Shown here piece after piece: positions 1 to 48,606 of a stretch of DNA of 48,606 bases (positions are counted from its first letter, which is position 1; each line of letters begins with the position of its first letter). A program made the position numbers and the translations under genes. The stretch is from positions 1 through 48,606 of the forward strand of contig WJIJ01000147.1 of the NCBI GenBank assembly GCA_014730345.1, in the 5' to 3' direction. The notes beneath the pieces were generated by a model. The model searched no databases. It was not told where the DNA came from and was given only the letters and a program-made list of their open reading frames with translations. The stretch is from Candidatus Zixiibacteriota bacterium. Lineage in GTDB: Bacteria > Zixibacteria > MSB-5A5 > UM-FILTER-46-8.

Positions 1-1
1 T

Positions 2-862
2 AATGGTTATAACAATTATTGGGAAAATGGTTCTATTGTACGTTATATAGGAGAAAACTTAGTTATAGATTCTCTTGGAGGAGACATCTTAGAAGATCCT
101 ATGGTTACCGGTTTCCCCGATTACCTGCTTCAGATGTATTCTCCCTGTATAGATGCCGGTCATCCCGATATACTTGATGCTGACGGTACTCGTTCGGATA
201 TAGGCTATGCCGGAGGACCGGGAGGTTTCAGCTATAATTATGTCGATCTTCCACCTCAATTCCCTGATTCTTTATGGGCTGATATCGTTGAAGATACGAT
301 TATTATCGAATGGGATTACGCTACCGAAACCGATTTCAATCATTACAATATCTACCGCTCGAATGAATCGGGGTTCAGCCCCTCTATCGAAAACCTCATA
401 GGAGAAACTGATACTTCGCTGTACTACGATATCGATTGGGATTCGACAGAAAACCTATATTACCTGGTTACCTCGGTAGATAATCAGGACAACGAATCCG
501 ATCCATCCCCGGAATTGGGGGTGATTTTAACTTCAGTGTTCGGCGATGATGAACCATTTATTCCTTATAAGATAGAGTTATCACAAAATTATCCCAATCC
601 ATTTAATCCCCGGACAACAATAAAGTATACGATTCCCGATTTAGGCCCGCAACCGGCTCAGGTGGAGTTGGTGGTATTCAATATTTTGGGTGAAAAGGTT
701 AAATCTTTAGTTAATACTCGTCAAGGAGTGGGAACATATACGGTAATATGGGACGGAAGCGATGATAACGGCAACGATGTCTCCTCGGGCGTATATTTTT
801 ATCAACTGAAAGTATGGGGATTCCCTATCGGGAAGGTTAAGAAGATGGTGTTGGTAAGATGA
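2..862 (+). CDS. Secreted protein with C-terminal Por-type sorting domain (5' truncated)
   Basis: The reading frame is open from the first bases of the window, so the gene starts upstream; the ATG at 101 is internal. The visible part has three pieces. First is a segment with the SPCIDAGHPD...DGTRSDIG pattern that commonly closes right-handed beta-helix proteins. Next is an Fn3-like stretch (DSLWADIVEDTIIIEWDY...). Last are about 95 residues holding LSQNYPNPFNPRTTIKY, VVFNILGEKV and SSGVYFYQLKV, the typical C-terminal sorting/FlgD-like domain of FCB-group exported proteins. Export and attachment at the cell surface are therefore likely. The substrate or role cannot be read from this fragment. 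The gene ends 10 bases before the convergent znuB stop. Confidence 0.85.
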   Translation, partial: NGYNNYWENGSIVRYIGENLVIDSLGGDILEDPMVTGFPDYLLQMYSPCIDAGHPDILDADGTRSDIGYAGGPGGFSYNYVDLPPQFPDSLWADIVEDTIIIEWDYATETDFNHYNIYRSNESGFSPSIENLIGETDTSLYYDIDWDSTENLYYLVTSVDNQDNESDPSPELGVILTSVFGDDEPFIPYKIELSQNYPNPFNPRTTIKYTIPDLGPQPAQVELVVFNILGEKVKSLVNTRQGVGTYTVIWDGSDDNGNDVSSGVYFYQLKVWGFPIGKVKKMVLVR

Positions 863-872
863 GTTGTTTTCC

Positions 873-1679
873 TTACCCCTTCCTCACCGCCCGTAAAACA
901 TAGTGCACCGCGAACGCGAATGACGCCACCAGTATAATCGTCGCCCCGGATGTGAGGTTAAAACTGTAGGATAAAGCCAGTCCCGCGAGGATGAAAATCA
1001 CGCTCAAAGCCGATGACAGCATAATCATCCGGCTCAACGAAGATGTGCTTCGCTCGGCGATAAACGGCGGTATGGTCAGCAGGGCAATCACCAGTATAAG
1101 CCCCACCAGCCTGATTACCAGCACGATGGTAACGGCGGTAAGCAACAGCATCAGGAAGTACAATCCCTTCACCGGGACATTGATAGTGATGCCGAACTCT
1201 TCATCGTAGGACATAGCCAGTATGTCCCTGTAGAAATACCATAAAAACCCGAAAATAACCACGTTGACCATCAGTAGAAGCCAGATATTGCTCGAAGGTA
1301 TGGCGAGTATACTCCCGAAAAGATAGCTCATCAAATCGACATTGTAACCCGGGGTAAGGTCGATAAGGATCACCCCGAACGCCATACCCGTCGCCCATAT
1401 CAATCCTATCGCCGTATCGACCCGTTCCTTGTTCTTAACCGTTAGCAGGGCCAGCACCAATGTTACAGCCACTGTGAATCCCATTGCTCCCAGCAGGGGC
1501 GATATACCGAGAAAAATCGCGAGACCGATTCCACCGTAAGCGGCATGGGCGATTCCCCCGCCGATGAAGACGATCCTGTTGACCACCACCAGCGCGCCGA
1601 TAATCCCGCATGCGATTCCGGTCAGGACCCCGGCGATAACCGCGTTTCGGAAAAATTCGAACTGGAGCGCTTCAATCAT
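873..1679 (-). CDS. znuB: Zinc ABC transporter permease (ZnuB/ABC-3 family)
   Basis: 268 residues, almost entirely hydrophobic with about eight membrane segments, including the family segments VVVNRIVFIGGGIAHAAYGGIGLA and LVIALLTIPPFIAERSTSSLSRM. This is the ABC-3 permease family that forms the inner-membrane channel for Zn or Mn import. Its ATG overlaps the znuC stop by 4 bases (ATGA), so the two are translationally coupled. It is the last gene of the zur-znuA-znuC-znuB operon. Zinc is preferred over manganese because of the His-rich loop in the binding protein and the Fur-family regulator in the same operon; this is inference from context. Confidence 0.93.
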   Translation of the reverse strand: MIEALQFEFFRNAVIAGVLTGIACGIIGALVVVNRIVFIGGGIAHAAYGGIGLAIFLGISPLLGAMGFTVAVTLVLALLTVKNKERVDTAIGLIWATGMAFGVILIDLTPGYNVDLMSYLFGSILAIPSSNIWLLLMVNVVIFGFLWYFYRDILAMSYDEEFGITINVPVKGLYFLMLLLTAVTIVLVIRLVGLILVIALLTIPPFIAERSTSSLSRMIMLSSALSVIFILAGLALSYSFNLTSGATIILVASFAFAVHYVLRAVRKG

Positions 1680-2458
1680 TCTCCCTCGTCCCCGTGTTTG
1701 GGCAGTACCCGGTGAGGAATTCCATGGGCCAGCAGTTCCACAGGACAGGTACCATCGACCGTTTCGCCGTAAGCAAGTTTGACCATATCGCTGGTAAGCT
1801 CCGGCGCGCTGTGGTAATGGAGCTTCCGGTTCACGCAGGCGATGCTGGTGATATGCCTGGAGATGGCGGTAACATCATGGGTGATAACCACGATGGTCAT
1901 ATCCCTGTTCAATTCCTTGAGAAGGTCATTGAGCTTCTCCTGCCCGGAGCTGTCCACGCTGGATGTCGGTTCGTCGAAGAATAGAATCTCCGGCTCAACC
2001 GCCAGCGCGCGCGCAATCATCACTCTCTGCCGCTGTCCGCCTGAGAGGTCGCCGATGCGCTTATGGCGATTATTCCACATCTCAACCAGTTCAAGTTTCT
2101 GGCGGACGATTTCCTTGTCCTTTTGAGATAATCCGCGGCCGCGGGGAATACGTCCGTGACGGCCCAGCTTGGCGGCATCATAGACCGTTATAGGGAAACT
2201 GCTGTGGCTGGCGGCATCCTGGGGAAGGTAACCGATGCGGCCATAGGCGTCTTCCGGCGACGAACCCAGGATTTTTATCTTCCCGCTGTACGGCTTGTAG
2301 ATGCCCAACAGCAGTTTCACCAGGGTAGTCTTGCCTCCACCGTTGGGCCCGAGTAATGCCATGAATTCGCCCTCTGGAAGCTTAAAGTTGATTTCCTCCA
2401 ACACCGGAATTCCATCGTAACTGAAGGTCATGTTCTCAACTTCGATAGCGTAGCGCAT
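1676..2458 (-). CDS. znuC: Zinc ABC transporter ATP-binding protein (ZnuC)
   Basis: 260 residues of a standard ABC ATPase. The Walker A GPNGGGKT is at about 37-44, the Q-loop Gln near 80, the signature LSGGQ at about 138-142 and Walker B ILFFDEPTSSVD ends near 169, followed by the H-loop region VVITHD. It energises the ZnuB permease at the cytoplasmic face. The gene starts 2 bases after the znuA stop region and overlaps znuB by 4 bases. The C-terminal tail after the nucleotide-binding domain (about residues 200-260) is rich in His and Asp/Glu, which is common in ZnuC-like proteins. Nothing suggests damage. Confidence 0.94.
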   Translation of the reverse strand: MRYAIEVENMTFSYDGIPVLEEINFKLPEGEFMALLGPNGGGKTTLVKLLLGIYKPYSGKIKILGSSPEDAYGRIGYLPQDAASHSSFPITVYDAAKLGRHGRIPRGRGLSQKDKEIVRQKLELVEMWNNRHKRIGDLSGGQRQRVMIARALAVEPEILFFDEPTSSVDSSGQEKLNDLLKELNRDMTIVVITHDVTAISRHITSIACVNRKLHYHSAPELTSDMVKLAYGETVDGTCPVELLAHGIPHRVLPKHGDEGE

Positions 2459-2460
2459 AT

Positions 2461-3330
2461 CTATTCAGCCAACTCCTCTTTCAAAGTATTCGCCGCTTCA
2501 AGGAGGTTCTCCTTCCAATTCTCCGCCAGCGGATCGAGTTCTACCAGTTTCGCGCCTATCTCATCGGCGATCACCCGCGCGCTACGCATTGAAAACTGCG
2601 GTTGCACAAAGACAACACCGATATTTTTCGCGCGGGCGGTTTTAATTATCTCTTTAAGCTGTGCCGGTTTCGGTTCCTTGCCCTCGATCTCTATCGGCAC
2701 CTGCGTAAGCCCGTAATCGCGGGCGAAGTATCCCCATGTCGGATGGAAAACCATGAAGCTTCGGTTATCGACGCCCTTGAGTATTTCCTTAATATCAGCA
2801 TCTAACCGGTCGATTTCCCGGATGAATTTTTCATAATTGGTGCGATATGTTTGCTCGTTTGCACCATCAATTCGTATTAACGCGTCCCTGATAATTGCAA
2901 CCTGTTTCTTAACAAGCCTGGGAGAAAGCCATACATGAGGATCGAGCGCGCCTTTCGAGCCATGATGGTGATGATCCTCCATGGGATTTTTTTCAATTCC
3001 CTCATCGGTTCTAACCACGGACATCGACCCGTTGACATGGGCAAATTTGCCCAACCATGTTTTCTCGAATGGCACCCCGATAGCGAAATATACCTTTGAA
3101 CGGGAAAGCCGGGCCATCTGCGAAGGTTTTGGTTCATAAACCGCCGGACTCGCCCCGGGGGGAACCATCGCCTGCACATCGACAAGACCTCCCGCGATTT
3201 TTTCAACGAAATTCTTCTGGGGCAGGATACTCACGGTTACCTGCGTTTTACCATCGGCATATACGTTGCCAATAAGTATCCAAATTAGCAACACTGCGAG
3301 AATCAGCGCTTTTTTAGGCATTGACTGCAT
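2461..3330 (-). CDS. znuA: Zinc ABC transporter substrate-binding protein (ZnuA-like)
   Basis: 289 residues. A hydrophobic signal segment (about 8-24, ending near VYA) directs periplasmic export. The fold is the cluster A-I metal-binding protein: an acidic/His loop EDHHHHG at 118-124, DPHVWLSP with His132, FHPTWGYF with His196, and ELDPLAENW near the C-terminus with the usual Asp ligand. The first usual metal-ligand His (PHxYE in most ZnuA) is replaced: the sequence reads SPAVYEPKPS, with Ala63. The start is uncertain. ATG 3330 lies only 2 bases after AGGGGG, while ATG 3321 (MPKKALI) has an 11-base spacer. The gene overlaps the end of zur by 19-28 bases. Confidence 0.92.
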   Translation of the reverse strand: MQSMPKKALILAVLLIWILIGNVYADGKTQVTVSILPQKNFVEKIAGGLVDVQAMVPPGASPAVYEPKPSQMARLSRSKVYFAIGVPFEKTWLGKFAHVNGSMSVVRTDEGIEKNPMEDHHHHGSKGALDPHVWLSPRLVKKQVAIIRDALIRIDGANEQTYRTNYEKFIREIDRLDADIKEILKGVDNRSFMVFHPTWGYFARDYGLTQVPIEIEGKEPKPAQLKEIIKTARAKNIGVVFVQPQFSMRSARVIADEIGAKLVELDPLAENWKENLLEAANTLKEELAE

Positions 3331-3743
3331 ATCCCCCTGAATTCAATTATGGTCTCTGTTATATCGCCCACGGACTTCGCGCTCTCGTACATCTTGGTAT
3401 TTTCTAATCTTGTGGGCGAAAGACAATATAATTTGTGGCATTGGGTACATTCGAAATGGGGATGCGCCGGGTTATGTTCGCAAGCCATCTCATAATACTG
3501 GACATTGCCCTGAATTCCGGCTTCCCTGATTATTTCCCTGTCCAGCAAAATCTTGATTATACGATATACGGTAGCGAGGTCTATATTGGACTGTCTTGAT
3601 ACCTTACGGTGAAGCTGTTGCGCGCTCAAGGGCATGTCGCTTTTTATGAATCTATCCAGGACAATTCTTCGCCCTGGGGTTCTGCGCAAACCATTGGATT
3701 TCAACAATTCAACAGAATTACACTTATCCATAATACTCAACAT
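3303..3743 (-). CDS. zur: Fur-family transcriptional regulator, probable Zur
   Basis: About 146 residues. The N-terminal winged helix (LLKSNGLRRTPGRRIVLDRF ... LATVYRIIKILLDREII) is typical of the Fur family. The C-terminal half carries the two Cys pairs of the structural zinc site, CTQC and CSQC, and a His-containing sensing segment (EHNPAHPHFEC). Its position as first gene of the znu operon makes Zur much more likely than Fur or PerR. A longer frame opens with TTG at 3767, but that codon sits inside the palindrome at 3752-3766, so I take ATG 3743; ATG 3731 (MDKC) is also possible. No clear SD is seen before either. Its gene end overlaps znuA. Confidence 0.88.
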   Translation of the reverse strand: MLSIMDKCNSVELLKSNGLRRTPGRRIVLDRFIKSDMPLSAQQLHRKVSRQSNIDLATVYRIIKILLDREIIREAGIQGNVQYYEMACEHNPAHPHFECTQCHKLYCLSPTRLENTKMYESAKSVGDITETIIEFRGICSQCLKKR

Positions 3744-3751
3744 ACTATCTA

Positions 3752-3766
3752 TGCAAATGGTTTGCA
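3752..3766. promoter_or_regulatory. Putative Zur box before the zur-znu operon
   Basis: TGCAAATGGTTTGCA is a 15-base inverted repeat with 6-base perfect arms (TGCAAA/TTTGCA) around TGG. The 7-1-7 layout is that of Fur/Zur boxes. It lies 8 bases upstream of the proposed zur start, where bound repressor would block the operon, so zinc-dependent autoregulation is the natural reading. It is a single site and has not been tested against a motif model. Confidence 0.55.
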
Positions 3767-3854
3767 AGTATTATTTCATCTTAGAGCCCCGTAATATATT
3801 TATCACCAACCCGAATACGGTTTCTCGACCGGCTGTCCGGTTCCGTTCAGGAAG

Positions 3855-4283
3855 TTATTTGACTTCAACGAGTTCGACTTCGAACTCCAGGTCTTTGCCC
3901 GCAAGCGGATGATTGGCATCGAGGGTTACGGTATCACCTTCGATCTGGGTAACGGTCACATTGATAACCTGGCCGTCCTGTTGAGTAAGCTGAAGCTGTT
4001 CGCCGATTTTCGGCTCGATATTGTCAGGAAACTGTTCTTTCTTGACATCGGCGATAAGGTTGTCCCGGCGGGGACCGTAAGCCTCTTCCGGCGTTAGTTT
4101 TATGGTTTTGGCCGAGCCGACTTCCATCCCAACTATACCCTTCTCGAACCCTGGGATAACGCTTCCCTGTCCGAGAGTGAACTCCAGGGGTTCACGGTCT
4201 TTCGAGGAGTCGAAAACCGAACCGTCGTCGAGTTTACCGGTATAATGGACTTTGACTACACTGCCGTCTTTGGCTGTACTCAT
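3855..4283 (-). CDS. FKBP-type peptidyl-prolyl cis-trans isomerase (SlyD-like)
   Basis: 142 residues starting at ATG 4283, which has a strong GAGGAG SD; an open frame continues upstream but lacks an SD. The FKBP core is clear: VKVHYTGKLDDGSVFDSS, the EFTLGQGSVIPGFEKGIVGM segment and a C-terminal FEVELVEVK strand. An inserted flap (about residues 65-120, EEAYGPRRDNLIADVKKEQF...) is the IF chaperone domain of the SlyD/FkpB type. There is no signal peptide and no His-rich tail, so it is a cytoplasmic isomerase/chaperone without SlyD's nickel-binding extension. It stands alone, downstream of a leader with an inverted repeat. Confidence 0.92.
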   Translation of the reverse strand: MSTAKDGSVVKVHYTGKLDDGSVFDSSKDREPLEFTLGQGSVIPGFEKGIVGMEVGSAKTIKLTPEEAYGPRRDNLIADVKKEQFPDNIEPKIGEQLQLTQQDGQVINVTVTQIEGDTVTLDANHPLAGKDLEFEVELVEVK

Positions 4284-4311
4284 GAGTATCTCCTCTTGAT
4301 TAAAATAAATA

Positions 4312-4340
4312 TCCGGACATGCTGACAACCAGTGTCCGGA
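4312..4340. repeat. Inverted repeat in the leader of the FKBP gene
   Basis: Perfect 7-base arms TCCGGAC (4312-4318) and GTCCGGA (4334-4340) with a 15-base loop. The repeat lies about 29 bases upstream of the FKBP start, on the transcript side of the SD. It could be an mRNA hairpin or a protein-binding site; there is no T-run after it, so it is not a terminator. Confidence 0.4.
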
Positions 4341-4541
4341 CCTCAACATGAAATTCCTATACGTATAATCACTTTACAACATATTTGTTCCGAAATCAAG
4401 GATTCATCCAAAAAACTCCGCTTACAGTAATTATGCGCATTTTATACTATCAATCGTCAATTTGGCCGATATCATAACAGGTTTTTAGCTGTTTTTCGCA
4501 AGCATTACATTATTTGTAAATCCGCAAGAAGTTCTTTTAAT

Positions 4542-5978
4542 TCAATTCCTTTTATCTTTCCTGTGGAAAAGGGCGCCCCGGGGCAGGATGTGTTTTCCGA
4601 CAGGTATCCGCCGGATTACCGAAGAGCTCATAAACTGGACCATAACCGGAATAGTTTTCTCCTTTGGCTCATGGAAAGTCATCATCAAAAACGCCGACAT
4701 CAATCTCAAGACGCTGGAGATGAGAAATAGCAGGTGATAGTTAATAATGGTCTGCCCGCCGAAGTAAAAGCTAAAATCAGACCAGTTTTCAGCAAGCCCT
4801 CCTCCGGCGATGGACGCGGCAAAAAAACCCAGCCCTCCCATCAGGGAGAATAACGCCAGGTAAACCGTCCTTCCATTCTGGGGACTGTTAGCAATCGGGA
4901 TGTTGAAAATACTCAAATTCAATCCTGCCCACAGCATCCCCGAAAAAACCGTCTCCGGTATGAGTATCCAGATAAAACCGGGCTTGGGAAACAACCATAC
5001 AATCGGGACCAACGCGATTCCAAAAGCGCAGAAAGCCATAACCGGTTTACATCCGAACCGGTCAATAAGTTTTCCCCAGGGTTTGTTCAAGAAAATAGCC
5101 GACATCGCCGCCAAACTGTTGTAGATGGATATCTGGGTAAAACTTAAATTCAGGAAATTAAGCATGTGAGGAGCGAAGAAGGCGGCTGATATGCCGATAG
5201 CTACATTCCATACGAAATAAACCTTGATAAGATGCATGAATCGCGGTTCCCGCAATGGAGCCCAGAAGCTCGGGTAATCGGTGCCGTGCTTTATCTCCAC
5301 TGCGGGTTTGTCCGGTATTTTCCCTAAAAGCCAGGCGGCAAGCAGGGCAAAAAGGGATGCCATGCCAATGATGATCGCGAAACCGATATCGTTCTTACCT
5401 GCGCCGGTGAAGTAATCGAGTATCATACCACCGACGATTGTTGATGTTACCGTAGCTACGGCGACGGCGATATTGCGTATTCCGAAATGTCTACCCCTGA
5501 TTCTGCATGGAACGAGGTCGGCTAACCATGAAAGCCACGCCGGAGTAGCCACCATTATCATTACACCCGAAAACGCGGCGATGCCTACCAGGGCTTCCAT
5601 CTTCCAGCTTATATCGAGGAAAATAAGGGGAATAGCCAGCCACCATACCTGCCGGGCAAGAACAGAGCACCAAATCGTTATTTTTTTTCGCTCCCCTGTA
5701 CGATCGATCAAATACGCGGCTATAAGCTGGGCGACCTGGGACACGAATGGAATCGCCGCCAGCAGGCCAATCTCGAAATCATTAGCTCCAAAATCAAGAG
5801 CTAAACCGGTCAAAAAAGCGCCGCCGGTAAAAACGATAAAAACAGTAGCTAACCCACCCTCGATTGTATTATACATCAGCCACTTTCGAACCGATGGCTT
5901 GCGTTTATGCTTTAAGCCTATTTCGGCTAAAGTTGCTTTATATTCCACGTCGCCGCCGCTATCCTGGATAACATCCAT
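4542..5978 (-). CDS. Major facilitator superfamily transporter
   Basis: 478 residues with about twelve hydrophobic segments. The loop between TM2 and TM3 reads DRTGERKK, the usual MFS A-motif position, and a repeat of it (DRFGCKP) occurs in the second half between TM8 and TM9. The N-terminus has a hydrophilic stretch of about 35 residues before the first membrane helix. The substrate cannot be predicted. The only good start is ATG 5978, with AAGGG directly against it, an unusually short SD spacing. The gene is monocistronic, with about 165 bases to the neighbour upstream. Confidence 0.85.
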   Translation of the reverse strand: MDVIQDSGGDVEYKATLAEIGLKHKRKPSVRKWLMYNTIEGGLATVFIVFTGGAFLTGLALDFGANDFEIGLLAAIPFVSQVAQLIAAYLIDRTGERKKITIWCSVLARQVWWLAIPLIFLDISWKMEALVGIAAFSGVMIMVATPAWLSWLADLVPCRIRGRHFGIRNIAVAVATVTSTIVGGMILDYFTGAGKNDIGFAIIIGMASLFALLAAWLLGKIPDKPAVEIKHGTDYPSFWAPLREPRFMHLIKVYFVWNVAIGISAAFFAPHMLNFLNLSFTQISIYNSLAAMSAIFLNKPWGKLIDRFGCKPVMAFCAFGIALVPIVWLFPKPGFIWILIPETVFSGMLWAGLNLSIFNIPIANSPQNGRTVYLALFSLMGGLGFFAASIAGGGLAENWSDFSFYFGGQTIINYHLLFLISSVLRLMSAFLMMTFHEPKEKTIPVMVQFMSSSVIRRIPVGKHILPRGALFHRKDKRN

Positions 5979-6096
5979 CCCTTAAAGTATCCCGCTTAAT
6001 TAACCGCCTTCATCTCCGGACATGTTTTCTAATCCGACTTTACCTTCTCTATACTATCTTTAATCGCTTCACAAATAGAAAATATTAGATAAAAAA

Positions 6097-6119
6097 AGCC
6101 GAAGGCTAAACCTTCGGCT
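6097..6119 (-). terminator. Rho-independent terminator after the esterase gene
   Basis: Arms AGCCGAAGG and CCTTCGGCT form a 9-base perfect stem with a 5-base loop. On the minus strand it is followed by seven T residues. It lies 26 bases past the stop of the 6145-7521 gene, so it ends the esterase/porin transcription unit. Confidence 0.9.
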
Positions 6120-6144
6120 GAAAAGTCAATATCGAAAACCGCTA

Positions 6145-7521
6145 TTATTGACTGAATTGCTCGGAATGGAACTTGAGGACTTCCCTGAGTCGATAAGCCA
6201 CCATGTTTGCATGCCCCGCGTTGACATTCTCATAGCCGCTGTAGACTGTATAATCATAATCCACTCCGCTGGCGGTCAATTTCGCCGCGAATAAATCCAT
6301 GTGATATTTCATGTATAATTCATCGTCAGCACCGCAATCCATGTATATCGCTATTGAATCGCCAAACGGATTGCTCAGAGTGTCGAACAAGCTCAAGCAA
6401 TCATGTTCAAGCCACTGGTTCCAGATCGAATCCACGACCGTTTTACTCGATGGGGCATTCGTCCAGTTAAACGGCAGGAGTACGCCAATAGGGAACACCG
6501 AATCCGGGTTCGGATTGAAAACCGGTACAAAATGACTTGTGTCGGCGGTAAGGGTATCATAATAAACCGCGCTGTCGAAGGGTAATGGCGAGAATATGGC
6601 CGCCATTGACAGCATCATGTTTGTCAACGGAGTGCTGATATCGGTATCGATATCATAGTAATTGGCAATACTTGCCGAGTCGGCGCCGGTTATGCTGTTC
6701 TCCGCCAGAACGCTGGGGATGAACTCGCGCAAACCAAGGAAAGATGAGCCATCGCCGTTAAAAGCCAACGGAGCGGACATGGAAGATACCGAGCCAAACA
6801 AGCCCGGATACTTCATGGCGATCTTCATCGCGCCGTAACCGCCCATGCTGTGACCGCCAATTCCAACATCGCCCCGATCATCGGAAACATTGAAAGTCGC
6901 TTCAACGGTATTTTTAAGGTCGCGGACGATAAGTTGCTCATACAGCCCGGCGAAATACTTCACCACATCGTTGGTATCGGTAACCGCCGTGGAACCGGTC
7001 GGATTTCCGTTTTCGTCGAATGTTGTGTAATTAAAATACAGGGTATCAATAACATCTTCCTCGACTCCGAAGGAATCTGTATCGGTATACCATCCTCCCA
7101 GCAGGAGCTTGCTACTGGGTTCAACCAACTGGCTGGAAGCGTCGATTGTGGCGATTATCATGGGAACGATTTCGCCATTGCTGATCATCTCGTCGGCTGT
7201 TTCTTTCAAATCGTAGATATCGAAGAAATATCTATCGTTGCCATTGAAACCATGCAAAAGGTAGAGAACAGGGTATTCGGTGCTCGCGGTATCGACATAG
7301 CCCGGGGGAGTGTAAATCGAAATATCCCTGAACTGGGTGTTTTCGAGATAGTTAAACCAGAGTGACGCTGTGTCATCAATCTGCGCTAACCAGTTTGTGC
7401 CGTTATTTATCATGGTTTCGGCCGGATTCGATCGTTCACCGCAGGAATTTCCCATCAATCCAAGAGCGATAACAATCGAAACCACCGCTACTATTTTCAA
7501 AATATTTAACATTTTTAACAC
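6145..7521 (-). CDS. Putative esterase, exported lipoprotein
   Basis: 458 residues of the esterase D/feruloyl-esterase-like alpha/beta hydrolase group. The N-terminus is a signal peptide ending in LMGNSCGE, a loose lipobox with the Cys near position 27. The core shows YPVLYLLHGFNGNDRYFF (oxyanion region), then GIGGHSMGGYGAMKIAMKYP with the nucleophile elbow G-H-S-M-G, a later acidic element MDCGADDEL, and the His in NVNAGHANMVAYRLREVL. Triad residues are therefore present. A roughly 100-residue insertion between the nucleophile and the Asp, rich in Asp and Ser, is longer than in standard family members. It lies 10 bases downstream of the FadL-like porin gene and probably shares its transcript. 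Confidence 0.85.
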   Translation of the reverse strand: MLKMLNILKIVAVVSIVIALGLMGNSCGERSNPAETMINNGTNWLAQIDDTASLWFNYLENTQFRDISIYTPPGYVDTASTEYPVLYLLHGFNGNDRYFFDIYDLKETADEMISNGEIVPMIIATIDASSQLVEPSSKLLLGGWYTDTDSFGVEEDVIDTLYFNYTTFDENGNPTGSTAVTDTNDVVKYFAGLYEQLIVRDLKNTVEATFNVSDDRGDVGIGGHSMGGYGAMKIAMKYPGLFGSVSSMSAPLAFNGDGSSFLGLREFIPSVLAENSITGADSASIANYYDIDTDISTPLTNMMLSMAAIFSPLPFDSAVYYDTLTADTSHFVPVFNPNPDSVFPIGVLLPFNWTNAPSSKTVVDSIWNQWLEHDCLSLFDTLSNPFGDSIAIYMDCGADDELYMKYHMDLFAAKLTASGVDYDYTVYSGYENVNAGHANMVAYRLREVLKFHSEQFSQ

Positions 7522-7531
7522 TCCTCCCTAA

Positions 7532-8977
7532 TTAAAACCGGTGGGTAATCGATATGAAGCTGGCAAACAGGTCCATATTGTAAACACCCGGGTGGTTGTC
7601 ATATTCTCCGTCATTGTTCGCGTCTGTGTATCCCGACGCCGGTATATTCCGTTCACTGAACTTTATATATTCGAAGTTATAATCGATCCTTATGGTACCC
7701 AAGTCATATCCGAAGCCGGCATTGAAACTGTTCTTGTTTCCTATGTCGGGAATCGTCGGGGTGAATGTCTCATCCGGTATCGGCGAAGGATCGTTGAAAT
7801 AACCCAACCGGAAAGCCAGTTTCTCGGAGTAAATATATTCAAGACCAAGCGAAAAACGGACCGTGGATTCCCATTCGGTGTAAATTGTATCATCCTCGAT
7901 ATTACTGAAAATGGGAAGTGGATGATTTCCCGCGAGGTCGATAGGCACATAGTCCAAGCGCGCCCAATCGGTGTAATTCACATCGAACGCCAGTTTCAAT
8001 TTTTCGCTGAACTGGTACGATATACCTATCCCATAATCGGCGGGAAGCTTCAAGTCGGCCTCGGCGCTGGGCGAGGCGGTGTAAACCGCTCCCTGGAATA
8101 ACAGCGCTGTTGCCGAGTCGGTCGCGGTCCCCTGGTTATATAAGTAGCGCGCAAGTATAGTGTCGTATGGGGTGTAAGTGTAAAGGTCCGCGGTTCCCTC
8201 CAGTTTTATGGTTACCGGCGAACGATACGCCAAACCGACGGTCAACCTGTCATTCATCTTGAACAGGAATCCGGCGTTGCCGCCAACGCCCCATCCATCA
8301 CCATTCAAATCACTATCAGTGTATAATTTGTTGTGATTATCAGGAAGTTCAGTACTGATAAAGCTCCAGCTGGTTTGCCTCAGGCGGATATCACCCTTCT
8401 GGATGGACGCGCCCAATCCGAAATAAAGTTTATCCTCGACCAATTCCCTGGAGATTGTCGGGTGGATATCAAGAACATAGAAATCGCTTCGATGATTCAA
8501 CTCGGGGTAGACATCGTTCAAATCATACCCCGCCGGTAAATCCATAATGTCCCATTCGGCTCCCGTACCGAAAGGAACGTACATCCCCACTCCCAGGGTC
8601 CATCCTTTGAAATTCGGCAGACGGAAAAACCCGGAGAAACTCGGGAAAACGAAATCCTTGTCCTTGGTATACCACTTGGTGCCGTTTTTGTAACCGAGCA
8701 CATCGTAACCGGAAAGAGTTATATCCGGGGTATACTCGGACCTGGGGGTAATAACCGTTAATGTGGCATTTAACTCGGACTCCTCAAAAGTGGCCAATCC
8801 TGCCGGATTCCAGTAACAAGCGGACCAGTCATCGGCAACGCCTCTGAAAGCACCGCCCATACTGATAGCTCTGCCGCCCACGCCCGAAAGAGCTAAACCT
8901 CCGGCGTATGCTTCGCATCCGATCAACGCCACCAACACTGCTGATATAAAGAACAGTTTTAGCAACTTCCTCAACAT
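7532..8977 (-). CDS. FadL/OmpP1/TodX-family outer-membrane transport protein
   Basis: 481 residues. A signal peptide (MLRKLLKLFFISAVLVALIG...) is followed by the characteristic FadL N-terminus GGLALSGVGGRAISMGGAFRGVADDWSACYWNPAGLA. Alternating strands then form a beta-barrel, and the last residue is Phe after FISITHRF, the usual C-terminal outer-membrane signature. Family members move hydrophobic molecules such as long-chain fatty acids or aromatics across the outer membrane. The substrate is unknown here. A secreted esterase follows by 10 bases, so the pair may release and import a hydrophobic product; that link is inference. Confidence 0.9.
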   Translation of the reverse strand: MLRKLLKLFFISAVLVALIGCEAYAGGLALSGVGGRAISMGGAFRGVADDWSACYWNPAGLATFEESELNATLTVITPRSEYTPDITLSGYDVLGYKNGTKWYTKDKDFVFPSFSGFFRLPNFKGWTLGVGMYVPFGTGAEWDIMDLPAGYDLNDVYPELNHRSDFYVLDIHPTISRELVEDKLYFGLGASIQKGDIRLRQTSWSFISTELPDNHNKLYTDSDLNGDGWGVGGNAGFLFKMNDRLTVGLAYRSPVTIKLEGTADLYTYTPYDTILARYLYNQGTATDSATALLFQGAVYTASPSAEADLKLPADYGIGISYQFSEKLKLAFDVNYTDWARLDYVPIDLAGNHPLPIFSNIEDDTIYTEWESTVRFSLGLEYIYSEKLAFRLGYFNDPSPIPDETFTPTIPDIGNKNSFNAGFGYDLGTIRIDYNFEYIKFSERNIPASGYTDANNDGEYDNHPGVYNMDLFASFISITHRF

Positions 8978-9129
8978 TACACACTCCTGCTAAATTATAA
9001 ATTACTTATTTCCAATCCGAACAACTCTAAATAAAGGAAAATCAAACGACTCCTTAGCTCCCGTTAAGGGTTTTCGCCGCTTAATATAACATTCCCCGCT
9101 CCGGAGCACAATTTCTTTATTAATAATAT

Positions 9130-9870
9130 TTAAGTTTTTCCTTCTATCTCTTTTAACAATATTTTCGCTTCTTCTATGTATTTTTCATCGATAGGCCTTA
9201 TTGGTTCAAGATTCAATACGTAGTAGAAATGATGCCGGGCTTCCGGATATTTCTTCAATGCCATATATGTCTTGCCTATCTCCAAATGATGATTAATCAA
9301 TTGAGGATTAATTTCAAGAGCTTTTTTAAAATATTTTGCTGACTCCTCGCGGTCGGCTTCGCCGAGCCCGAGAGGCCCCCTTATCAATTTCGGCTTCCCG
9401 GCAACCTCCCGATGCCACCTGCCAAGTATATGCAACGCCCCATCATGCGCCGGATCGATCTCCAGAGCCGCATCGGTTTCCCGCTTGACTTCCTTGGCCA
9501 ACCCGATGGAACTGAATATCCCCTTGAACAATGCTATCCTGCCGACCGTGCGGGCTACCTGGAAATGCACCTCGGCGTTATCCGGGTTTAACTGCTCGGA
9601 ACGCTTGAGCAACTGGTACGCCTCTTCGTAAATCTCAAGTTGCTTATCCCGGGGCTGGAGTTCGCCTATATCGGTAAGGCACTTACCGGCTTTGAGATAT
9701 AATTCCGCGTCGGTAGTATCACTCTTGAGGTGTTCACGGTATATCTCCAAAGCGTCATTGTAATAATACTTATTGTAAAGGCTGTCCGCTTCCGCCAGGT
9801 CTCCGCAAAATGCCCAAACGGGCGTGAAGGCGAAAAGCAAAACGAGATATGTGGTTATTCGGTAATACAT
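9130..9870 (-). CDS. TPR-repeat protein, exported, RMDN-like
   Basis: 246 residues. A signal peptide (about 1-22, ending VWAFC) is followed by tandem tetratricopeptide repeats: ADSLYNKYYYNDALEIYREHLKS, AYQLLKRSEQLNPDNAEVHFQVAR, SAKYFKKALEINPQLINHHLEIGKTY and KYPEARHHFYYVLNLEP. The segment DAALEIDPAHDGALHILGRWHREVA resembles the core of the eukaryotic RMDN/FAM82 family and its bacterial relatives; this is from memory of the pattern. It probably works as a periplasmic scaffold. It is not obviously in an operon with its neighbours. Confidence 0.75.
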   Translation of the reverse strand: MYYRITTYLVLLFAFTPVWAFCGDLAEADSLYNKYYYNDALEIYREHLKSDTTDAELYLKAGKCLTDIGELQPRDKQLEIYEEAYQLLKRSEQLNPDNAEVHFQVARTVGRIALFKGIFSSIGLAKEVKRETDAALEIDPAHDGALHILGRWHREVAGKPKLIRGPLGLGEADREESAKYFKKALEINPQLINHHLEIGKTYMALKKYPEARHHFYYVLNLEPIRPIDEKYIEEAKILLKEIEGKT

Positions 9871-10012
9871 TATTTAATCATCCGCTGGCCGGGAACCGGT
9901 AATTATTATCGGATAAAACTTTACCAAGTTATGAAATTAACAGTATGAGTGTCAAATGTTTTTTACGGAAGTATAAGAGTATCAGCCAATACCCCGTGTG
10001 CAAAAGCCTTAC

Positions 10013-10041
10013 TTGACTATTACATTAAATTCAAATATATT
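10013..10041 (+). promoter_or_regulatory. Promoter of the MscS-type channel gene
   Basis: TTGACT (10013-10018), 17 bases, TATATT (10036-10041): close to the sigma-70 consensus. It is 26 bases before ATG 10068. The same spacing and identical -10 recur before the subtilase gene. Confidence 0.65.
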
Positions 10042-10067
10042 ATCGTTTTACGAAAGATTGATAACCT

Positions 10068-11138
10068 ATGGAAATACTGACGAGGTTCGCCCAGGAGCTA
10101 TATACCTTCCTTCCCGCGCTCATAGCGGTTATTTCAGTAGTTATTATAATAATACTTACGAGGTTTATTCTCAATAAACGCTACTCGGGCTCCCCCGGGC
10201 ACCAGTTCCGTCTTCAATTGATCATCCTTCTGCTTTCCTTTGCCGGGTTGATTATAGTAATACTTTCCCTGCCCATCAGCGAAGGCACCACCGGACAGTT
10301 ATTGAGCCTCATCGGTATCCTCCTCAGCGCGGCAATTGCCTTATCGGCAACGACCTTCGTGGGGAATATCATGGCGGGACTGATGCAGAGGGCCGTGGGA
10401 AGTTTCCGCCCGGGAGATTTTATCCGCGTGGGCGACTATTTCGGGCGGGTTACCGATGTAGGCCTGTTTCACGTGGAAATCCAGACCGAGGACCGGGATT
10501 TAACCACAATGCCCAATCTCTACCTGGCCACCAATCCGGTAAAGGTAATCCGCTCATCGGGAACATTGGTTACCGCCGAAGTATCCCTCGGATATGACGT
10601 TCCCTATCCCCGAATCAAAGAATGTCTACTCTCCGCGGCGGGCGAAACGGAGCTGGAAGACCCATTCGTTCACATTATTAAACTTGGCGATTATTCAATC
10701 ACCTACCGTATCGCCGGGCTTCTAAACGATGTCAAGCACCTGCTTTCCAAACGTTCACAATTGAAAGAAAAAATCCTGGACAACCTTCATGGCGCGGGTA
10801 TCGAAATCGTATCGCCGAGTTTTATGAATCAAAGAGCTGTTGGGGACAAAGTTTTCATACCCGAGAAACCATCGTCCACCACAAAGGAACCTGAAGAGCA
10901 CAAACCGGCGGAGAAGATTATCTTCGACAAAGCCGAAGAAGCGGAATCAATTGAGAAGCTCAGGGACCGCCACGGGGAATTACAGAAGGAAATCGAGGAA
11001 CTTAAAACTCAAATCGGGGCGGAAAAGGAAAAGGAGAAAAGGTCGCGCCTTGAAGACCAGCTTAACCTTTCCAAAAAACGGGCGGAACAACTTTCGGATT
11101 ACATCAAGAAAAAACAGACCGAGGACCCGCCGAAGTGA
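10068..11138 (+). CDS. MscS-family mechanosensitive channel with C-terminal coiled coil
   Basis: 356 residues. Three membrane helices occur at about 15-38, 49-70 and 76-110; the third is the Gly/Ala-rich pore helix (SLIGILLSAAIALSATTFVGNIMAGLMQRAVGSF). The MscS beta-domain follows with FRPGDFIRVGDYFGRVTDVGLFHVEIQTEDRDLTTMPNLYLATNPV. Residues from about 284 are highly charged (EKLRDRHGELQKEIEELKTQ...) and predicted to be coiled coil, an extension not found in minimal MscS. The role is pressure release or ion flow at the inner membrane. It is a single gene with its own promoter and no operon partner. Confidence 0.9.
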   Translation: MEILTRFAQELYTFLPALIAVISVVIIIILTRFILNKRYSGSPGHQFRLQLIILLLSFAGLIIVILSLPISEGTTGQLLSLIGILLSAAIALSATTFVGNIMAGLMQRAVGSFRPGDFIRVGDYFGRVTDVGLFHVEIQTEDRDLTTMPNLYLATNPVKVIRSSGTLVTAEVSLGYDVPYPRIKECLLSAAGETELEDPFVHIIKLGDYSITYRIAGLLNDVKHLLSKRSQLKEKILDNLHGAGIEIVSPSFMNQRAVGDKVFIPEKPSSTTKEPEEHKPAEKIIFDKAEEAESIEKLRDRHGELQKEIEELKTQIGAEKEKEKRSRLEDQLNLSKKRAEQLSDYIKKKQTEDPPK

Positions 11139-11167
11139 TACTCTTTTGATATCTTTGATTCCGGTAA

Positions 11168-11281
11168 TTACTCATAATCAGTGAGCAATATTTTGAAACC
11201 ACATGGCACGAATTCTCCATGCGCGCTGTAAGCAAAACCGTAGTAATCATCGAATATGTCGAACTCGACATAACTGTACGG
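11168..11281 (-). pseudogene. Severed C-terminal segment of the upstream lipoprotein
   Basis: Downstream of the TGA at 11282-11284 the same frame stays open for 37 codons to a TAA. It reads PYSYVEFDIFDDYYGFAY...GFKILLTDYE. The neighbouring paralogue ends, uninterrupted, with GPFCYTSFDIVDDYYGFAL...GFRILRTDY. The TGA replaces a Gly codon (GGG in the paralogue), so a one-base change of GGA to TGA would explain it. The conserved tail has not decayed, so the event is recent, or a sequencing error, or readthrough occurs. Confidence 0.8.
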
Positions 11282-12511
11282 TCAGGTATAGGAAGAACCT
11301 ACTTCACGGATATTCTGAATATTCCTAATATCGAAGGTAGTGATATAACAGTCATTAACAATATATAGATAATTACAGGAAACCTCAAGATCATAGGAGT
11401 TTATACTTAATTCATTGACCTTTACAGGATTAGTCGGATTTGTATTATCGTATATATAAGTTTTAGATAAGCAACTCATAAAAAGTAAATTCCCTCTTGT
11501 TTCGACCCCCGTTGCGGTTTCGTCGATCTCAATTGTATGTTCCAAAACTGGATTCGATGGATCCTCTATATCCAATATTTCGACCTTCTTCCATCCCGGG
11601 AGATAAACTTTATCGCCGACGGGATAAGTTTTCATAACCTCGAGAGCTGTTCTATAAGTGCTTTCGAGACTGAATTGGCCGTTTTCATCAATATGGAATA
11701 TTTGTAATATGTTACCGTCATATCCACCATCCAGGATTGCCAAAAGATATTCTCCATGCTTACAAATGGAATGAACATATAAGGTTTGGTCATTTATCAC
11801 CTCCCTGCAATCGCCCGCGTATACAGGTTGGTATGGATTTGAAATATCAAGAGATACTACGGTGTATTCGGGAAACTGCCATCGGCCCCAGCTCCTTCCA
11901 ACATATAAATAAACATATTTATCATCCGCGCACACATCATAGCATACAACCTTCATTTCTTCTTTAAAAAGAGGAATAGGATTTCTTAAATCAGCGGTTT
12001 CATATATTGATAAACCTCCTGATCCTCTCAGTAGATACAGGTAATCACCATAGACATGATAACCGAATACGCCACCATACTCATCATTATTAACTTCCCA
12101 GATAATCTTAAATGAGTGCTCCCTCACTGAAAAACTCCAGGTCTCGCCGATGTGAACATTACCTTCATTATCCAAAGCTTCGATTTTCCAGTAGTATGCG
12201 TTATCATATTGAATTAAATCGGAAGCTTCAAAATAGTTCTCCTCTAATCCTTCAGCAACCAGTTCTAAATTAGCGCTGTCATTCCCGAAGTACAGGTCGT
12301 AACTATAATTTCTGGATAAATCCTGGTTTTGATGACCCCAGTAAAGAATCTGGTCTGGCGTATTGATTACCGCTTTATCATCCGGTGATGGATACGAAGG
12401 CGGGTTATGAACAGGGCTGGGTTCAAACAGGATTTCACCAGAACAACCGATAAATACGCCCCCGACTAACACGAATAGCAGTACAGCCTTAGATATCAAA
12501 TTGTAATGCAT
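11282..12511 (-). CDS. Propeller lipoprotein with LVIVD-type repeats, prematurely stopped
   Basis: 409 residues. A lipoprotein signal ends in VFIGCSGE (Cys near 23). A linker NPPSYPSPDDKAVINTPDQ leads to a Fn3-like domain (about 45-125: YSYDLYFGNDSANLELVAEGL ... YYWKIEALDNEGNVHIGETWSFSV). Beta-propeller repeats follow with the LVIVD pattern, such as LSIYETADLRNPIPLF, VVSLDISNPYQPVYAGD, VEILDIEDPSNPVLEHT and TYIYDNTNPTNPVKVN. It is probably a surface or periplasmic protein of unknown binding role. It is the tandem duplicate of 12600-13937. It ends at a TGA inside the conserved C-terminus, about 37 residues short. Confidence 0.8.
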   Translation of the reverse strand: MHYNLISKAVLLFVLVGGVFIGCSGEILFEPSPVHNPPSYPSPDDKAVINTPDQILYWGHQNQDLSRNYSYDLYFGNDSANLELVAEGLEENYFEASDLIQYDNAYYWKIEALDNEGNVHIGETWSFSVREHSFKIIWEVNNDEYGGVFGYHVYGDYLYLLRGSGGLSIYETADLRNPIPLFKEEMKVVCYDVCADDKYVYLYVGRSWGRWQFPEYTVVSLDISNPYQPVYAGDCREVINDQTLYVHSICKHGEYLLAILDGGYDGNILQIFHIDENGQFSLESTYRTALEVMKTYPVGDKVYLPGWKKVEILDIEDPSNPVLEHTIEIDETATGVETRGNLLFMSCLSKTYIYDNTNPTNPVKVNELSINSYDLEVSCNYLYIVNDCYITTFDIRNIQNIREVGSSYT

Positions 12512-12599
12512 ACAGACCTCCTCGGCACAGCATAATACTAATTATATCTTCCTTTTGAAATACTTTCATTTCACAGCGACAATATAGGCGCTTTAAAAA

Positions 12600-13937
12600 T
12601 CAATAATCCGTCCTCAAAATTCTGAAACCGTACGCGACATTGAATCCGCCGGGGCTTAGCGCGAACCCATAGTAATCATCCACTATATCAAAACTGGTGT
12701 AGCAAAATGGCCCCGTGTAGAAATCTCCTACTTCACGTATCGCCTGAGTATCCCTGATATCGTAGGTCTTGATATAGTTGTAACTCGTTATGTAAAGGTA
12801 ATCGCCGGTAACGTCCATATCATATATCGTCGCCGGATCCTCATGAATCATCTCCGGTAGATTAATGTTCGAAATGTCGTATATGTATAATCCCTTGTTA
12901 GTTGCGGTGAAAAGCAAGCCGTCCTTAACCTTAACCTCCCAGATATCATTCGCGGGAATTGAAATCGAGGATATATTGAACGGATTTGACACATCGGTTA
13001 TATCCAAAATTTTTATACTACCCTCGCCATAAACAAACGCGTTATCAGCGTAAATGGTAATTCCATAAAGTTCCGTATCTTCTATGTATAAACCAGCGAG
13101 GTTGAACTGCCCGTTTTCATCAATCTCGAATATATATAACTCACTCGTAGAACCAATCACGACCACAAAAAGATAATCGCCAGATTTGCGCATATCTCCT
13201 ACAAAGGGTTTAAAACTGTTAATATACTCGGAGCAATCTCCCGCCAATTGCGGGTCATAAGGATTGGATATGTCCATTGAAACAATGGTATATCGAGGAA
13301 ATGAAGGGTTCGCTGAGGTCCTTTCAAGCCGGAGATACGCGAACTCATCATCCGCGCTGATAAGCTCGCACTCGATATTCAGATTTTCCTGGAATAAGGG
13401 AATACCTGTGCCTAAATCCGAAATATCATAAATCGAAAACCCCTGGTCTCCGCGGGCGAAGTAGGCAAAATCGCCGTTTATGCAGTAATCGAGAACTGCT
13501 CCATTATCAGTTTCCCTTAACTCCCAAAGCGCCTCGAAACCCGGATGTTCATCTACCGAAAACCGCCATAAATCGCCCTTATGGGTTTCGCCCTCATTAT
13601 CTCGAGCTTCAACTTTCCAATAGTAAACATTTTTAAACTGCAGTAATTCAGAAACATCAAAATATTTTTCATCGATATTTTCTGCTATTAGTTCCGGGTT
13701 CGCGCTGCCTGCGCCCAGATAGACATCATAGCGGTAATTCCTTCCCAGGTCGTTCATCTCATGACCCCAGTAAAGAACCTGATTGAGCGAACTGACCATA
13801 GACATATCATCAGGCGATGGATAAGCCGGCGGATTTTTCGCGGGACCTGGTTCGAAAGATAAATCATCGGAACAACCGATAAATACACTACCGATGAGTA
13901 TCGGTAATAGAAAAACCTTCAATAATTTTGTATGCAT
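12600..13937 (-). CDS. Propeller lipoprotein with LVIVD-type repeats (intact paralogue)
   Basis: 445 residues with the same architecture as its neighbour: lipobox VFIGCSDD, the NPPAYPSPDDMSMVSS linker, a Fn3-like domain ending in YYWKVEARDNEGETHKGDLWRFSV, then repeats FSIYDISDLGTGIPLF, IVSMDISNPYDPQLAGD, IKILDITDVSNPFNIS, LYIYDISNINLPEMI and IKTYDIRDTQAIREVGDFYT. The tail GPFCYTSFDIVDDYYGFAL...RILRTDY is complete. The function is unknown; propellers of this type often bind ligands or proteins at the cell surface. The gene lies 88 bases upstream of the truncated copy, so a shared transcript is possible. Confidence 0.8.
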   Translation of the reverse strand: MHTKLLKVFLLPILIGSVFIGCSDDLSFEPGPAKNPPAYPSPDDMSMVSSLNQVLYWGHEMNDLGRNYRYDVYLGAGSANPELIAENIDEKYFDVSELLQFKNVYYWKVEARDNEGETHKGDLWRFSVDEHPGFEALWELRETDNGAVLDYCINGDFAYFARGDQGFSIYDISDLGTGIPLFQENLNIECELISADDEFAYLRLERTSANPSFPRYTIVSMDISNPYDPQLAGDCSEYINSFKPFVGDMRKSGDYLFVVVIGSTSELYIFEIDENGQFNLAGLYIEDTELYGITIYADNAFVYGEGSIKILDITDVSNPFNISSISIPANDIWEVKVKDGLLFTATNKGLYIYDISNINLPEMIHEDPATIYDMDVTGDYLYITSYNYIKTYDIRDTQAIREVGDFYTGPFCYTSFDIVDDYYGFALSPGGFNVAYGFRILRTDY

Positions 13938-14082
13938 GCGGACCTCCTCAGCATGAGCTTACGCTTAATATACGTTAAATTCCATAAAAGTTACTACTTT
14001 TTTATCATATCCCTGTATAAAGACTGTTGCATTCGCTCCAAAGCTGGCGTATCCTTCTCAATTAAGCAAAAGGATTAACATT

Positions 14083-15198
14083 ATGCCGTCGGTTATCGGA
14101 ATAATATATCTTTTAACAGTGATAATTTATGTCATCCTGGCGGTATTGGTTATTGCCGGGAATACGCGGGAGAATGAGCTTTCCACTGAAAAACCTAAGG
14201 TATCAGTAATTGTCGCCGCCCGGGATGAAGAGGAAAATATCGCCGGTTGCGTCCGCTCGCTTTTAAATCAGGATTATCCCGCACATCTGCTGGAGATTGT
14301 GATTGTCAACGACCGCTCCGGGGATAATACATATTGGGAAGCGGAGAAAGCCATTGGCGGAAATGCCGGTATAAAATTGATAAACTCGCGTACTCCGCCG
14401 GAAAACTTAACCGGCAAACAGAATGCCATGAAAGCCGGTATCGAAAAATCATCCGGGGATATTATCCTCTCCACCGACGCGGACTGCGCTGTTCCCCCCG
14501 GTTGGATCTCATCGATGGTTAAGCATTTTAAAGACGATACCGGATTGGTAGCCGGTTTTTCCACGCCGGGATTTTCTGGATGGTTTTCGGCGTTGCAGGC
14601 GCTGGATCATATCTTCCTGCTTTCGGTAGCGTCCGGATTCGCCGGTATGGGAATCCCCCAGAGCTGTATCGGAAACAACATAGCTTTCCGGCGGGAGGCT
14701 TATGGGCAAATCGGCGGCTACGATGGTATCGGTTACACCGTAACCGAGGATGTGGGACTTCTCAAGAAAATCGTGAGCGAAACCGCCTGCAAAGCGGTTT
14801 TCAACCGCGAACAGGAAGCGCTGGTTAAAACCAAATCCGCGAACTCGTTTTCCGAACTTACCCGCCAGCGGATGCGCTGGCTTGTGGGCGGCTATTCCGC
14901 AAGCCCGTTAATGCTTCCGGTATTGACAATTACTTTTCTATCAATAGTTTTATCGGCGCTAACGATTGTATTATACATACCGGTCGGTATAACAACCCTT
15001 TGCGCTTTGGCCCTCATTCTATTCCTGGGGGCGAATTTATCGATACTTTTAAGCAACTATCATTTTACCGGCGCTTCGAAAGTTGCAATATGGTATTTAC
15101 CATACCAGTTGTTTTTCATTATATACAGTATTTATTTCGGCCTCCTCTTCGTTCTGGGAATCCGAAATGTTAAATGGAAAGGAAGAATTTACAGATAA
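14083..15198 (+). CDS. Membrane glycosyltransferase, family 2
   Basis: 371 residues. An N-terminal membrane helix (about 3-25) precedes the GT-A domain: VSVIVAARDEEENIAGCVRSLLNQDYP, IVNDRSGDNT, the metal-binding DADC motif near 132, TVTEDVGLLKK near 220 and RQRMRW (a QxxRW motif) near 261. Two or three further membrane helices form the C-terminus. This is a processive-type GT2 of inner-membrane topology, like those that make polysaccharides, glycolipids or carotenoid sugars. The substrate is not decidable. SD AAGGA precedes ATG 14083. A DUF202 gene follows after 13 bases. Confidence 0.85.
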   Translation: MPSVIGIIYLLTVIIYVILAVLVIAGNTRENELSTEKPKVSVIVAARDEEENIAGCVRSLLNQDYPAHLLEIVIVNDRSGDNTYWEAEKAIGGNAGIKLINSRTPPENLTGKQNAMKAGIEKSSGDIILSTDADCAVPPGWISSMVKHFKDDTGLVAGFSTPGFSGWFSALQALDHIFLLSVASGFAGMGIPQSCIGNNIAFRREAYGQIGGYDGIGYTVTEDVGLLKKIVSETACKAVFNREQEALVKTKSANSFSELTRQRMRWLVGGYSASPLMLPVLTITFLSIVLSALTIVLYIPVGITTLCALALILFLGANLSILLSNYHFTGASKVAIWYLPYQLFFIIYSIYFGLLFVLGIRNVKWKGRIYR

Positions 15199-15211
15199 AA
15201 AGGAGACACCT

Positions 15212-15535
15212 ATGGACGAAAAACAGCTAAACGGAAAGGATATCCCGCTTCTCGACAATTTAGCCGCCAACCGCACATTTCTGGCGAATGAACGGACATT
15301 CCTCTCGTTTTTGAGAACAGCGTTGACCATGTTTATCGCCGGGGCAACGTTTATAAAATTTTTCGATTCGGCTATCCTGACCTGGATTGGATGGGCGTTT
15401 ATTCCGGTGGCGGTATTTACTGCTGTTGCCGGGGCAGTGACCTACCACCGCATGAAATGCCGCATCCTAAAACTCGAGGGGATAATCGAGAATTGCCCGG
15501 GCATTATGAGAACTTTATTGCCCTGGTTAAGATAA
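15212..15535 (+). CDS. DUF202 (YidH-like) inner-membrane protein
   Basis: 107 residues from ATG 15212, which follows an AAAAGGAG SD; a longer frame reaches back into the glycosyltransferase gene but lacks an SD. The segment DNLAANRTFLANERTFLSFLRTALTMFIAGATFIKFF is the DUF202 signature (ERTFLAWxRT), followed by a second membrane helix (LTWIGWAFIPVAVFTAVAGAVTY) and a third weak hydrophobic stretch. Family function is not established. Only 13 bases separate it from the preceding glycosyltransferase, so they are co-transcribed. Confidence 0.85.
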   Translation: MDEKQLNGKDIPLLDNLAANRTFLANERTFLSFLRTALTMFIAGATFIKFFDSAILTWIGWAFIPVAVFTAVAGAVTYHRMKCRILKLEGIIENCPGIMRTLLPWLR

Positions 15536-15538
15536 AAA

Positions 15539-15955
15539 TTATTCGCCGATTATTTTGACCAGGATACGTTTTCGGCGCATCCCATCGAATTCGCCGTAGA
15601 ATATCTGTTCCCATGGACCGAAATCGAGTTTGCCATCAGTTACCGCGACAACTGCTTCCCTGCCCATTATAGTGCGTTTCAAATGAGCATCGGCATTGTC
15701 CTCGTGGGTATTATGCCGGTATTGCGAATGCGGTTTTTCCGGGGCGAGTTTCTCCAGCCAATCTTCATAATCCTGGTGGAGACCTGACTCATCATCGTTT
15801 ATGAACACCGAGGCGGTGATATGCATGGCGTTGCAGAGAACAAGACCTTCCCGGATACCGCTTTCCTGCAGACATTCCTCGACCTGGGAGGTGATATTTA
15901 TCAGCTGCCTTCTCTGGGAAACATTAAACCATAATTCCTTACGAAAACTTTTCAT
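15539..15955 (-). CDS. YjbQ/UPF0047 family protein
   Basis: 138 residues covering the whole UPF0047 family: [82 protein letters not shown]. The conserved His residues (MHITAS; YRHN; NADAHLK) form the expected metal or phosphate site. Family members have weak thiamine-phosphate synthase activity and an unclear real role. SD AGGAGG precedes the ATG. It lies 17 bases after the isochorismatase-like gene, so the two form an operon. Confidence 0.93.
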
Positions 15956-15972
15956 TTATTATTCCTCCTGTG

Positions 15973-16512
15973 TTACTTCACTATTTTTATAACCTGTTTA
16001 AACTTGTCTCCTTGAGCAAGCTGGAGCATCTCGAAGAGCGCCATCTCCACGCAGGTCAGTTTCGCCCCTTCATCCCGCATACGGGTCAGGCCGATTTGAT
16101 AACTCGATTCGAATCGGGATGAAACCGCGTCGCCGAGAAGGTGAACCTCATATCCCTCTCGCAATAAGTCCATGGCAGTCTGATAGACGCAGACATGGGC
16201 CTCAATACCGGCGATGAGCGCCTGCTTGCGCCCGGTCGAACGCAGTTGTTCCATGAATTCTCCGTTGCCGCAACAACTGAAAGTGTTTTTAGCCAGGGGT
16301 TCCATGCCCTCCAGTTTCTCCGCGATTTCCGGGGAGGTAGCGCCCAGTTTCTCCGGTATCTGTTCATTCCATATTACGGGGATACCAAGAATTTTCGCGC
16401 CTTCTATCATCGTGCGTATATTCTTAAACAGATTTTCCTTATTATGCATCAGGGTCGCAAGCTTTCCCTGAATGTCTATCAGTACAAAAACGGCATTATC
16501 AGCTGTTAACAT
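15973..16512 (-). CDS. Isochorismatase-family cysteine hydrolase
   Basis: 179 residues of the YcaC-like subgroup. The catalytic triad is visible: Asp13 (VLIDIQGKL), Lys75 (PLAKNTFSCC) and Cys108 (GIEAHVCVYQTA). The cis-peptide region IEAHVC is intact. Such enzymes cleave amides or related bonds; the substrate is unknown. SD AAGGAG stands 7 bases before ATG 16512. It heads a two-gene operon with the YjbQ-like gene. Confidence 0.9.
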   Translation of the reverse strand: MLTADNAVFVLIDIQGKLATLMHNKENLFKNIRTMIEGAKILGIPVIWNEQIPEKLGATSPEIAEKLEGMEPLAKNTFSCCGNGEFMEQLRSTGRKQALIAGIEAHVCVYQTAMDLLREGYEVHLLGDAVSSRFESSYQIGLTRMRDEGAKLTCVEMALFEMLQLAQGDKFKQVIKIVK

Positions 16513-16630
16513 TATAACTCCTTGCTATTGATTTCGAACATCTTTCATTTACAGCCAACGGAACGCGCCGGCATCATGTTCCGAATTAAACGCCCAATAA
16601 ATAATCGAAGGCGTTTTCACGCAATAAAAA

Positions 16631-16654
16631 AAGCGCCCGACTTGCCGGGCGCTT
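16631..16654 (-). terminator. Rho-independent terminator of the roadblock/Wzi/PorV-like operon
   Basis: Arms AAGCGCCCG and CGGGCGCTT form a 9-base perfect stem with a 6-base loop, followed on the minus strand by a run of T. It lies 22 bases past the stop of the 16676-18226 gene. Confidence 0.9.
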
Positions 16655-16675
16655 AAACAATCAACACGTATTATC

Positions 16676-18226
16676 TTATTTAATATGGAATCTAACCCAT
16701 CTGCTCTTCCATGCGTTTCCTTCGTAATCCCAGGCAACCATGAAGTAATAATAGTATCCCTTGCAAATCTGGTCCTGGTAGTCTTTAACATCCCATACTA
16801 TTACTTCCGGAATATTACCGGTTCCATCCAAAACCCGGACCGCTCTATTTTCCATGGTGCTGAAATTAACCGGCGATGTCGGCGGTTTATCATGGATGTA
16901 CAGCTTCCATTTCATAAACTCCACACCATCTGTTGATTGCAGAAGGAATATCATCTGTTTGCGCCAGCTTATTGAAAGGTCTTCCACCCGCCCCATCAGG
17001 CGCATCTGCTGCCATTCTTTATGGGATGGCGGGACGGTGATATAATAATCCCCCTCGCCTTCATCATACGATGAGCGATTCTTGGGTTCAACCATCAGCG
17101 AGGCGAATTCCTGTGAAAGCTCCTGCTCGGTCGGGTGGCGCACATTGCCGGCATAGTCAATCTCATGTCTCGCGCCGTCGAATTCGTAAATAATCGAAAT
17201 GGTATGCCTGCCCCCGCCGAGTTCCTGGTCGCCATTGTATAATCTGTAAAGGTCATCCTTGATATTGATAACCTGGTATGAATAGTCGAATCTCCAGTGG
17301 TCGTATTCATGGCTAAGCCTCAGGGACATACCCGCGCCGAATGCCGATATATCCTTGCGCCCGGTGTAACTGGCCCTGAGCGCCCAGCTTTTTGGCTGAT
17401 TGTAGAGAAACCATTGCTCAATACCGACATTTAAGAAGCCCTGTGTCTTATCCAGACCTACATCCTCCGCCTGGGGGATGGCTGTGCCGAGAAAGATAGT
17501 GGTCGGTTCCTTGGGATTACGGGTGGACAACGCCGCCGCCGCCCGGTAGACGCGGACGCCTTCGAACATATAACCAATATCGAAAGAATTGCCGCCCCCG
17601 AGATTAACCGTACCCCCGTTTAATACAGCCTTCTCCTGGGTCAGGTTATCGACCGAAGCCCCTATACGCAGTGAATTTTGCCAGGTCCTGAAAAATAATC
17701 CCATCCCATATTCGCCGAAACTGTAATTATCATCCGGCGGGTCCGAACCAAACAAGTATTTATAGCTTAAACCCGCGGAAAAATGCGGATTCAGAGAACG
17801 GGCAAAAGAGATAATGGCCTGTTTATCACTCTTGATAAAATTATCTTCCAGCCCAAGCATACCAGTATTAAACGCCGCCTGGGTGCCAGACTGGAAAGTC
17901 AGGCCAACGGTTCCTATTCCATGTATATATTTTACGCCGCTGAACGTAGCTACGCCGCCGCCTTCGGTCCCCTGCCCCGAATACATCGGAACAAGCTGGA
18001 AACCCCGGATAAATCCGAGGCCCGCGGGATTAATCATCGCGCATGCCGGGTCATTGGCTATGGCGGTGAATCCGGGGCCGAGCGCCGTCGCTCTTGCCGA
18101 CACAAGTTCCGGCGCGGCATAGTATAAGAAATATCCATTCTGTCCTATGGCAATGCCACTGTGCGACAGTATTAGAACCGCCGCCAACGCGAACAGGATA
18201 AGCTTTGATCTCGCGTTCTGATTCAT
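16676..18226 (-). CDS. PorV/PorQ-family-like outer-membrane protein
   Basis: 516 residues. A signal peptide (about 1-28, ending GIAIGQ) is followed by the N-terminal pattern SARATALGPGFTAIANDPACAMINPAGLGFIRG shared by PorV/PorQ and FadL-type barrels. Barrel strands run to about residue 370. The C-terminal 140 residues are predicted soluble and include a Fn3-like strand pattern ending GYYYYFMVAWDYEGNAWKSRWVRF. PorV-type proteins are shuttles of type IX-like secretion, but the soluble tail is not standard, so the exact role is open. SD GGAGAG precedes the ATG. It follows the Wzi-like gene by 21 bases. Confidence 0.75.
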   Translation of the reverse strand: MNQNARSKLILFALAAVLILSHSGIAIGQNGYFLYYAAPELVSARATALGPGFTAIANDPACAMINPAGLGFIRGFQLVPMYSGQGTEGGGVATFSGVKYIHGIGTVGLTFQSGTQAAFNTGMLGLEDNFIKSDKQAIISFARSLNPHFSAGLSYKYLFGSDPPDDNYSFGEYGMGLFFRTWQNSLRIGASVDNLTQEKAVLNGGTVNLGGGNSFDIGYMFEGVRVYRAAAALSTRNPKEPTTIFLGTAIPQAEDVGLDKTQGFLNVGIEQWFLYNQPKSWALRASYTGRKDISAFGAGMSLRLSHEYDHWRFDYSYQVINIKDDLYRLYNGDQELGGGRHTISIIYEFDGARHEIDYAGNVRHPTEQELSQEFASLMVEPKNRSSYDEGEGDYYITVPPSHKEWQQMRLMGRVEDLSISWRKQMIFLLQSTDGVEFMKWKLYIHDKPPTSPVNFSTMENRAVRVLDGTGNIPEVIVWDVKDYQDQICKGYYYYFMVAWDYEGNAWKSRWVRFHIK

Positions 18227-18247
18227 AATGCTCTCCTTTACTATAAT

Positions 18248-19759
18248 TTAGAATAACATTTTTATCGTAAACCGTGCGCCGGAGTAATCATCATCCAATC
18301 CCGCGCTATTACCCGCGTTGCTGATATCCCCATACCATGCTGAAATCGAACCAAGGAGATGGCTTTTATAAAGGTATTCCACACTACCTCTCAATTCATG
18401 GGTTTTCTCCACCACCCCGGTAGGAAAATCCTCGCTGTATTCCGGTACATCCATCCAGGGCTCATCCCATTCAGCTTCAATACCACCTTCGCCGTTTCTG
18501 CGATAGCTGTATTCCAATTCGCAAAACAGTTTGCCTGACGGGCGGTATGTTAACGCAGTGTAAATCATATCGCCGTCATTGCCCAATGGATGCCCTATCT
18601 CGTAACCCCGGTTCAGGTATTTATTGCGGTCGTGGGGCTGATTATAGGTCCAGTTCGTTACTCTGGCGTACTCGATTCTGATGTCAAAGAACTCTAAGGC
18701 GGGAATACCCGCGTGAAACAACCCAAGCAGGACGCCGTATTCGGACGGTTCGTTGTCCGCCCGGGTCTTGCTCTCAACCTGGATGTCATCAATCAAAAGC
18801 TGTCCATAGATTTGGGTGGCGGACATCAAATTCAACCTGAAGTCCGCTTCTATTAACGTATTATCGTCAAGGCCCTGATTCAATTGAGCCCCATGCAGGA
18901 AAAACAGGGGCAAAGCATAGTAAACTTCGGGATTTCTACCCACTCCCCCGTAAATCACGAACTCTGAAAATCCCAGCGTTAACCGGGGATAAGGTTTCAG
19001 AATCAACCTGTGCCCGGAAAGGTATCGCTGTTCATAAGAACCGGTGGAGTCTCTTTGAGAATCGAGGACAATGCTGACTGACGATAACTGGATATTCCGA
19101 TGAATGTTATAAGACAACTCCAGACCATCGTAGGGCATTGAGTAACCGCTCAATATCATACTGCCGGTCTTTCCCGGTCCCCAGTTGAGCCTTCTCCTGC
19201 CGAAATTAATGTTGAGTTTTTCCGTTTTGTAGGCCGCGTAAACCGAAGCGCCGTACCCCCCGAATCCCCTCCATTTTTTGCCCCGGTAACGGGGGTTATC
19301 CTCGAGGGAGCTTTCAATCGTATAACGCGTGGTAAAGAAAAGGTTTCCGGCGCTGTATTCTACCCTCGGAAACAATCCCCACCTGAATGTTGAATCGCCT
19401 TCGGAATAAACGGTCCCATAAGCCTCGAAACCCGCGGTAATATCCTTTTTCACTTCGCCGCCCAGCCTGGTGTTTAAATATTCGTATGCGTTTCTCGCGG
19501 ATTTATCGAACTTATCGGGATTAATTTGGGAAAGCAGACGGCGGATTAAATCCGCGCTGTATGGACGGTCGTAAAAACGTGTTTGCGTAAGGCAACCGTT
19601 CGCCTGCAGTACATCAAGAGCATAATAGACGCTTTCGAAGGCGGGCTCATTCAGGGGAAGGTCGCCGCGAATAGGTTCGATGAATTCAAACCCGAACGCG
19701 TAATTCACCGGCCCTGATATCAGTATTACAAACGTGAGGATTACTATGATTAATTTCAT
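18248..19759 (-). CDS. Wzi/capsule-assembly-family outer-membrane protein
   Basis: 503 residues. A signal peptide (about 1-23) is followed by a short helical region EPAFESVYYALDVLQANG...DLIRRLLSQIN, then a beta-barrel with INFGRRRLNWGPGKTGSMILSGYSMPYDGLEL and LTLGFSEFVIYGGVGRNPEVYYALPLFF, the pattern of the capsule-assembly Wzi-like family. It ends in Phe (FTIKMLF). Related proteins hold or organise surface polysaccharide. No capsule synthesis genes are nearby except the GT2 at 14083. It lies 6 bases after the second roadblock-like gene. Confidence 0.8.
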   Translation of the reverse strand: MKLIIVILTFVILISGPVNYAFGFEFIEPIRGDLPLNEPAFESVYYALDVLQANGCLTQTRFYDRPYSADLIRRLLSQINPDKFDKSARNAYEYLNTRLGGEVKKDITAGFEAYGTVYSEGDSTFRWGLFPRVEYSAGNLFFTTRYTIESSLEDNPRYRGKKWRGFGGYGASVYAAYKTEKLNINFGRRRLNWGPGKTGSMILSGYSMPYDGLELSYNIHRNIQLSSVSIVLDSQRDSTGSYEQRYLSGHRLILKPYPRLTLGFSEFVIYGGVGRNPEVYYALPLFFLHGAQLNQGLDDNTLIEADFRLNLMSATQIYGQLLIDDIQVESKTRADNEPSEYGVLLGLFHAGIPALEFFDIRIEYARVTNWTYNQPHDRNKYLNRGYEIGHPLGNDGDMIYTALTYRPSGKLFCELEYSYRRNGEGGIEAEWDEPWMDVPEYSEDFPTGVVEKTHELRGSVEYLYKSHLLGSISAWYGDISNAGNSAGLDDDYSGARFTIKMLF

Positions 19760-19765
19760 GGCATT

Positions 19766-20491
19766 TTAGCTCCAGAAACCTATTTGCGATAGCTTGAATG
19801 AATATTCCCTGAGTATATCTTTTAGCTGTAAAGCGGCCATCTTGGGAGAAAGCCTGGCGCTGGCGGCATAGTAGCCGCTGACCAGCTCTCCGAAAGAACG
19901 TACCATATCTTTCTGGTTGTCGGTCAAGGGCTTGTTAATAGCCGCGGCGTTGCCGGAGTTGTCGACATAGAGATTCTTCAGGAACGGATATTGTTTTATT
20001 AATTTATCCCGGCATCTTTTCAGCTCACGGGACGCGATATAACCTCCCAGTATTTTCCTTATGCTGTGCGAAACCTGGTTAAGCGATTCGAGGAGCAATT
20101 CCAAATCTTCCTCGTTACTGCGTGAGCGGGATAGACTGCCGCTGGATTCCGAACCGGAATTCGCCTTCCTTATAAGGTGCAGGACCTGCTGGCGGATGGC
20201 GGTTTTTAAAAATATGGTATCTACCTCATCCTGGGCTAACGCGAGAAGCGAATAATGCTCGCCGATAAAGGTCATTGCCAATCCGTTGGAAAAATTCATG
20301 GTCAGCAGTCCTTCATTTAATCCGGAATTGTAGAGATTTCCGATAGCCGTCGCCAGTATCAACAGGTCGTTGTCTTCATACCTGGCCGGAAACCGCCTGT
20401 AAATTTTCGATTCTTTCCTGTCCAATACTACCACTCCCCGAACACCCGGGACTGATTTGATATTGTGCAGAACGCTATCCATGCCTGGCAA
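19766..20491 (-). CDS. Roadblock/LC7-like protein B
   Basis: 241 residues. The N-terminal 100 residues (VLHNIKSVPGVRGVVVLDRKESKIYRRFP ... LTMNFSNGLAMTFIGEHYSLLALAQDEVDTIFLKTAIRQQVLHL) follow the alpha-beta-beta-alpha-beta-beta-beta-alpha layout of roadblock/MglB-type regulators of small GTPases. A Ser-rich linker (SGSESSGSLSRSRS) leads to a helical C-terminal half. The frame can start at TTG 20491, 6 bases after GGAGG, or at ATG 20482, 15 bases after; the TTG has the better spacing. Either start overlaps the end of the preceding gene. The match is by pattern only. No GTPase gene is in the window. Confidence 0.6.
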   Translation of the reverse strand: MPGMDSVLHNIKSVPGVRGVVVLDRKESKIYRRFPARYEDNDLLILATAIGNLYNSGLNEGLLTMNFSNGLAMTFIGEHYSLLALAQDEVDTIFLKTAIRQQVLHLIRKANSGSESSGSLSRSRSNEEDLELLLESLNQVSHSIRKILGGYIASRELKRCRDKLIKQYPFLKNLYVDNSGNAAAINKPLTDNQKDMVRSFGELVSGYYAASARLSPKMAALQLKDILREYSFKLSQIGFWS

Positions 20492-21122
20492 CTATTTCCT
20501 CCATCTGTTTTATCGCCGATTCGGGCTTGGGGTTTTCCGCTGAAAGTATCTTATCTTCGAAACTGACCCAGCAGATGCCATTGCCGGCGCTTTTAAATAC
20601 AGCCTTATCGAATTGACCGGCATTGAAGCGCTCTGAAAGTATTCCCGCCATTGCCGCCAGGGCCGGCGCCGATTTGGCGATTATTGAATCCCGTTCCTCG
20701 TCGGCTGTATAAAGAATCGCGCCATCCTGGTCAAATATGGTCAATCCCTTGAAACCGCTCATTGAACGGGTCTCATCGATAAGATCATCAGAAGCCTTTT
20801 GCTCCTCGACTGCTTTAGAATAGGCGTCTTCTTTCCCAAGATTTTGCGACTTTACAACCTTTAGCGTCTTCTCATAGACTTTGGCATGCTGAACCCGCAA
20901 AAACTCATCGGCCGAACGGCGGTCCTCATCTGAAGAAAGCTCCCTGTTCCAATCTTCAGCCTCCTTAAACAGCACAGCTCCGTTGAGGATTACTGTAGTT
21001 ATAACCCTTAAAGTGGGATATGTTGAAAATTCTGTCTGGATATGAACTGTTCCGGCGGGGTGTTTTATATAGGATAATTGCCCTCCGGGAACATTATATA
21101 CTGGTTTATCGACCTGGGCCAT
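20475..21122 (-). CDS. Roadblock/LC7-like protein A
   Basis: 215 residues. The N-terminal half is a beta strand-rich region with a charged helix (AEDWNRELSSDEDRRSADEFLRVQHAKVYEKTLKVVKSQ). The C-terminal 100 residues (TRSMSGFKGLTIFDQDGAILYTADEERDSIIAKSAPALAAMAGILSERFNAGQFDKAVFKSAGNGICWVSFEDKIL) resemble a roadblock-like fold, as in the next gene. No signal peptide is seen, so it is cytoplasmic. It is the first gene of an operon with protein B and two outer-membrane barrels. The family call is a pattern match and uncertain. Confidence 0.55.
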   Translation of the reverse strand: MAQVDKPVYNVPGGQLSYIKHPAGTVHIQTEFSTYPTLRVITTVILNGAVLFKEAEDWNRELSSDEDRRSADEFLRVQHAKVYEKTLKVVKSQNLGKEDAYSKAVEEQKASDDLIDETRSMSGFKGLTIFDQDGAILYTADEERDSIIAKSAPALAAMAGILSERFNAGQFDKAVFKSAGNGICWVSFEDKILSAENPKPESAIKQMEEIVARHG

Positions 21123-21384
21123 ACTCTATCGAATCGGGGGTTTAAGTAATATCTCTAAACGGCTTCCATCATACTAATTATCGGGGTTTAGGCGCTTTTC
21201 CTTTATGCTCAATTTCTCAAGATATTATTAGTTTGGAGAACTATAACAGCCACCGGCTATATAAATTAATAACACCTCACAATTTAGTTAATTTTTGTTT
21301 GTCAATAGCGTAATTGATGACTATTTTAACACAGCTCATGCCGCAACATATGTTAATAAATATCGTAATTATAGGAAGGAAAGC

Positions 21385-21954
21385 TTGAGCAAAGAAAAAG
21401 AGAGAGAGCTGATAAGCGCGGCATTGAATGGTGACCAGAGAGCGTACCAACAACTGTTCGAATTACATCGCAACGCGATTCACCATATCATAATACGGAT
21501 AGTGCGCAACCATGAGGAAACCCGCGACCTGGTACAGGAAACATTCATAAAAGCCTTCAGCTCGCTGGAAAGCTACCGGTCGGAATACCGATTCAGTACC
21601 TGGCTTTATAAGATCGCCGCCAACAGCTCGATAGATTTTTTGCGCAAAAAGAAAATCGACTCTTTTTCTCTGGACAAGCCGATAAAAACAAAAGACGGCG
21701 AAGTCGAGATGGAGCTTCCCGACAATACGTATAATCCTGAAAAGGATTTTGCCAACAAGGCCAAAAGGTTCTCCATCGAGGAGGCTATCGACTCGCTTCC
21801 GCCTAAATACCGGGATGTGATTGTAATGCGCCACCAGGAAGACAGGTCTTACGAAGAAATAGCCGAACAACTGCGTATCCCTGTGGGAACAGTAAAGGCC
21901 CGTATTTTCCGGGCCCGCGAGCTTTTGAAAAAGAAACTGAAAGGTATACGCTAA
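21385..21954 (+). CDS. ECF-type RNA polymerase sigma factor
   Basis: 189 residues from TTG 21385, which follows AGGAAGGAAAGC; the open frame continues to 21295 without an SD. Sigma region 2 reads RDLVQETFIKAFSSLESYRSEYRFSTWLYKIAANSSIDFLRKKK and region 4 reads LPPKYRDVIVMRHQEDRSYEEIAEQLRIPVGTVKARIFRARELLKKKL. The spacer between them is acidic. This is the standard two-domain ECF sigma. Its usual anti-sigma partner (zinc-finger RseA/RsrA type) is absent. The next gene, 18 bases on, encodes a membrane protein of another kind. Confidence 0.92.
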   Translation: MSKEKERELISAALNGDQRAYQQLFELHRNAIHHIIIRIVRNHEETRDLVQETFIKAFSSLESYRSEYRFSTWLYKIAANSSIDFLRKKKIDSFSLDKPIKTKDGEVEMELPDNTYNPEKDFANKAKRFSIEEAIDSLPPKYRDVIVMRHQEDRSYEEIAEQLRIPVGTVKARIFRARELLKKKLKGIR

Positions 21955-21972
21955 TCCGGCATATATCGGCGA

Positions 21973-23193
21973 ATGAAAGAGAAAACAATGAAAATGTTCT
22001 CGGTTTTAAAATACTCGCTTATTGCGGCATTATTGATACTTCCAAATATGGGCAATGCCGTAGAAGAAAGCCCGGAGGCGATTGACAGTAAAAAGCTTAA
22101 GGAGCTTGAGCAACTAATCGAGAATATAGAGACTGAAATCCCCAACCAGGTTGTCATTTATGAGTTATACATGGAAAATGGCAAGGTGGAAGTTTATACC
22201 GAGGATGGAGAAAGCTACACATTCTTGCTAAAAGAAGGGCAAACCACCCTCCCGCCAATCCCCGGAATGGCCCCGATTGTAATTCCAGAAATAGATATCA
22301 AATTGCCCGACAAGATCGGTGATGCTATAGCGCCGGCCAAGGGTATCAAAACCGGAGATATACTTAAACTCGGCCAGGATGTAATCGTAGAGGAAGCCGA
22401 AGAGGTCTATGGAAGTATTACCGTAGTTAGCGGTGATATTATCGTACGGGGCAGGGTCGAGGGTGATGTAACCTCGGTCAACGGCGATGTTCTCGTGGCA
22501 TCCACCGGAAAAGTTTTCGGAAACGTATCAGCTTTTGGCGGTACCGTAGAACGCGAATCCGGATCTGTGGTCACCGGGGAAAAGGTGGAAGCTACCGCCT
22601 ACGGCTTGCGGAAACCGCATATATCTTTTCCTTTCTCAGCGGTCTTTTTCGCGCTGATCGTACTGGTATTCTCCCTGACGGCGGTCACAGTAGCCCCCAA
22701 AAACGTTGCCAAGGTCCAGAAGGCCATAGAATCCAATGTTTTTAAAACATTCTTCCTCGGATACCTTTTTATAATGGCTCTGCCGCTGGCAATGTTAATC
22801 CTGGTGATAACAGTCGTGGGGATACCGGTAGCGGGTATTGCCGTACCCGTTTTGACCGCCGCGGCTATAATAATGGGATTTTCGGCATTGAGCAATATCG
22901 TTGGCGCGCGCTTTTTAGAAATAACCAGGTCCCCCGAAAAATCAAAGGTGATAAACGTCCTGATAGGCGGGGCGCTGATGTTTGCCCTTCTTATCGTAGG
23001 TGTGCTATTTGACTCCATCTTTGGTATCTTTGGTTCAATAAGCAATATTTTTAAAATTATTGGAATTGTTATCCTTTGCTGCATCGTTCTGCCAATTTCG
23101 TTCGGCGCATCCGTACTTACCGTCCTTGGAACAAGGCCGAGGGAAAGCCAGGGAAAATCTGGTGAGATTAAGGCAGTTTTCCGCGTGGAATAG
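21973..23193 (+). CDS. Bactofilin-like membrane protein linked to an ECF sigma factor
   Basis: 406 residues. An N-terminal signal-like segment is followed by a helical region (KLKELEQLIENIETEI), then short repeated strands VYGSITVVSGDIIVRGRVEGDVTSVNGDVLVASTGKVFGNVSAFGGTVERESGSVVTGEKVEA, the right-handed beta-solenoid pattern of polymer-forming bactofilin-like proteins. At least four membrane helices follow from about 225 to 385. It could sense envelope state for the sigma factor encoded 18 bases upstream, but no zinc-finger anti-sigma domain is seen. ATG 21973 and 21988 are both possible starts; neither has a strong SD. Confidence 0.7.
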   Translation: MKEKTMKMFSVLKYSLIAALLILPNMGNAVEESPEAIDSKKLKELEQLIENIETEIPNQVVIYELYMENGKVEVYTEDGESYTFLLKEGQTTLPPIPGMAPIVIPEIDIKLPDKIGDAIAPAKGIKTGDILKLGQDVIVEEAEEVYGSITVVSGDIIVRGRVEGDVTSVNGDVLVASTGKVFGNVSAFGGTVERESGSVVTGEKVEATAYGLRKPHISFPFSAVFFALIVLVFSLTAVTVAPKNVAKVQKAIESNVFKTFFLGYLFIMALPLAMLILVITVVGIPVAGIAVPVLTAAAIIMGFSALSNIVGARFLEITRSPEKSKVINVLIGGALMFALLIVGVLFDSIFGIFGSISNIFKIIGIVILCCIVLPISFGASVLTVLGTRPRESQGKSGEIKAVFRVE

Positions 23194-23314
23194 AACAAAT
23201 ATCCATCGGTTAAGCCGATAACAATACTAAGGGGCAGGATTAAATATATATAAATCTGGACTTGTATTTCACAAGCAAGGATATTAGATTGTTCGGGCAA
23301 TAAGCAAATTTCTT

Positions 23315-24487
23315 ATGGATGGACGTAATTTAAAGATCAGGCTGATAAGTGATATCGACTCCTTCATATCTTTTGAGGAATCATGGAATAATTTCCTGGA
23401 GCAGTGTGTCAATAATGATTTCTTCCTGAGTTACAACTGGTTCAAAACCTTCTTCTCAACTCAACGTTTCTCCGGGAACTTAAGAATCCTCGTTTTTGAA
23501 GAGGGGGGGCGGATATTGGGAGCGGCGCCGCTGGTTAAAGACAGGGGTACAATACGTACTCCCGGCGGCTGGAAAATCCCCATATCGGCCAATAAGATAC
23601 ATTTTATCGCCGATGACCTCGCGCCCCGCTGTGATTTTCCGGTAATAGACAATCCCGAACCGGCTCTGACCAAAATCGCCGAATATCTCGCCAGCATTTC
23701 ATCCGAATGGGAGATTATCGCTTTCAGGCAAATACCGGATTCATCGCCCAATCTGCCGGTATTGAAACGGATTTTCGACCGTTTCAATCTCGATACGATA
23801 ATTACCGACGATTCCATCTGCCCTTACCGTGTTTTCAATCATTCGGACCCCCAATCTAAATCCCAAATGATTTACCCATCGAGCGCCCGCCAGGAAAGAC
23901 TCATAAACAAGGGATTGCGCGAGTTAAAAAAGAAAGGCAAGGTGGAGATTAAAACCAGCAGGAACGGCGACCTGTCGATACTTGAATCCCACATCGCCGA
24001 GATAGAATATGAAAGCTGGAAAAGAAAACAGAAACGCAGGCTTTTCAGCAACGATATGGCCGAATTTACCTCCATGCTAATGAAATCGGCGGCGGTATCA
24101 GATCAGCTTTTTGTTATATTATTATATTTCAATGAAATCCCCATCGCCTATAATCTGGGTTTTATCTATAAGAATAAATACTACAGTTACTCCTCAGCTT
24201 ACAAGGAAAGGTTCGCGCACTACAAGCCGGGATATATATTACACAGAGAGGTAGTACGTATTATGGATAATATGAACCTCGAGGAACATGACTTCCTCAT
24301 GGGCGACAGCAGGTATAAACGCAGTTTCTGTAATAATGTCCGCCAAAACCACCTGATACGGGTCTTTAATTCACATCCCGCCTCCCGGACACTCTTTACC
24401 ATATTCAGGGGGATTCGCCCCTTGTACAAACAGTTCAAGAAATCCCTTTTTCCTGCTCGCAACGGGGATTCCAGCAAATATTTATAA
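23315..24487 (+). CDS. GNAT/CelD-like acyltransferase (FemAB-like)
   Basis: 390 residues. The N-terminal half (SWNNFLEQCVNNDFFLSYNWFKTFFSTQRF...LRILVFEEGGRILGAAPLVKD) and the C-terminal half (RLINKGLRELKKKGKVEI...AEIEYESWKRKQ...FVILLYFNEIPIAYNLGFIYKNKYYSYSSAYKERFAHYKPGYILHREVVRIMD ... DFLMGDSRYKRSFC) make the duplicated GNAT layout of the CelD/BcsL family. Such proteins acylate polysaccharide or peptidoglycan precursors. No signal peptide. It is a single gene, convergent with the AI-2E-type permease; the stops are 3 bases apart. Confidence 0.8.
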   Translation: MDGRNLKIRLISDIDSFISFEESWNNFLEQCVNNDFFLSYNWFKTFFSTQRFSGNLRILVFEEGGRILGAAPLVKDRGTIRTPGGWKIPISANKIHFIADDLAPRCDFPVIDNPEPALTKIAEYLASISSEWEIIAFRQIPDSSPNLPVLKRIFDRFNLDTIITDDSICPYRVFNHSDPQSKSQMIYPSSARQERLINKGLRELKKKGKVEIKTSRNGDLSILESHIAEIEYESWKRKQKRRLFSNDMAEFTSMLMKSAAVSDQLFVILLYFNEIPIAYNLGFIYKNKYYSYSSAYKERFAHYKPGYILHREVVRIMDNMNLEEHDFLMGDSRYKRSFCNNVRQNHLIRVFNSHPASRTLFTIFRGIRPLYKQFKKSLFPARNGDSSKYL

Positions 24488-24490
24488 TTT

Positions 24491-25543
24491 CTATTTTCCG
24501 CTGATTAAAACCGCTATCGGCTTGAGCGGTTCAATATTCTCGCAGGATATTTTAATCGCCGCGGTGATAGGCACCGCGATAATCATCCCCGGTATCCCCC
24601 ACAACCATCCCCAGAAAATCAAGGACAGCAATACAATCAAAGGCGAGATATTGAGGCTTCTGCCCATAAACGACGGCTCGATAAAATTGCCCATAACCGA
24701 TTGAATGCCTGTCAGGATAAGGGCGACGAAAAACACCCGGGGTCCGAACCCATATTGAACAAAACATACGATGATAGGGGGTATAGTGGAAATTATCGAA
24801 CCGATTGTCGGGATAAAATTTAATATAAATATAATAAACGCCCACATGATGGGAAAATCGACCCCGAAAGACCATATCACCAGGAACGACAACCCGGCGG
24901 TAGCCAGGCTTATAAGGGTTTTGACAACGAGGTACATCTGGACCTGGGAGTTTATTGTAATCAGTACGTTTTCGAACAGCTTAGCCCTTTTCTCACTGAA
25001 CATCCGGTAAAGCCTTTTCCCAACATTCCGCCGACCCGGTATAATAAACAGGGATAGAAGCACCACCATGAATACCTTGCTCAAAAAATTAAAGAATGAA
25101 CCGAGGGTGGATGAAACCACCTTCGGGAGCGATGCGTCCTGTATGGCTTTTTTCCAATCAAGGGTTTCGAAATACTCCTTCGCGTCGGGCAGCGGTATCT
25201 CGAAATAGTTCAAAACATCCTGAACCATCAATGTTACCCGGGCTTCATACTTGGGGAACTCCTGGATGAAATCATTACTCGAGCTGTAGAGAATCAATCC
25301 CAGCAGGTAAAGAACGGAAAATACAATAACCACCATTATCAGCATCGCCAGCCATAACGGGAATCTTCTTCTGGTCAAAAATTCAACAACCGGCCCCAGC
25401 AGGTAAGACAGGAATACGGCCACGAATAGAGGAAGCATTATGGAGCGCAGTTGCCTCAGGACCACTACAACAAGGAATGCCACAATGATCCCCAGGAAGA
25501 ACGCTACCATCCGCAGTATTTTTTCGTTTTCAGTTATAACCAT
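24491..25543 (-). CDS. AI-2E family transporter (PerM-like)
   Basis: 350 residues with seven or eight membrane helices. Family landmarks are LRSIMLPLFVAVFLSYLLGPVVEFLTRRRFPLWLAMLIMVVIVF near the N-terminus, a central soluble segment, and the C-terminal block ILNFIPTIGSIISTIPPIIVCFVQYGF ... GNFIEPSFMGRSLNISPLIVLLSLIFWGWLWGIPGMIIAVPITAAIKI. The best-known member exports autoinducer-2, but most relatives have unknown substrates (several are Na+/H+ or cell-wall-linked). No clear SD stands before the ATG. The gene is separate from its neighbours. Confidence 0.9.
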   Translation of the reverse strand: MVITENEKILRMVAFFLGIIVAFLVVVVLRQLRSIMLPLFVAVFLSYLLGPVVEFLTRRRFPLWLAMLIMVVIVFSVLYLLGLILYSSSNDFIQEFPKYEARVTLMVQDVLNYFEIPLPDAKEYFETLDWKKAIQDASLPKVVSSTLGSFFNFLSKVFMVVLLSLFIIPGRRNVGKRLYRMFSEKRAKLFENVLITINSQVQMYLVVKTLISLATAGLSFLVIWSFGVDFPIMWAFIIFILNFIPTIGSIISTIPPIIVCFVQYGFGPRVFFVALILTGIQSVMGNFIEPSFMGRSLNISPLIVLLSLIFWGWLWGIPGMIIAVPITAAIKISCENIEPLKPIAVLISGK

Positions 25544-25623
25544 AATATATTAAAACTATCGGCAAACAATTATATACACAAAATGTCCCGATATTCAATT
25601 AAATAATAAAATTTCAAAAATTT

Positions 25624-27735
25624 TTAATGATTACCCCTTAAAAGGCGCAGGGAGTTTGAAATAACGATAAGCGACGCCCCCATATCGGCGAATACGGCCA
25701 TCCACAATGTGGCCCAACCAAGTACGGTCAATATGGCAAACACTGCCTTGATTCCCAGCGCGAGGGCGATATTCTGCTTGATAATATTCATTGTCCGCCG
25801 GGAAAGATGAAAGAGCCGGGGCAGTTTGTTAAGGTCATCGCCGACTATAGCGATATCGGCGCTTTCCAGGGCGGCGTCGGTGCCGCCGCTTCCCATGGCG
25901 ATACCCAGGTCAGCTTCAGCCAATGCCGGGGCATCGTTGATACCATCGCCGACCATCGCGGTTAAGCCCTCCTTTTTTAACTTCCTTATAATATCAAGCT
26001 TATTCTCAGGATGAAGGTCCGAATAGTAGCTATCGGCCCCTATTTCTGAGGCGACCGCCTCGGTAGTGTTATGGTTGTCTCCGGAGATAACGGTTATTTC
26101 TTTTATATTTTCTGAGCGAAGCTTTTCAATCGCTGTTCGCGCTTCAGAACGAATCGAATCCGCGACCGCGATTACTCCCTCTATTTCATCATCCGTACCC
26201 AGCAAAACCGCGGTCCGCCTGCTGTTCTCTATTCCCTCGAGCTTGCGGTGGAATTGAGGATCACACAATCCCTTTTCCTCGAAGAAGGTGTGATTGGCGG
26301 CATAATACTTTACGCCTTCAACCAAACCGGCAACACCGCTCCCGGGAATCGCCGAAAAACCTTCTACTTCCCTTAATGTCCCTGCACGTTTTTCGGATTC
26401 GGCTACTATTGCCGCGGCCACCGGGTGCTCGGAATACCTTTCCAGCGAAGCGGCTATCGAAACAATACCGGTTTCATCAAGACCACCGGCGCTTATAACT
26501 TCCACTACCCGCGGTTCGCCGTAGGTAATTGTGCCGGTTTTATCGAGAGCCAGTATCGATACTCCCGACGCCCTTTCCAGGAATACTCCGCCCTTAATGA
26601 GCAATCCATCCCGGGCGGCGGATGTAAGCCCGGAGACGAAAGAAACCGGGGTGGAGATAACCAGAGCGCATGGACAGGCGATAATCAACAGTACCAACGC
26701 GCGGTAGAACCATTCGCTAAACTCCGCGGCAAATAAAAGCGGAGGAATCGCGGCGATGAGCACGGCGCCGATTACAACCAGCGGGGTATAATACTTAGCG
26801 AACCTGTCCACGAATAACTGCACCGGAGCCCGCCTCGACTGGGCTTCCTCCACCATCTGGATTATGCGGGCGACCGTGGAATTCTCGTAGAGGGCGTCCA
26901 CTCTCATGGTCAGCGCCCCTTCGCCGTTTATACTGCCGGCGAACAACCTCTCGCTTTCCTGTTTAATTACCGGTACCGACTCCCCGGTTACCGGGGACTG
27001 GTTTACCGATGAGGTTCCATCGATTACGGTTCCGTCAAGAGGGATGGACTCGCCAGGGCGTATTAGCAAATTCTGCCCGATTTGAACAGATTCCACGGGG
27101 ACATGCTTTTCGGAACCATTATCGATTACATTGGCAGTTTTCGGGGTCAAATCCATCAGTTTTTCGATAGCGCTCCGGGCGCGGTTCATACTCCGGTTCT
27201 CAAGAAGCAATGAGAGTGAAAACAGGAAAATTACCATAGCCCCTTCGCTCCACTCACCAAGGATAATCGCCCCGATTACGGCGATACTCATCAGGAAGTT
27301 CATATCCAGCGACAGTTTAAGCGCCGCCTTGAATCCTTTATAGGCAACTTTGTACCCGCCGGAGATAATGGCGGTTACGAACGCGCCAATATAAAAATAT
27401 GAAGCTGAACCGAGGTAATCGAGCAGGATACCGGCAACGGCGGCGATACCGGAGATAATTGTCGGAATCGCGTTAAAAGTCTTACGCTTATCTTCGGATG
27501 TTTCGGGAGTGCGGTAACGGGCTGAGTAACCATATCCCTCGATATTTTTAACCAGGAAATCGGCATTAACCGTATCGGAGCTGTAGTCGATGTTAATAGT
27601 TTTTGAAACCAGGTTCACCCGGGCATTCTTTACGCCTTTTAAATCTTTCAGCCCGGTTTCGAGCTTCCTGGCACAGTCGGGGCAGTCCAGACCATCGATA
27701 TTTAATTTGCATTCCCTTGTTGTTTTATCAGCCAT
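25624..27735 (-). CDS. zntA: Zn/Cd-type heavy-metal P1B ATPase (ZntA/CadA-like)
   Basis: 703 residues. A single HMA domain with GLDCPDC (Cys18, Cys21) is at the N-terminus. Eight membrane segments follow, with the ion-site motif ACPCAL near 351, phosphorylation site DKTGT near 397, SEHPVA (the HP motif of P1B ATPases) and GDGINDAPAL near 593. The CPC motif fits soft divalent metals, and the adjoining SmtB/CzrA-type repressor points to zinc, cadmium or lead efflux rather than copper. No ordinary SD is adjacent to the ATG; the nearest GGAGGAG lies 33 bases away at the end of arsR, beyond the palindrome. Confidence 0.95.
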   Translation of the reverse strand: MADKTTRECKLNIDGLDCPDCARKLETGLKDLKGVKNARVNLVSKTINIDYSSDTVNADFLVKNIEGYGYSARYRTPETSEDKRKTFNAIPTIISGIAAVAGILLDYLGSASYFYIGAFVTAIISGGYKVAYKGFKAALKLSLDMNFLMSIAVIGAIILGEWSEGAMVIFLFSLSLLLENRSMNRARSAIEKLMDLTPKTANVIDNGSEKHVPVESVQIGQNLLIRPGESIPLDGTVIDGTSSVNQSPVTGESVPVIKQESERLFAGSINGEGALTMRVDALYENSTVARIIQMVEEAQSRRAPVQLFVDRFAKYYTPLVVIGAVLIAAIPPLLFAAEFSEWFYRALVLLIIACPCALVISTPVSFVSGLTSAARDGLLIKGGVFLERASGVSILALDKTGTITYGEPRVVEVISAGGLDETGIVSIAASLERYSEHPVAAAIVAESEKRAGTLREVEGFSAIPGSGVAGLVEGVKYYAANHTFFEEKGLCDPQFHRKLEGIENSRRTAVLLGTDDEIEGVIAVADSIRSEARTAIEKLRSENIKEITVISGDNHNTTEAVASEIGADSYYSDLHPENKLDIIRKLKKEGLTAMVGDGINDAPALAEADLGIAMGSGGTDAALESADIAIVGDDLNKLPRLFHLSRRTMNIIKQNIALALGIKAVFAILTVLGWATLWMAVFADMGASLIVISNSLRLLRGNH

Positions 27736-27742
27736 AACTATA

Positions 27743-27768
27743 ATAAGTTGAACATATATTCAACTTAT
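27743..27768. promoter_or_regulatory. Operator 2 / mRNA hairpin between arsR and the P-type ATPase gene
   Basis: Perfect 10-base arms ATAAGTTGAA (27743-27752) and TTCAACTTAT (27759-27768) around 6 bases. It contains the same TTGAA-N6-TTCAA core as the operator upstream of arsR, so it is probably a second binding site for the repressor. On the minus-strand transcript it sits between GGAGGAG and the ATPase start, and it overlaps the arsR stop codon. Folding the RNA would bring the SD to 7 bases from the ATG. Confidence 0.75.
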
Positions 27769-28062
27769 CTCCTCCCTGCAATGTTCCCCGGCCAATGCCA
27801 GCAATGCCGGGATATGATAATCATCAAGCGAATAGTAATTCTCCCTCCCCTGGCGGCGTTTCTTTACCAAGCGGTTTTCTCTCAGCACCTTAAGCTGATG
27901 GGATGTCGCCGAGACACTCATCCCCACAATCGAGGCAATCTCCCCGACCCTTTTCTCGCTGTCCAATAGGGAATACATGATTTTCAACCTGGTGTTGTCC
28001 GCTAAAACTCCGAATAACGAAGACATACGGAGTAACAGCAATTTTTCAGAATCCGGCTTCAT
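27760..28062 (-). CDS. ArsR/SmtB-family zinc-sensing repressor
   Basis: 100 residues from ATG 28062, preceded by GGCGGA; an open frame continues 4 codons upstream to a TTG. The winged helix is SLLDSEKRVGEIASIVGMSVSATSHQLKVLRENRLVKKRRQGRENYYSLDD. The C-terminus is an exact DxHx10HxxE motif, with Asp-Tyr-His then ten residues then His-Cys-Arg-Glu, which is the alpha-5 site of SmtB/CzrA/ZiaR sensors for Zn and Co. There is no CadC-type Cys pair in the DNA-binding region. It is transcribed just upstream of the P-type ATPase, which it presumably represses together with itself. Confidence 0.93.
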   Translation of the reverse strand: MKPDSEKLLLLRMSSLFGVLADNTRLKIMYSLLDSEKRVGEIASIVGMSVSATSHQLKVLRENRLVKKRRQGRENYYSLDDYHIPALLALAGEHCREEIS

Positions 28063-28084
28063 TAAATCCGCCAATCATTAGGAT

Positions 28085-28106
28085 TACTTGAACATCTATT
28101 CAAGTA
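28085..28106. promoter_or_regulatory. Operator 1 upstream of arsR
   Basis: Perfect 8-base arms TACTTGAA (28085-28092) and TTCAAGTA (28099-28106) around a 6-base spacer. It shares the core TTGAACATMTATTCAA with operator 2 at 27743-27768. It overlaps the -10 of the arsR promoter, the classic place for ArsR/SmtB repression. Confidence 0.8.
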
Positions 28107-28130
28107 TATGTAATCGGCAAAGAATGTCAA
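28103..28130 (-). promoter_or_regulatory. Promoter of the arsR-ATPase operon
   Basis: On the minus strand: TTGACA (28125-28130), 16 bases, TATACT (28103-28108). The -10 is covered by operator 1. The -35 lies within the last codons of the GNAT gene upstream. Confidence 0.75.
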
Positions 28131-28522
28131 GTCTTGAAATTTCTTTTTATCATGGCGATATGGGAACGGAATCCGAACTTTTCATAGAAATCAACTAAAT
28201 CCTTGTCACAGACGAGGTCAATTCCATATAAACCTTCGAATTTGTACATCAACCTTTTCACCAGCCCGGTAGCAATTCCCTGTTTTCGATATTCGGGGAG
28301 TACTTCCAAAAGCGGTATAAACGCGCTTAAGACATTATCAGATATGGCGTTTATAAATCCAACCACATTGCCGGTTTCATCATCTATGGCAATTACAACC
28401 TCCGCGCTGTTTCTCAGTATCCGAAGGTGTTCCTCCGGGGTGACCTGCCGTTTCCATCCCTTAAAAAAGCCTTTTAGCTTTCCGGGCGATATGCCTTTTA
28501 CGGTATCCGAGTAAATTATCAT
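28127..28522 (-). CDS. GNAT-family N-acetyltransferase
   Basis: 131 residues from ATG 28522, which has AAAGGAG 9 bases upstream; the frame continues to 28624 without an SD. The GNAT core is clear: VVIAIDDETGNVVGFINAISDNVLSAFIPLLEVLPEYRKQGIATGLVKRLMYKFEGLYGIDLVCDKDLVDFYEKFGF, with motif A R/QxxGxA/G as YRKQGIATGL. The substrate is unknown. Its 3' end carries the -35 of the downstream arsR operon. Confidence 0.9.
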   Translation of the reverse strand: MIIYSDTVKGISPGKLKGFFKGWKRQVTPEEHLRILRNSAEVVIAIDDETGNVVGFINAISDNVLSAFIPLLEVLPEYRKQGIATGLVKRLMYKFEGLYGIDLVCDKDLVDFYEKFGFRSHIAMIKRNFKT

Positions 28523-28617
28523 GATCACCTGCTCCTTTAATAGTCGTTTATTACTGCAATTATACATCTTGGGGGCATTGTTTCCATAGAAAAATACCGT
28601 GCGAACTATTGAATTAT

Positions 28618-28645
28618 CTAACAAAATCTAAACACAATTCTAACA
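28618..28645 (+). promoter_or_regulatory. Candidate Pho-box-like direct repeats upstream of the receptor-phytase operon
   Basis: Three hexamers at an 11-base period: CTAACA (28618-28623), TAAACA (28629-28634) and CTAACA (28640-28645). PhoB/PhoP-type response regulators bind direct repeats with this period; B. subtilis PhoP boxes are TTAACA-like hexamers. The end of the array is about 58 bases before ATG 28704. The same hexamer repeat lies upstream of the Na/Pi transporter (47781-47797). No clear -10 was identified here. Confidence 0.5.
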
Positions 28646-28703
28646 TTCAATCATTACCATCACCCGGATGTTAAAAACATCATCGTTATTTAATGGAGGA
28701 GTT

Positions 28704-31511
28704 ATGAGTAACAAAAAGCTACTGTTTATTGGGGCAGTGATGGTATTTGCCGTTCTGCTTTCCGCATCATGGTTAGGCGCGGCTACCCTGAAAGGGTATG
28801 TCAGAGACGCCAACACAGGCGAGGTATTGTACGGCGCCAGCGTTTATGTTAAGGGAACGCAGTATGGCGCGCCCACCGACCGTACCGGCAGGTACAGTAT
28901 ACCCAACCTTCCCCCCGGAGAATACACGGTTGTCTATTCTTATCTCGGCTATGACGAGATGAGCAAGACCGTGGATTTAGGCAGCGGCGAAGCGGTTATA
29001 GAAAATATAACCCTTGAACCGAGACTGGTGGAGATGGAACCTGTTTTCGTGGTCGGTATGCGCCAGGGCCAGACCAAGGCTTTGAACCAGCAGAGAACCG
29101 CCGAAAACATCAAGAATGTAGTAGCGGCGGATTTGATCGGCCGTTTCCCGGACCCGAACTCTGCAGAAGCGCTCCAGCGCATTCCCTCGCTCTCAATCCA
29201 GCGGGACCAGGGTGAAGGCCGCTATGTATTAATACGCGGCACCGAGGCCAGGCTGAACTCGGTCATGATCAACGGCGAGAGAATTCCCTCGCCTGAAGGA
29301 GATATCCGTTCGGTAGCGCTGGACGTTATCCCGGCTGATGTGCTCTCGTCAATTGAAGTGAACAAGGCTATTACCCCGGATATGGACGCCGACGCCATCG
29401 GCGGTTCGATAAACCTGGTTACCAAGAACGCGTTCGATTTCGAGGGTCCGGTTTTAAAAGCCTCGCTGGGTAGCGGATATAATGATATAGTAGGCGATGC
29501 TATCTACCAGAACTCGTTAACCTATGGCAATCGTTTCGGCGAAGGCAAAAAGTTTGGTCTTCTGGTCAACGCGAGTTACTATAAAACCAATCGCGGCTCA
29601 GACAACAATGAAATGAGCTGGGCCGACACCGGCGATATTGAAGATATCGAGGAAGACAACGGGATCGATATTCCTTCGGGGGCCAATGTAATAAATGAGC
29701 TTGACTTAAGGGATTATGTACTCACCCGTGAACGCCTGGGATTGAGTGCTAATTTCGATTACCGTCCCGATGAAAACAATTCGTTCTACATCCGCTCTTT
29801 ATACAACAGGTTCGGCGATTCCGAGCACCGCAGGAGAATGGTCGTTGTATTCGACGATGCCAGTTCCTACTCTAACGTAGGCAATTCCTCCGGTAACCTG
29901 ACCGAAGCGACATTCGAACGCGAATTGAAGGACCGCTACGAAGTCCAGAGGATTTACAGCATCTCCGGCGGAGGACGGCACCTGTTCTCTAATATGGAGC
30001 TTGACTACAACCTGTCTTTCTCCCATGCCGAAGAGGAGGAACCTGACCGCCGTGATATTAATTTTGTGCAGGAAGGCGTGGACTTGAATTATAACACATC
30101 CGATACAGACCTTCCCAAGTTCGAAGTAACCGGCGGCGGCGACCCGTACGACCCCTCTCTCTACGAATTTGACGAGTTGGTGCTCTCGGACAATCTGACA
30201 ACGGATGAAGATATAACCGGCGAAGTTAATTTCCAGCTTCCGTACAAATTCAACGAGATTCCTGGTAAGCTAAAACTGGGCGTCAAATACAGGGGTAAAA
30301 CCAAGGACCGCGAAAATGATATCCGCGTTTATGACGGCTACGCCGGCGACCTTTCCCTCGCAGATGTCGCAGGCGGCTTCGAGGACAAGGATTTCATGGG
30401 CAACGAATACGAAATAGGTCTTTCCCCCGATCCCAATAATGTTAAGAGCATGGTCGACAACAACCTCAGCGATTTCGAGCTTAACGAGGACGATACGCGC
30501 GAAGAATCCGACGGCGAAAGTTATGAAGCCAGTGAGGACGTTTTCGCGGGTTACCTTATGACCCAGGTTTATTTCGGCAAATTGATGGTACTTCCCGGCG
30601 TTCGGGTGGAGATGACCCAGCTGGATTACACCGGTAATGAGATCGTGTTTAATGAAGATGGTGATTACGAAGCCACTAACGAAGTTCAGGCTGATGATGA
30701 TTATATGAACATCCTGCCCATGGTTCATTTTAAATATGAACTTAACAAGCGCACCAACCTGAGACTCGCGTTCACCAACACCATCGCCCGTCCAAACTAT
30801 TTCGACCTGGTACCATACCGGTACGTGAACCGCGAAGACGAGGAACTCGAACGCGGTAACTCCGAGCTGGATCCCACAACCGCTTACAATATCGATTTTA
30901 TGGTCGAGCATTACCTCCCCAGCCTCGGTTTAGTCTCCGCCGGGGTTTTCTACAAGCAACTTAACGATTATATTTACATGCGTGTATCCGACGGCACCGG
31001 AGCTTTTGACGGTTACGAAGTCCTTCAACCGGTCAATGGAGAATCGGCTACATTGTATGGATTCGAAGTTGCCTGGCAACAGCAGTTGACTTTCCTCAGC
31101 GGATTCCTGAATGGATTCGGTGTATATGCCAACTATACCTACACCGATTCGGAAGCCGAATTCCCGGACCGCGAAGGCGAAAAAGCCACTTTGCCGGGAC
31201 AGGCCGAACATGTGGCTAACTTCGCGCTCTCTTATGAGAAATACGGTTTCTCCGGGCGCTTAGCGGTTAACTACCACGGTAAGTATATCGAAGAGGTCGG
31301 AGGAAGCCCTGAAGATGACGTTTATTATGACAACCATCTCCAGCTCGATGTTTCCGCCAGCCAGAGGATTGTTCCCGGGCTGTACGGTTTTGTCGAAGTG
31401 CTTAACCTGACCGATTCACCGCTCAGGTACTACCAGGGCAGTGAAGACAGGCCTATCCAGAGAGAATTCTACTCCTACTGGGCGCATGTCGGTTTGAAAT
31501 TCGAATTATAA
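28704..31511 (+). CDS. TonB-dependent receptor (TonB-Xanth-Caul type) with carboxypeptidase-like domain
   Basis: 935 residues from ATG 28704 after GGAGG; an upstream in-frame ATG at 28668 lacks an SD. A signal peptide (to about 27, ending GAA) leads to a carboxypeptidase-regulatory-like domain (LKGYVRDANTGEVLYGASVYVKG...GRYSIPNLPPGEYTVVYSYLGY). The plug follows with NIKNVVAADLIGRFPDPNSAEALQRIPSLSIQRDQGEGRYVLIRG, typical of the TonB-Xanth-Caul family. The 22-strand barrel ends in FEL. It imports a ligand across the outer membrane using TonB energy. The next gene, about 80 bases on, is a phytase-like lipoprotein, so an organophosphate or inositol-phosphate ligand is plausible. Confidence 0.93.
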   Translation: MSNKKLLFIGAVMVFAVLLSASWLGAATLKGYVRDANTGEVLYGASVYVKGTQYGAPTDRTGRYSIPNLPPGEYTVVYSYLGYDEMSKTVDLGSGEAVIENITLEPRLVEMEPVFVVGMRQGQTKALNQQRTAENIKNVVAADLIGRFPDPNSAEALQRIPSLSIQRDQGEGRYVLIRGTEARLNSVMINGERIPSPEGDIRSVALDVIPADVLSSIEVNKAITPDMDADAIGGSINLVTKNAFDFEGPVLKASLGSGYNDIVGDAIYQNSLTYGNRFGEGKKFGLLVNASYYKTNRGSDNNEMSWADTGDIEDIEEDNGIDIPSGANVINELDLRDYVLTRERLGLSANFDYRPDENNSFYIRSLYNRFGDSEHRRRMVVVFDDASSYSNVGNSSGNLTEATFERELKDRYEVQRIYSISGGGRHLFSNMELDYNLSFSHAEEEEPDRRDINFVQEGVDLNYNTSDTDLPKFEVTGGGDPYDPSLYEFDELVLSDNLTTDEDITGEVNFQLPYKFNEIPGKLKLGVKYRGKTKDRENDIRVYDGYAGDLSLADVAGGFEDKDFMGNEYEIGLSPDPNNVKSMVDNNLSDFELNEDDTREESDGESYEASEDVFAGYLMTQVYFGKLMVLPGVRVEMTQLDYTGNEIVFNEDGDYEATNEVQADDDYMNILPMVHFKYELNKRTNLRLAFTNTIARPNYFDLVPYRYVNREDEELERGNSELDPTTAYNIDFMVEHYLPSLGLVSAGVFYKQLNDYIYMRVSDGTGAFDGYEVLQPVNGESATLYGFEVAWQQQLTFLSGFLNGFGVYANYTYTDSEAEFPDREGEKATLPGQAEHVANFALSYEKYGFSGRLAVNYHGKYIEEVGGSPEDDVYYDNHLQLDVSASQRIVPGLYGFVEVLNLTDSPLRYYQGSEDRPIQREFYSYWAHVGLKFEL

Positions 31512-31593
31512 TTTCATTACTGTGTTGACTCGGAGCGGGCTTACCACTATGTTAAGTCCGCTCTTTTCAATTGATAAAACTAAGGAGGCTGGA

Positions 31594-32655
31594 TTGACCA
31601 GAAACATATTTTTGCTGACAGCTGCAATTCTAATTTCAATCGGATTTGTATCAGGATGCGGTGAGAAAGAAAAAAAGAAAACCACCGTTGTCGTTCCCGA
31701 AACCTGTTTCACCGACCGCGATGAGACAATGGACATAGACAGCCCGGCGATATGGCATGGCCCCGGCGGCCGGCACTGGCTCTTCGCCACCGCTAAATCC
31801 GCCGACGTGGTCCTCGTGTATGACGCCGTCACCGGAGAAACCATAGATACTATCGGAGTCAGCGGAACCGGAGAAATCCAATTCGACCGCCCCAATGGAA
31901 TCGCGGTCTTCGACAGCCTCCTCTTCGTAGTTGAACGCGACAACAAGCGGGTGCAGGTGCTCGCGTTGCCGTCATTTGAGTTCGTAAGTTTTATCGGAGA
32001 TACAATCCTGCGCCGTCCTTACGGTATCGCTGGTTTTAAAAACCCCGACAAATCATACACTATCTACATTACGGATAATTACGAAACCGAAGATGGGCAA
32101 ATCCCCCCCGACAGCCTTCTTGACGAACGTGTCAAAAAATGGTCCTGCGGATACAGGGACGGGGGATTTACATCGTTTTATATTGGTGATATTGGCGAAG
32201 CTTATGGTATCGGAGTACTTCACAAGGTTGAATCTGTAGCTGTTGATAAAGTGTTGAAACGGTTGTTAATCGCCGATGAACAGGATCTTAGTTATAAAAT
32301 CTACGACCTTGCCGGTTCTGCCAGCGGTAACGTCATGGGCGGTGGCGCAATTAAATACGAACCGGAAGGTATCGTACTGTATGAATGCCCGGACACAACC
32401 GGCTACTGGATTTGCTCCGACCAGGCATCTGACCATACTATCTTCAGGATTTTCGACCGCCGTTCGCTGGAATTGATCGTATCATTCAGGGGCGCGGGAA
32501 CGATGAACACCGATGGGATTTGCATAACCCAGAAACCATTCGGGCAATTCGAACAAGGGGCATTTTTCGCGGTCCACGACGACGGTAATGTCGCCGCCTT
32601 CGACTTGGGAATTATAGCGGATTCCACCGGGCTGAAGTTCGATTGCGTTGATTAA
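31594..32655 (+). CDS. Beta-propeller phytase-like lipoprotein
   Basis: 353 residues from TTG 31594, which stands 7 bases after AAGGAGG; this start gives a clean lipoprotein signal (MTRNIFLLTAAILISIGFVSGC, lipobox VSGC) that the longer ATG frame would bury. The body has the BPP-type opening DRDETMDIDSPAIWHGPGGRHWLFATAKSADVVLVYDAVTGETIDTIG...QFDRPNGIAVFDSLLFVVERDNKRVQVL and repeated propeller strands with acidic residues as for calcium sites. Phytases of this fold cut phosphate from phytate. Activity is not shown by sequence alone; it could be a propeller without phytase activity. It follows a TonB receptor, a pairing known for BPP genes in other bacteria. Confidence 0.72.
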   Translation: MTRNIFLLTAAILISIGFVSGCGEKEKKKTTVVVPETCFTDRDETMDIDSPAIWHGPGGRHWLFATAKSADVVLVYDAVTGETIDTIGVSGTGEIQFDRPNGIAVFDSLLFVVERDNKRVQVLALPSFEFVSFIGDTILRRPYGIAGFKNPDKSYTIYITDNYETEDGQIPPDSLLDERVKKWSCGYRDGGFTSFYIGDIGEAYGIGVLHKVESVAVDKVLKRLLIADEQDLSYKIYDLAGSASGNVMGGGAIKYEPEGIVLYECPDTTGYWICSDQASDHTIFRIFDRRSLELIVSFRGAGTMNTDGICITQKPFGQFEQGAFFAVHDDGNVAAFDLGIIADSTGLKFDCVD

Positions 32656-33611
32656 AACAACTTTTTAAATTCCTCGGCCGCTTTGACCAGCTCGCCGGCC
32701 ATTCCCTCATCCATTGGGGAATGGGCCCCATTAGGCACAATCACCAACTCCGAATCGGGCAATGCCTTGTGCAAATCCCATGCCGATTGCACCGGGCAGA
32801 TAATATCATAACGCCCCTGCACTATCCGCACGGGGATACCCCTCATATTGTTGATATTCTCCAGCAGGTAATTGTCGCTTTTCATGAAGAAATTGTTGAT
32901 TGTGTAGTAACATTCTATCCTGCCTATGGACATGGAAGTTTTATCCTCAGTCATCTCCGCTAACGCCTGCTCATCCGGGAACAACGTCGTAATCGCGCCT
33001 TCCCAACTGCTCCATGCTTTAGCCGCTTTGCTACGGATATTATCATCCTCGGATGTCAACATCTCGTAATACGCCCGCGCCGTATTGCCCCTCTTATCCT
33101 CGGGGACCGCTTCAAGATACTTCTCCCACTTATCCGGGTAGATACGCGACGCCCCGCCCGGTTTATGCAACCATTCGATTTCGAAAGGACGGGCGAGAAA
33201 AACTCCGCGGATGATTATTCCGGCAATACTATCGGGGTATGTTATAGCATAAGATAACGCCAGCGTACTCCCCCAGCTTCCGCCCATGACCAGCCATTTA
33301 TCGACACCGAGATGCTCGCGCAGTTTCTCCAGGTCATCCACTATATCCCATGTCGTGTTTTCCTCGATTTCGGCATGGGGCGTACTGCGCCCCGCGCCCC
33401 GCTGGTCGGGGAGTATGGCGCGGTAGAATCCGGGATCGAAAAATCGGCGGTAACCGGGATTGATACCCACTCCGGGGCCACCGTGAAGGAACAACGCCGG
33501 TTTGCCGTCGGGATTACCGGCTTCCTCATAAAAGATGGTATGTATATCGGATACATTCAGCGTACCGGTGCTGTATGGTTCAATTTCGGGGTAGAGTTTA
33601 TGGTCAGGCAT
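32652..33611 (-). CDS. pip: Proline iminopeptidase-like alpha/beta hydrolase
   Basis: 319 residues from ATG 33611, preceded by GGAG with a 5-base spacer; the open frame continues upstream without an SD. Family landmarks of the S33 iminopeptidases are all present: PALFLHGGPGVGINPGYRRFFDPGFYRAILPDQRGAGRSTPH, the nucleophile GGSWGS, and catalytic Asp and His in VRIVQGRYDIICP and VPNGAHSP. It removes N-terminal proline or related residues from peptides. No signal peptide. Its stop overlaps the convergent phytase-like gene's stop by 4 bases. Confidence 0.9.
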   Translation of the reverse strand: MPDHKLYPEIEPYSTGTLNVSDIHTIFYEEAGNPDGKPALFLHGGPGVGINPGYRRFFDPGFYRAILPDQRGAGRSTPHAEIEENTTWDIVDDLEKLREHLGVDKWLVMGGSWGSTLALSYAITYPDSIAGIIIRGVFLARPFEIEWLHKPGGASRIYPDKWEKYLEAVPEDKRGNTARAYYEMLTSEDDNIRSKAAKAWSSWEGAITTLFPDEQALAEMTEDKTSMSIGRIECYYTINNFFMKSDNYLLENINNMRGIPVRIVQGRYDIICPVQSAWDLHKALPDSELVIVPNGAHSPMDEGMAGELVKAAEEFKKLF

Positions 33612-33702
33612 TGTCGCTCCATCTAATAAAAGTTTAATTTTCGGCAATATAACTATCGATGTTTAAGAATGGAATAGATAATATGCGTCCGCAATCCTCG
33701 GA

Positions 33703-35115
33703 TTATTGCAATCGAAACTCTGCCGGATACTCGGTACTCTTCAGCCATACCGCTAATTCATCCTTGATGTCCGGGGCGTATTTCAATACCAGCGCTTCGA
33801 AAATGTCGTAATCGAGGTCATCGCGCGCGAACAGCTCCTTCGAGAATTGCATAAACCGTTCCTCACCCGTTTTACGCATTAAGTAATCGAAAAACAGCAC
33901 AACCCGGTCATTTAAAACGAATGTATCCTTGTAACTCGCGATGTTATCAACACTCAGCGAAAGTATCGGCGCTTCGGGCGGAAGCGGTCTTCCCCTGCGG
34001 CCGATTCCTTTCTCCCGTTTTGCCAGGTATGATTTCTCGATTTGGAGCATCCGCTTTTCATACCAGCCATCCCCGACATATTTTCCCAGCGCCGGAAGAT
34101 GAAAATAGCTTGGAAATCCCTCGATGGCAAACGCGTAAAAAGGATTCGACGGCGGAAGATTTATCTGGACATAAGGATGAACCAGTTCATGGGCTATCAG
34201 GATCTTGGGCCAGGTGGCTTTGTCGAAATTGTACCATGCTTCCGAAGATATCCCGGTAACATTAGCGCTGGAAATATCTCCGTATTTGGGCATCTCCATT
34301 ATATAGAGCGTGTTTTTGTCCGCTGGTTCGCCGTAGTTTTCAGCATAATCATTGTTGATATTTTTTGCAAGGGTGAGTATGTCCCGGGCATGAGCGCGGG
34401 AGCTGTCATTTCTCAAATGGTAAACATAAATGCCCTCGCCGGATAGTACCTCGTATTTCCGCGCCGTGCATTGGGCATTGGAGTAATCGAGACCCATCGC
34501 CTGCCATACGCTGACTCTTTCATCTCCCTTTACCTCCTCGCTTATCATTTCTCCCGAAAACAGCGCCCTGAATTCCTTCGGCGTCGTGATAGACACTCTC
34601 GTAAAATCTACCGGGTAAGATTCGACAGTTCCATGCTGAAAAACCGGGAACCATATCGAATAAGGGAAGCTCCGCAGAAGAACGCCGTCATCGGGATCGA
34701 TACGCATATAATCGGATGGACTACGCGCTCTCGACGGATTGAAATAGCCGGAGTAATACACCGTCAACTCCAACTCACCCGCATTATTAGCCGGGTGCGA
34801 AAATGCCGTCCGGTTTACTACCAGCGAGTAGTTATAATAGGTGTATTCCTTGGATGAAGCGAATTCGGTTTTAACTCCATTTACAAACAACGAGTCGATA
34901 TTTAATTCTCCATGAAGGAAAAATATGATACTGTCGGACTGGTCAGTATGGGCGTTGACCACCGCCGCCGCTTTCATTACCGATTTTTCAGGATAAAAGA
35001 CAGCGTCGATTTCATAACTTCCGGCTATGGGGAAACCTGTGCTCTTTTCGGGCCGGGGTGCGGAACAAGCTGATGTTATAAGCAATACTGATACCGCAAG
35101 AACTCCAAATCTCAA
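33703..35115 (-). CDS. M1-like (gluzincin) metallopeptidase lipoprotein
   Basis: 470 residues. A lipoprotein signal ends ITSACSAP. The zinc motif is exact for M1 peptidases: HELVH, then 18 residues, then Glu in IEGFPSYF. Upstream, YIMEMPKYG stands where the GxMEN motif sits in aminopeptidases but is not that motif, so N-terminal specificity is doubtful. The N-terminal 170 residues are beta-rich, as in the M1 N-domain (VNGVKTEFASSKEYTYYNYSLV...LELTVYYSGYF). It is probably anchored to a membrane and faces outwards. Substrate unknown. No operon partner. Confidence 0.75.
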   Translation of the reverse strand: MRFGVLAVSVLLITSACSAPRPEKSTGFPIAGSYEIDAVFYPEKSVMKAAAVVNAHTDQSDSIIFFLHGELNIDSLFVNGVKTEFASSKEYTYYNYSLVVNRTAFSHPANNAGELELTVYYSGYFNPSRARSPSDYMRIDPDDGVLLRSFPYSIWFPVFQHGTVESYPVDFTRVSITTPKEFRALFSGEMISEEVKGDERVSVWQAMGLDYSNAQCTARKYEVLSGEGIYVYHLRNDSSRAHARDILTLAKNINNDYAENYGEPADKNTLYIMEMPKYGDISSANVTGISSEAWYNFDKATWPKILIAHELVHPYVQINLPPSNPFYAFAIEGFPSYFHLPALGKYVGDGWYEKRMLQIEKSYLAKREKGIGRRGRPLPPEAPILSLSVDNIASYKDTFVLNDRVVLFFDYLMRKTGEERFMQFSKELFARDDLDYDIFEALVLKYAPDIKDELAVWLKSTEYPAEFRLQ

Positions 35116-35219
35116 ATCATACTCCTTCGCGTTTGATTGGTTGAATTTGGTAATTCATACGGCATCGAATGCAAGGATGTTTCATCGGGATACTTAAGTC
35201 AATTCACTGCAAATATAAA

Positions 35220-35245
35220 AAGCCGCAACCATCCGATTGCGGCTT
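35220..35245 (-). terminator. Rho-independent terminator of the GAK-like operon
   Basis: Arms AAGCCGCAA and TTGCGGCTT form a 9-base perfect stem with an 8-base loop, followed on the minus strand by T residues. It is 26 bases past the stop of the last operon gene (35271). Confidence 0.88.
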
Positions 35246-35270
35246 CATGAGCTTTAATCTCTTAAAACCT

Positions 35271-35570
35271 CTACTCTGCCGGTTTCGCAGGGGCTTCAGT
35301 TTCCTCGGTAGAGATGTTCAATGCTTCCTGTTCCGGCTCCTCGGGTATCACCCTCTTCCAGCTCAGTTCGAATGAGAATTTCTCTTTCCCCTTCTTGACT
35401 TTCGCTTCCACTTCGACCTCGACATTTTCGGGGGTCGTCAAACTGATGCTCTTGTCGCCTTCCTCTATCATGATTTGTCCCGAACGGAAACCTTTCACCA
35501 GCTCCTCAAGGTATCCCGTTGCTTCATCCAGAGCCATAGCCTTCTCTATAGAGACCTTCTGTTTGTCCAT
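35271..35570 (-). CDS. Amphi-Trp domain protein 1 (GAK operon)
   Basis: 99 residues from ATG 35570, with GGAGG 5 bases upstream; the open frame can begin 4 codons earlier at GTG. The layout is a helix (IEKAMALDEATGYLEELVKGFRSGQIMIEEG) then strands (KSISLTTPENVEVEVEAKVKKGKEKFSFELSWKRV) and an acidic, Ala/Pro-rich tail. The strand pattern with Trp at the end (ELSWKR) is the amphi-Trp family as I recall it. Function is unknown. It is the last gene of the operon. Confidence 0.7.
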   Translation of the reverse strand: MDKQKVSIEKAMALDEATGYLEELVKGFRSGQIMIEEGDKSISLTTPENVEVEVEAKVKKGKEKFSFELSWKRVIPEEPEQEALNISTEETEAPAKPAE

Positions 35571-35631
35571 GATTTCCTCCACACATTATAGTATTTATGA
35601 AACAAAACTCCAGTTGATATAATAATACAAA

Positions 35632-36822
35632 TTAACTTAATGTCAATAGGATGGGAACAAGTATTTTTTCATCGAGATAGGGACTGCTCTCCGAGGAAAC
35701 CAACGGGCAATCGATAAGTTTTACGCCCCTGCTTTCGATAGATTGAGTATCAATCTCTCCAGGATAATCTCCTCCGGCCCTATCCACTAAAACAAAATTC
35801 AGCAGTTTCTCCACCCGAGTCCCCGCCGGACAATCCTTTTTCAGGTACTCTATTAAAACCTTAACCTGTTCGGCGGTAGACAGTCCATAACATTCCGGGT
35901 CTGTTCCGGTATTGGGGATGTAAATCTTCGGGCAATTGTTGGCGGCGACAGCCCTGCCTACGCCCGCTGGAAGCAGATTAGCGATAACGCTGGTATAAAA
36001 ACTTCCCATGGGATAGCATATCAACTCCGCCTCCCCAATCAACTCCAGCACCTTGTTCCTTATCTCCGTTTCGTTTAAATCGGGTGTGCTTCCGCCTTCG
36101 GTCAGATATAAATGCTTAATCCTTGATTTTATCGGGGGGTATTCCTTGCCTGTGATTTTATGCTGTCCGGTTATCTTATCCCCGTTCTCAAGTTCGGCGG
36201 AAAGATGCAAATCGCGGTTGACCACGGGACGCACTATCCCGCGTACCTTCACCAGTCGCGAGAATATGAATATTACCGGGTCGAAATGGCGCTGGTGCTC
36301 AAAATACCCCGCGGACAGGATAATATTGCCGATACTCGCGCCTCTCAAATCGAAATCATCGGGCATCTTTTGCCGGAACATCAGCAGGTAATGATGGATG
36401 ATCTTCCGCATGGGGTCCGGTATCTCCCGTACCAGTGGGTGGCGGCGTTCTATCATCTCATCGAGTTCAACCGAAAGTTCTTTTCCAGTTTTTTCCTTAT
36501 CGAAACGGTAGGCAAACAATTCGAAAATTTCCGGGTTTCCCAGTAACGTTTTATCGGCGAGGGCCATAAGGCGGTTGCGGACATCGCCGATAGCGGGCAT
36601 GTTAAACGCTTTCCTCAGCGCCGCCGAACTACCTCCGGAATCAAAGGGCGTTATGACATGGATCGAATTATGGGTGTAGCCTATCAGCTCCGCGCTGAGA
36701 TTCCGCAGGGCGTTGCCGCCGCTGAAAAAGAGGATTTTCGGCCCCAGTTCGGGGCATCTGCGGAAACGTTCAACCTTGATATCATTCGGCAGGTGAATTT
36801 CGCGTGTTAGTTTTATGCGCAT
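35632..36822 (-). CDS. CofD/YvcK-like protein (GAK operon)
   Basis: 396 residues. CofD/YvcK landmarks in order are FFSGGNALRNLS (sugar/nucleotide loop), TPFDSGGSSAALR, IGDVRNRLMALAD, GASIGNIILSAGYFEHQ and LICYPMGSFYTSVIANLLPAGVG. CofD itself joins a phospholactyl or phosphoenolpyruvyl group to a deazaflavin; YvcK relatives bind UDP-sugars. This protein is longer than CofD and lies in a kinase/ligase operon, so a transfer of a phosphate-containing group is a fair guess and not shown. It starts 15 bases after the HprK-related gene. There are no deazaflavin biosynthesis genes nearby, which argues against a true F420 CofD. Confidence 0.85.
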   Translation of the reverse strand: MRIKLTREIHLPNDIKVERFRRCPELGPKILFFSGGNALRNLSAELIGYTHNSIHVITPFDSGGSSAALRKAFNMPAIGDVRNRLMALADKTLLGNPEIFELFAYRFDKEKTGKELSVELDEMIERRHPLVREIPDPMRKIIHHYLLMFRQKMPDDFDLRGASIGNIILSAGYFEHQRHFDPVIFIFSRLVKVRGIVRPVVNRDLHLSAELENGDKITGQHKITGKEYPPIKSRIKHLYLTEGGSTPDLNETEIRNKVLELIGEAELICYPMGSFYTSVIANLLPAGVGRAVAANNCPKIYIPNTGTDPECYGLSTAEQVKVLIEYLKKDCPAGTRVEKLLNFVLVDRAGGDYPGEIDTQSIESRGVKLIDCPLVSSESSPYLDEKILVPILLTLS

Positions 36823-36837
36823 GGGTTTCCAGCGGTC

Positions 36838-37935
36838 CTATTTCAATGCCGGAACTTTTTTGGAGGAAAGGTAATCGAGGCAGATATCGGTGGCTCTTTC
36901 GAAATCCAGTCCCCCTTCTATTTCGAAAACATCACAACGTGATAAAAATTCCTTGTAATTTTGAAGCGAAAGGTCGGCTTCCGGTTTCCCCTTTTCGGGA
37001 AAGTAAAAAAGCCCCGGTGATTTTATGAAAGCCGACAACGAGGCAGAACGCTTTTCAACATCGAGCCTTTTCAATTTTGGAGAACCGTTGCCCCTTTTCC
37101 AGTTGAGTATCAACAATCCATCCATTGGTGCATTAAGCTTGAACCTGTCTTCACCGAAACACTTATCGATAAATACATCGTATTTATGCTCCAAATCCCA
37201 CAGGTCCTCCTTGCTGTAATGCTCGAAGAGAATCATATCCTTTTCGGGAACTATATCTTTCAAAAAAGGATTGTTCAGCGCCGTACCGGGGTTTATACGG
37301 GGGAGCTTGGCGACGCCGTGCATAGTCAATTTCTCGCCTGTTTTCTCCACCAGCAGGCGGTCATTGCTGACAAACGATGCTCCCATGGAAACTACATGCA
37401 ACGCGAGAGTCGATTTCCCCATTCCGGAATTACCGGCAATCGCCAATCCGCGCCCATTGAAAGTTACGGCGGCGGCATGGCCCAGTATGCACCCCCTGCG
37501 CAACTGCCAGTCGATATAACGATTGTTTATGAAATTGATAACCTGGTTCGGATTGCGGGTGCATGGTCCAATGGCCAGATTCTGGGAACCGCCGAACACG
37601 AATATCATTCCGGTGATTCTCTTTCGGACTATACGCCCATCGGGGAAATCCTCGTATTCTTCCTTAAAAACTTTCTTACCGGAATCCGGTTCTTTTAAAA
37701 TATATTCGTAATCCAATCTCGGTTCAGGGGCCTGGTGCGCGGTGATAATAATATCGCTGTCGGCAGGGTCGCTGTTGAATTGCCCGAAATAATCCTGGAG
37801 TTCCTCGAGAAGGGGTTCGCTGTTTGTTTGCAGTTCGATCCGGACATCTTCAAATTTCAAATACATACGGTATTGGCAGGGATACTTTTCCCTGAGCTGG
37901 CGGATCAGTTCCTTACGGGTACTCGGGAGTTTCAT
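36838..37935 (-). CDS. HprK-related kinase B (GAK operon)
   Basis: 365 residues. The C-terminal P-loop domain has GNSGMGKST at 168-176 and SNDRLLVEK at about 190-197, the place of the HprK acidic motif. The N-terminal 145 residues (YLKFEDVRIELQTNSEPLLEELQDYFGQF ... LRRGCILGHAAAVTFNGRGL) fit the HprK-related proteins of the GAK family. HprK phosphorylates HPr at Ser; no HPr gene is in the window, so the substrate may be another operon protein. Its start overlaps the ATP-grasp stop by 4 bases (ATGA). Confidence 0.85.
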   Translation of the reverse strand: MKLPSTRKELIRQLREKYPCQYRMYLKFEDVRIELQTNSEPLLEELQDYFGQFNSDPADSDIIITAHQAPEPRLDYEYILKEPDSGKKVFKEEYEDFPDGRIVRKRITGMIFVFGGSQNLAIGPCTRNPNQVINFINNRYIDWQLRRGCILGHAAAVTFNGRGLAIAGNSGMGKSTLALHVVSMGASFVSNDRLLVEKTGEKLTMHGVAKLPRINPGTALNNPFLKDIVPEKDMILFEHYSKEDLWDLEHKYDVFIDKCFGEDRFKLNAPMDGLLILNWKRGNGSPKLKRLDVEKRSASLSAFIKSPGLFYFPEKGKPEADLSLQNYKEFLSRCDVFEIEGGLDFERATDICLDYLSSKKVPALK

Positions 37936-38807
37936 GGTTCAAGCCTTTTCAAAACATATTCAACATACAACCGGGCGGCATCCATACCGCTGGATTCCTG
38001 AATTCCTCTAAAACCGCCGAATGCGGACACCTCGAAAACCACGGGACCGTTGTCTGTTTCTACCACATCCACGCTGGTAAAATCAAGCTTAAATAAATCA
38101 TTCGCCTTTTGGGCTATATCTATCGTGCTCTGTTTTGGTTCATAAGTCTCGTATTTCCCGCCATAATAAGTGCTGGTTGTCCAGGAGTTGCTCTCCTTTT
38201 TACGCGCGTATGTTGTGAGGTATTCGCCGCCCAAAAATACTACTCCAAGGTCCCGCCCGTTTAGATCGATTTTCTGCTGGATATACATAAGAGGATTATC
38301 GAGTTTGAAATTGATGATATTCCGCCGGGCTTCGTTGCCGCGTTCTATAACTTTCATTCCCCTCGCCTTGGAGGTGTAAAGCGGTTTGAAAACCGCCTCC
38401 CCGTACCTCTCCACCGCGTCGAGGGCTTCATCGATATCCTCTGTTATGGTTGTTGGAGGCATCGGTATATCCGCAAGGCGCAACGATACCGTACAACTCA
38501 AACGGTCCAGGACCCGCATTATAGAGTTTGGAGAGGAAAAAACTGGTAATCCCCTTTCGTGAAGATATCTTAAAATTTCGAGGCGGTCGAGATGTTTGGG
38601 AGAATAACGCCCGCCGATTTTCTTGATCATCAGGGCGTCCAGGGTTGTTAAATCGGTGTCCCGGTACCAAGCCTTGCCTGTTTTCAAATCCAGGCTGACC
38701 TTATCCATCTCAATTAACAGCCCGTGACCGGTCATCTCCAGAACCGTTTCGGCGAGTTTCTCCGATGACCAACCATTTTTTTTGCCGACCACTGCTATTT
38801 TCTTCAT
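37932..38807 (-). CDS. ATP-grasp ligase (GAK operon)
   Basis: 291 residues, RimK-like. The N-domain (LEILRYLHERGLPVFSSPNSIMRVLDRLSCTVSLRLADIPMPPTTITED) is followed by the ATP-grasp core EAVFKPLYTSKARGMKVIER, MYIQQKIDLNGRDLGVVFLGGEYL and the metal segment FTSVDVVETDNGPVVFEVSAFGGFRGIQ. In most RimK-like enzymes the last motif reads E-x-N; here it is E-V-S, so one usual metal ligand is Ser. It probably makes an amide or ester using ATP. Start ATG 38807; the downstream HprK-related gene overlaps by 4 bases. Confidence 0.85.
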   Translation of the reverse strand: MKKIAVVGKKNGWSSEKLAETVLEMTGHGLLIEMDKVSLDLKTGKAWYRDTDLTTLDALMIKKIGGRYSPKHLDRLEILRYLHERGLPVFSSPNSIMRVLDRLSCTVSLRLADIPMPPTTITEDIDEALDAVERYGEAVFKPLYTSKARGMKVIERGNEARRNIINFKLDNPLMYIQQKIDLNGRDLGVVFLGGEYLTTYARKKESNSWTTSTYYGGKYETYEPKQSTIDIAQKANDLFKLDFTSVDVVETDNGPVVFEVSAFGGFRGIQESSGMDAARLYVEYVLKRLEP

Positions 38808-38822
38808 AACCCGTTGCTGTTT

Positions 38823-40463
38823 TTAATAATATAAAACCGATTGCGGTAAATGGAACTTTTCCCAGGCAATATTACCCTGTTTATGGGCGAATAATTTCTC
38901 GAGTAGGTAATACGCCCTCAAACACATCTCCTTGGCAAACTCAAAATTCAACTCGAACCGGGTTGACGTATAAAACGACCTCGCCAGCGCGAGAGTTAAC
39001 CGCGCCTCAAAAGTATCATCGTTCCAATCCTCTGCCATACCCCGGGCGAATGAGTAAAACTTTTCAATAATCCAATTCAACCTCGCTCTTAGCTCCTCGG
39101 CGAACACCGGTATGCGGAAGTTGGAAACAAGGAAGACCGAGATATCCTGAACATAATCGTAACTGCGCGAACGGTAAAGGTCTATAAAGTATATCCTGTT
39201 AATGTCATAGTCGAAAATAATGTTATTAGCGTTGAAATCGCCGTGTATCAATACGCTGAAAGGAGCTTTAATTTCTCTTTCAATCTGCGTTCCAATTTCG
39301 AAAAGCTCATTGGACGAGCGTATCTTGGTCTGCCCGATATCGAGTTCGAACCTGTTCAATTCCGGATGAAGCTGGTTGATATGCTCCAAACGGGTCAGAA
39401 TCTGCTTTATATAATCGGTGCTGATCGCTTCATCTTTTCTGGTCTCGGTCCATACCCGGCGGACGGTTTCGCGCAGGCTTATAAACCCGCTCCTTAATAA
39501 CTCTTCATCGGCGTTGATCACCGACTCATCGAAAGTATGCCCCGGTAAAAATTCGACAAGGATGGACGCCGAACCGCTGTCCTCGTTGTAGCTGTAAACC
39601 CGAGGTGTCAAACCGGGAAATAACTCGCCCCACTTCTCCAGGTTATCCTTTTCCGCTTTTATCTTCTGCAGGTTCCCCTCTTTAAAAATGCTCTCCCTGG
39701 TTTCGGCGGTAGATGACGGCCTTTGTTCGAGCCGGCTGATATGGCAACCGGATTTGGTGCCCCAGATACCCTGGAAATCTATGTCGGATATATCCCCATC
39801 GAAACCGGACTTGGACAGCACCCGCTGAAGCGACTGGAACTGGTGGATTTTTATCTTTTCGCCCACTATAGCAAATATCAGGGCTTCGCCGATATTCAAA
39901 AGGGAATCCCCGATTCTCTCCAGGTAGCGGAAAATAAATAGCGTGGTTATAAGATTCTGGGTATTCTGCCCGGTCTTCAGCTGGCTCATTATCCTGTCGA
40001 AGATTACTTTGTATTTCTCGTCCAGTTCATGCTCAGCCTTGCATATTGTCAATGCCCCGGTCATGTCGCTGTTTTCCAGGACCCTGTTTATGCGCGAAAG
40101 GGCATCCCTTATCAGATCGAATTGGTCTTTATAGGAATAGCTGTTAATAAAATCGAAATCCTCGAGATAACCAAACTGGCGGATTATGTTCACGCAGTTG
40201 TCGGCTATACGCTCAAGGTTTACCCCGGCGATATGTATGGCCCGTATTTCGTTGATTTCTTTATCGGGGATGTTGATAGTAGCGTTTATGCGCGCGAAGC
40301 ATTTGTTCTCGATAATAGTCTTCAGATTATCGATATAATCATCCCGGTTGTATATCTTTTCATAGTTAGAACCGTCGGGGTTGACCAGTAAATCGAGAGT
40401 CGCGTTGACCTGTTTCTGGGTTTCGGCTATTAAGAATTTAAAGTTTTCCTTTATCCCTTCCAT
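38823..40463 (-). CDS. PhoU-domain/APH-kinase fusion (GAK operon)
   Basis: 546 residues. The N-terminal 210 residues are all-helical and match the PhoU pattern (EIRAIHIAGVNLERIADNCVNIIRQFGY ... LITTLFIFRYLERIGDSLLNIGEAL), with two ERIAD/ERIGD boxes as in PhoU metal-binding triple-helix bundles. The C-terminal 300 residues are an aminoglycoside-phosphotransferase-type kinase: a Gly-rich start GTKSGCHISRL, a Lys/Glu region, HGDFNANNI near 405 (catalytic loop HGDxxxxN) and IDLYRS near 423 (metal Asp). A PhoU sensor fused to a small-molecule kinase is rare. It starts 9 bases after the amphi-Trp gene ahead of it. Confidence 0.82.
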   Translation of the reverse strand: MEGIKENFKFLIAETQKQVNATLDLLVNPDGSNYEKIYNRDDYIDNLKTIIENKCFARINATINIPDKEINEIRAIHIAGVNLERIADNCVNIIRQFGYLEDFDFINSYSYKDQFDLIRDALSRINRVLENSDMTGALTICKAEHELDEKYKVIFDRIMSQLKTGQNTQNLITTLFIFRYLERIGDSLLNIGEALIFAIVGEKIKIHQFQSLQRVLSKSGFDGDISDIDFQGIWGTKSGCHISRLEQRPSSTAETRESIFKEGNLQKIKAEKDNLEKWGELFPGLTPRVYSYNEDSGSASILVEFLPGHTFDESVINADEELLRSGFISLRETVRRVWTETRKDEAISTDYIKQILTRLEHINQLHPELNRFELDIGQTKIRSSNELFEIGTQIEREIKAPFSVLIHGDFNANNIIFDYDINRIYFIDLYRSRSYDYVQDISVFLVSNFRIPVFAEELRARLNWIIEKFYSFARGMAEDWNDDTFEARLTLALARSFYTSTRFELNFEFAKEMCLRAYYLLEKLFAHKQGNIAWEKFHLPQSVLYY

Positions 40464-40472
40464 GGATGCGGT

Positions 40473-40748
40473 TTATTTCGATTTAATCTCCAGGTTGTCT
40501 TCAACTTCAATATTAACTTTTTTCGCTTCCTTCCAGCTGATCTTAAGGCTGAGCTTGCTGGCCTCGCCCTTCACTTTGGCCTTTACCGAAAATTTGAGCA
40601 TATCGGAAGGATTCAGGACAATCTCCTCCCCGTTGGAACTGAGCGCTATGTTCCCTTTCTCGATTCCCTCCATCAATGATTGGAGAAAATCTTTAATTGT
40701 TTTAGGGTCCTGTACCGATTCATAAAAGAAATCCTGGGACTGCGACAT
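40473..40748 (-). CDS. Amphi-Trp domain protein 2 (GAK operon)
   Basis: 91 residues. A helix (DPKTIKDFLQSLMEGIEKGNIALSSNGE) is followed by alternating strands (EIVLNPSDMLKFSVKAKVKGEASKLSLKISWKEAKK), with Trp at the same place as in amphi-Trp protein 1 (ISWKE vs LSWKR). The two proteins are paralogues. Family function is unknown. It sits 9 bases before the kinase fusion gene. Confidence 0.7.
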   Translation of the reverse strand: MSQSQDFFYESVQDPKTIKDFLQSLMEGIEKGNIALSSNGEEIVLNPSDMLKFSVKAKVKGEASKLSLKISWKEAKKVNIEVEDNLEIKSK

Positions 40749-40793
40749 ACCTTTCCTTTTTAATACTAACTGTCCTATTTACTTAAATTATTA

Positions 40794-41954
40794 TCAGGTC
40801 AACCTCTCCCGGTATTCATTTATAACGTCATCTTTTTGCATTTTGGCAAGTATTAATTTTTTTCTTATGTGCAGATCTTTCCATGCCGGTTGAACTCCAA
40901 TTTCCCGGCTGGCCTTGGCTTCATCCTGGTGTATGGGATCCTTCACCTTTTCGCCCATGTGGGTATCATCGCCCATGAATATCAACAGCTTGCGCCGCGA
41001 TAAACCTATACGTTTATTATGCTTGTCGATTACCGAGATCAGGAATTCGGTATATTTCCGCGACTGCGGATTCCATACTTCGAACCCATCTATATCATAC
41101 TCCGCCAACAAGATAGGCCAGAACTGCTCCGGATGCGGGACTACCACTCCGGCCCCTATAGACCGGGCTTCCTCGATAATTTCCTCGGTGCGGTAAAAGT
41201 ACGGCAGCGGGAATTCCGCCTTTACCAACGTCTTAACCGCCTTTAAAAATGCCTGCGCCCGGTTTATCAGGCCATGACCGTATTTCTCTCGAAGGGTATC
41301 GAAAAAATTCCTGAGGAGTTTGTTTTTTATCATCTCCGGCGGAACTTTGTTCTCATGTGTTTCCAGCAATTTCTTTATCTTACCCACATAAACAGTCACC
41401 AGGTGCACCAGCATCGTGTCCGCGCCGGTCTCCCTGGCCGCGATCTTCATCCGTCCTTCAACTGGTTTCAATATGGTATCCATAAAATCATACAGTTGGG
41501 ATGAACGGTATGTAAATGTGTAATCGAGCATCGATTTTAATGTCTCCGCCCGTTCCAGCCGGTTTTGATTGAAATGCAGTAGAAGCTGAACTTTCTGATT
41601 AAACTGCCTTGAATAGCAATCCACTTCTGCCCCGTAAAAGTTATCGTACTGCATCAAAACATTATGCTGGGTCGGTATAATAAGCGAATTTTCCTGCTCA
41701 GGGAAAGTAGTATCAATGCGTTTGCGGATGGTATCCATGGGCACAAATTCAGGATGCCAGTGGATTGCGAGCACCGAATGTTCTTTAGGGTAGGTTTCCG
41801 GCGGAATGGATACTCTCTGTAATTGCTCATCGCTGAGTTTGGTAGAAATTATTTTGAAAAAACTCCGCTCGTCCTCCTCGGTAATCTCCTCCGGAATATC
41901 ATCCGGATAAACCGGAAGAACCTCTTTACTATTTACAGATTTTATAACCGCCAT
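40794..41954 (-). CDS. PHP-superfamily-like phosphoesterase (GAK operon)
   Basis: 386 residues. Metal motifs in order are IHWHPEF (His65, His67), the segment QHNVLMQYDNFYGAEVDCYS, PHPEQFWPILLAEYDIDGFEVWNP (His274, Glu292) and GDDTHMG (Asp330, His332). This order and spacing fit the PHP phosphoesterase superfamily. No close characterised relative is recognised. It may remove phosphate from a product of the operon kinases; that is inference. A long helical insert lies between 130 and 250. It starts 26 bases after the first operon gene. Confidence 0.6.
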   Translation of the reverse strand: MAVIKSVNSKEVLPVYPDDIPEEITEEDERSFFKIISTKLSDEQLQRVSIPPETYPKEHSVLAIHWHPEFVPMDTIRKRIDTTFPEQENSLIIPTQHNVLMQYDNFYGAEVDCYSRQFNQKVQLLLHFNQNRLERAETLKSMLDYTFTYRSSQLYDFMDTILKPVEGRMKIAARETGADTMLVHLVTVYVGKIKKLLETHENKVPPEMIKNKLLRNFFDTLREKYGHGLINRAQAFLKAVKTLVKAEFPLPYFYRTEEIIEEARSIGAGVVVPHPEQFWPILLAEYDIDGFEVWNPQSRKYTEFLISVIDKHNKRIGLSRRKLLIFMGDDTHMGEKVKDPIHQDEAKASREIGVQPAWKDLHIRKKLILAKMQKDDVINEYRERLT

Positions 41955-41980
41955 TTAGCTCATTCCTTTTAGAAATACCG

Positions 41981-42532
41981 TTATTTGTACTTATTATGGC
42001 TTATACTTTTGACTTTGTCAACCTTTTCAATTGCCGCTCTCATCTCCGATACCAAACCCTGGTCATAACTTCGCTGGAATTCCCTGACCGATTCAGCGTA
42101 TTGGTCATAGAACTCATCGCCGTAACCCGGATAGGTTATCATAAGCAGAGAATCGGAAATAAATGACTCAACGACATCCTTTGGCGGAATGGACCCATCC
42201 TGGATAGTATTGAAAATCAGCTTATAGTCCTTTTTCATGCGTTTCTTCAAAGATTTGTACCTGGGCTTCGCCTCTGAAACTACCGAAGACTCGCTGGCAA
42301 GCGTATCTCCATCGGCGATGACCGTCAACGGTTTAAGCTTCATTTTAAAACGGGTTTGCCCGTTTTTGCGTTTAAACTCAAGTTTTAGTTTTTCGAAATC
42401 CAGTGCTTCGACCGGGACAAATCTCTCTTCAAAGGCTTCGCCGTTTTCGAACTCCTCGGCTAATTTTCTCAAAATATCGGATATAGTATCTCCGGATATA
42501 GTCTTTTCGATCTTAATGTCCGTATCACCCAT
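41981..42532 (-). CDS. XXXCH-like protein (first gene of GAK operon)
   Basis: 183 residues in two parts. The N-terminal 75 (ISGDTISDILRKLAEEFENGEAFEERF...LDFEKLKLEFKRKNGQTRFKMKLKPL) resemble an amphi-Trp domain without the Trp. The C-terminal 95 (RYKSLKKRMKKDYKLIFNTIQDGSIPP...LMITYPGYGDEFYDQYAESVREFQRSYDQG...DKVKSISHNKYK) match the GAK-system XXXCH family as I remember it, but the terminal Cys-His reads Ser-His. Function unknown. A TATAAT promoter stands 65 bases upstream. Confidence 0.6.
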   Translation of the reverse strand: MGDTDIKIEKTISGDTISDILRKLAEEFENGEAFEERFVPVEALDFEKLKLEFKRKNGQTRFKMKLKPLTVIADGDTLASESSVVSEAKPRYKSLKKRMKKDYKLIFNTIQDGSIPPKDVVESFISDSLLMITYPGYGDEFYDQYAESVREFQRSYDQGLVSEMRAAIEKVDKVKSISHNKYK

Positions 42533-42596
42533 AATTGATCCTAAAATAATTTTAAATTACTGAACCAGCCAACAGGGAAATGGTGTAAAACTTTAT

Positions 42597-42624
42597 ATTA
42601 TAGTGAATTTTCGGGAAAAGTAAA
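42597..42624 (-). promoter_or_regulatory. Promoter of the GAK-like operon
   Basis: On the minus strand: TTTACT (42619-42624), 16 bases, TATAAT (42597-42602). It is about 65 bases before the first operon start (42532). With the terminator at 35220-35245 it delimits an eight-gene unit. Confidence 0.7.
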
Positions 42625-42846
42625 GCCCTAAATATTTCCATTCCCGCCGTTGGTCCGCGTACTTACTGATGTATCATTAGAACAATCATATTCAAGCATA
42701 GTTCCTCTTCGTTACCATATAGGTATATCGGCATATTGCCACGAATAAGCACATACCATAAATTATTGCATAACTGTAGAATAGGAAAAATACCAAAGCG
42801 GGAACCAAAGAGATGAAAATGTTATTCATTATTTATAGAATGACCA

Positions 42847-42875
42847 TTGACAAATCAAAATCAAATTCATATATT
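42847..42875 (+). promoter_or_regulatory. Promoter of the subtilase gene
   Basis: TTGACA (42847-42852), 17 bases, TATATT (42870-42875): almost a perfect sigma-70 promoter. It gives a leader of about 150 bases before ATG 43034. Confidence 0.7.
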
Positions 42876-43033
42876 AGAGATGATTAATATCACAGAAATA
42901 ATCCTTAAACTATCCATGGATCGGATTAGAAAGGAGGAGTTATCTCGGAAACTACCCACAAAAGTTCCCCTGAAGTTTTTTCTTCGAACAATTAGTACGG
43001 TCACCTGAAACAATTTAATCCTCGGAGGTTGTA

Positions 43034-45073
43034 ATGAAAACCAAACTGTTCCTTGTTGCTCTTTCAATCCTTTTAATCGCTTCTGTATCATACGCTAACT
43101 ACCTGGAAGAGGGCACGGATTACGTACCTAACCGAATTGTTGTAAATTTCCATCCATTGTTTAATGATATTTCCATAGATAAGTCAAGTGGTATTGTAAA
43201 TACAGGAATCGAAAAACTTGACGCGTTAAACCAGAAGTATGTTGCTTATGACATGTACAGGCTTTTTCCGGGGGATAACTCCGAAGAAATGAAATACTTC
43301 TATGTAATCAAATTCGATATCGAGCCGGAACTGGAAACAACGCTTAATGACTATTCCGGCCTGGATATAGTCGAGCATGTCGAACCTGTCGGTCTCCATC
43401 CGATCTATGATACCCCTAACGACCCGTCCTATGGCACCCAGTGGCATCTGCCGAAAGTGGAAGCCCCATCAGCCTGGGACATTGAAAAGGGAGATCCTGA
43501 TATAGTGATCGGTATTCCCGACACCGGAGTTGACTATGATCATCCGGACCTCGCCGACCACATGTGGATCAATGATGCCGAGGATATTAATAATAATGGT
43601 ATCTTTGACAGCGGAGACATCAATAATATTGACGACGATGGCAATGGATATATAGACGATGTTATCGGCTACGACTGGGTGGACAACGCCAGCTGGTGCA
43701 CCGATAACGACTGCGATAATCCTGACAATGACCCGATGGACTATCATGGTCACGGCACCCATTGCTCCGGCATAGCGGCCGCTGTTACAGATAATGGCAC
43801 AGGGGTTGCGGGTTTGGATTGGAATGGTACGGTAATGTGCCTGCGCATAGGTTATGCCAGCTGGTTCGGCGGAACCGTCCAGATGGACGCGGCCGCTTCG
43901 GCTATTAACTACGCCAGGAACAAAGGGGTAAAGGTTATCTCCTGCAGTTGGGGCAACTCCAACAGCGGCGGTCTCGGAACGGCGGTTACCAACTTTATTA
44001 ATTCCGGCGGCGTATTACTCGTGGCCGCTGGCAACAATAATGACCAGAACGCCAGCTATCTCGCCGGCAGAAGCGACTGCGTGGCGGTTGCCGCTACTGA
44101 CCGCACCGACCACAAGGCTTCCTTCTCGAGCTATGGAACCTGGGTCGATGTTTGCGCTCCCGGTGTAGACATCTACAGCACCGTGTTTAACAACAGCTAT
44201 ACTTACATGGATGGAACTTCGATGTCCACTCCGCTTGCCGCCGGTCTCGTGGGACTTATCTTCTCCCAGAATCCCGGCTTCTCTTCGTTGCAGGCGAGAC
44301 AACAGTTATATGACAGTTGTGATGATATCGATGGTATCAATCCCAGTTATGCCGGCAAACTCGGCCACGGCAGGATCAACGCTTATGAAGCGCTTGTAGG
44401 CGGAGGATATCCCGATGTCGATATCCTTATGACCGCTCACAATCCTATCTGCCAGCAGGGCGGTTATTTCACCTTTACCGGTGAGATTACCAACAACGAG
44501 GCTAACAGCAATGTGGTAGATGTATGGACGATGGTCAGGCTTCCGGGCGGCGGGTTATTTGGACCGGCCCTCGAATTCTATAACCTGAACCTTTCTGCAT
44601 ATCAGCACATACAAGTTGATACTGTCCGCCAGGATGTACCGTATTACGCTCCGACCGGCCAGTATACATACGTGTCTTACTGCGGAGATTACCCGAACGA
44701 CAAGTATGATTCTTCATACTTCGCCTTTGTAGTTACAACCGCGGTTGACGGCGGCGGAGCCGATAGCTGGGCAGTGTACGGATGGGGCGATCAGACTCCG
44801 GGGATTCCCGCTGAATACTCCCTTTCTGACAACTATCCCAACCCGTTCAACAGCTCAACCGCTATTAACTTCAGCCTTCCCAATGAATCTTATGTGAAGC
44901 TGGATGTTTACAATCTGCAGGGGCAGAAAATCGAAACCCTTGTGGATGGCCAGCTTAATGGCGGTAATCATACCATTAACTGGGACGCGGGCAAATACTC
45001 AACTGGTGTTTACTTCTATAAATTGGATGCCGGTGATTTCTCGCAGACCAAGAGGATGACCCTGCTGAAGTAA
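43034..45073 (+). CDS. Exported subtilisin-like serine peptidase with C-terminal sorting domain
   Basis: 679 residues. A signal peptide (about 1-21) is followed by a propeptide-like region with VPNRIVVNFHPLF and a beta-strand pattern as in fervidolysin-type prodomains. The S8 triad is complete: Asp163 (GIPDTGVDYDHPDL), His240 (YHGHGTHCSGIAA) and Ser near 395 (GTSMSTPLAAG). A Ca-binding-like insert (DINNNGIFDSGDINNIDDDGNGYIDD) lies between Asp and His. The C-terminal 80 residues (LSDNYPNPFNSSTAINFSLP...YVKLDVYNLQGQKIETLVDGQ...STGVYFYKLDAGDFSQTKRMTLLK) are a sorting domain for secretion to the surface. SD GGAGG precedes ATG 43034. Confidence 0.93.
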   Translation: MKTKLFLVALSILLIASVSYANYLEEGTDYVPNRIVVNFHPLFNDISIDKSSGIVNTGIEKLDALNQKYVAYDMYRLFPGDNSEEMKYFYVIKFDIEPELETTLNDYSGLDIVEHVEPVGLHPIYDTPNDPSYGTQWHLPKVEAPSAWDIEKGDPDIVIGIPDTGVDYDHPDLADHMWINDAEDINNNGIFDSGDINNIDDDGNGYIDDVIGYDWVDNASWCTDNDCDNPDNDPMDYHGHGTHCSGIAAAVTDNGTGVAGLDWNGTVMCLRIGYASWFGGTVQMDAAASAINYARNKGVKVISCSWGNSNSGGLGTAVTNFINSGGVLLVAAGNNNDQNASYLAGRSDCVAVAATDRTDHKASFSSYGTWVDVCAPGVDIYSTVFNNSYTYMDGTSMSTPLAAGLVGLIFSQNPGFSSLQARQQLYDSCDDIDGINPSYAGKLGHGRINAYEALVGGGYPDVDILMTAHNPICQQGGYFTFTGEITNNEANSNVVDVWTMVRLPGGGLFGPALEFYNLNLSAYQHIQVDTVRQDVPYYAPTGQYTYVSYCGDYPNDKYDSSYFAFVVTTAVDGGGADSWAVYGWGDQTPGIPAEYSLSDNYPNPFNSSTAINFSLPNESYVKLDVYNLQGQKIETLVDGQLNGGNHTINWDAGKYSTGVYFYKLDAGDFSQTKRMTLLK

Positions 45074-45098
45074 AATCGGCAACGATTCGATATAAAAT

Positions 45099-45130
45099 AA
45101 AAAAAGCCCGGCGCGATGCCGGGCTTTTTT
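45099..45130. terminator. Bidirectional terminator between the subtilase and thioredoxin genes
   Basis: Stem GCCCGGC/GCCGGGC (7 bases, 5-base loop) flanked by A6 on the left and T6 on the right, so it works in either direction for the convergent genes ending at 45073 and 45143. Confidence 0.92.
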
Positions 45131-45142
45131 ATTACGAAATTA

Positions 45143-45505
45143 TCAGGCTATTTTATCGAGCCTTTCTTTCAGGGGTTTGAGCGGCAGCAATCCGTCTATC
45201 CGGTCAACCACTTCGCCCTTTTTAAACAGCAATAAGGCTGGTATGCTGGAAATATTGTGGCGCCGGGGCGCTTCGGGATTTTTCTCGACATTGAGCTTGT
45301 AGAACTTCATCCGGTGCAGATATTGCGGACCGAGCTCCCGCAACAGCCCGCTCATAACATGGCATGGCGAACACCATGAAGCCCAGAAATCCACGAGAAC
45401 CGGGAGTTCCGATTTCATGACCTTCTCATCGAAAATTTCATCGGTTATCTCCACCGGCTCCCCTGGCTTGGGCTTGCCGCCGAATATCTTATCCAACAAT
45501 CCCAT
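45143..45505 (-). CDS. Thioredoxin-family protein
   Basis: 120 residues. The active site is FWASWCSPCHVM, a WCSPC in place of the usual WCGPC. The rest fits thioredoxin (DFWASWC, FYKLNVEKNPEAPRRHNISSIPALLLFKKGEVVDRIDGLLP with cis-Pro in SSIPALLLF). No signal peptide, so it is cytoplasmic. The N-terminus has an extra 25 residues before the fold (LLDKIFGGKPKPGEPVEI). Stands 30 bases after the Mrp-type ATPase gene; the two may share a transcript. Confidence 0.9.
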   Translation of the reverse strand: MGLLDKIFGGKPKPGEPVEITDEIFDEKVMKSELPVLVDFWASWCSPCHVMSGLLRELGPQYLHRMKFYKLNVEKNPEAPRRHNISSIPALLLFKKGEVVDRIDGLLPLKPLKERLDKIA

Positions 45506-45535
45506 TAATTCAATTCCTCGTGTGCTTGTTTACAT

Positions 45536-46411
45536 CTACGAATTCTGAATTGTTTCTATTACGGATTTAAACGCTTTTGCCGCTTCACGTTCAGGGTAAT
45601 TACGCAAATAATCGACGCCGAGATCCGAAGACTCGACTATCTGCGGGTCTATGGGAATACTCCCGAGGAACTTAACGCCCATCGACTCGGCCATATCACT
45701 GCCGCCGTGCGATTTGAACAGCTCTGTTTTCTCCCCGCAGTGGGGGCAAATGAAACCGGCCATGTTCTCAACTACGCCGAGGATAGGGAGCTCTACTTTC
45801 CTGCAGAACCCGATAGATTTACGGACATCATCGATAGCCAACTGCTGGGGAGTGGTAACAATTACCGCCCCATCGAGGTTATTGCTTAAAAGCTGTACCA
45901 CCGAAAGCGGCTCATCGCCGGTGCCCGGAGGGGAATCAATAATCAGGTAATCCAGCTCTCCCCATTCCACATCGCGGAGGAACTGACGGATAAGGCTGTA
46001 TTTCAAGGGACCGCGCCATATTACCGGGTCATCGGTATTCATCATTAAAAAGCCCACCGACATAACCGAAAGATTGTCGCTTTTCTTAATCGGGTGAATT
46101 GAATCATCGGTGCCGGTGATCGGTTCACTTTCCAGACCCATCAGCTTGGGTATACTGGGACCGTGGATATCGATATCCATCAATCCGACCTTCTTGCCGG
46201 CTAAAGCCAGCGAAGTAGCCAAATTCGCGGCTACGGTGCTTTTACCCACGCCGCCTTTGCCGGACAGCACGACTATTTTCTTCTTTATCTGGGACATCCT
46301 TTTATCCAGGGCTTCGTTTTCCATGGACTGCTGGGACGCCTCGGCTATATTCTTCTCGAAGGTTTCGGCTATTTCCTCTTCTTCGCTTTTTGGTTTATTC
46401 TCATCAGCCAT
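45536..46411 (-). CDS. Mrp/NBP35-family ATPase (Fe-S carrier)
   Basis: 291 residues. An acidic N-terminal helix (about 1-42) leads to the deviant Walker A GKGGVGKST near 52-60 and the MRP motif DIDIHGPSIPKLMG. The segment NMAGFICPHCGEKTELF has a CxxC pair that binds the bridging Fe-S cluster in this family. It takes part in Fe-S protein assembly. The next gene is a thioredoxin, which could supply reducing power; that pairing is inference. Confidence 0.93.
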   Translation of the reverse strand: MADENKPKSEEEEIAETFEKNIAEASQQSMENEALDKRMSQIKKKIVVLSGKGGVGKSTVAANLATSLALAGKKVGLMDIDIHGPSIPKLMGLESEPITGTDDSIHPIKKSDNLSVMSVGFLMMNTDDPVIWRGPLKYSLIRQFLRDVEWGELDYLIIDSPPGTGDEPLSVVQLLSNNLDGAVIVTTPQQLAIDDVRKSIGFCRKVELPILGVVENMAGFICPHCGEKTELFKSHGGSDMAESMGVKFLGSIPIDPQIVESSDLGVDYLRNYPEREAAKAFKSVIETIQNS

Positions 46412-46548
46412 ATTTAGTCTCTCTTTTATTATTGTTAGCTTTTAGTTAAATCCCCTACTTTAATCATAAAATAGGGCTCAAAATAATATTAATAGCTTTA
46501 AATGGCAAATTGTTTCGATAATATTTATGTAATTCAGGTAATAGGGAT

Positions 46549-47688
46549 TTAGCGAGTTGATATGAATATAAATGGAATAATAAAGAACATCACGATAACA
46601 ATCACTATGGGGATAAACCGGTTTTTCTCTGAAATTTCGGCGACTTTCAAAGCGATGTTGATGGGGATCTTTTTGAGGGGTAGAAATACGGCCATACCAC
46701 TGCAGTTGAAGAAGAAATGGGCAAAAGCAACGGTCAGACCAGCTTCCTTACCAGCTACCAGCGCGGCGAATATAGCGGTCAATGTTGTTCCTACATTGGC
46801 GCCCAAAGCGTAAGGATACATCTGCGTAATAGTGAGAACTCCCGCGCCCAGCAATGGCACCACCAATGACAGGGTTATTGATGAAGACTGCATTATCGCC
46901 GTCAGCACAAAACCAAGCAGTAAGGCTTTGATGGTATTGCTGAACAGATAGGTTCCGAAGAAAGCTTTAATTTTATTGAGAACGAGGTAGCGCATATTAT
47001 CTACAATAAATTTTAGGGATATAAACAGCAGTATCAATGCTATGAAAATGCCAATCCATTCGTAGCCTTCGATTTGATGCAGTATTATCTTTACTAAAGG
47101 CTTGACCGCGTAATCCAGCGGAGACCCGAAATACTCAAAACCATGCGCTTTGCTAAACATTGATGAGAAATAGACGGCAAACCGCCCGAGGAAATTAGTA
47201 TAATACTGCAATGGCAAAAATATAATCACCGCCAGCAAGTTGAATATATCATCCACTATCGCGCCCGCATAAGCCAGCCCGAACTCCTGCCGCCGGTTGA
47301 TATGAGCGAAGGAAACAACGGTGTTGGTGACGGTTGTGCCGATATTAGCACCCATCACCATAGGGATAGCCCACTCGATTTTCAATGCCCCTCCGGCAAC
47401 CAGCGCAACTATGGTTGAAGTTGTAGAGGAAGATGATTGAACAATTGATGTCGCCAGTATCCCTATGAATAACCCAACGACTGGATTCGATGTCGCTTCG
47501 AAAAGCGATTTGGCATAATCACTACCGAGTCCCTTGAATGACGAGCCAAGAAGTTTGACCGCCACAATAAAAAGATATATAAAAACGATTAAGTATATAA
47601 CGCGGAGAACTACATCAAGAGTGGACTTGTTATATGACTTCGCCCCGTTCCCATTAGTTTTTGGTCCAGAGTTTTCCGACGAACTCAA
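46549..47688 (-). CDS. Na/Pi cotransporter family protein (NptA-like)
   Basis: 379 residues. The two inverted repeats of the Na/Pi-cotransporter family each carry the QSSS motif: LATSIVQSSSSTTSTIVALVAGGAL...MVMGANIGTTVTN and LTAIMQSSSITLSLVVPLLGAGVL...YALGANVGTTLT. There are about nine membrane helices. It imports phosphate with sodium, or in some bacteria exports it. The start is TTG 47688, 7 bases after AGGAG; no ATG fits better. The usual C-terminal PhoU domain of many relatives is absent, but a separate PhoU-domain gene is divergent at 47948. Confidence 0.9.
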   Translation of the reverse strand: MSSSENSGPKTNGNGAKSYNKSTLDVVLRVIYLIVFIYLFIVAVKLLGSSFKGLGSDYAKSLFEATSNPVVGLFIGILATSIVQSSSSTTSTIVALVAGGALKIEWAIPMVMGANIGTTVTNTVVSFAHINRRQEFGLAYAGAIVDDIFNLLAVIIFLPLQYYTNFLGRFAVYFSSMFSKAHGFEYFGSPLDYAVKPLVKIILHQIEGYEWIGIFIALILLFISLKFIVDNMRYLVLNKIKAFFGTYLFSNTIKALLLGFVLTAIMQSSSITLSLVVPLLGAGVLTITQMYPYALGANVGTTLTAIFAALVAGKEAGLTVAFAHFFFNCSGMAVFLPLKKIPINIALKVAEISEKNRFIPIVIVIVMFFIIPFIFISTR

Positions 47689-47731
47689 TTATAAACTCCT
47701 ATTGAAACTTCTTCAGTCGGGTAAAGAGTTG

Positions 47732-47760
47732 AAAATATATCGCGGTTGCAATCCTGTCAA
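47732..47760 (-). promoter_or_regulatory. Promoter of the Na/Pi transporter gene
   Basis: On the minus strand: TTGACA (47755-47760), 17 bases, TATTTT (47732-47737), about 45 bases before the TTG start at 47688. The 11-base repeats at 47781-47797 lie 20 bases upstream of the -35. Confidence 0.6.
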
Positions 47761-47780
47761 GCTATAAGTGACCTTTGAAT

Positions 47781-47797
47781 TGTTAGGATTTTGTTAG
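47781..47797 (-). promoter_or_regulatory. Candidate Pho-box-like direct repeat upstream of the Na/Pi transporter
   Basis: On the minus strand, CTAACA (47792-47797) and CTAACA (47781-47786), 11 bases apart; the 11-base unit repeats exactly. The hexamer and period match the array at 28618-28645. The orientation relative to the gene is the same in both cases. Confidence 0.5.
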
Positions 47798-47854
47798 GAT
47801 TGCCACAATTCTACAGTATTAAACATACTCTTTAAAATTCGCGGTTTTACTTAC

Positions 47855-47883
47855 TTGATTTTTATCATTTGACCGTTTATAAT
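47855..47883 (+). promoter_or_regulatory. Promoter of the PhoU-domain gene
   Basis: TTGATT (47855-47860), 17 bases, TATAAT (47878-47883), 64 bases before ATG 47948. Confidence 0.65.
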
Positions 47884-47947
47884 TATTCCGTAAATATAAT
47901 TATCTTTGTACCGAAATATTATTAACACTAACTTTTGGAAGTGGGAA

Positions 47948-48606
47948 ATGTTTGATATGTTCAAAACCATAAAAGAACTCTGGGGAAAGGACAAACTGCT
48001 TGATTCAGCTTACGAAGATACATTCAAGATGTTGTCCGAATCGCTTAACATGTTCAAAGCCTCTGTTAAATCGCTTCGGGAATCTGATACCGGTGAAATA
48101 GAATTCGATATTTATGAAAAAGATATTCGGATAAACAAACTTCAGAGAAGGGTGCGTAAACAGGTGATTACGCATGTTGCCGTCGGCGGGTATGTTGCTT
48201 CGGCAGATGTAGGTCCCGGGCTGGCCCTGACCAGTATCGTTATCGATGTGGAGCGTACCGCCGATTACGCTAAAAATATTTGGGAGCTGGCTGTAGCCCA
48301 TCCTAAAAAACTAACCTGCGGTCCTCTTGAAAAAGACATTAATTTCCTGGAAGAAGCGGTTGAATCTAAATTCGAGAGAGTCATCAAAACTCTTCAGGAT
48401 TCCGACGAAGAATCCGCCACCGCGATACTTCATGATTACAAAGAACTCAGTAAACATTGCGATCGGTTAGTGGAAAAACTTATTAAAGATGAAATAACCG
48501 AGCTTACCCAGGGTGACGCCGTTGCTACCGCGCTATTCATTAGGTACTTAAAAAGAGTCAATGGACACCTGACCAATATCACCACAAGCATAGTGAATCC
48601 TTTCCA
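47948..48606 (+). CDS. PhoU-domain protein (3' truncated by the window)
   Basis: 219 residues are visible from ATG 47948 and the frame is still open at the last base. The sequence is all-helical: MFDMFKTIKELWGKDKLLDS, then FDIYEKDIRINKLQRRVRKQVITHVA, SIVIDVERTADYAKNIWELA and FIRYLKRVNGHLTNITTSIV. The two paired helical repeats with VERTAD and LKRVNGHLTNI occupy the positions of PhoU metal clusters. PhoU proteins control phosphate transport. The divergent gene is an Na/Pi cotransporter, so regulation of that transporter is the natural role. DUF47-type is a possible alternative. Confidence 0.85.
   Translation, partial: MFDMFKTIKELWGKDKLLDSAYEDTFKMLSESLNMFKASVKSLRESDTGEIEFDIYEKDIRINKLQRRVRKQVITHVAVGGYVASADVGPGLALTSIVIDVERTADYAKNIWELAVAHPKKLTCGPLEKDINFLEEAVESKFERVIKTLQDSDEESATAILHDYKELSKHCDRLVEKLIKDEITELTQGDAVATALFIRYLKRVNGHLTNITTSIVNPF

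Follow-up and report, generated by a model that had tools for sequence, protein, structure and literature searches.

A GAK-type operon in a Candidatus Zixiibacteriota genome with an unmodelled PHP-type protein and a possible link to phosphate homeostasis

Introduction

The GAK families (TIGR04354-TIGR04358) appear as names in NCBI annotation across several phyla, without a function; a literature search for the GAK system, amphi-Trp and XXXCH returned nothing relevant and no described function of GAK. Among the enzymes to which GAK proteins are related, HPr kinase and RimK act on proteins, RimK on ribosomal protein S6. The window analysed here, a stretch of 48,606 nucleotides from contig WJIJ01000147.1 of a Candidatus Zixiibacteriota bacterium, carries an operon whose gene order is identical to that of Desulfovibrio-type GAK loci and which has the five NCBIfam families in common with them. 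It departs from GAK as modelled in NCBIfam in two respects: its XXXCH protein lacks the Cys of the CH motif, and it encodes a protein without an NCBIfam model, PHPx. New here are PHPx as an unmodelled eighth core protein, two interchangeable phosphatase architectures, and a proposed link to phosphate homeostasis.

Results

Eight consecutive open reading frames, all on the minus strand, span positions 35271-42532 and are separated, in the direction of transcription, by 26, 45, 9, 15, -4, 15 and 61 bases, in agreement with the initial annotation. Seven of the eight products pass a curated NCBIfam or Pfam cut-off. The initial annotation had also proposed a GAK-type operon, and this assignment was borne out by a profile search against TIGR04354-TIGR04358 and PF20068: all five GAK families exceed their curated cut-offs, and both amphi-Trp proteins match PF20068. 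The order XXXCH, PHPx, amphi-Trp 2, PhoU-APH, ATP-grasp, HprK, CofD, amphi-Trp 1 recurs in loci L004, L005, L076, L081 and L089, among others, which excludes a chance assembly. An Rfam search of positions 34000-43500 detected no RNA elements.

The boundaries of the transcription unit are less evenly supported. An intrinsic terminator with a 12-pair stem and a T tract (35219..35246, minus strand) is the best terminator-like site of the region, as had been anticipated, and in L076, the closest relative, amphi-Trp 1 is likewise followed by a terminator-like hairpin with a T run. The accompanying claim of one promoter is not supported. The promoter-like site upstream of XXXCH (TTTACT-16-TATAAT, 42597..42624, minus strand) matches at 10/12 positions, whereas two sites inside the operon, before PHPx (TTGACA-17-CATAAT, 41993..42021, minus strand) and before amphi-Trp 1 (TTGACA-16-TATTAT, 35619..35646, minus strand), match at 11/12. 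A scan of the region found 20 such sites against 14.4 ± 4.2 expected, which is near chance level; for both reasons a single promoter is unproven. In L076, TTGACT...TATATT occupies the matching place before amphi-Trp 1.

PHPx (386 residues; 40794..41954, minus strand) matches no Pfam or NCBIfam profile, those for PHP proteins included, up to an E-value of 0.1, and a sequence search against solved structures returned nothing; matches came from the fold search alone. The AF2 model (pLDDT 89.8) has a PHP fold (Foldseek E 8e-6, probability 1.00), with 3o0f/3e0f (BAD_1165) and RNase AM among its matches. In a 27-row alignment residues His65, His67, His97, Glu110, His127, His274, Asp329, Asp330 and His332 are invariant, and all of these except Asp329 make up the PHP metal-ligand pattern HxH, H, E, H, DxH. 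PHPx has the predicted fold and the metal-ligand residues in common with these PHP phosphoesterases, but identity to them is 16-17% and superposition is moderate (TM about 0.4-0.5), and PHPx carries an additional helical region at about residues 137-246. The earlier description of this protein as PHP-like is supported by the predicted fold and the invariant His, Asp and Glu residues; PHPx is a predicted PHP-superfamily metal phosphoesterase and probably a phosphate-removing enzyme. It is encoded in 29/33 GAK-positive and 0/28 GAK-negative genomes, a count that includes three genomes with split operons. PHPx is thus a core GAK protein, newly recognised here and without a family model.

Three small operon proteins carry, by profile or predicted structure, an amphi-Trp or amphi-Trp-like domain. 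Amphi-Trp 2 (91 residues; 40473..40748, minus strand) and amphi-Trp 1 (99 residues; 35271..35570, minus strand, with GGAGG before the ATG at 35570) score 73.7 and 71.3 bits against TIGR04354 (cut-off 31), and 36.4 and 38.6 bits against PF20068. The XXXCH protein (183 residues; 41981..42532, minus strand) scores 86.7 bits against TIGR04358 (cut-off 40) and 21.6 bits, below cut-off, against the amphi-Trp model; the initial identification of all three proteins was confirmed at the NCBIfam cut-offs. In the AF2 model and by Foldseek, XXXCH consists of an N-terminal amphi-Trp-like beta-alpha-beta-beta unit and a C-terminal four-helix bundle resembling cytochrome c' (Foldseek probability 1.00 but E 0.013; profile search E 2e-4), with which it has the fold and the position of a CH-xx-Y motif in common. 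Of the CXXCH haem attachment of cytochrome c', the first Cys is absent from every XXXCH protein and the second is also absent from the window protein, where the name-giving CH reads SH. This Cys is kept in 16/17 aligned proteins, and the alignment indicates that the window copy has lost it; the family model is passed without the CH motif. No signal peptide was seen in XXXCH on inspection by eye.

In the window's genome amphi-Trp is encoded only in the GAK operon, and most loci of either architecture described below include it. The amphi-Trp alignment contains a single invariant Trp and variable C termini, with neither a conserved C-terminal Glu nor an invariant Ser acceptor. A LysW- or RimK-like role as C-terminal glutamate carrier was rejected, the Glu not being conserved. 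A profile search against solved structures gave a weak match to a designed protein and nothing usable. Some amphi-Trp 1 proteins (L004, L083, L092) bear Lys/Ala/Pro-rich tails.

The identities initially given to the four remaining products stand on their Pfam and NCBIfam scores. The PhoU-APH fusion (546 residues; 38823..40463, minus strand) matches PF01895 (83 bits) and PF01636 (44 bits), its kinase motif reading HGDFNANN. HprK-related kinase B (365 residues; 36838..37935, minus strand) reaches 491 bits against TIGR04355 (cut-off 200) and has a P-loop region and a His/Asp core. It aligns with HPr kinase over the P-loop region only, and a complete Hpr_kinase_C domain was not found: PF07475 covers 10-60 of 171 positions at 32.0 bits, under the cut-off of 33.3. 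The CofD/YvcK-like protein (396 residues; 35632..36822, minus strand) scores 546 bits against TIGR04357 (cut-off 340) and 149 bits against PF01933, and lies nearer YvcK (TIGR01826, 130 bits; solved YvcK-type homologues). The ATP-grasp enzyme (291 residues; 37932..38807, minus strand) scores 444 bits against TIGR04356 (cut-off 300); its best score outside its own family is to MptN (156 bits), and its nearest solved structures are of RimK, LysX and ArgX type. It has sequence similarity and a T-x-x-x-GG motif in common with RimK, MptN and LysX ligases but falls far under their curated cut-offs, and its partner proteins lack the conserved C-terminal Glu acceptor. Why a phosphate reserve should call for a member of this amide-ligase clan is not obvious.

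GAK loci are patchily but broadly distributed, and the window's genome does not stand alone. They occur in 25/395 genomes of Desulfobacterota, 14/399 of Pseudomonadota (the phylum of genome G136), 5/343 of Planctomycetota and 8/133 of the window's own phylum, and on Rhodobacterales plasmids. The initial annotation had associated the system mainly with Deltaproteobacteria and regarded this genome as an extension of the range; the Desulfobacterota count agrees with the first part, whereas the occurrences in Pseudomonadota, Planctomycetota and elsewhere in the window's phylum do not fit so narrow a picture. In an ATP-grasp tree the window operon falls among Desulfobacterota (85% SH-aLRT), so that it may have come from that group by lateral transfer, but the branches with strong support are compatible with a single origin for its own phylum.

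In a second architecture, found in Pseudomonadota and Planctomycetota, a histidine phosphatase and a calcineurin-type phosphoesterase replace PHPx, Nudix enzymes are often present, and the CofD gene is often unlinked or absent (none was found in genome G138). PHPx (32 loci) and the histidine phosphatase/metallophosphoesterase pair (20 loci) never occur together in 64 loci, and in L103 and L104 the gene order is type I, that of the window's architecture, except that the pair is found at its 5' end. The position of PHPx can thus be regarded as a phosphatase slot. On the tree the swap amounts to little more than one event, so locus counts overstate independence.

Phosphate-related genes adjoin several GAK loci: PstSCA in L084, PhoU-PstBACS in L102, PhoU-PhoR in L097, PstSCAB and CHAD in L012 (Stieleria, where the same strand carries PPK2 at a distance of 10 kb), CHAD in L113 and CYTH in L011. 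Four Pst-adjacent loci were observed against about 0.4-1 expected (P about 0.001-0.02, a rough, post hoc estimate). At the window operon, a gene for a Na/Pi symporter is found 4 kb away. Other recurring neighbours are phosphatases or Nudix enzymes, generic ABC ATPases and signalling kinases only. Against a role in phosphate metabolism, a Pst gene adjoins neither the window operon nor most other type I loci, and every link to CHAD, CYTH or PPK2 comes from a locus that lacks PHPx. Searches of GAK-positive genomes found PPK1 in 0/33, CHAD in 0/33, and PPK2 in 0/27 of those with type I loci, the window's included. Ordinary polyphosphate is accordingly disfavoured for the window's architecture, and the product is not named by these genes.

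Discussion

By sequence or predicted structure, the operon combines a PhoU-APH kinase, an HprK-like kinase, a RimK-type ligase, a CofD/YvcK-fold protein and a PHP-type phosphoesterase. Our tentative interpretation, to which we give somewhat less than an even chance, is that it may be a phosphate-homeostasis module for making, removing or sensing a phosphorylated compound other than PPK-made polyphosphate. It is supported by the combination of phosphoryl-transfer and phosphoryl-removal enzymes with PhoU, and by the Pst, PhoU and PhoR neighbours. The PhoU half would make the kinase responsive to the status of phosphate or metal; synthesis of the compound, or its attachment, would fall to the kinase, ligase and CofD-like members of the set; its removal would be the task of the PHP enzyme or, in the second architecture, of the histidine phosphatase, the calcineurin-type phosphoesterase and the Nudix enzymes; and the amphi-Trp and XXXCH proteins could be acceptors, carriers or a scaffold. 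Several findings lend weight to the earlier suggestion that the chemistry concerns a phosphorylated compound: the fold predicted for PHPx, the exchange of phosphatases between architectures, and the nearby genes for Pst, CHAD, CYTH and Nudix proteins. Eukaryotic inositol-pyrophosphate metabolism, with PPIP5K (a kinase plus a histidine phosphatase) and Nudix hydrolases (PMC11836120, PMC11323792), offers an analogous tool set: the second architecture has an ATP-grasp enzyme, a histidine phosphatase and Nudix enzymes, near phosphate-uptake genes in L012, but the GAK ATP-grasp enzyme is closer to amide ligases.

Alternatively, and with a lower probability, the operon could encode a relay that modifies proteins, in which the amphi-Trp and XXXCH proteins receive phosphate from the HprK-like kinase and amino acids from the RimK-like ligase, the PHP enzyme or other phosphatases undo the modification, and the modified proteins serve in signalling or as a scaffold. 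That HprK and RimK relatives are established as acting on proteins argues for such a relay, as does the membership of amphi-Trp in the set across both architectures; the missing Glu and Ser acceptors and an HPr-binding part that is not recognisable in the HprK-like kinase argue against it. The assembly of a phosphorylated conjugate, suggested in the initial annotation, could take the form of cofactor-like synthesis by a CofD-type transferase and an MptN/CofF-type ligase, as for F420 or methanopterin, which would accord with the MptN score and the clear CofD fold. It is nevertheless improbable, given that the CofD-like protein lies nearer YvcK and, where the second architecture occurs, is often unlinked or missing, and that a scaffold-making enzyme does not recur among the neighbours. 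An accessory system for ordinary PPK-made polyphosphate, with kinases and phosphatases acting on the polymer and amphi-Trp as granule proteins, is the least probable of these and is largely refuted for the window's architecture by the PPK1, PPK2 and CHAD searches, despite the CHAD, CYTH, Nudix, Pst and PPK2 neighbours at second-architecture loci and the likeness of the amphi-Trp 1 tails to AlgP, a histone H1-like protein that spaces polyphosphate granules (PMC9239181).

A more specific proposal, which we regard as a long shot, is that Desulfovibrio-type bacteria might use GAK to synthesise and turn over their electron-dense granules rich in phosphorus. Hensgens et al. in 1996 reportedly identified the granules of D. 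gigas as alpha-glucose 1,2,3,4,6-pentakis(diphosphate). In D. alaskensis, phosphorus-rich granules are present in phosphate-replete cells and gone under phosphate limitation (PMC5193443). Among the sampled Desulfobacterota, PPK1 is nearly absent and PPK2 was not found.

The proposed phosphate link, PHPx and the two architectures make the question of GAK function directly testable. If GAK makes a PPK-free phosphate reserve, this would account for the phosphorus granules of bacteria without polyphosphate kinase and would add a new way in which phosphorus is stored in anoxic sediments; were the granule proposal true, bacteria would have in GAK a counterpart of the metabolism of pyrophosphorylated polyols, and the phylum of the window's genome would share it.

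Gene content and signals of the operon

The initial annotation described eight consecutive minus-strand genes, and these are real (35271-42532). XXXCH, both amphi-Trp proteins, the ATP-grasp protein, the HprK-related kinase B and the CofD-like protein all score above the curated NCBIfam cut-offs, protein 4 is assigned to PhoU plus APH by Pfam, and protein 2 has no match in Pfam or NCBIfam. Intergenic gaps range from -4 to 61 bases, and the proposed terminator (35246-35219) is the best of the region. The claim of a single promoter is not secure: two sites within the operon look more like promoters than the one upstream of it, and a scan of the region yields promoter-like sites in about the number that chance predicts. 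In L076, the nearest relative, amphi-Trp 1 is preceded by promoter-like sequence and followed by a hairpin with a T run. Amphi-Trp genes in the window's genome are confined to the operon.

Downstream of the operon, 33703-35115 encodes a lipoprotein-like protein of 470 aa that carries an HELVH motif, matches no NCBIfam model and may be a peptidase. Zinc-type ABC uptake genes and a Fur-family regulator were read by eye at the opposite end (873-3767). T9SS sorting domains close to both window ends are compatible with an FCB-type genome.

A predicted PHP-type phosphoesterase accompanies GAK

Protein 2 (PHPx; 40794..41954, minus strand) is found in 29 of 33 genomes with GAK versus 0 of 28 without it. 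Of the four GAK genomes in which it was missed, at least three (G181, G332 and G434) have contigs that are short or truncated at the locus, and in the fourth, G217, the ATP-grasp match is only partial. In a fold search the AlphaFold2 model (pLDDT 89.8) resembles the PHP phosphoesterase 3o0f/3e0f (E 8e-6, probability 1.00); its resemblance to the PHP domain of RNase AM is less certain. Superposition is only moderate because a helical region is inserted. An alignment of 27 sequences shows no variation at the HxH, H, E, H and DxH residues. In a whole-genome search, in-frame stops fell within the PHPx match in G185 (L087; one TGA and one TAG) and G269 (L097; one TGA), reflecting frameshifts, assembly errors or decay.

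GAK is split in three genomes (G352, G416 and G530), with one part ordered XXXCH-PHPx-aTrp2-PhoUAPH-HprK and the other ATP-grasp-HprK-(peroxiredoxin-like, Pta, AckA)-CofD. At L094, L095 and L096, from three related genomes, genes for a peroxiredoxin-like protein, phosphate acetyltransferase (Pta) and acetate kinase (AckA) lie between HprK-B and CofD of a split GAK operon.

Two architectures with different predicted phosphatases

Genes were mapped in 64 loci, including the window. Type I (32 loci) has the window's gene order, except that XXXCH may come first, last or not at all; Desulfobacterota and the phylum to which the window belongs account for most of its loci. Type II (20 loci), from Pseudomonadota and Planctomycetota, comprises PhoU-APH, ATP-grasp, HprK-B, a histidine phosphatase, a calcineurin-type phosphoesterase and amphi-Trp, often with Nudix and SixA-Nudix proteins and frequently with CofD encoded elsewhere. 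All 52 of these loci carry the PhoU-APH fusion, and none of them has both PHPx and the phosphatase pair. The planctomycete order at L103/L104 (HisPhos-phosphoesterase-aTrp1-aTrp2-PhoUAPH-grasp-HprK-CofD) indicates that the pair takes PHPx's place at the 5' end. The exchange amounts to about one swap on the ATP-grasp tree, and significance values from locus counts are therefore too optimistic. One genome, G436, carries two diverged GAK operons (L098 and L100).

The distribution is patchy, at 25/395 Desulfobacterota, 14/399 in the phylum of G136 (Pseudomonadota), 5/343 Planctomycetota and 8/133 in the window's own phylum, in sets whose centre genome was picked for having GAK. GAK is also found on Rhodobacterales plasmids.

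XXXCH and amphi-Trp proteins

The C-terminal half of XXXCH resembles cytochrome c', both in a profile search (E 2e-4) and by fold, and the name XXXCH is what a CXXCH motif lacking its first Cys would give. The CH-motif Cys is kept in 16 of 17 aligned sequences; L076, a relative from the same family, retains it (TGT), while the window has Ser (AGC; codon region 41990-42000). The N-terminal half scores 21.6 bits for amphi-Trp, a weak match below the cut-off of 31, and has beta-alpha-beta-beta elements in the predicted structure; three amphi-Trp-like domains are therefore probably encoded in the operon. Long Lys/Ala/Pro-rich tails, histone H1- or AlgP-like, extend amphi-Trp 1 of L004, L083 and L092, and other amphi-Trp 1 proteins, such as the window's, have acidic tails.

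Phosphate and polyphosphate genes

GAK is adjoined by PstSCA (L084), PhoU-PstBACS (L102), PhoU and a PhoR-like kinase (L097), CHAD and PstSCAB (L012, Stieleria, with PPK2 10 kb off on the same strand), CHAD (L113) or CYTH (L011). Four loci adjoining Pst, PhoU or PhoR genes were seen versus ~0.4-1 expected by chance, a rough, post hoc estimate that assumes 1-2 pst clusters per ~4 Mb genome. The phosphate island of Stieleria tagensis (L012 and G138:C135:96046-96717) gathers CHAD, a short GAK set, SixA-Nudix, histidine phosphatase, phosphoesterase, amphi-Trp, PstSCAB and PPK2 within ~25 kb. In the window, a Na/Pi symporter gene (46549-47688) lies on the operon's strand 4 kb upstream, with genes for Mrp/ApbC and a T9SS-tailed subtilase in between.

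PPK1 (0/33), PPK2 (0/27) and CHAD (0/33) were not found in type I GAK genomes, an absence that is not specific to GAK because relatives lacking GAK are mostly without them too. PPK2 occurs in 6 of 9 type II genomes.

A proposed role

By sequence or predicted structure, the operon encodes two kinase folds, an amide-ligase-type ATP-grasp, a CofD/YvcK fold, a phosphoesterase and small amphi-Trp-type proteins. PhoU may sense phosphate status; the kinases and ligase would make a phosphorylated compound or attach it, and the enzyme in the phosphatase slot would take it away. The ATP-grasp is closest to MptN/RimK/LysX, a kinship that favors ligation and makes an amino-acid or protein component likely.

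The granule of D. gigas is glucose pentakis(diphosphate), for which we know of no described biosynthetic route. The phosphorus-rich electron-dense granules of Desulfovibrio alaskensis are lost under Pi limitation (PMC5193443). Genomes with type I GAK lack the ordinary machinery for polyphosphate. Given this absence and the granules of these two species, we hypothesize that GAK is a candidate system for the synthesis of glucose pentakis(diphosphate) granules.
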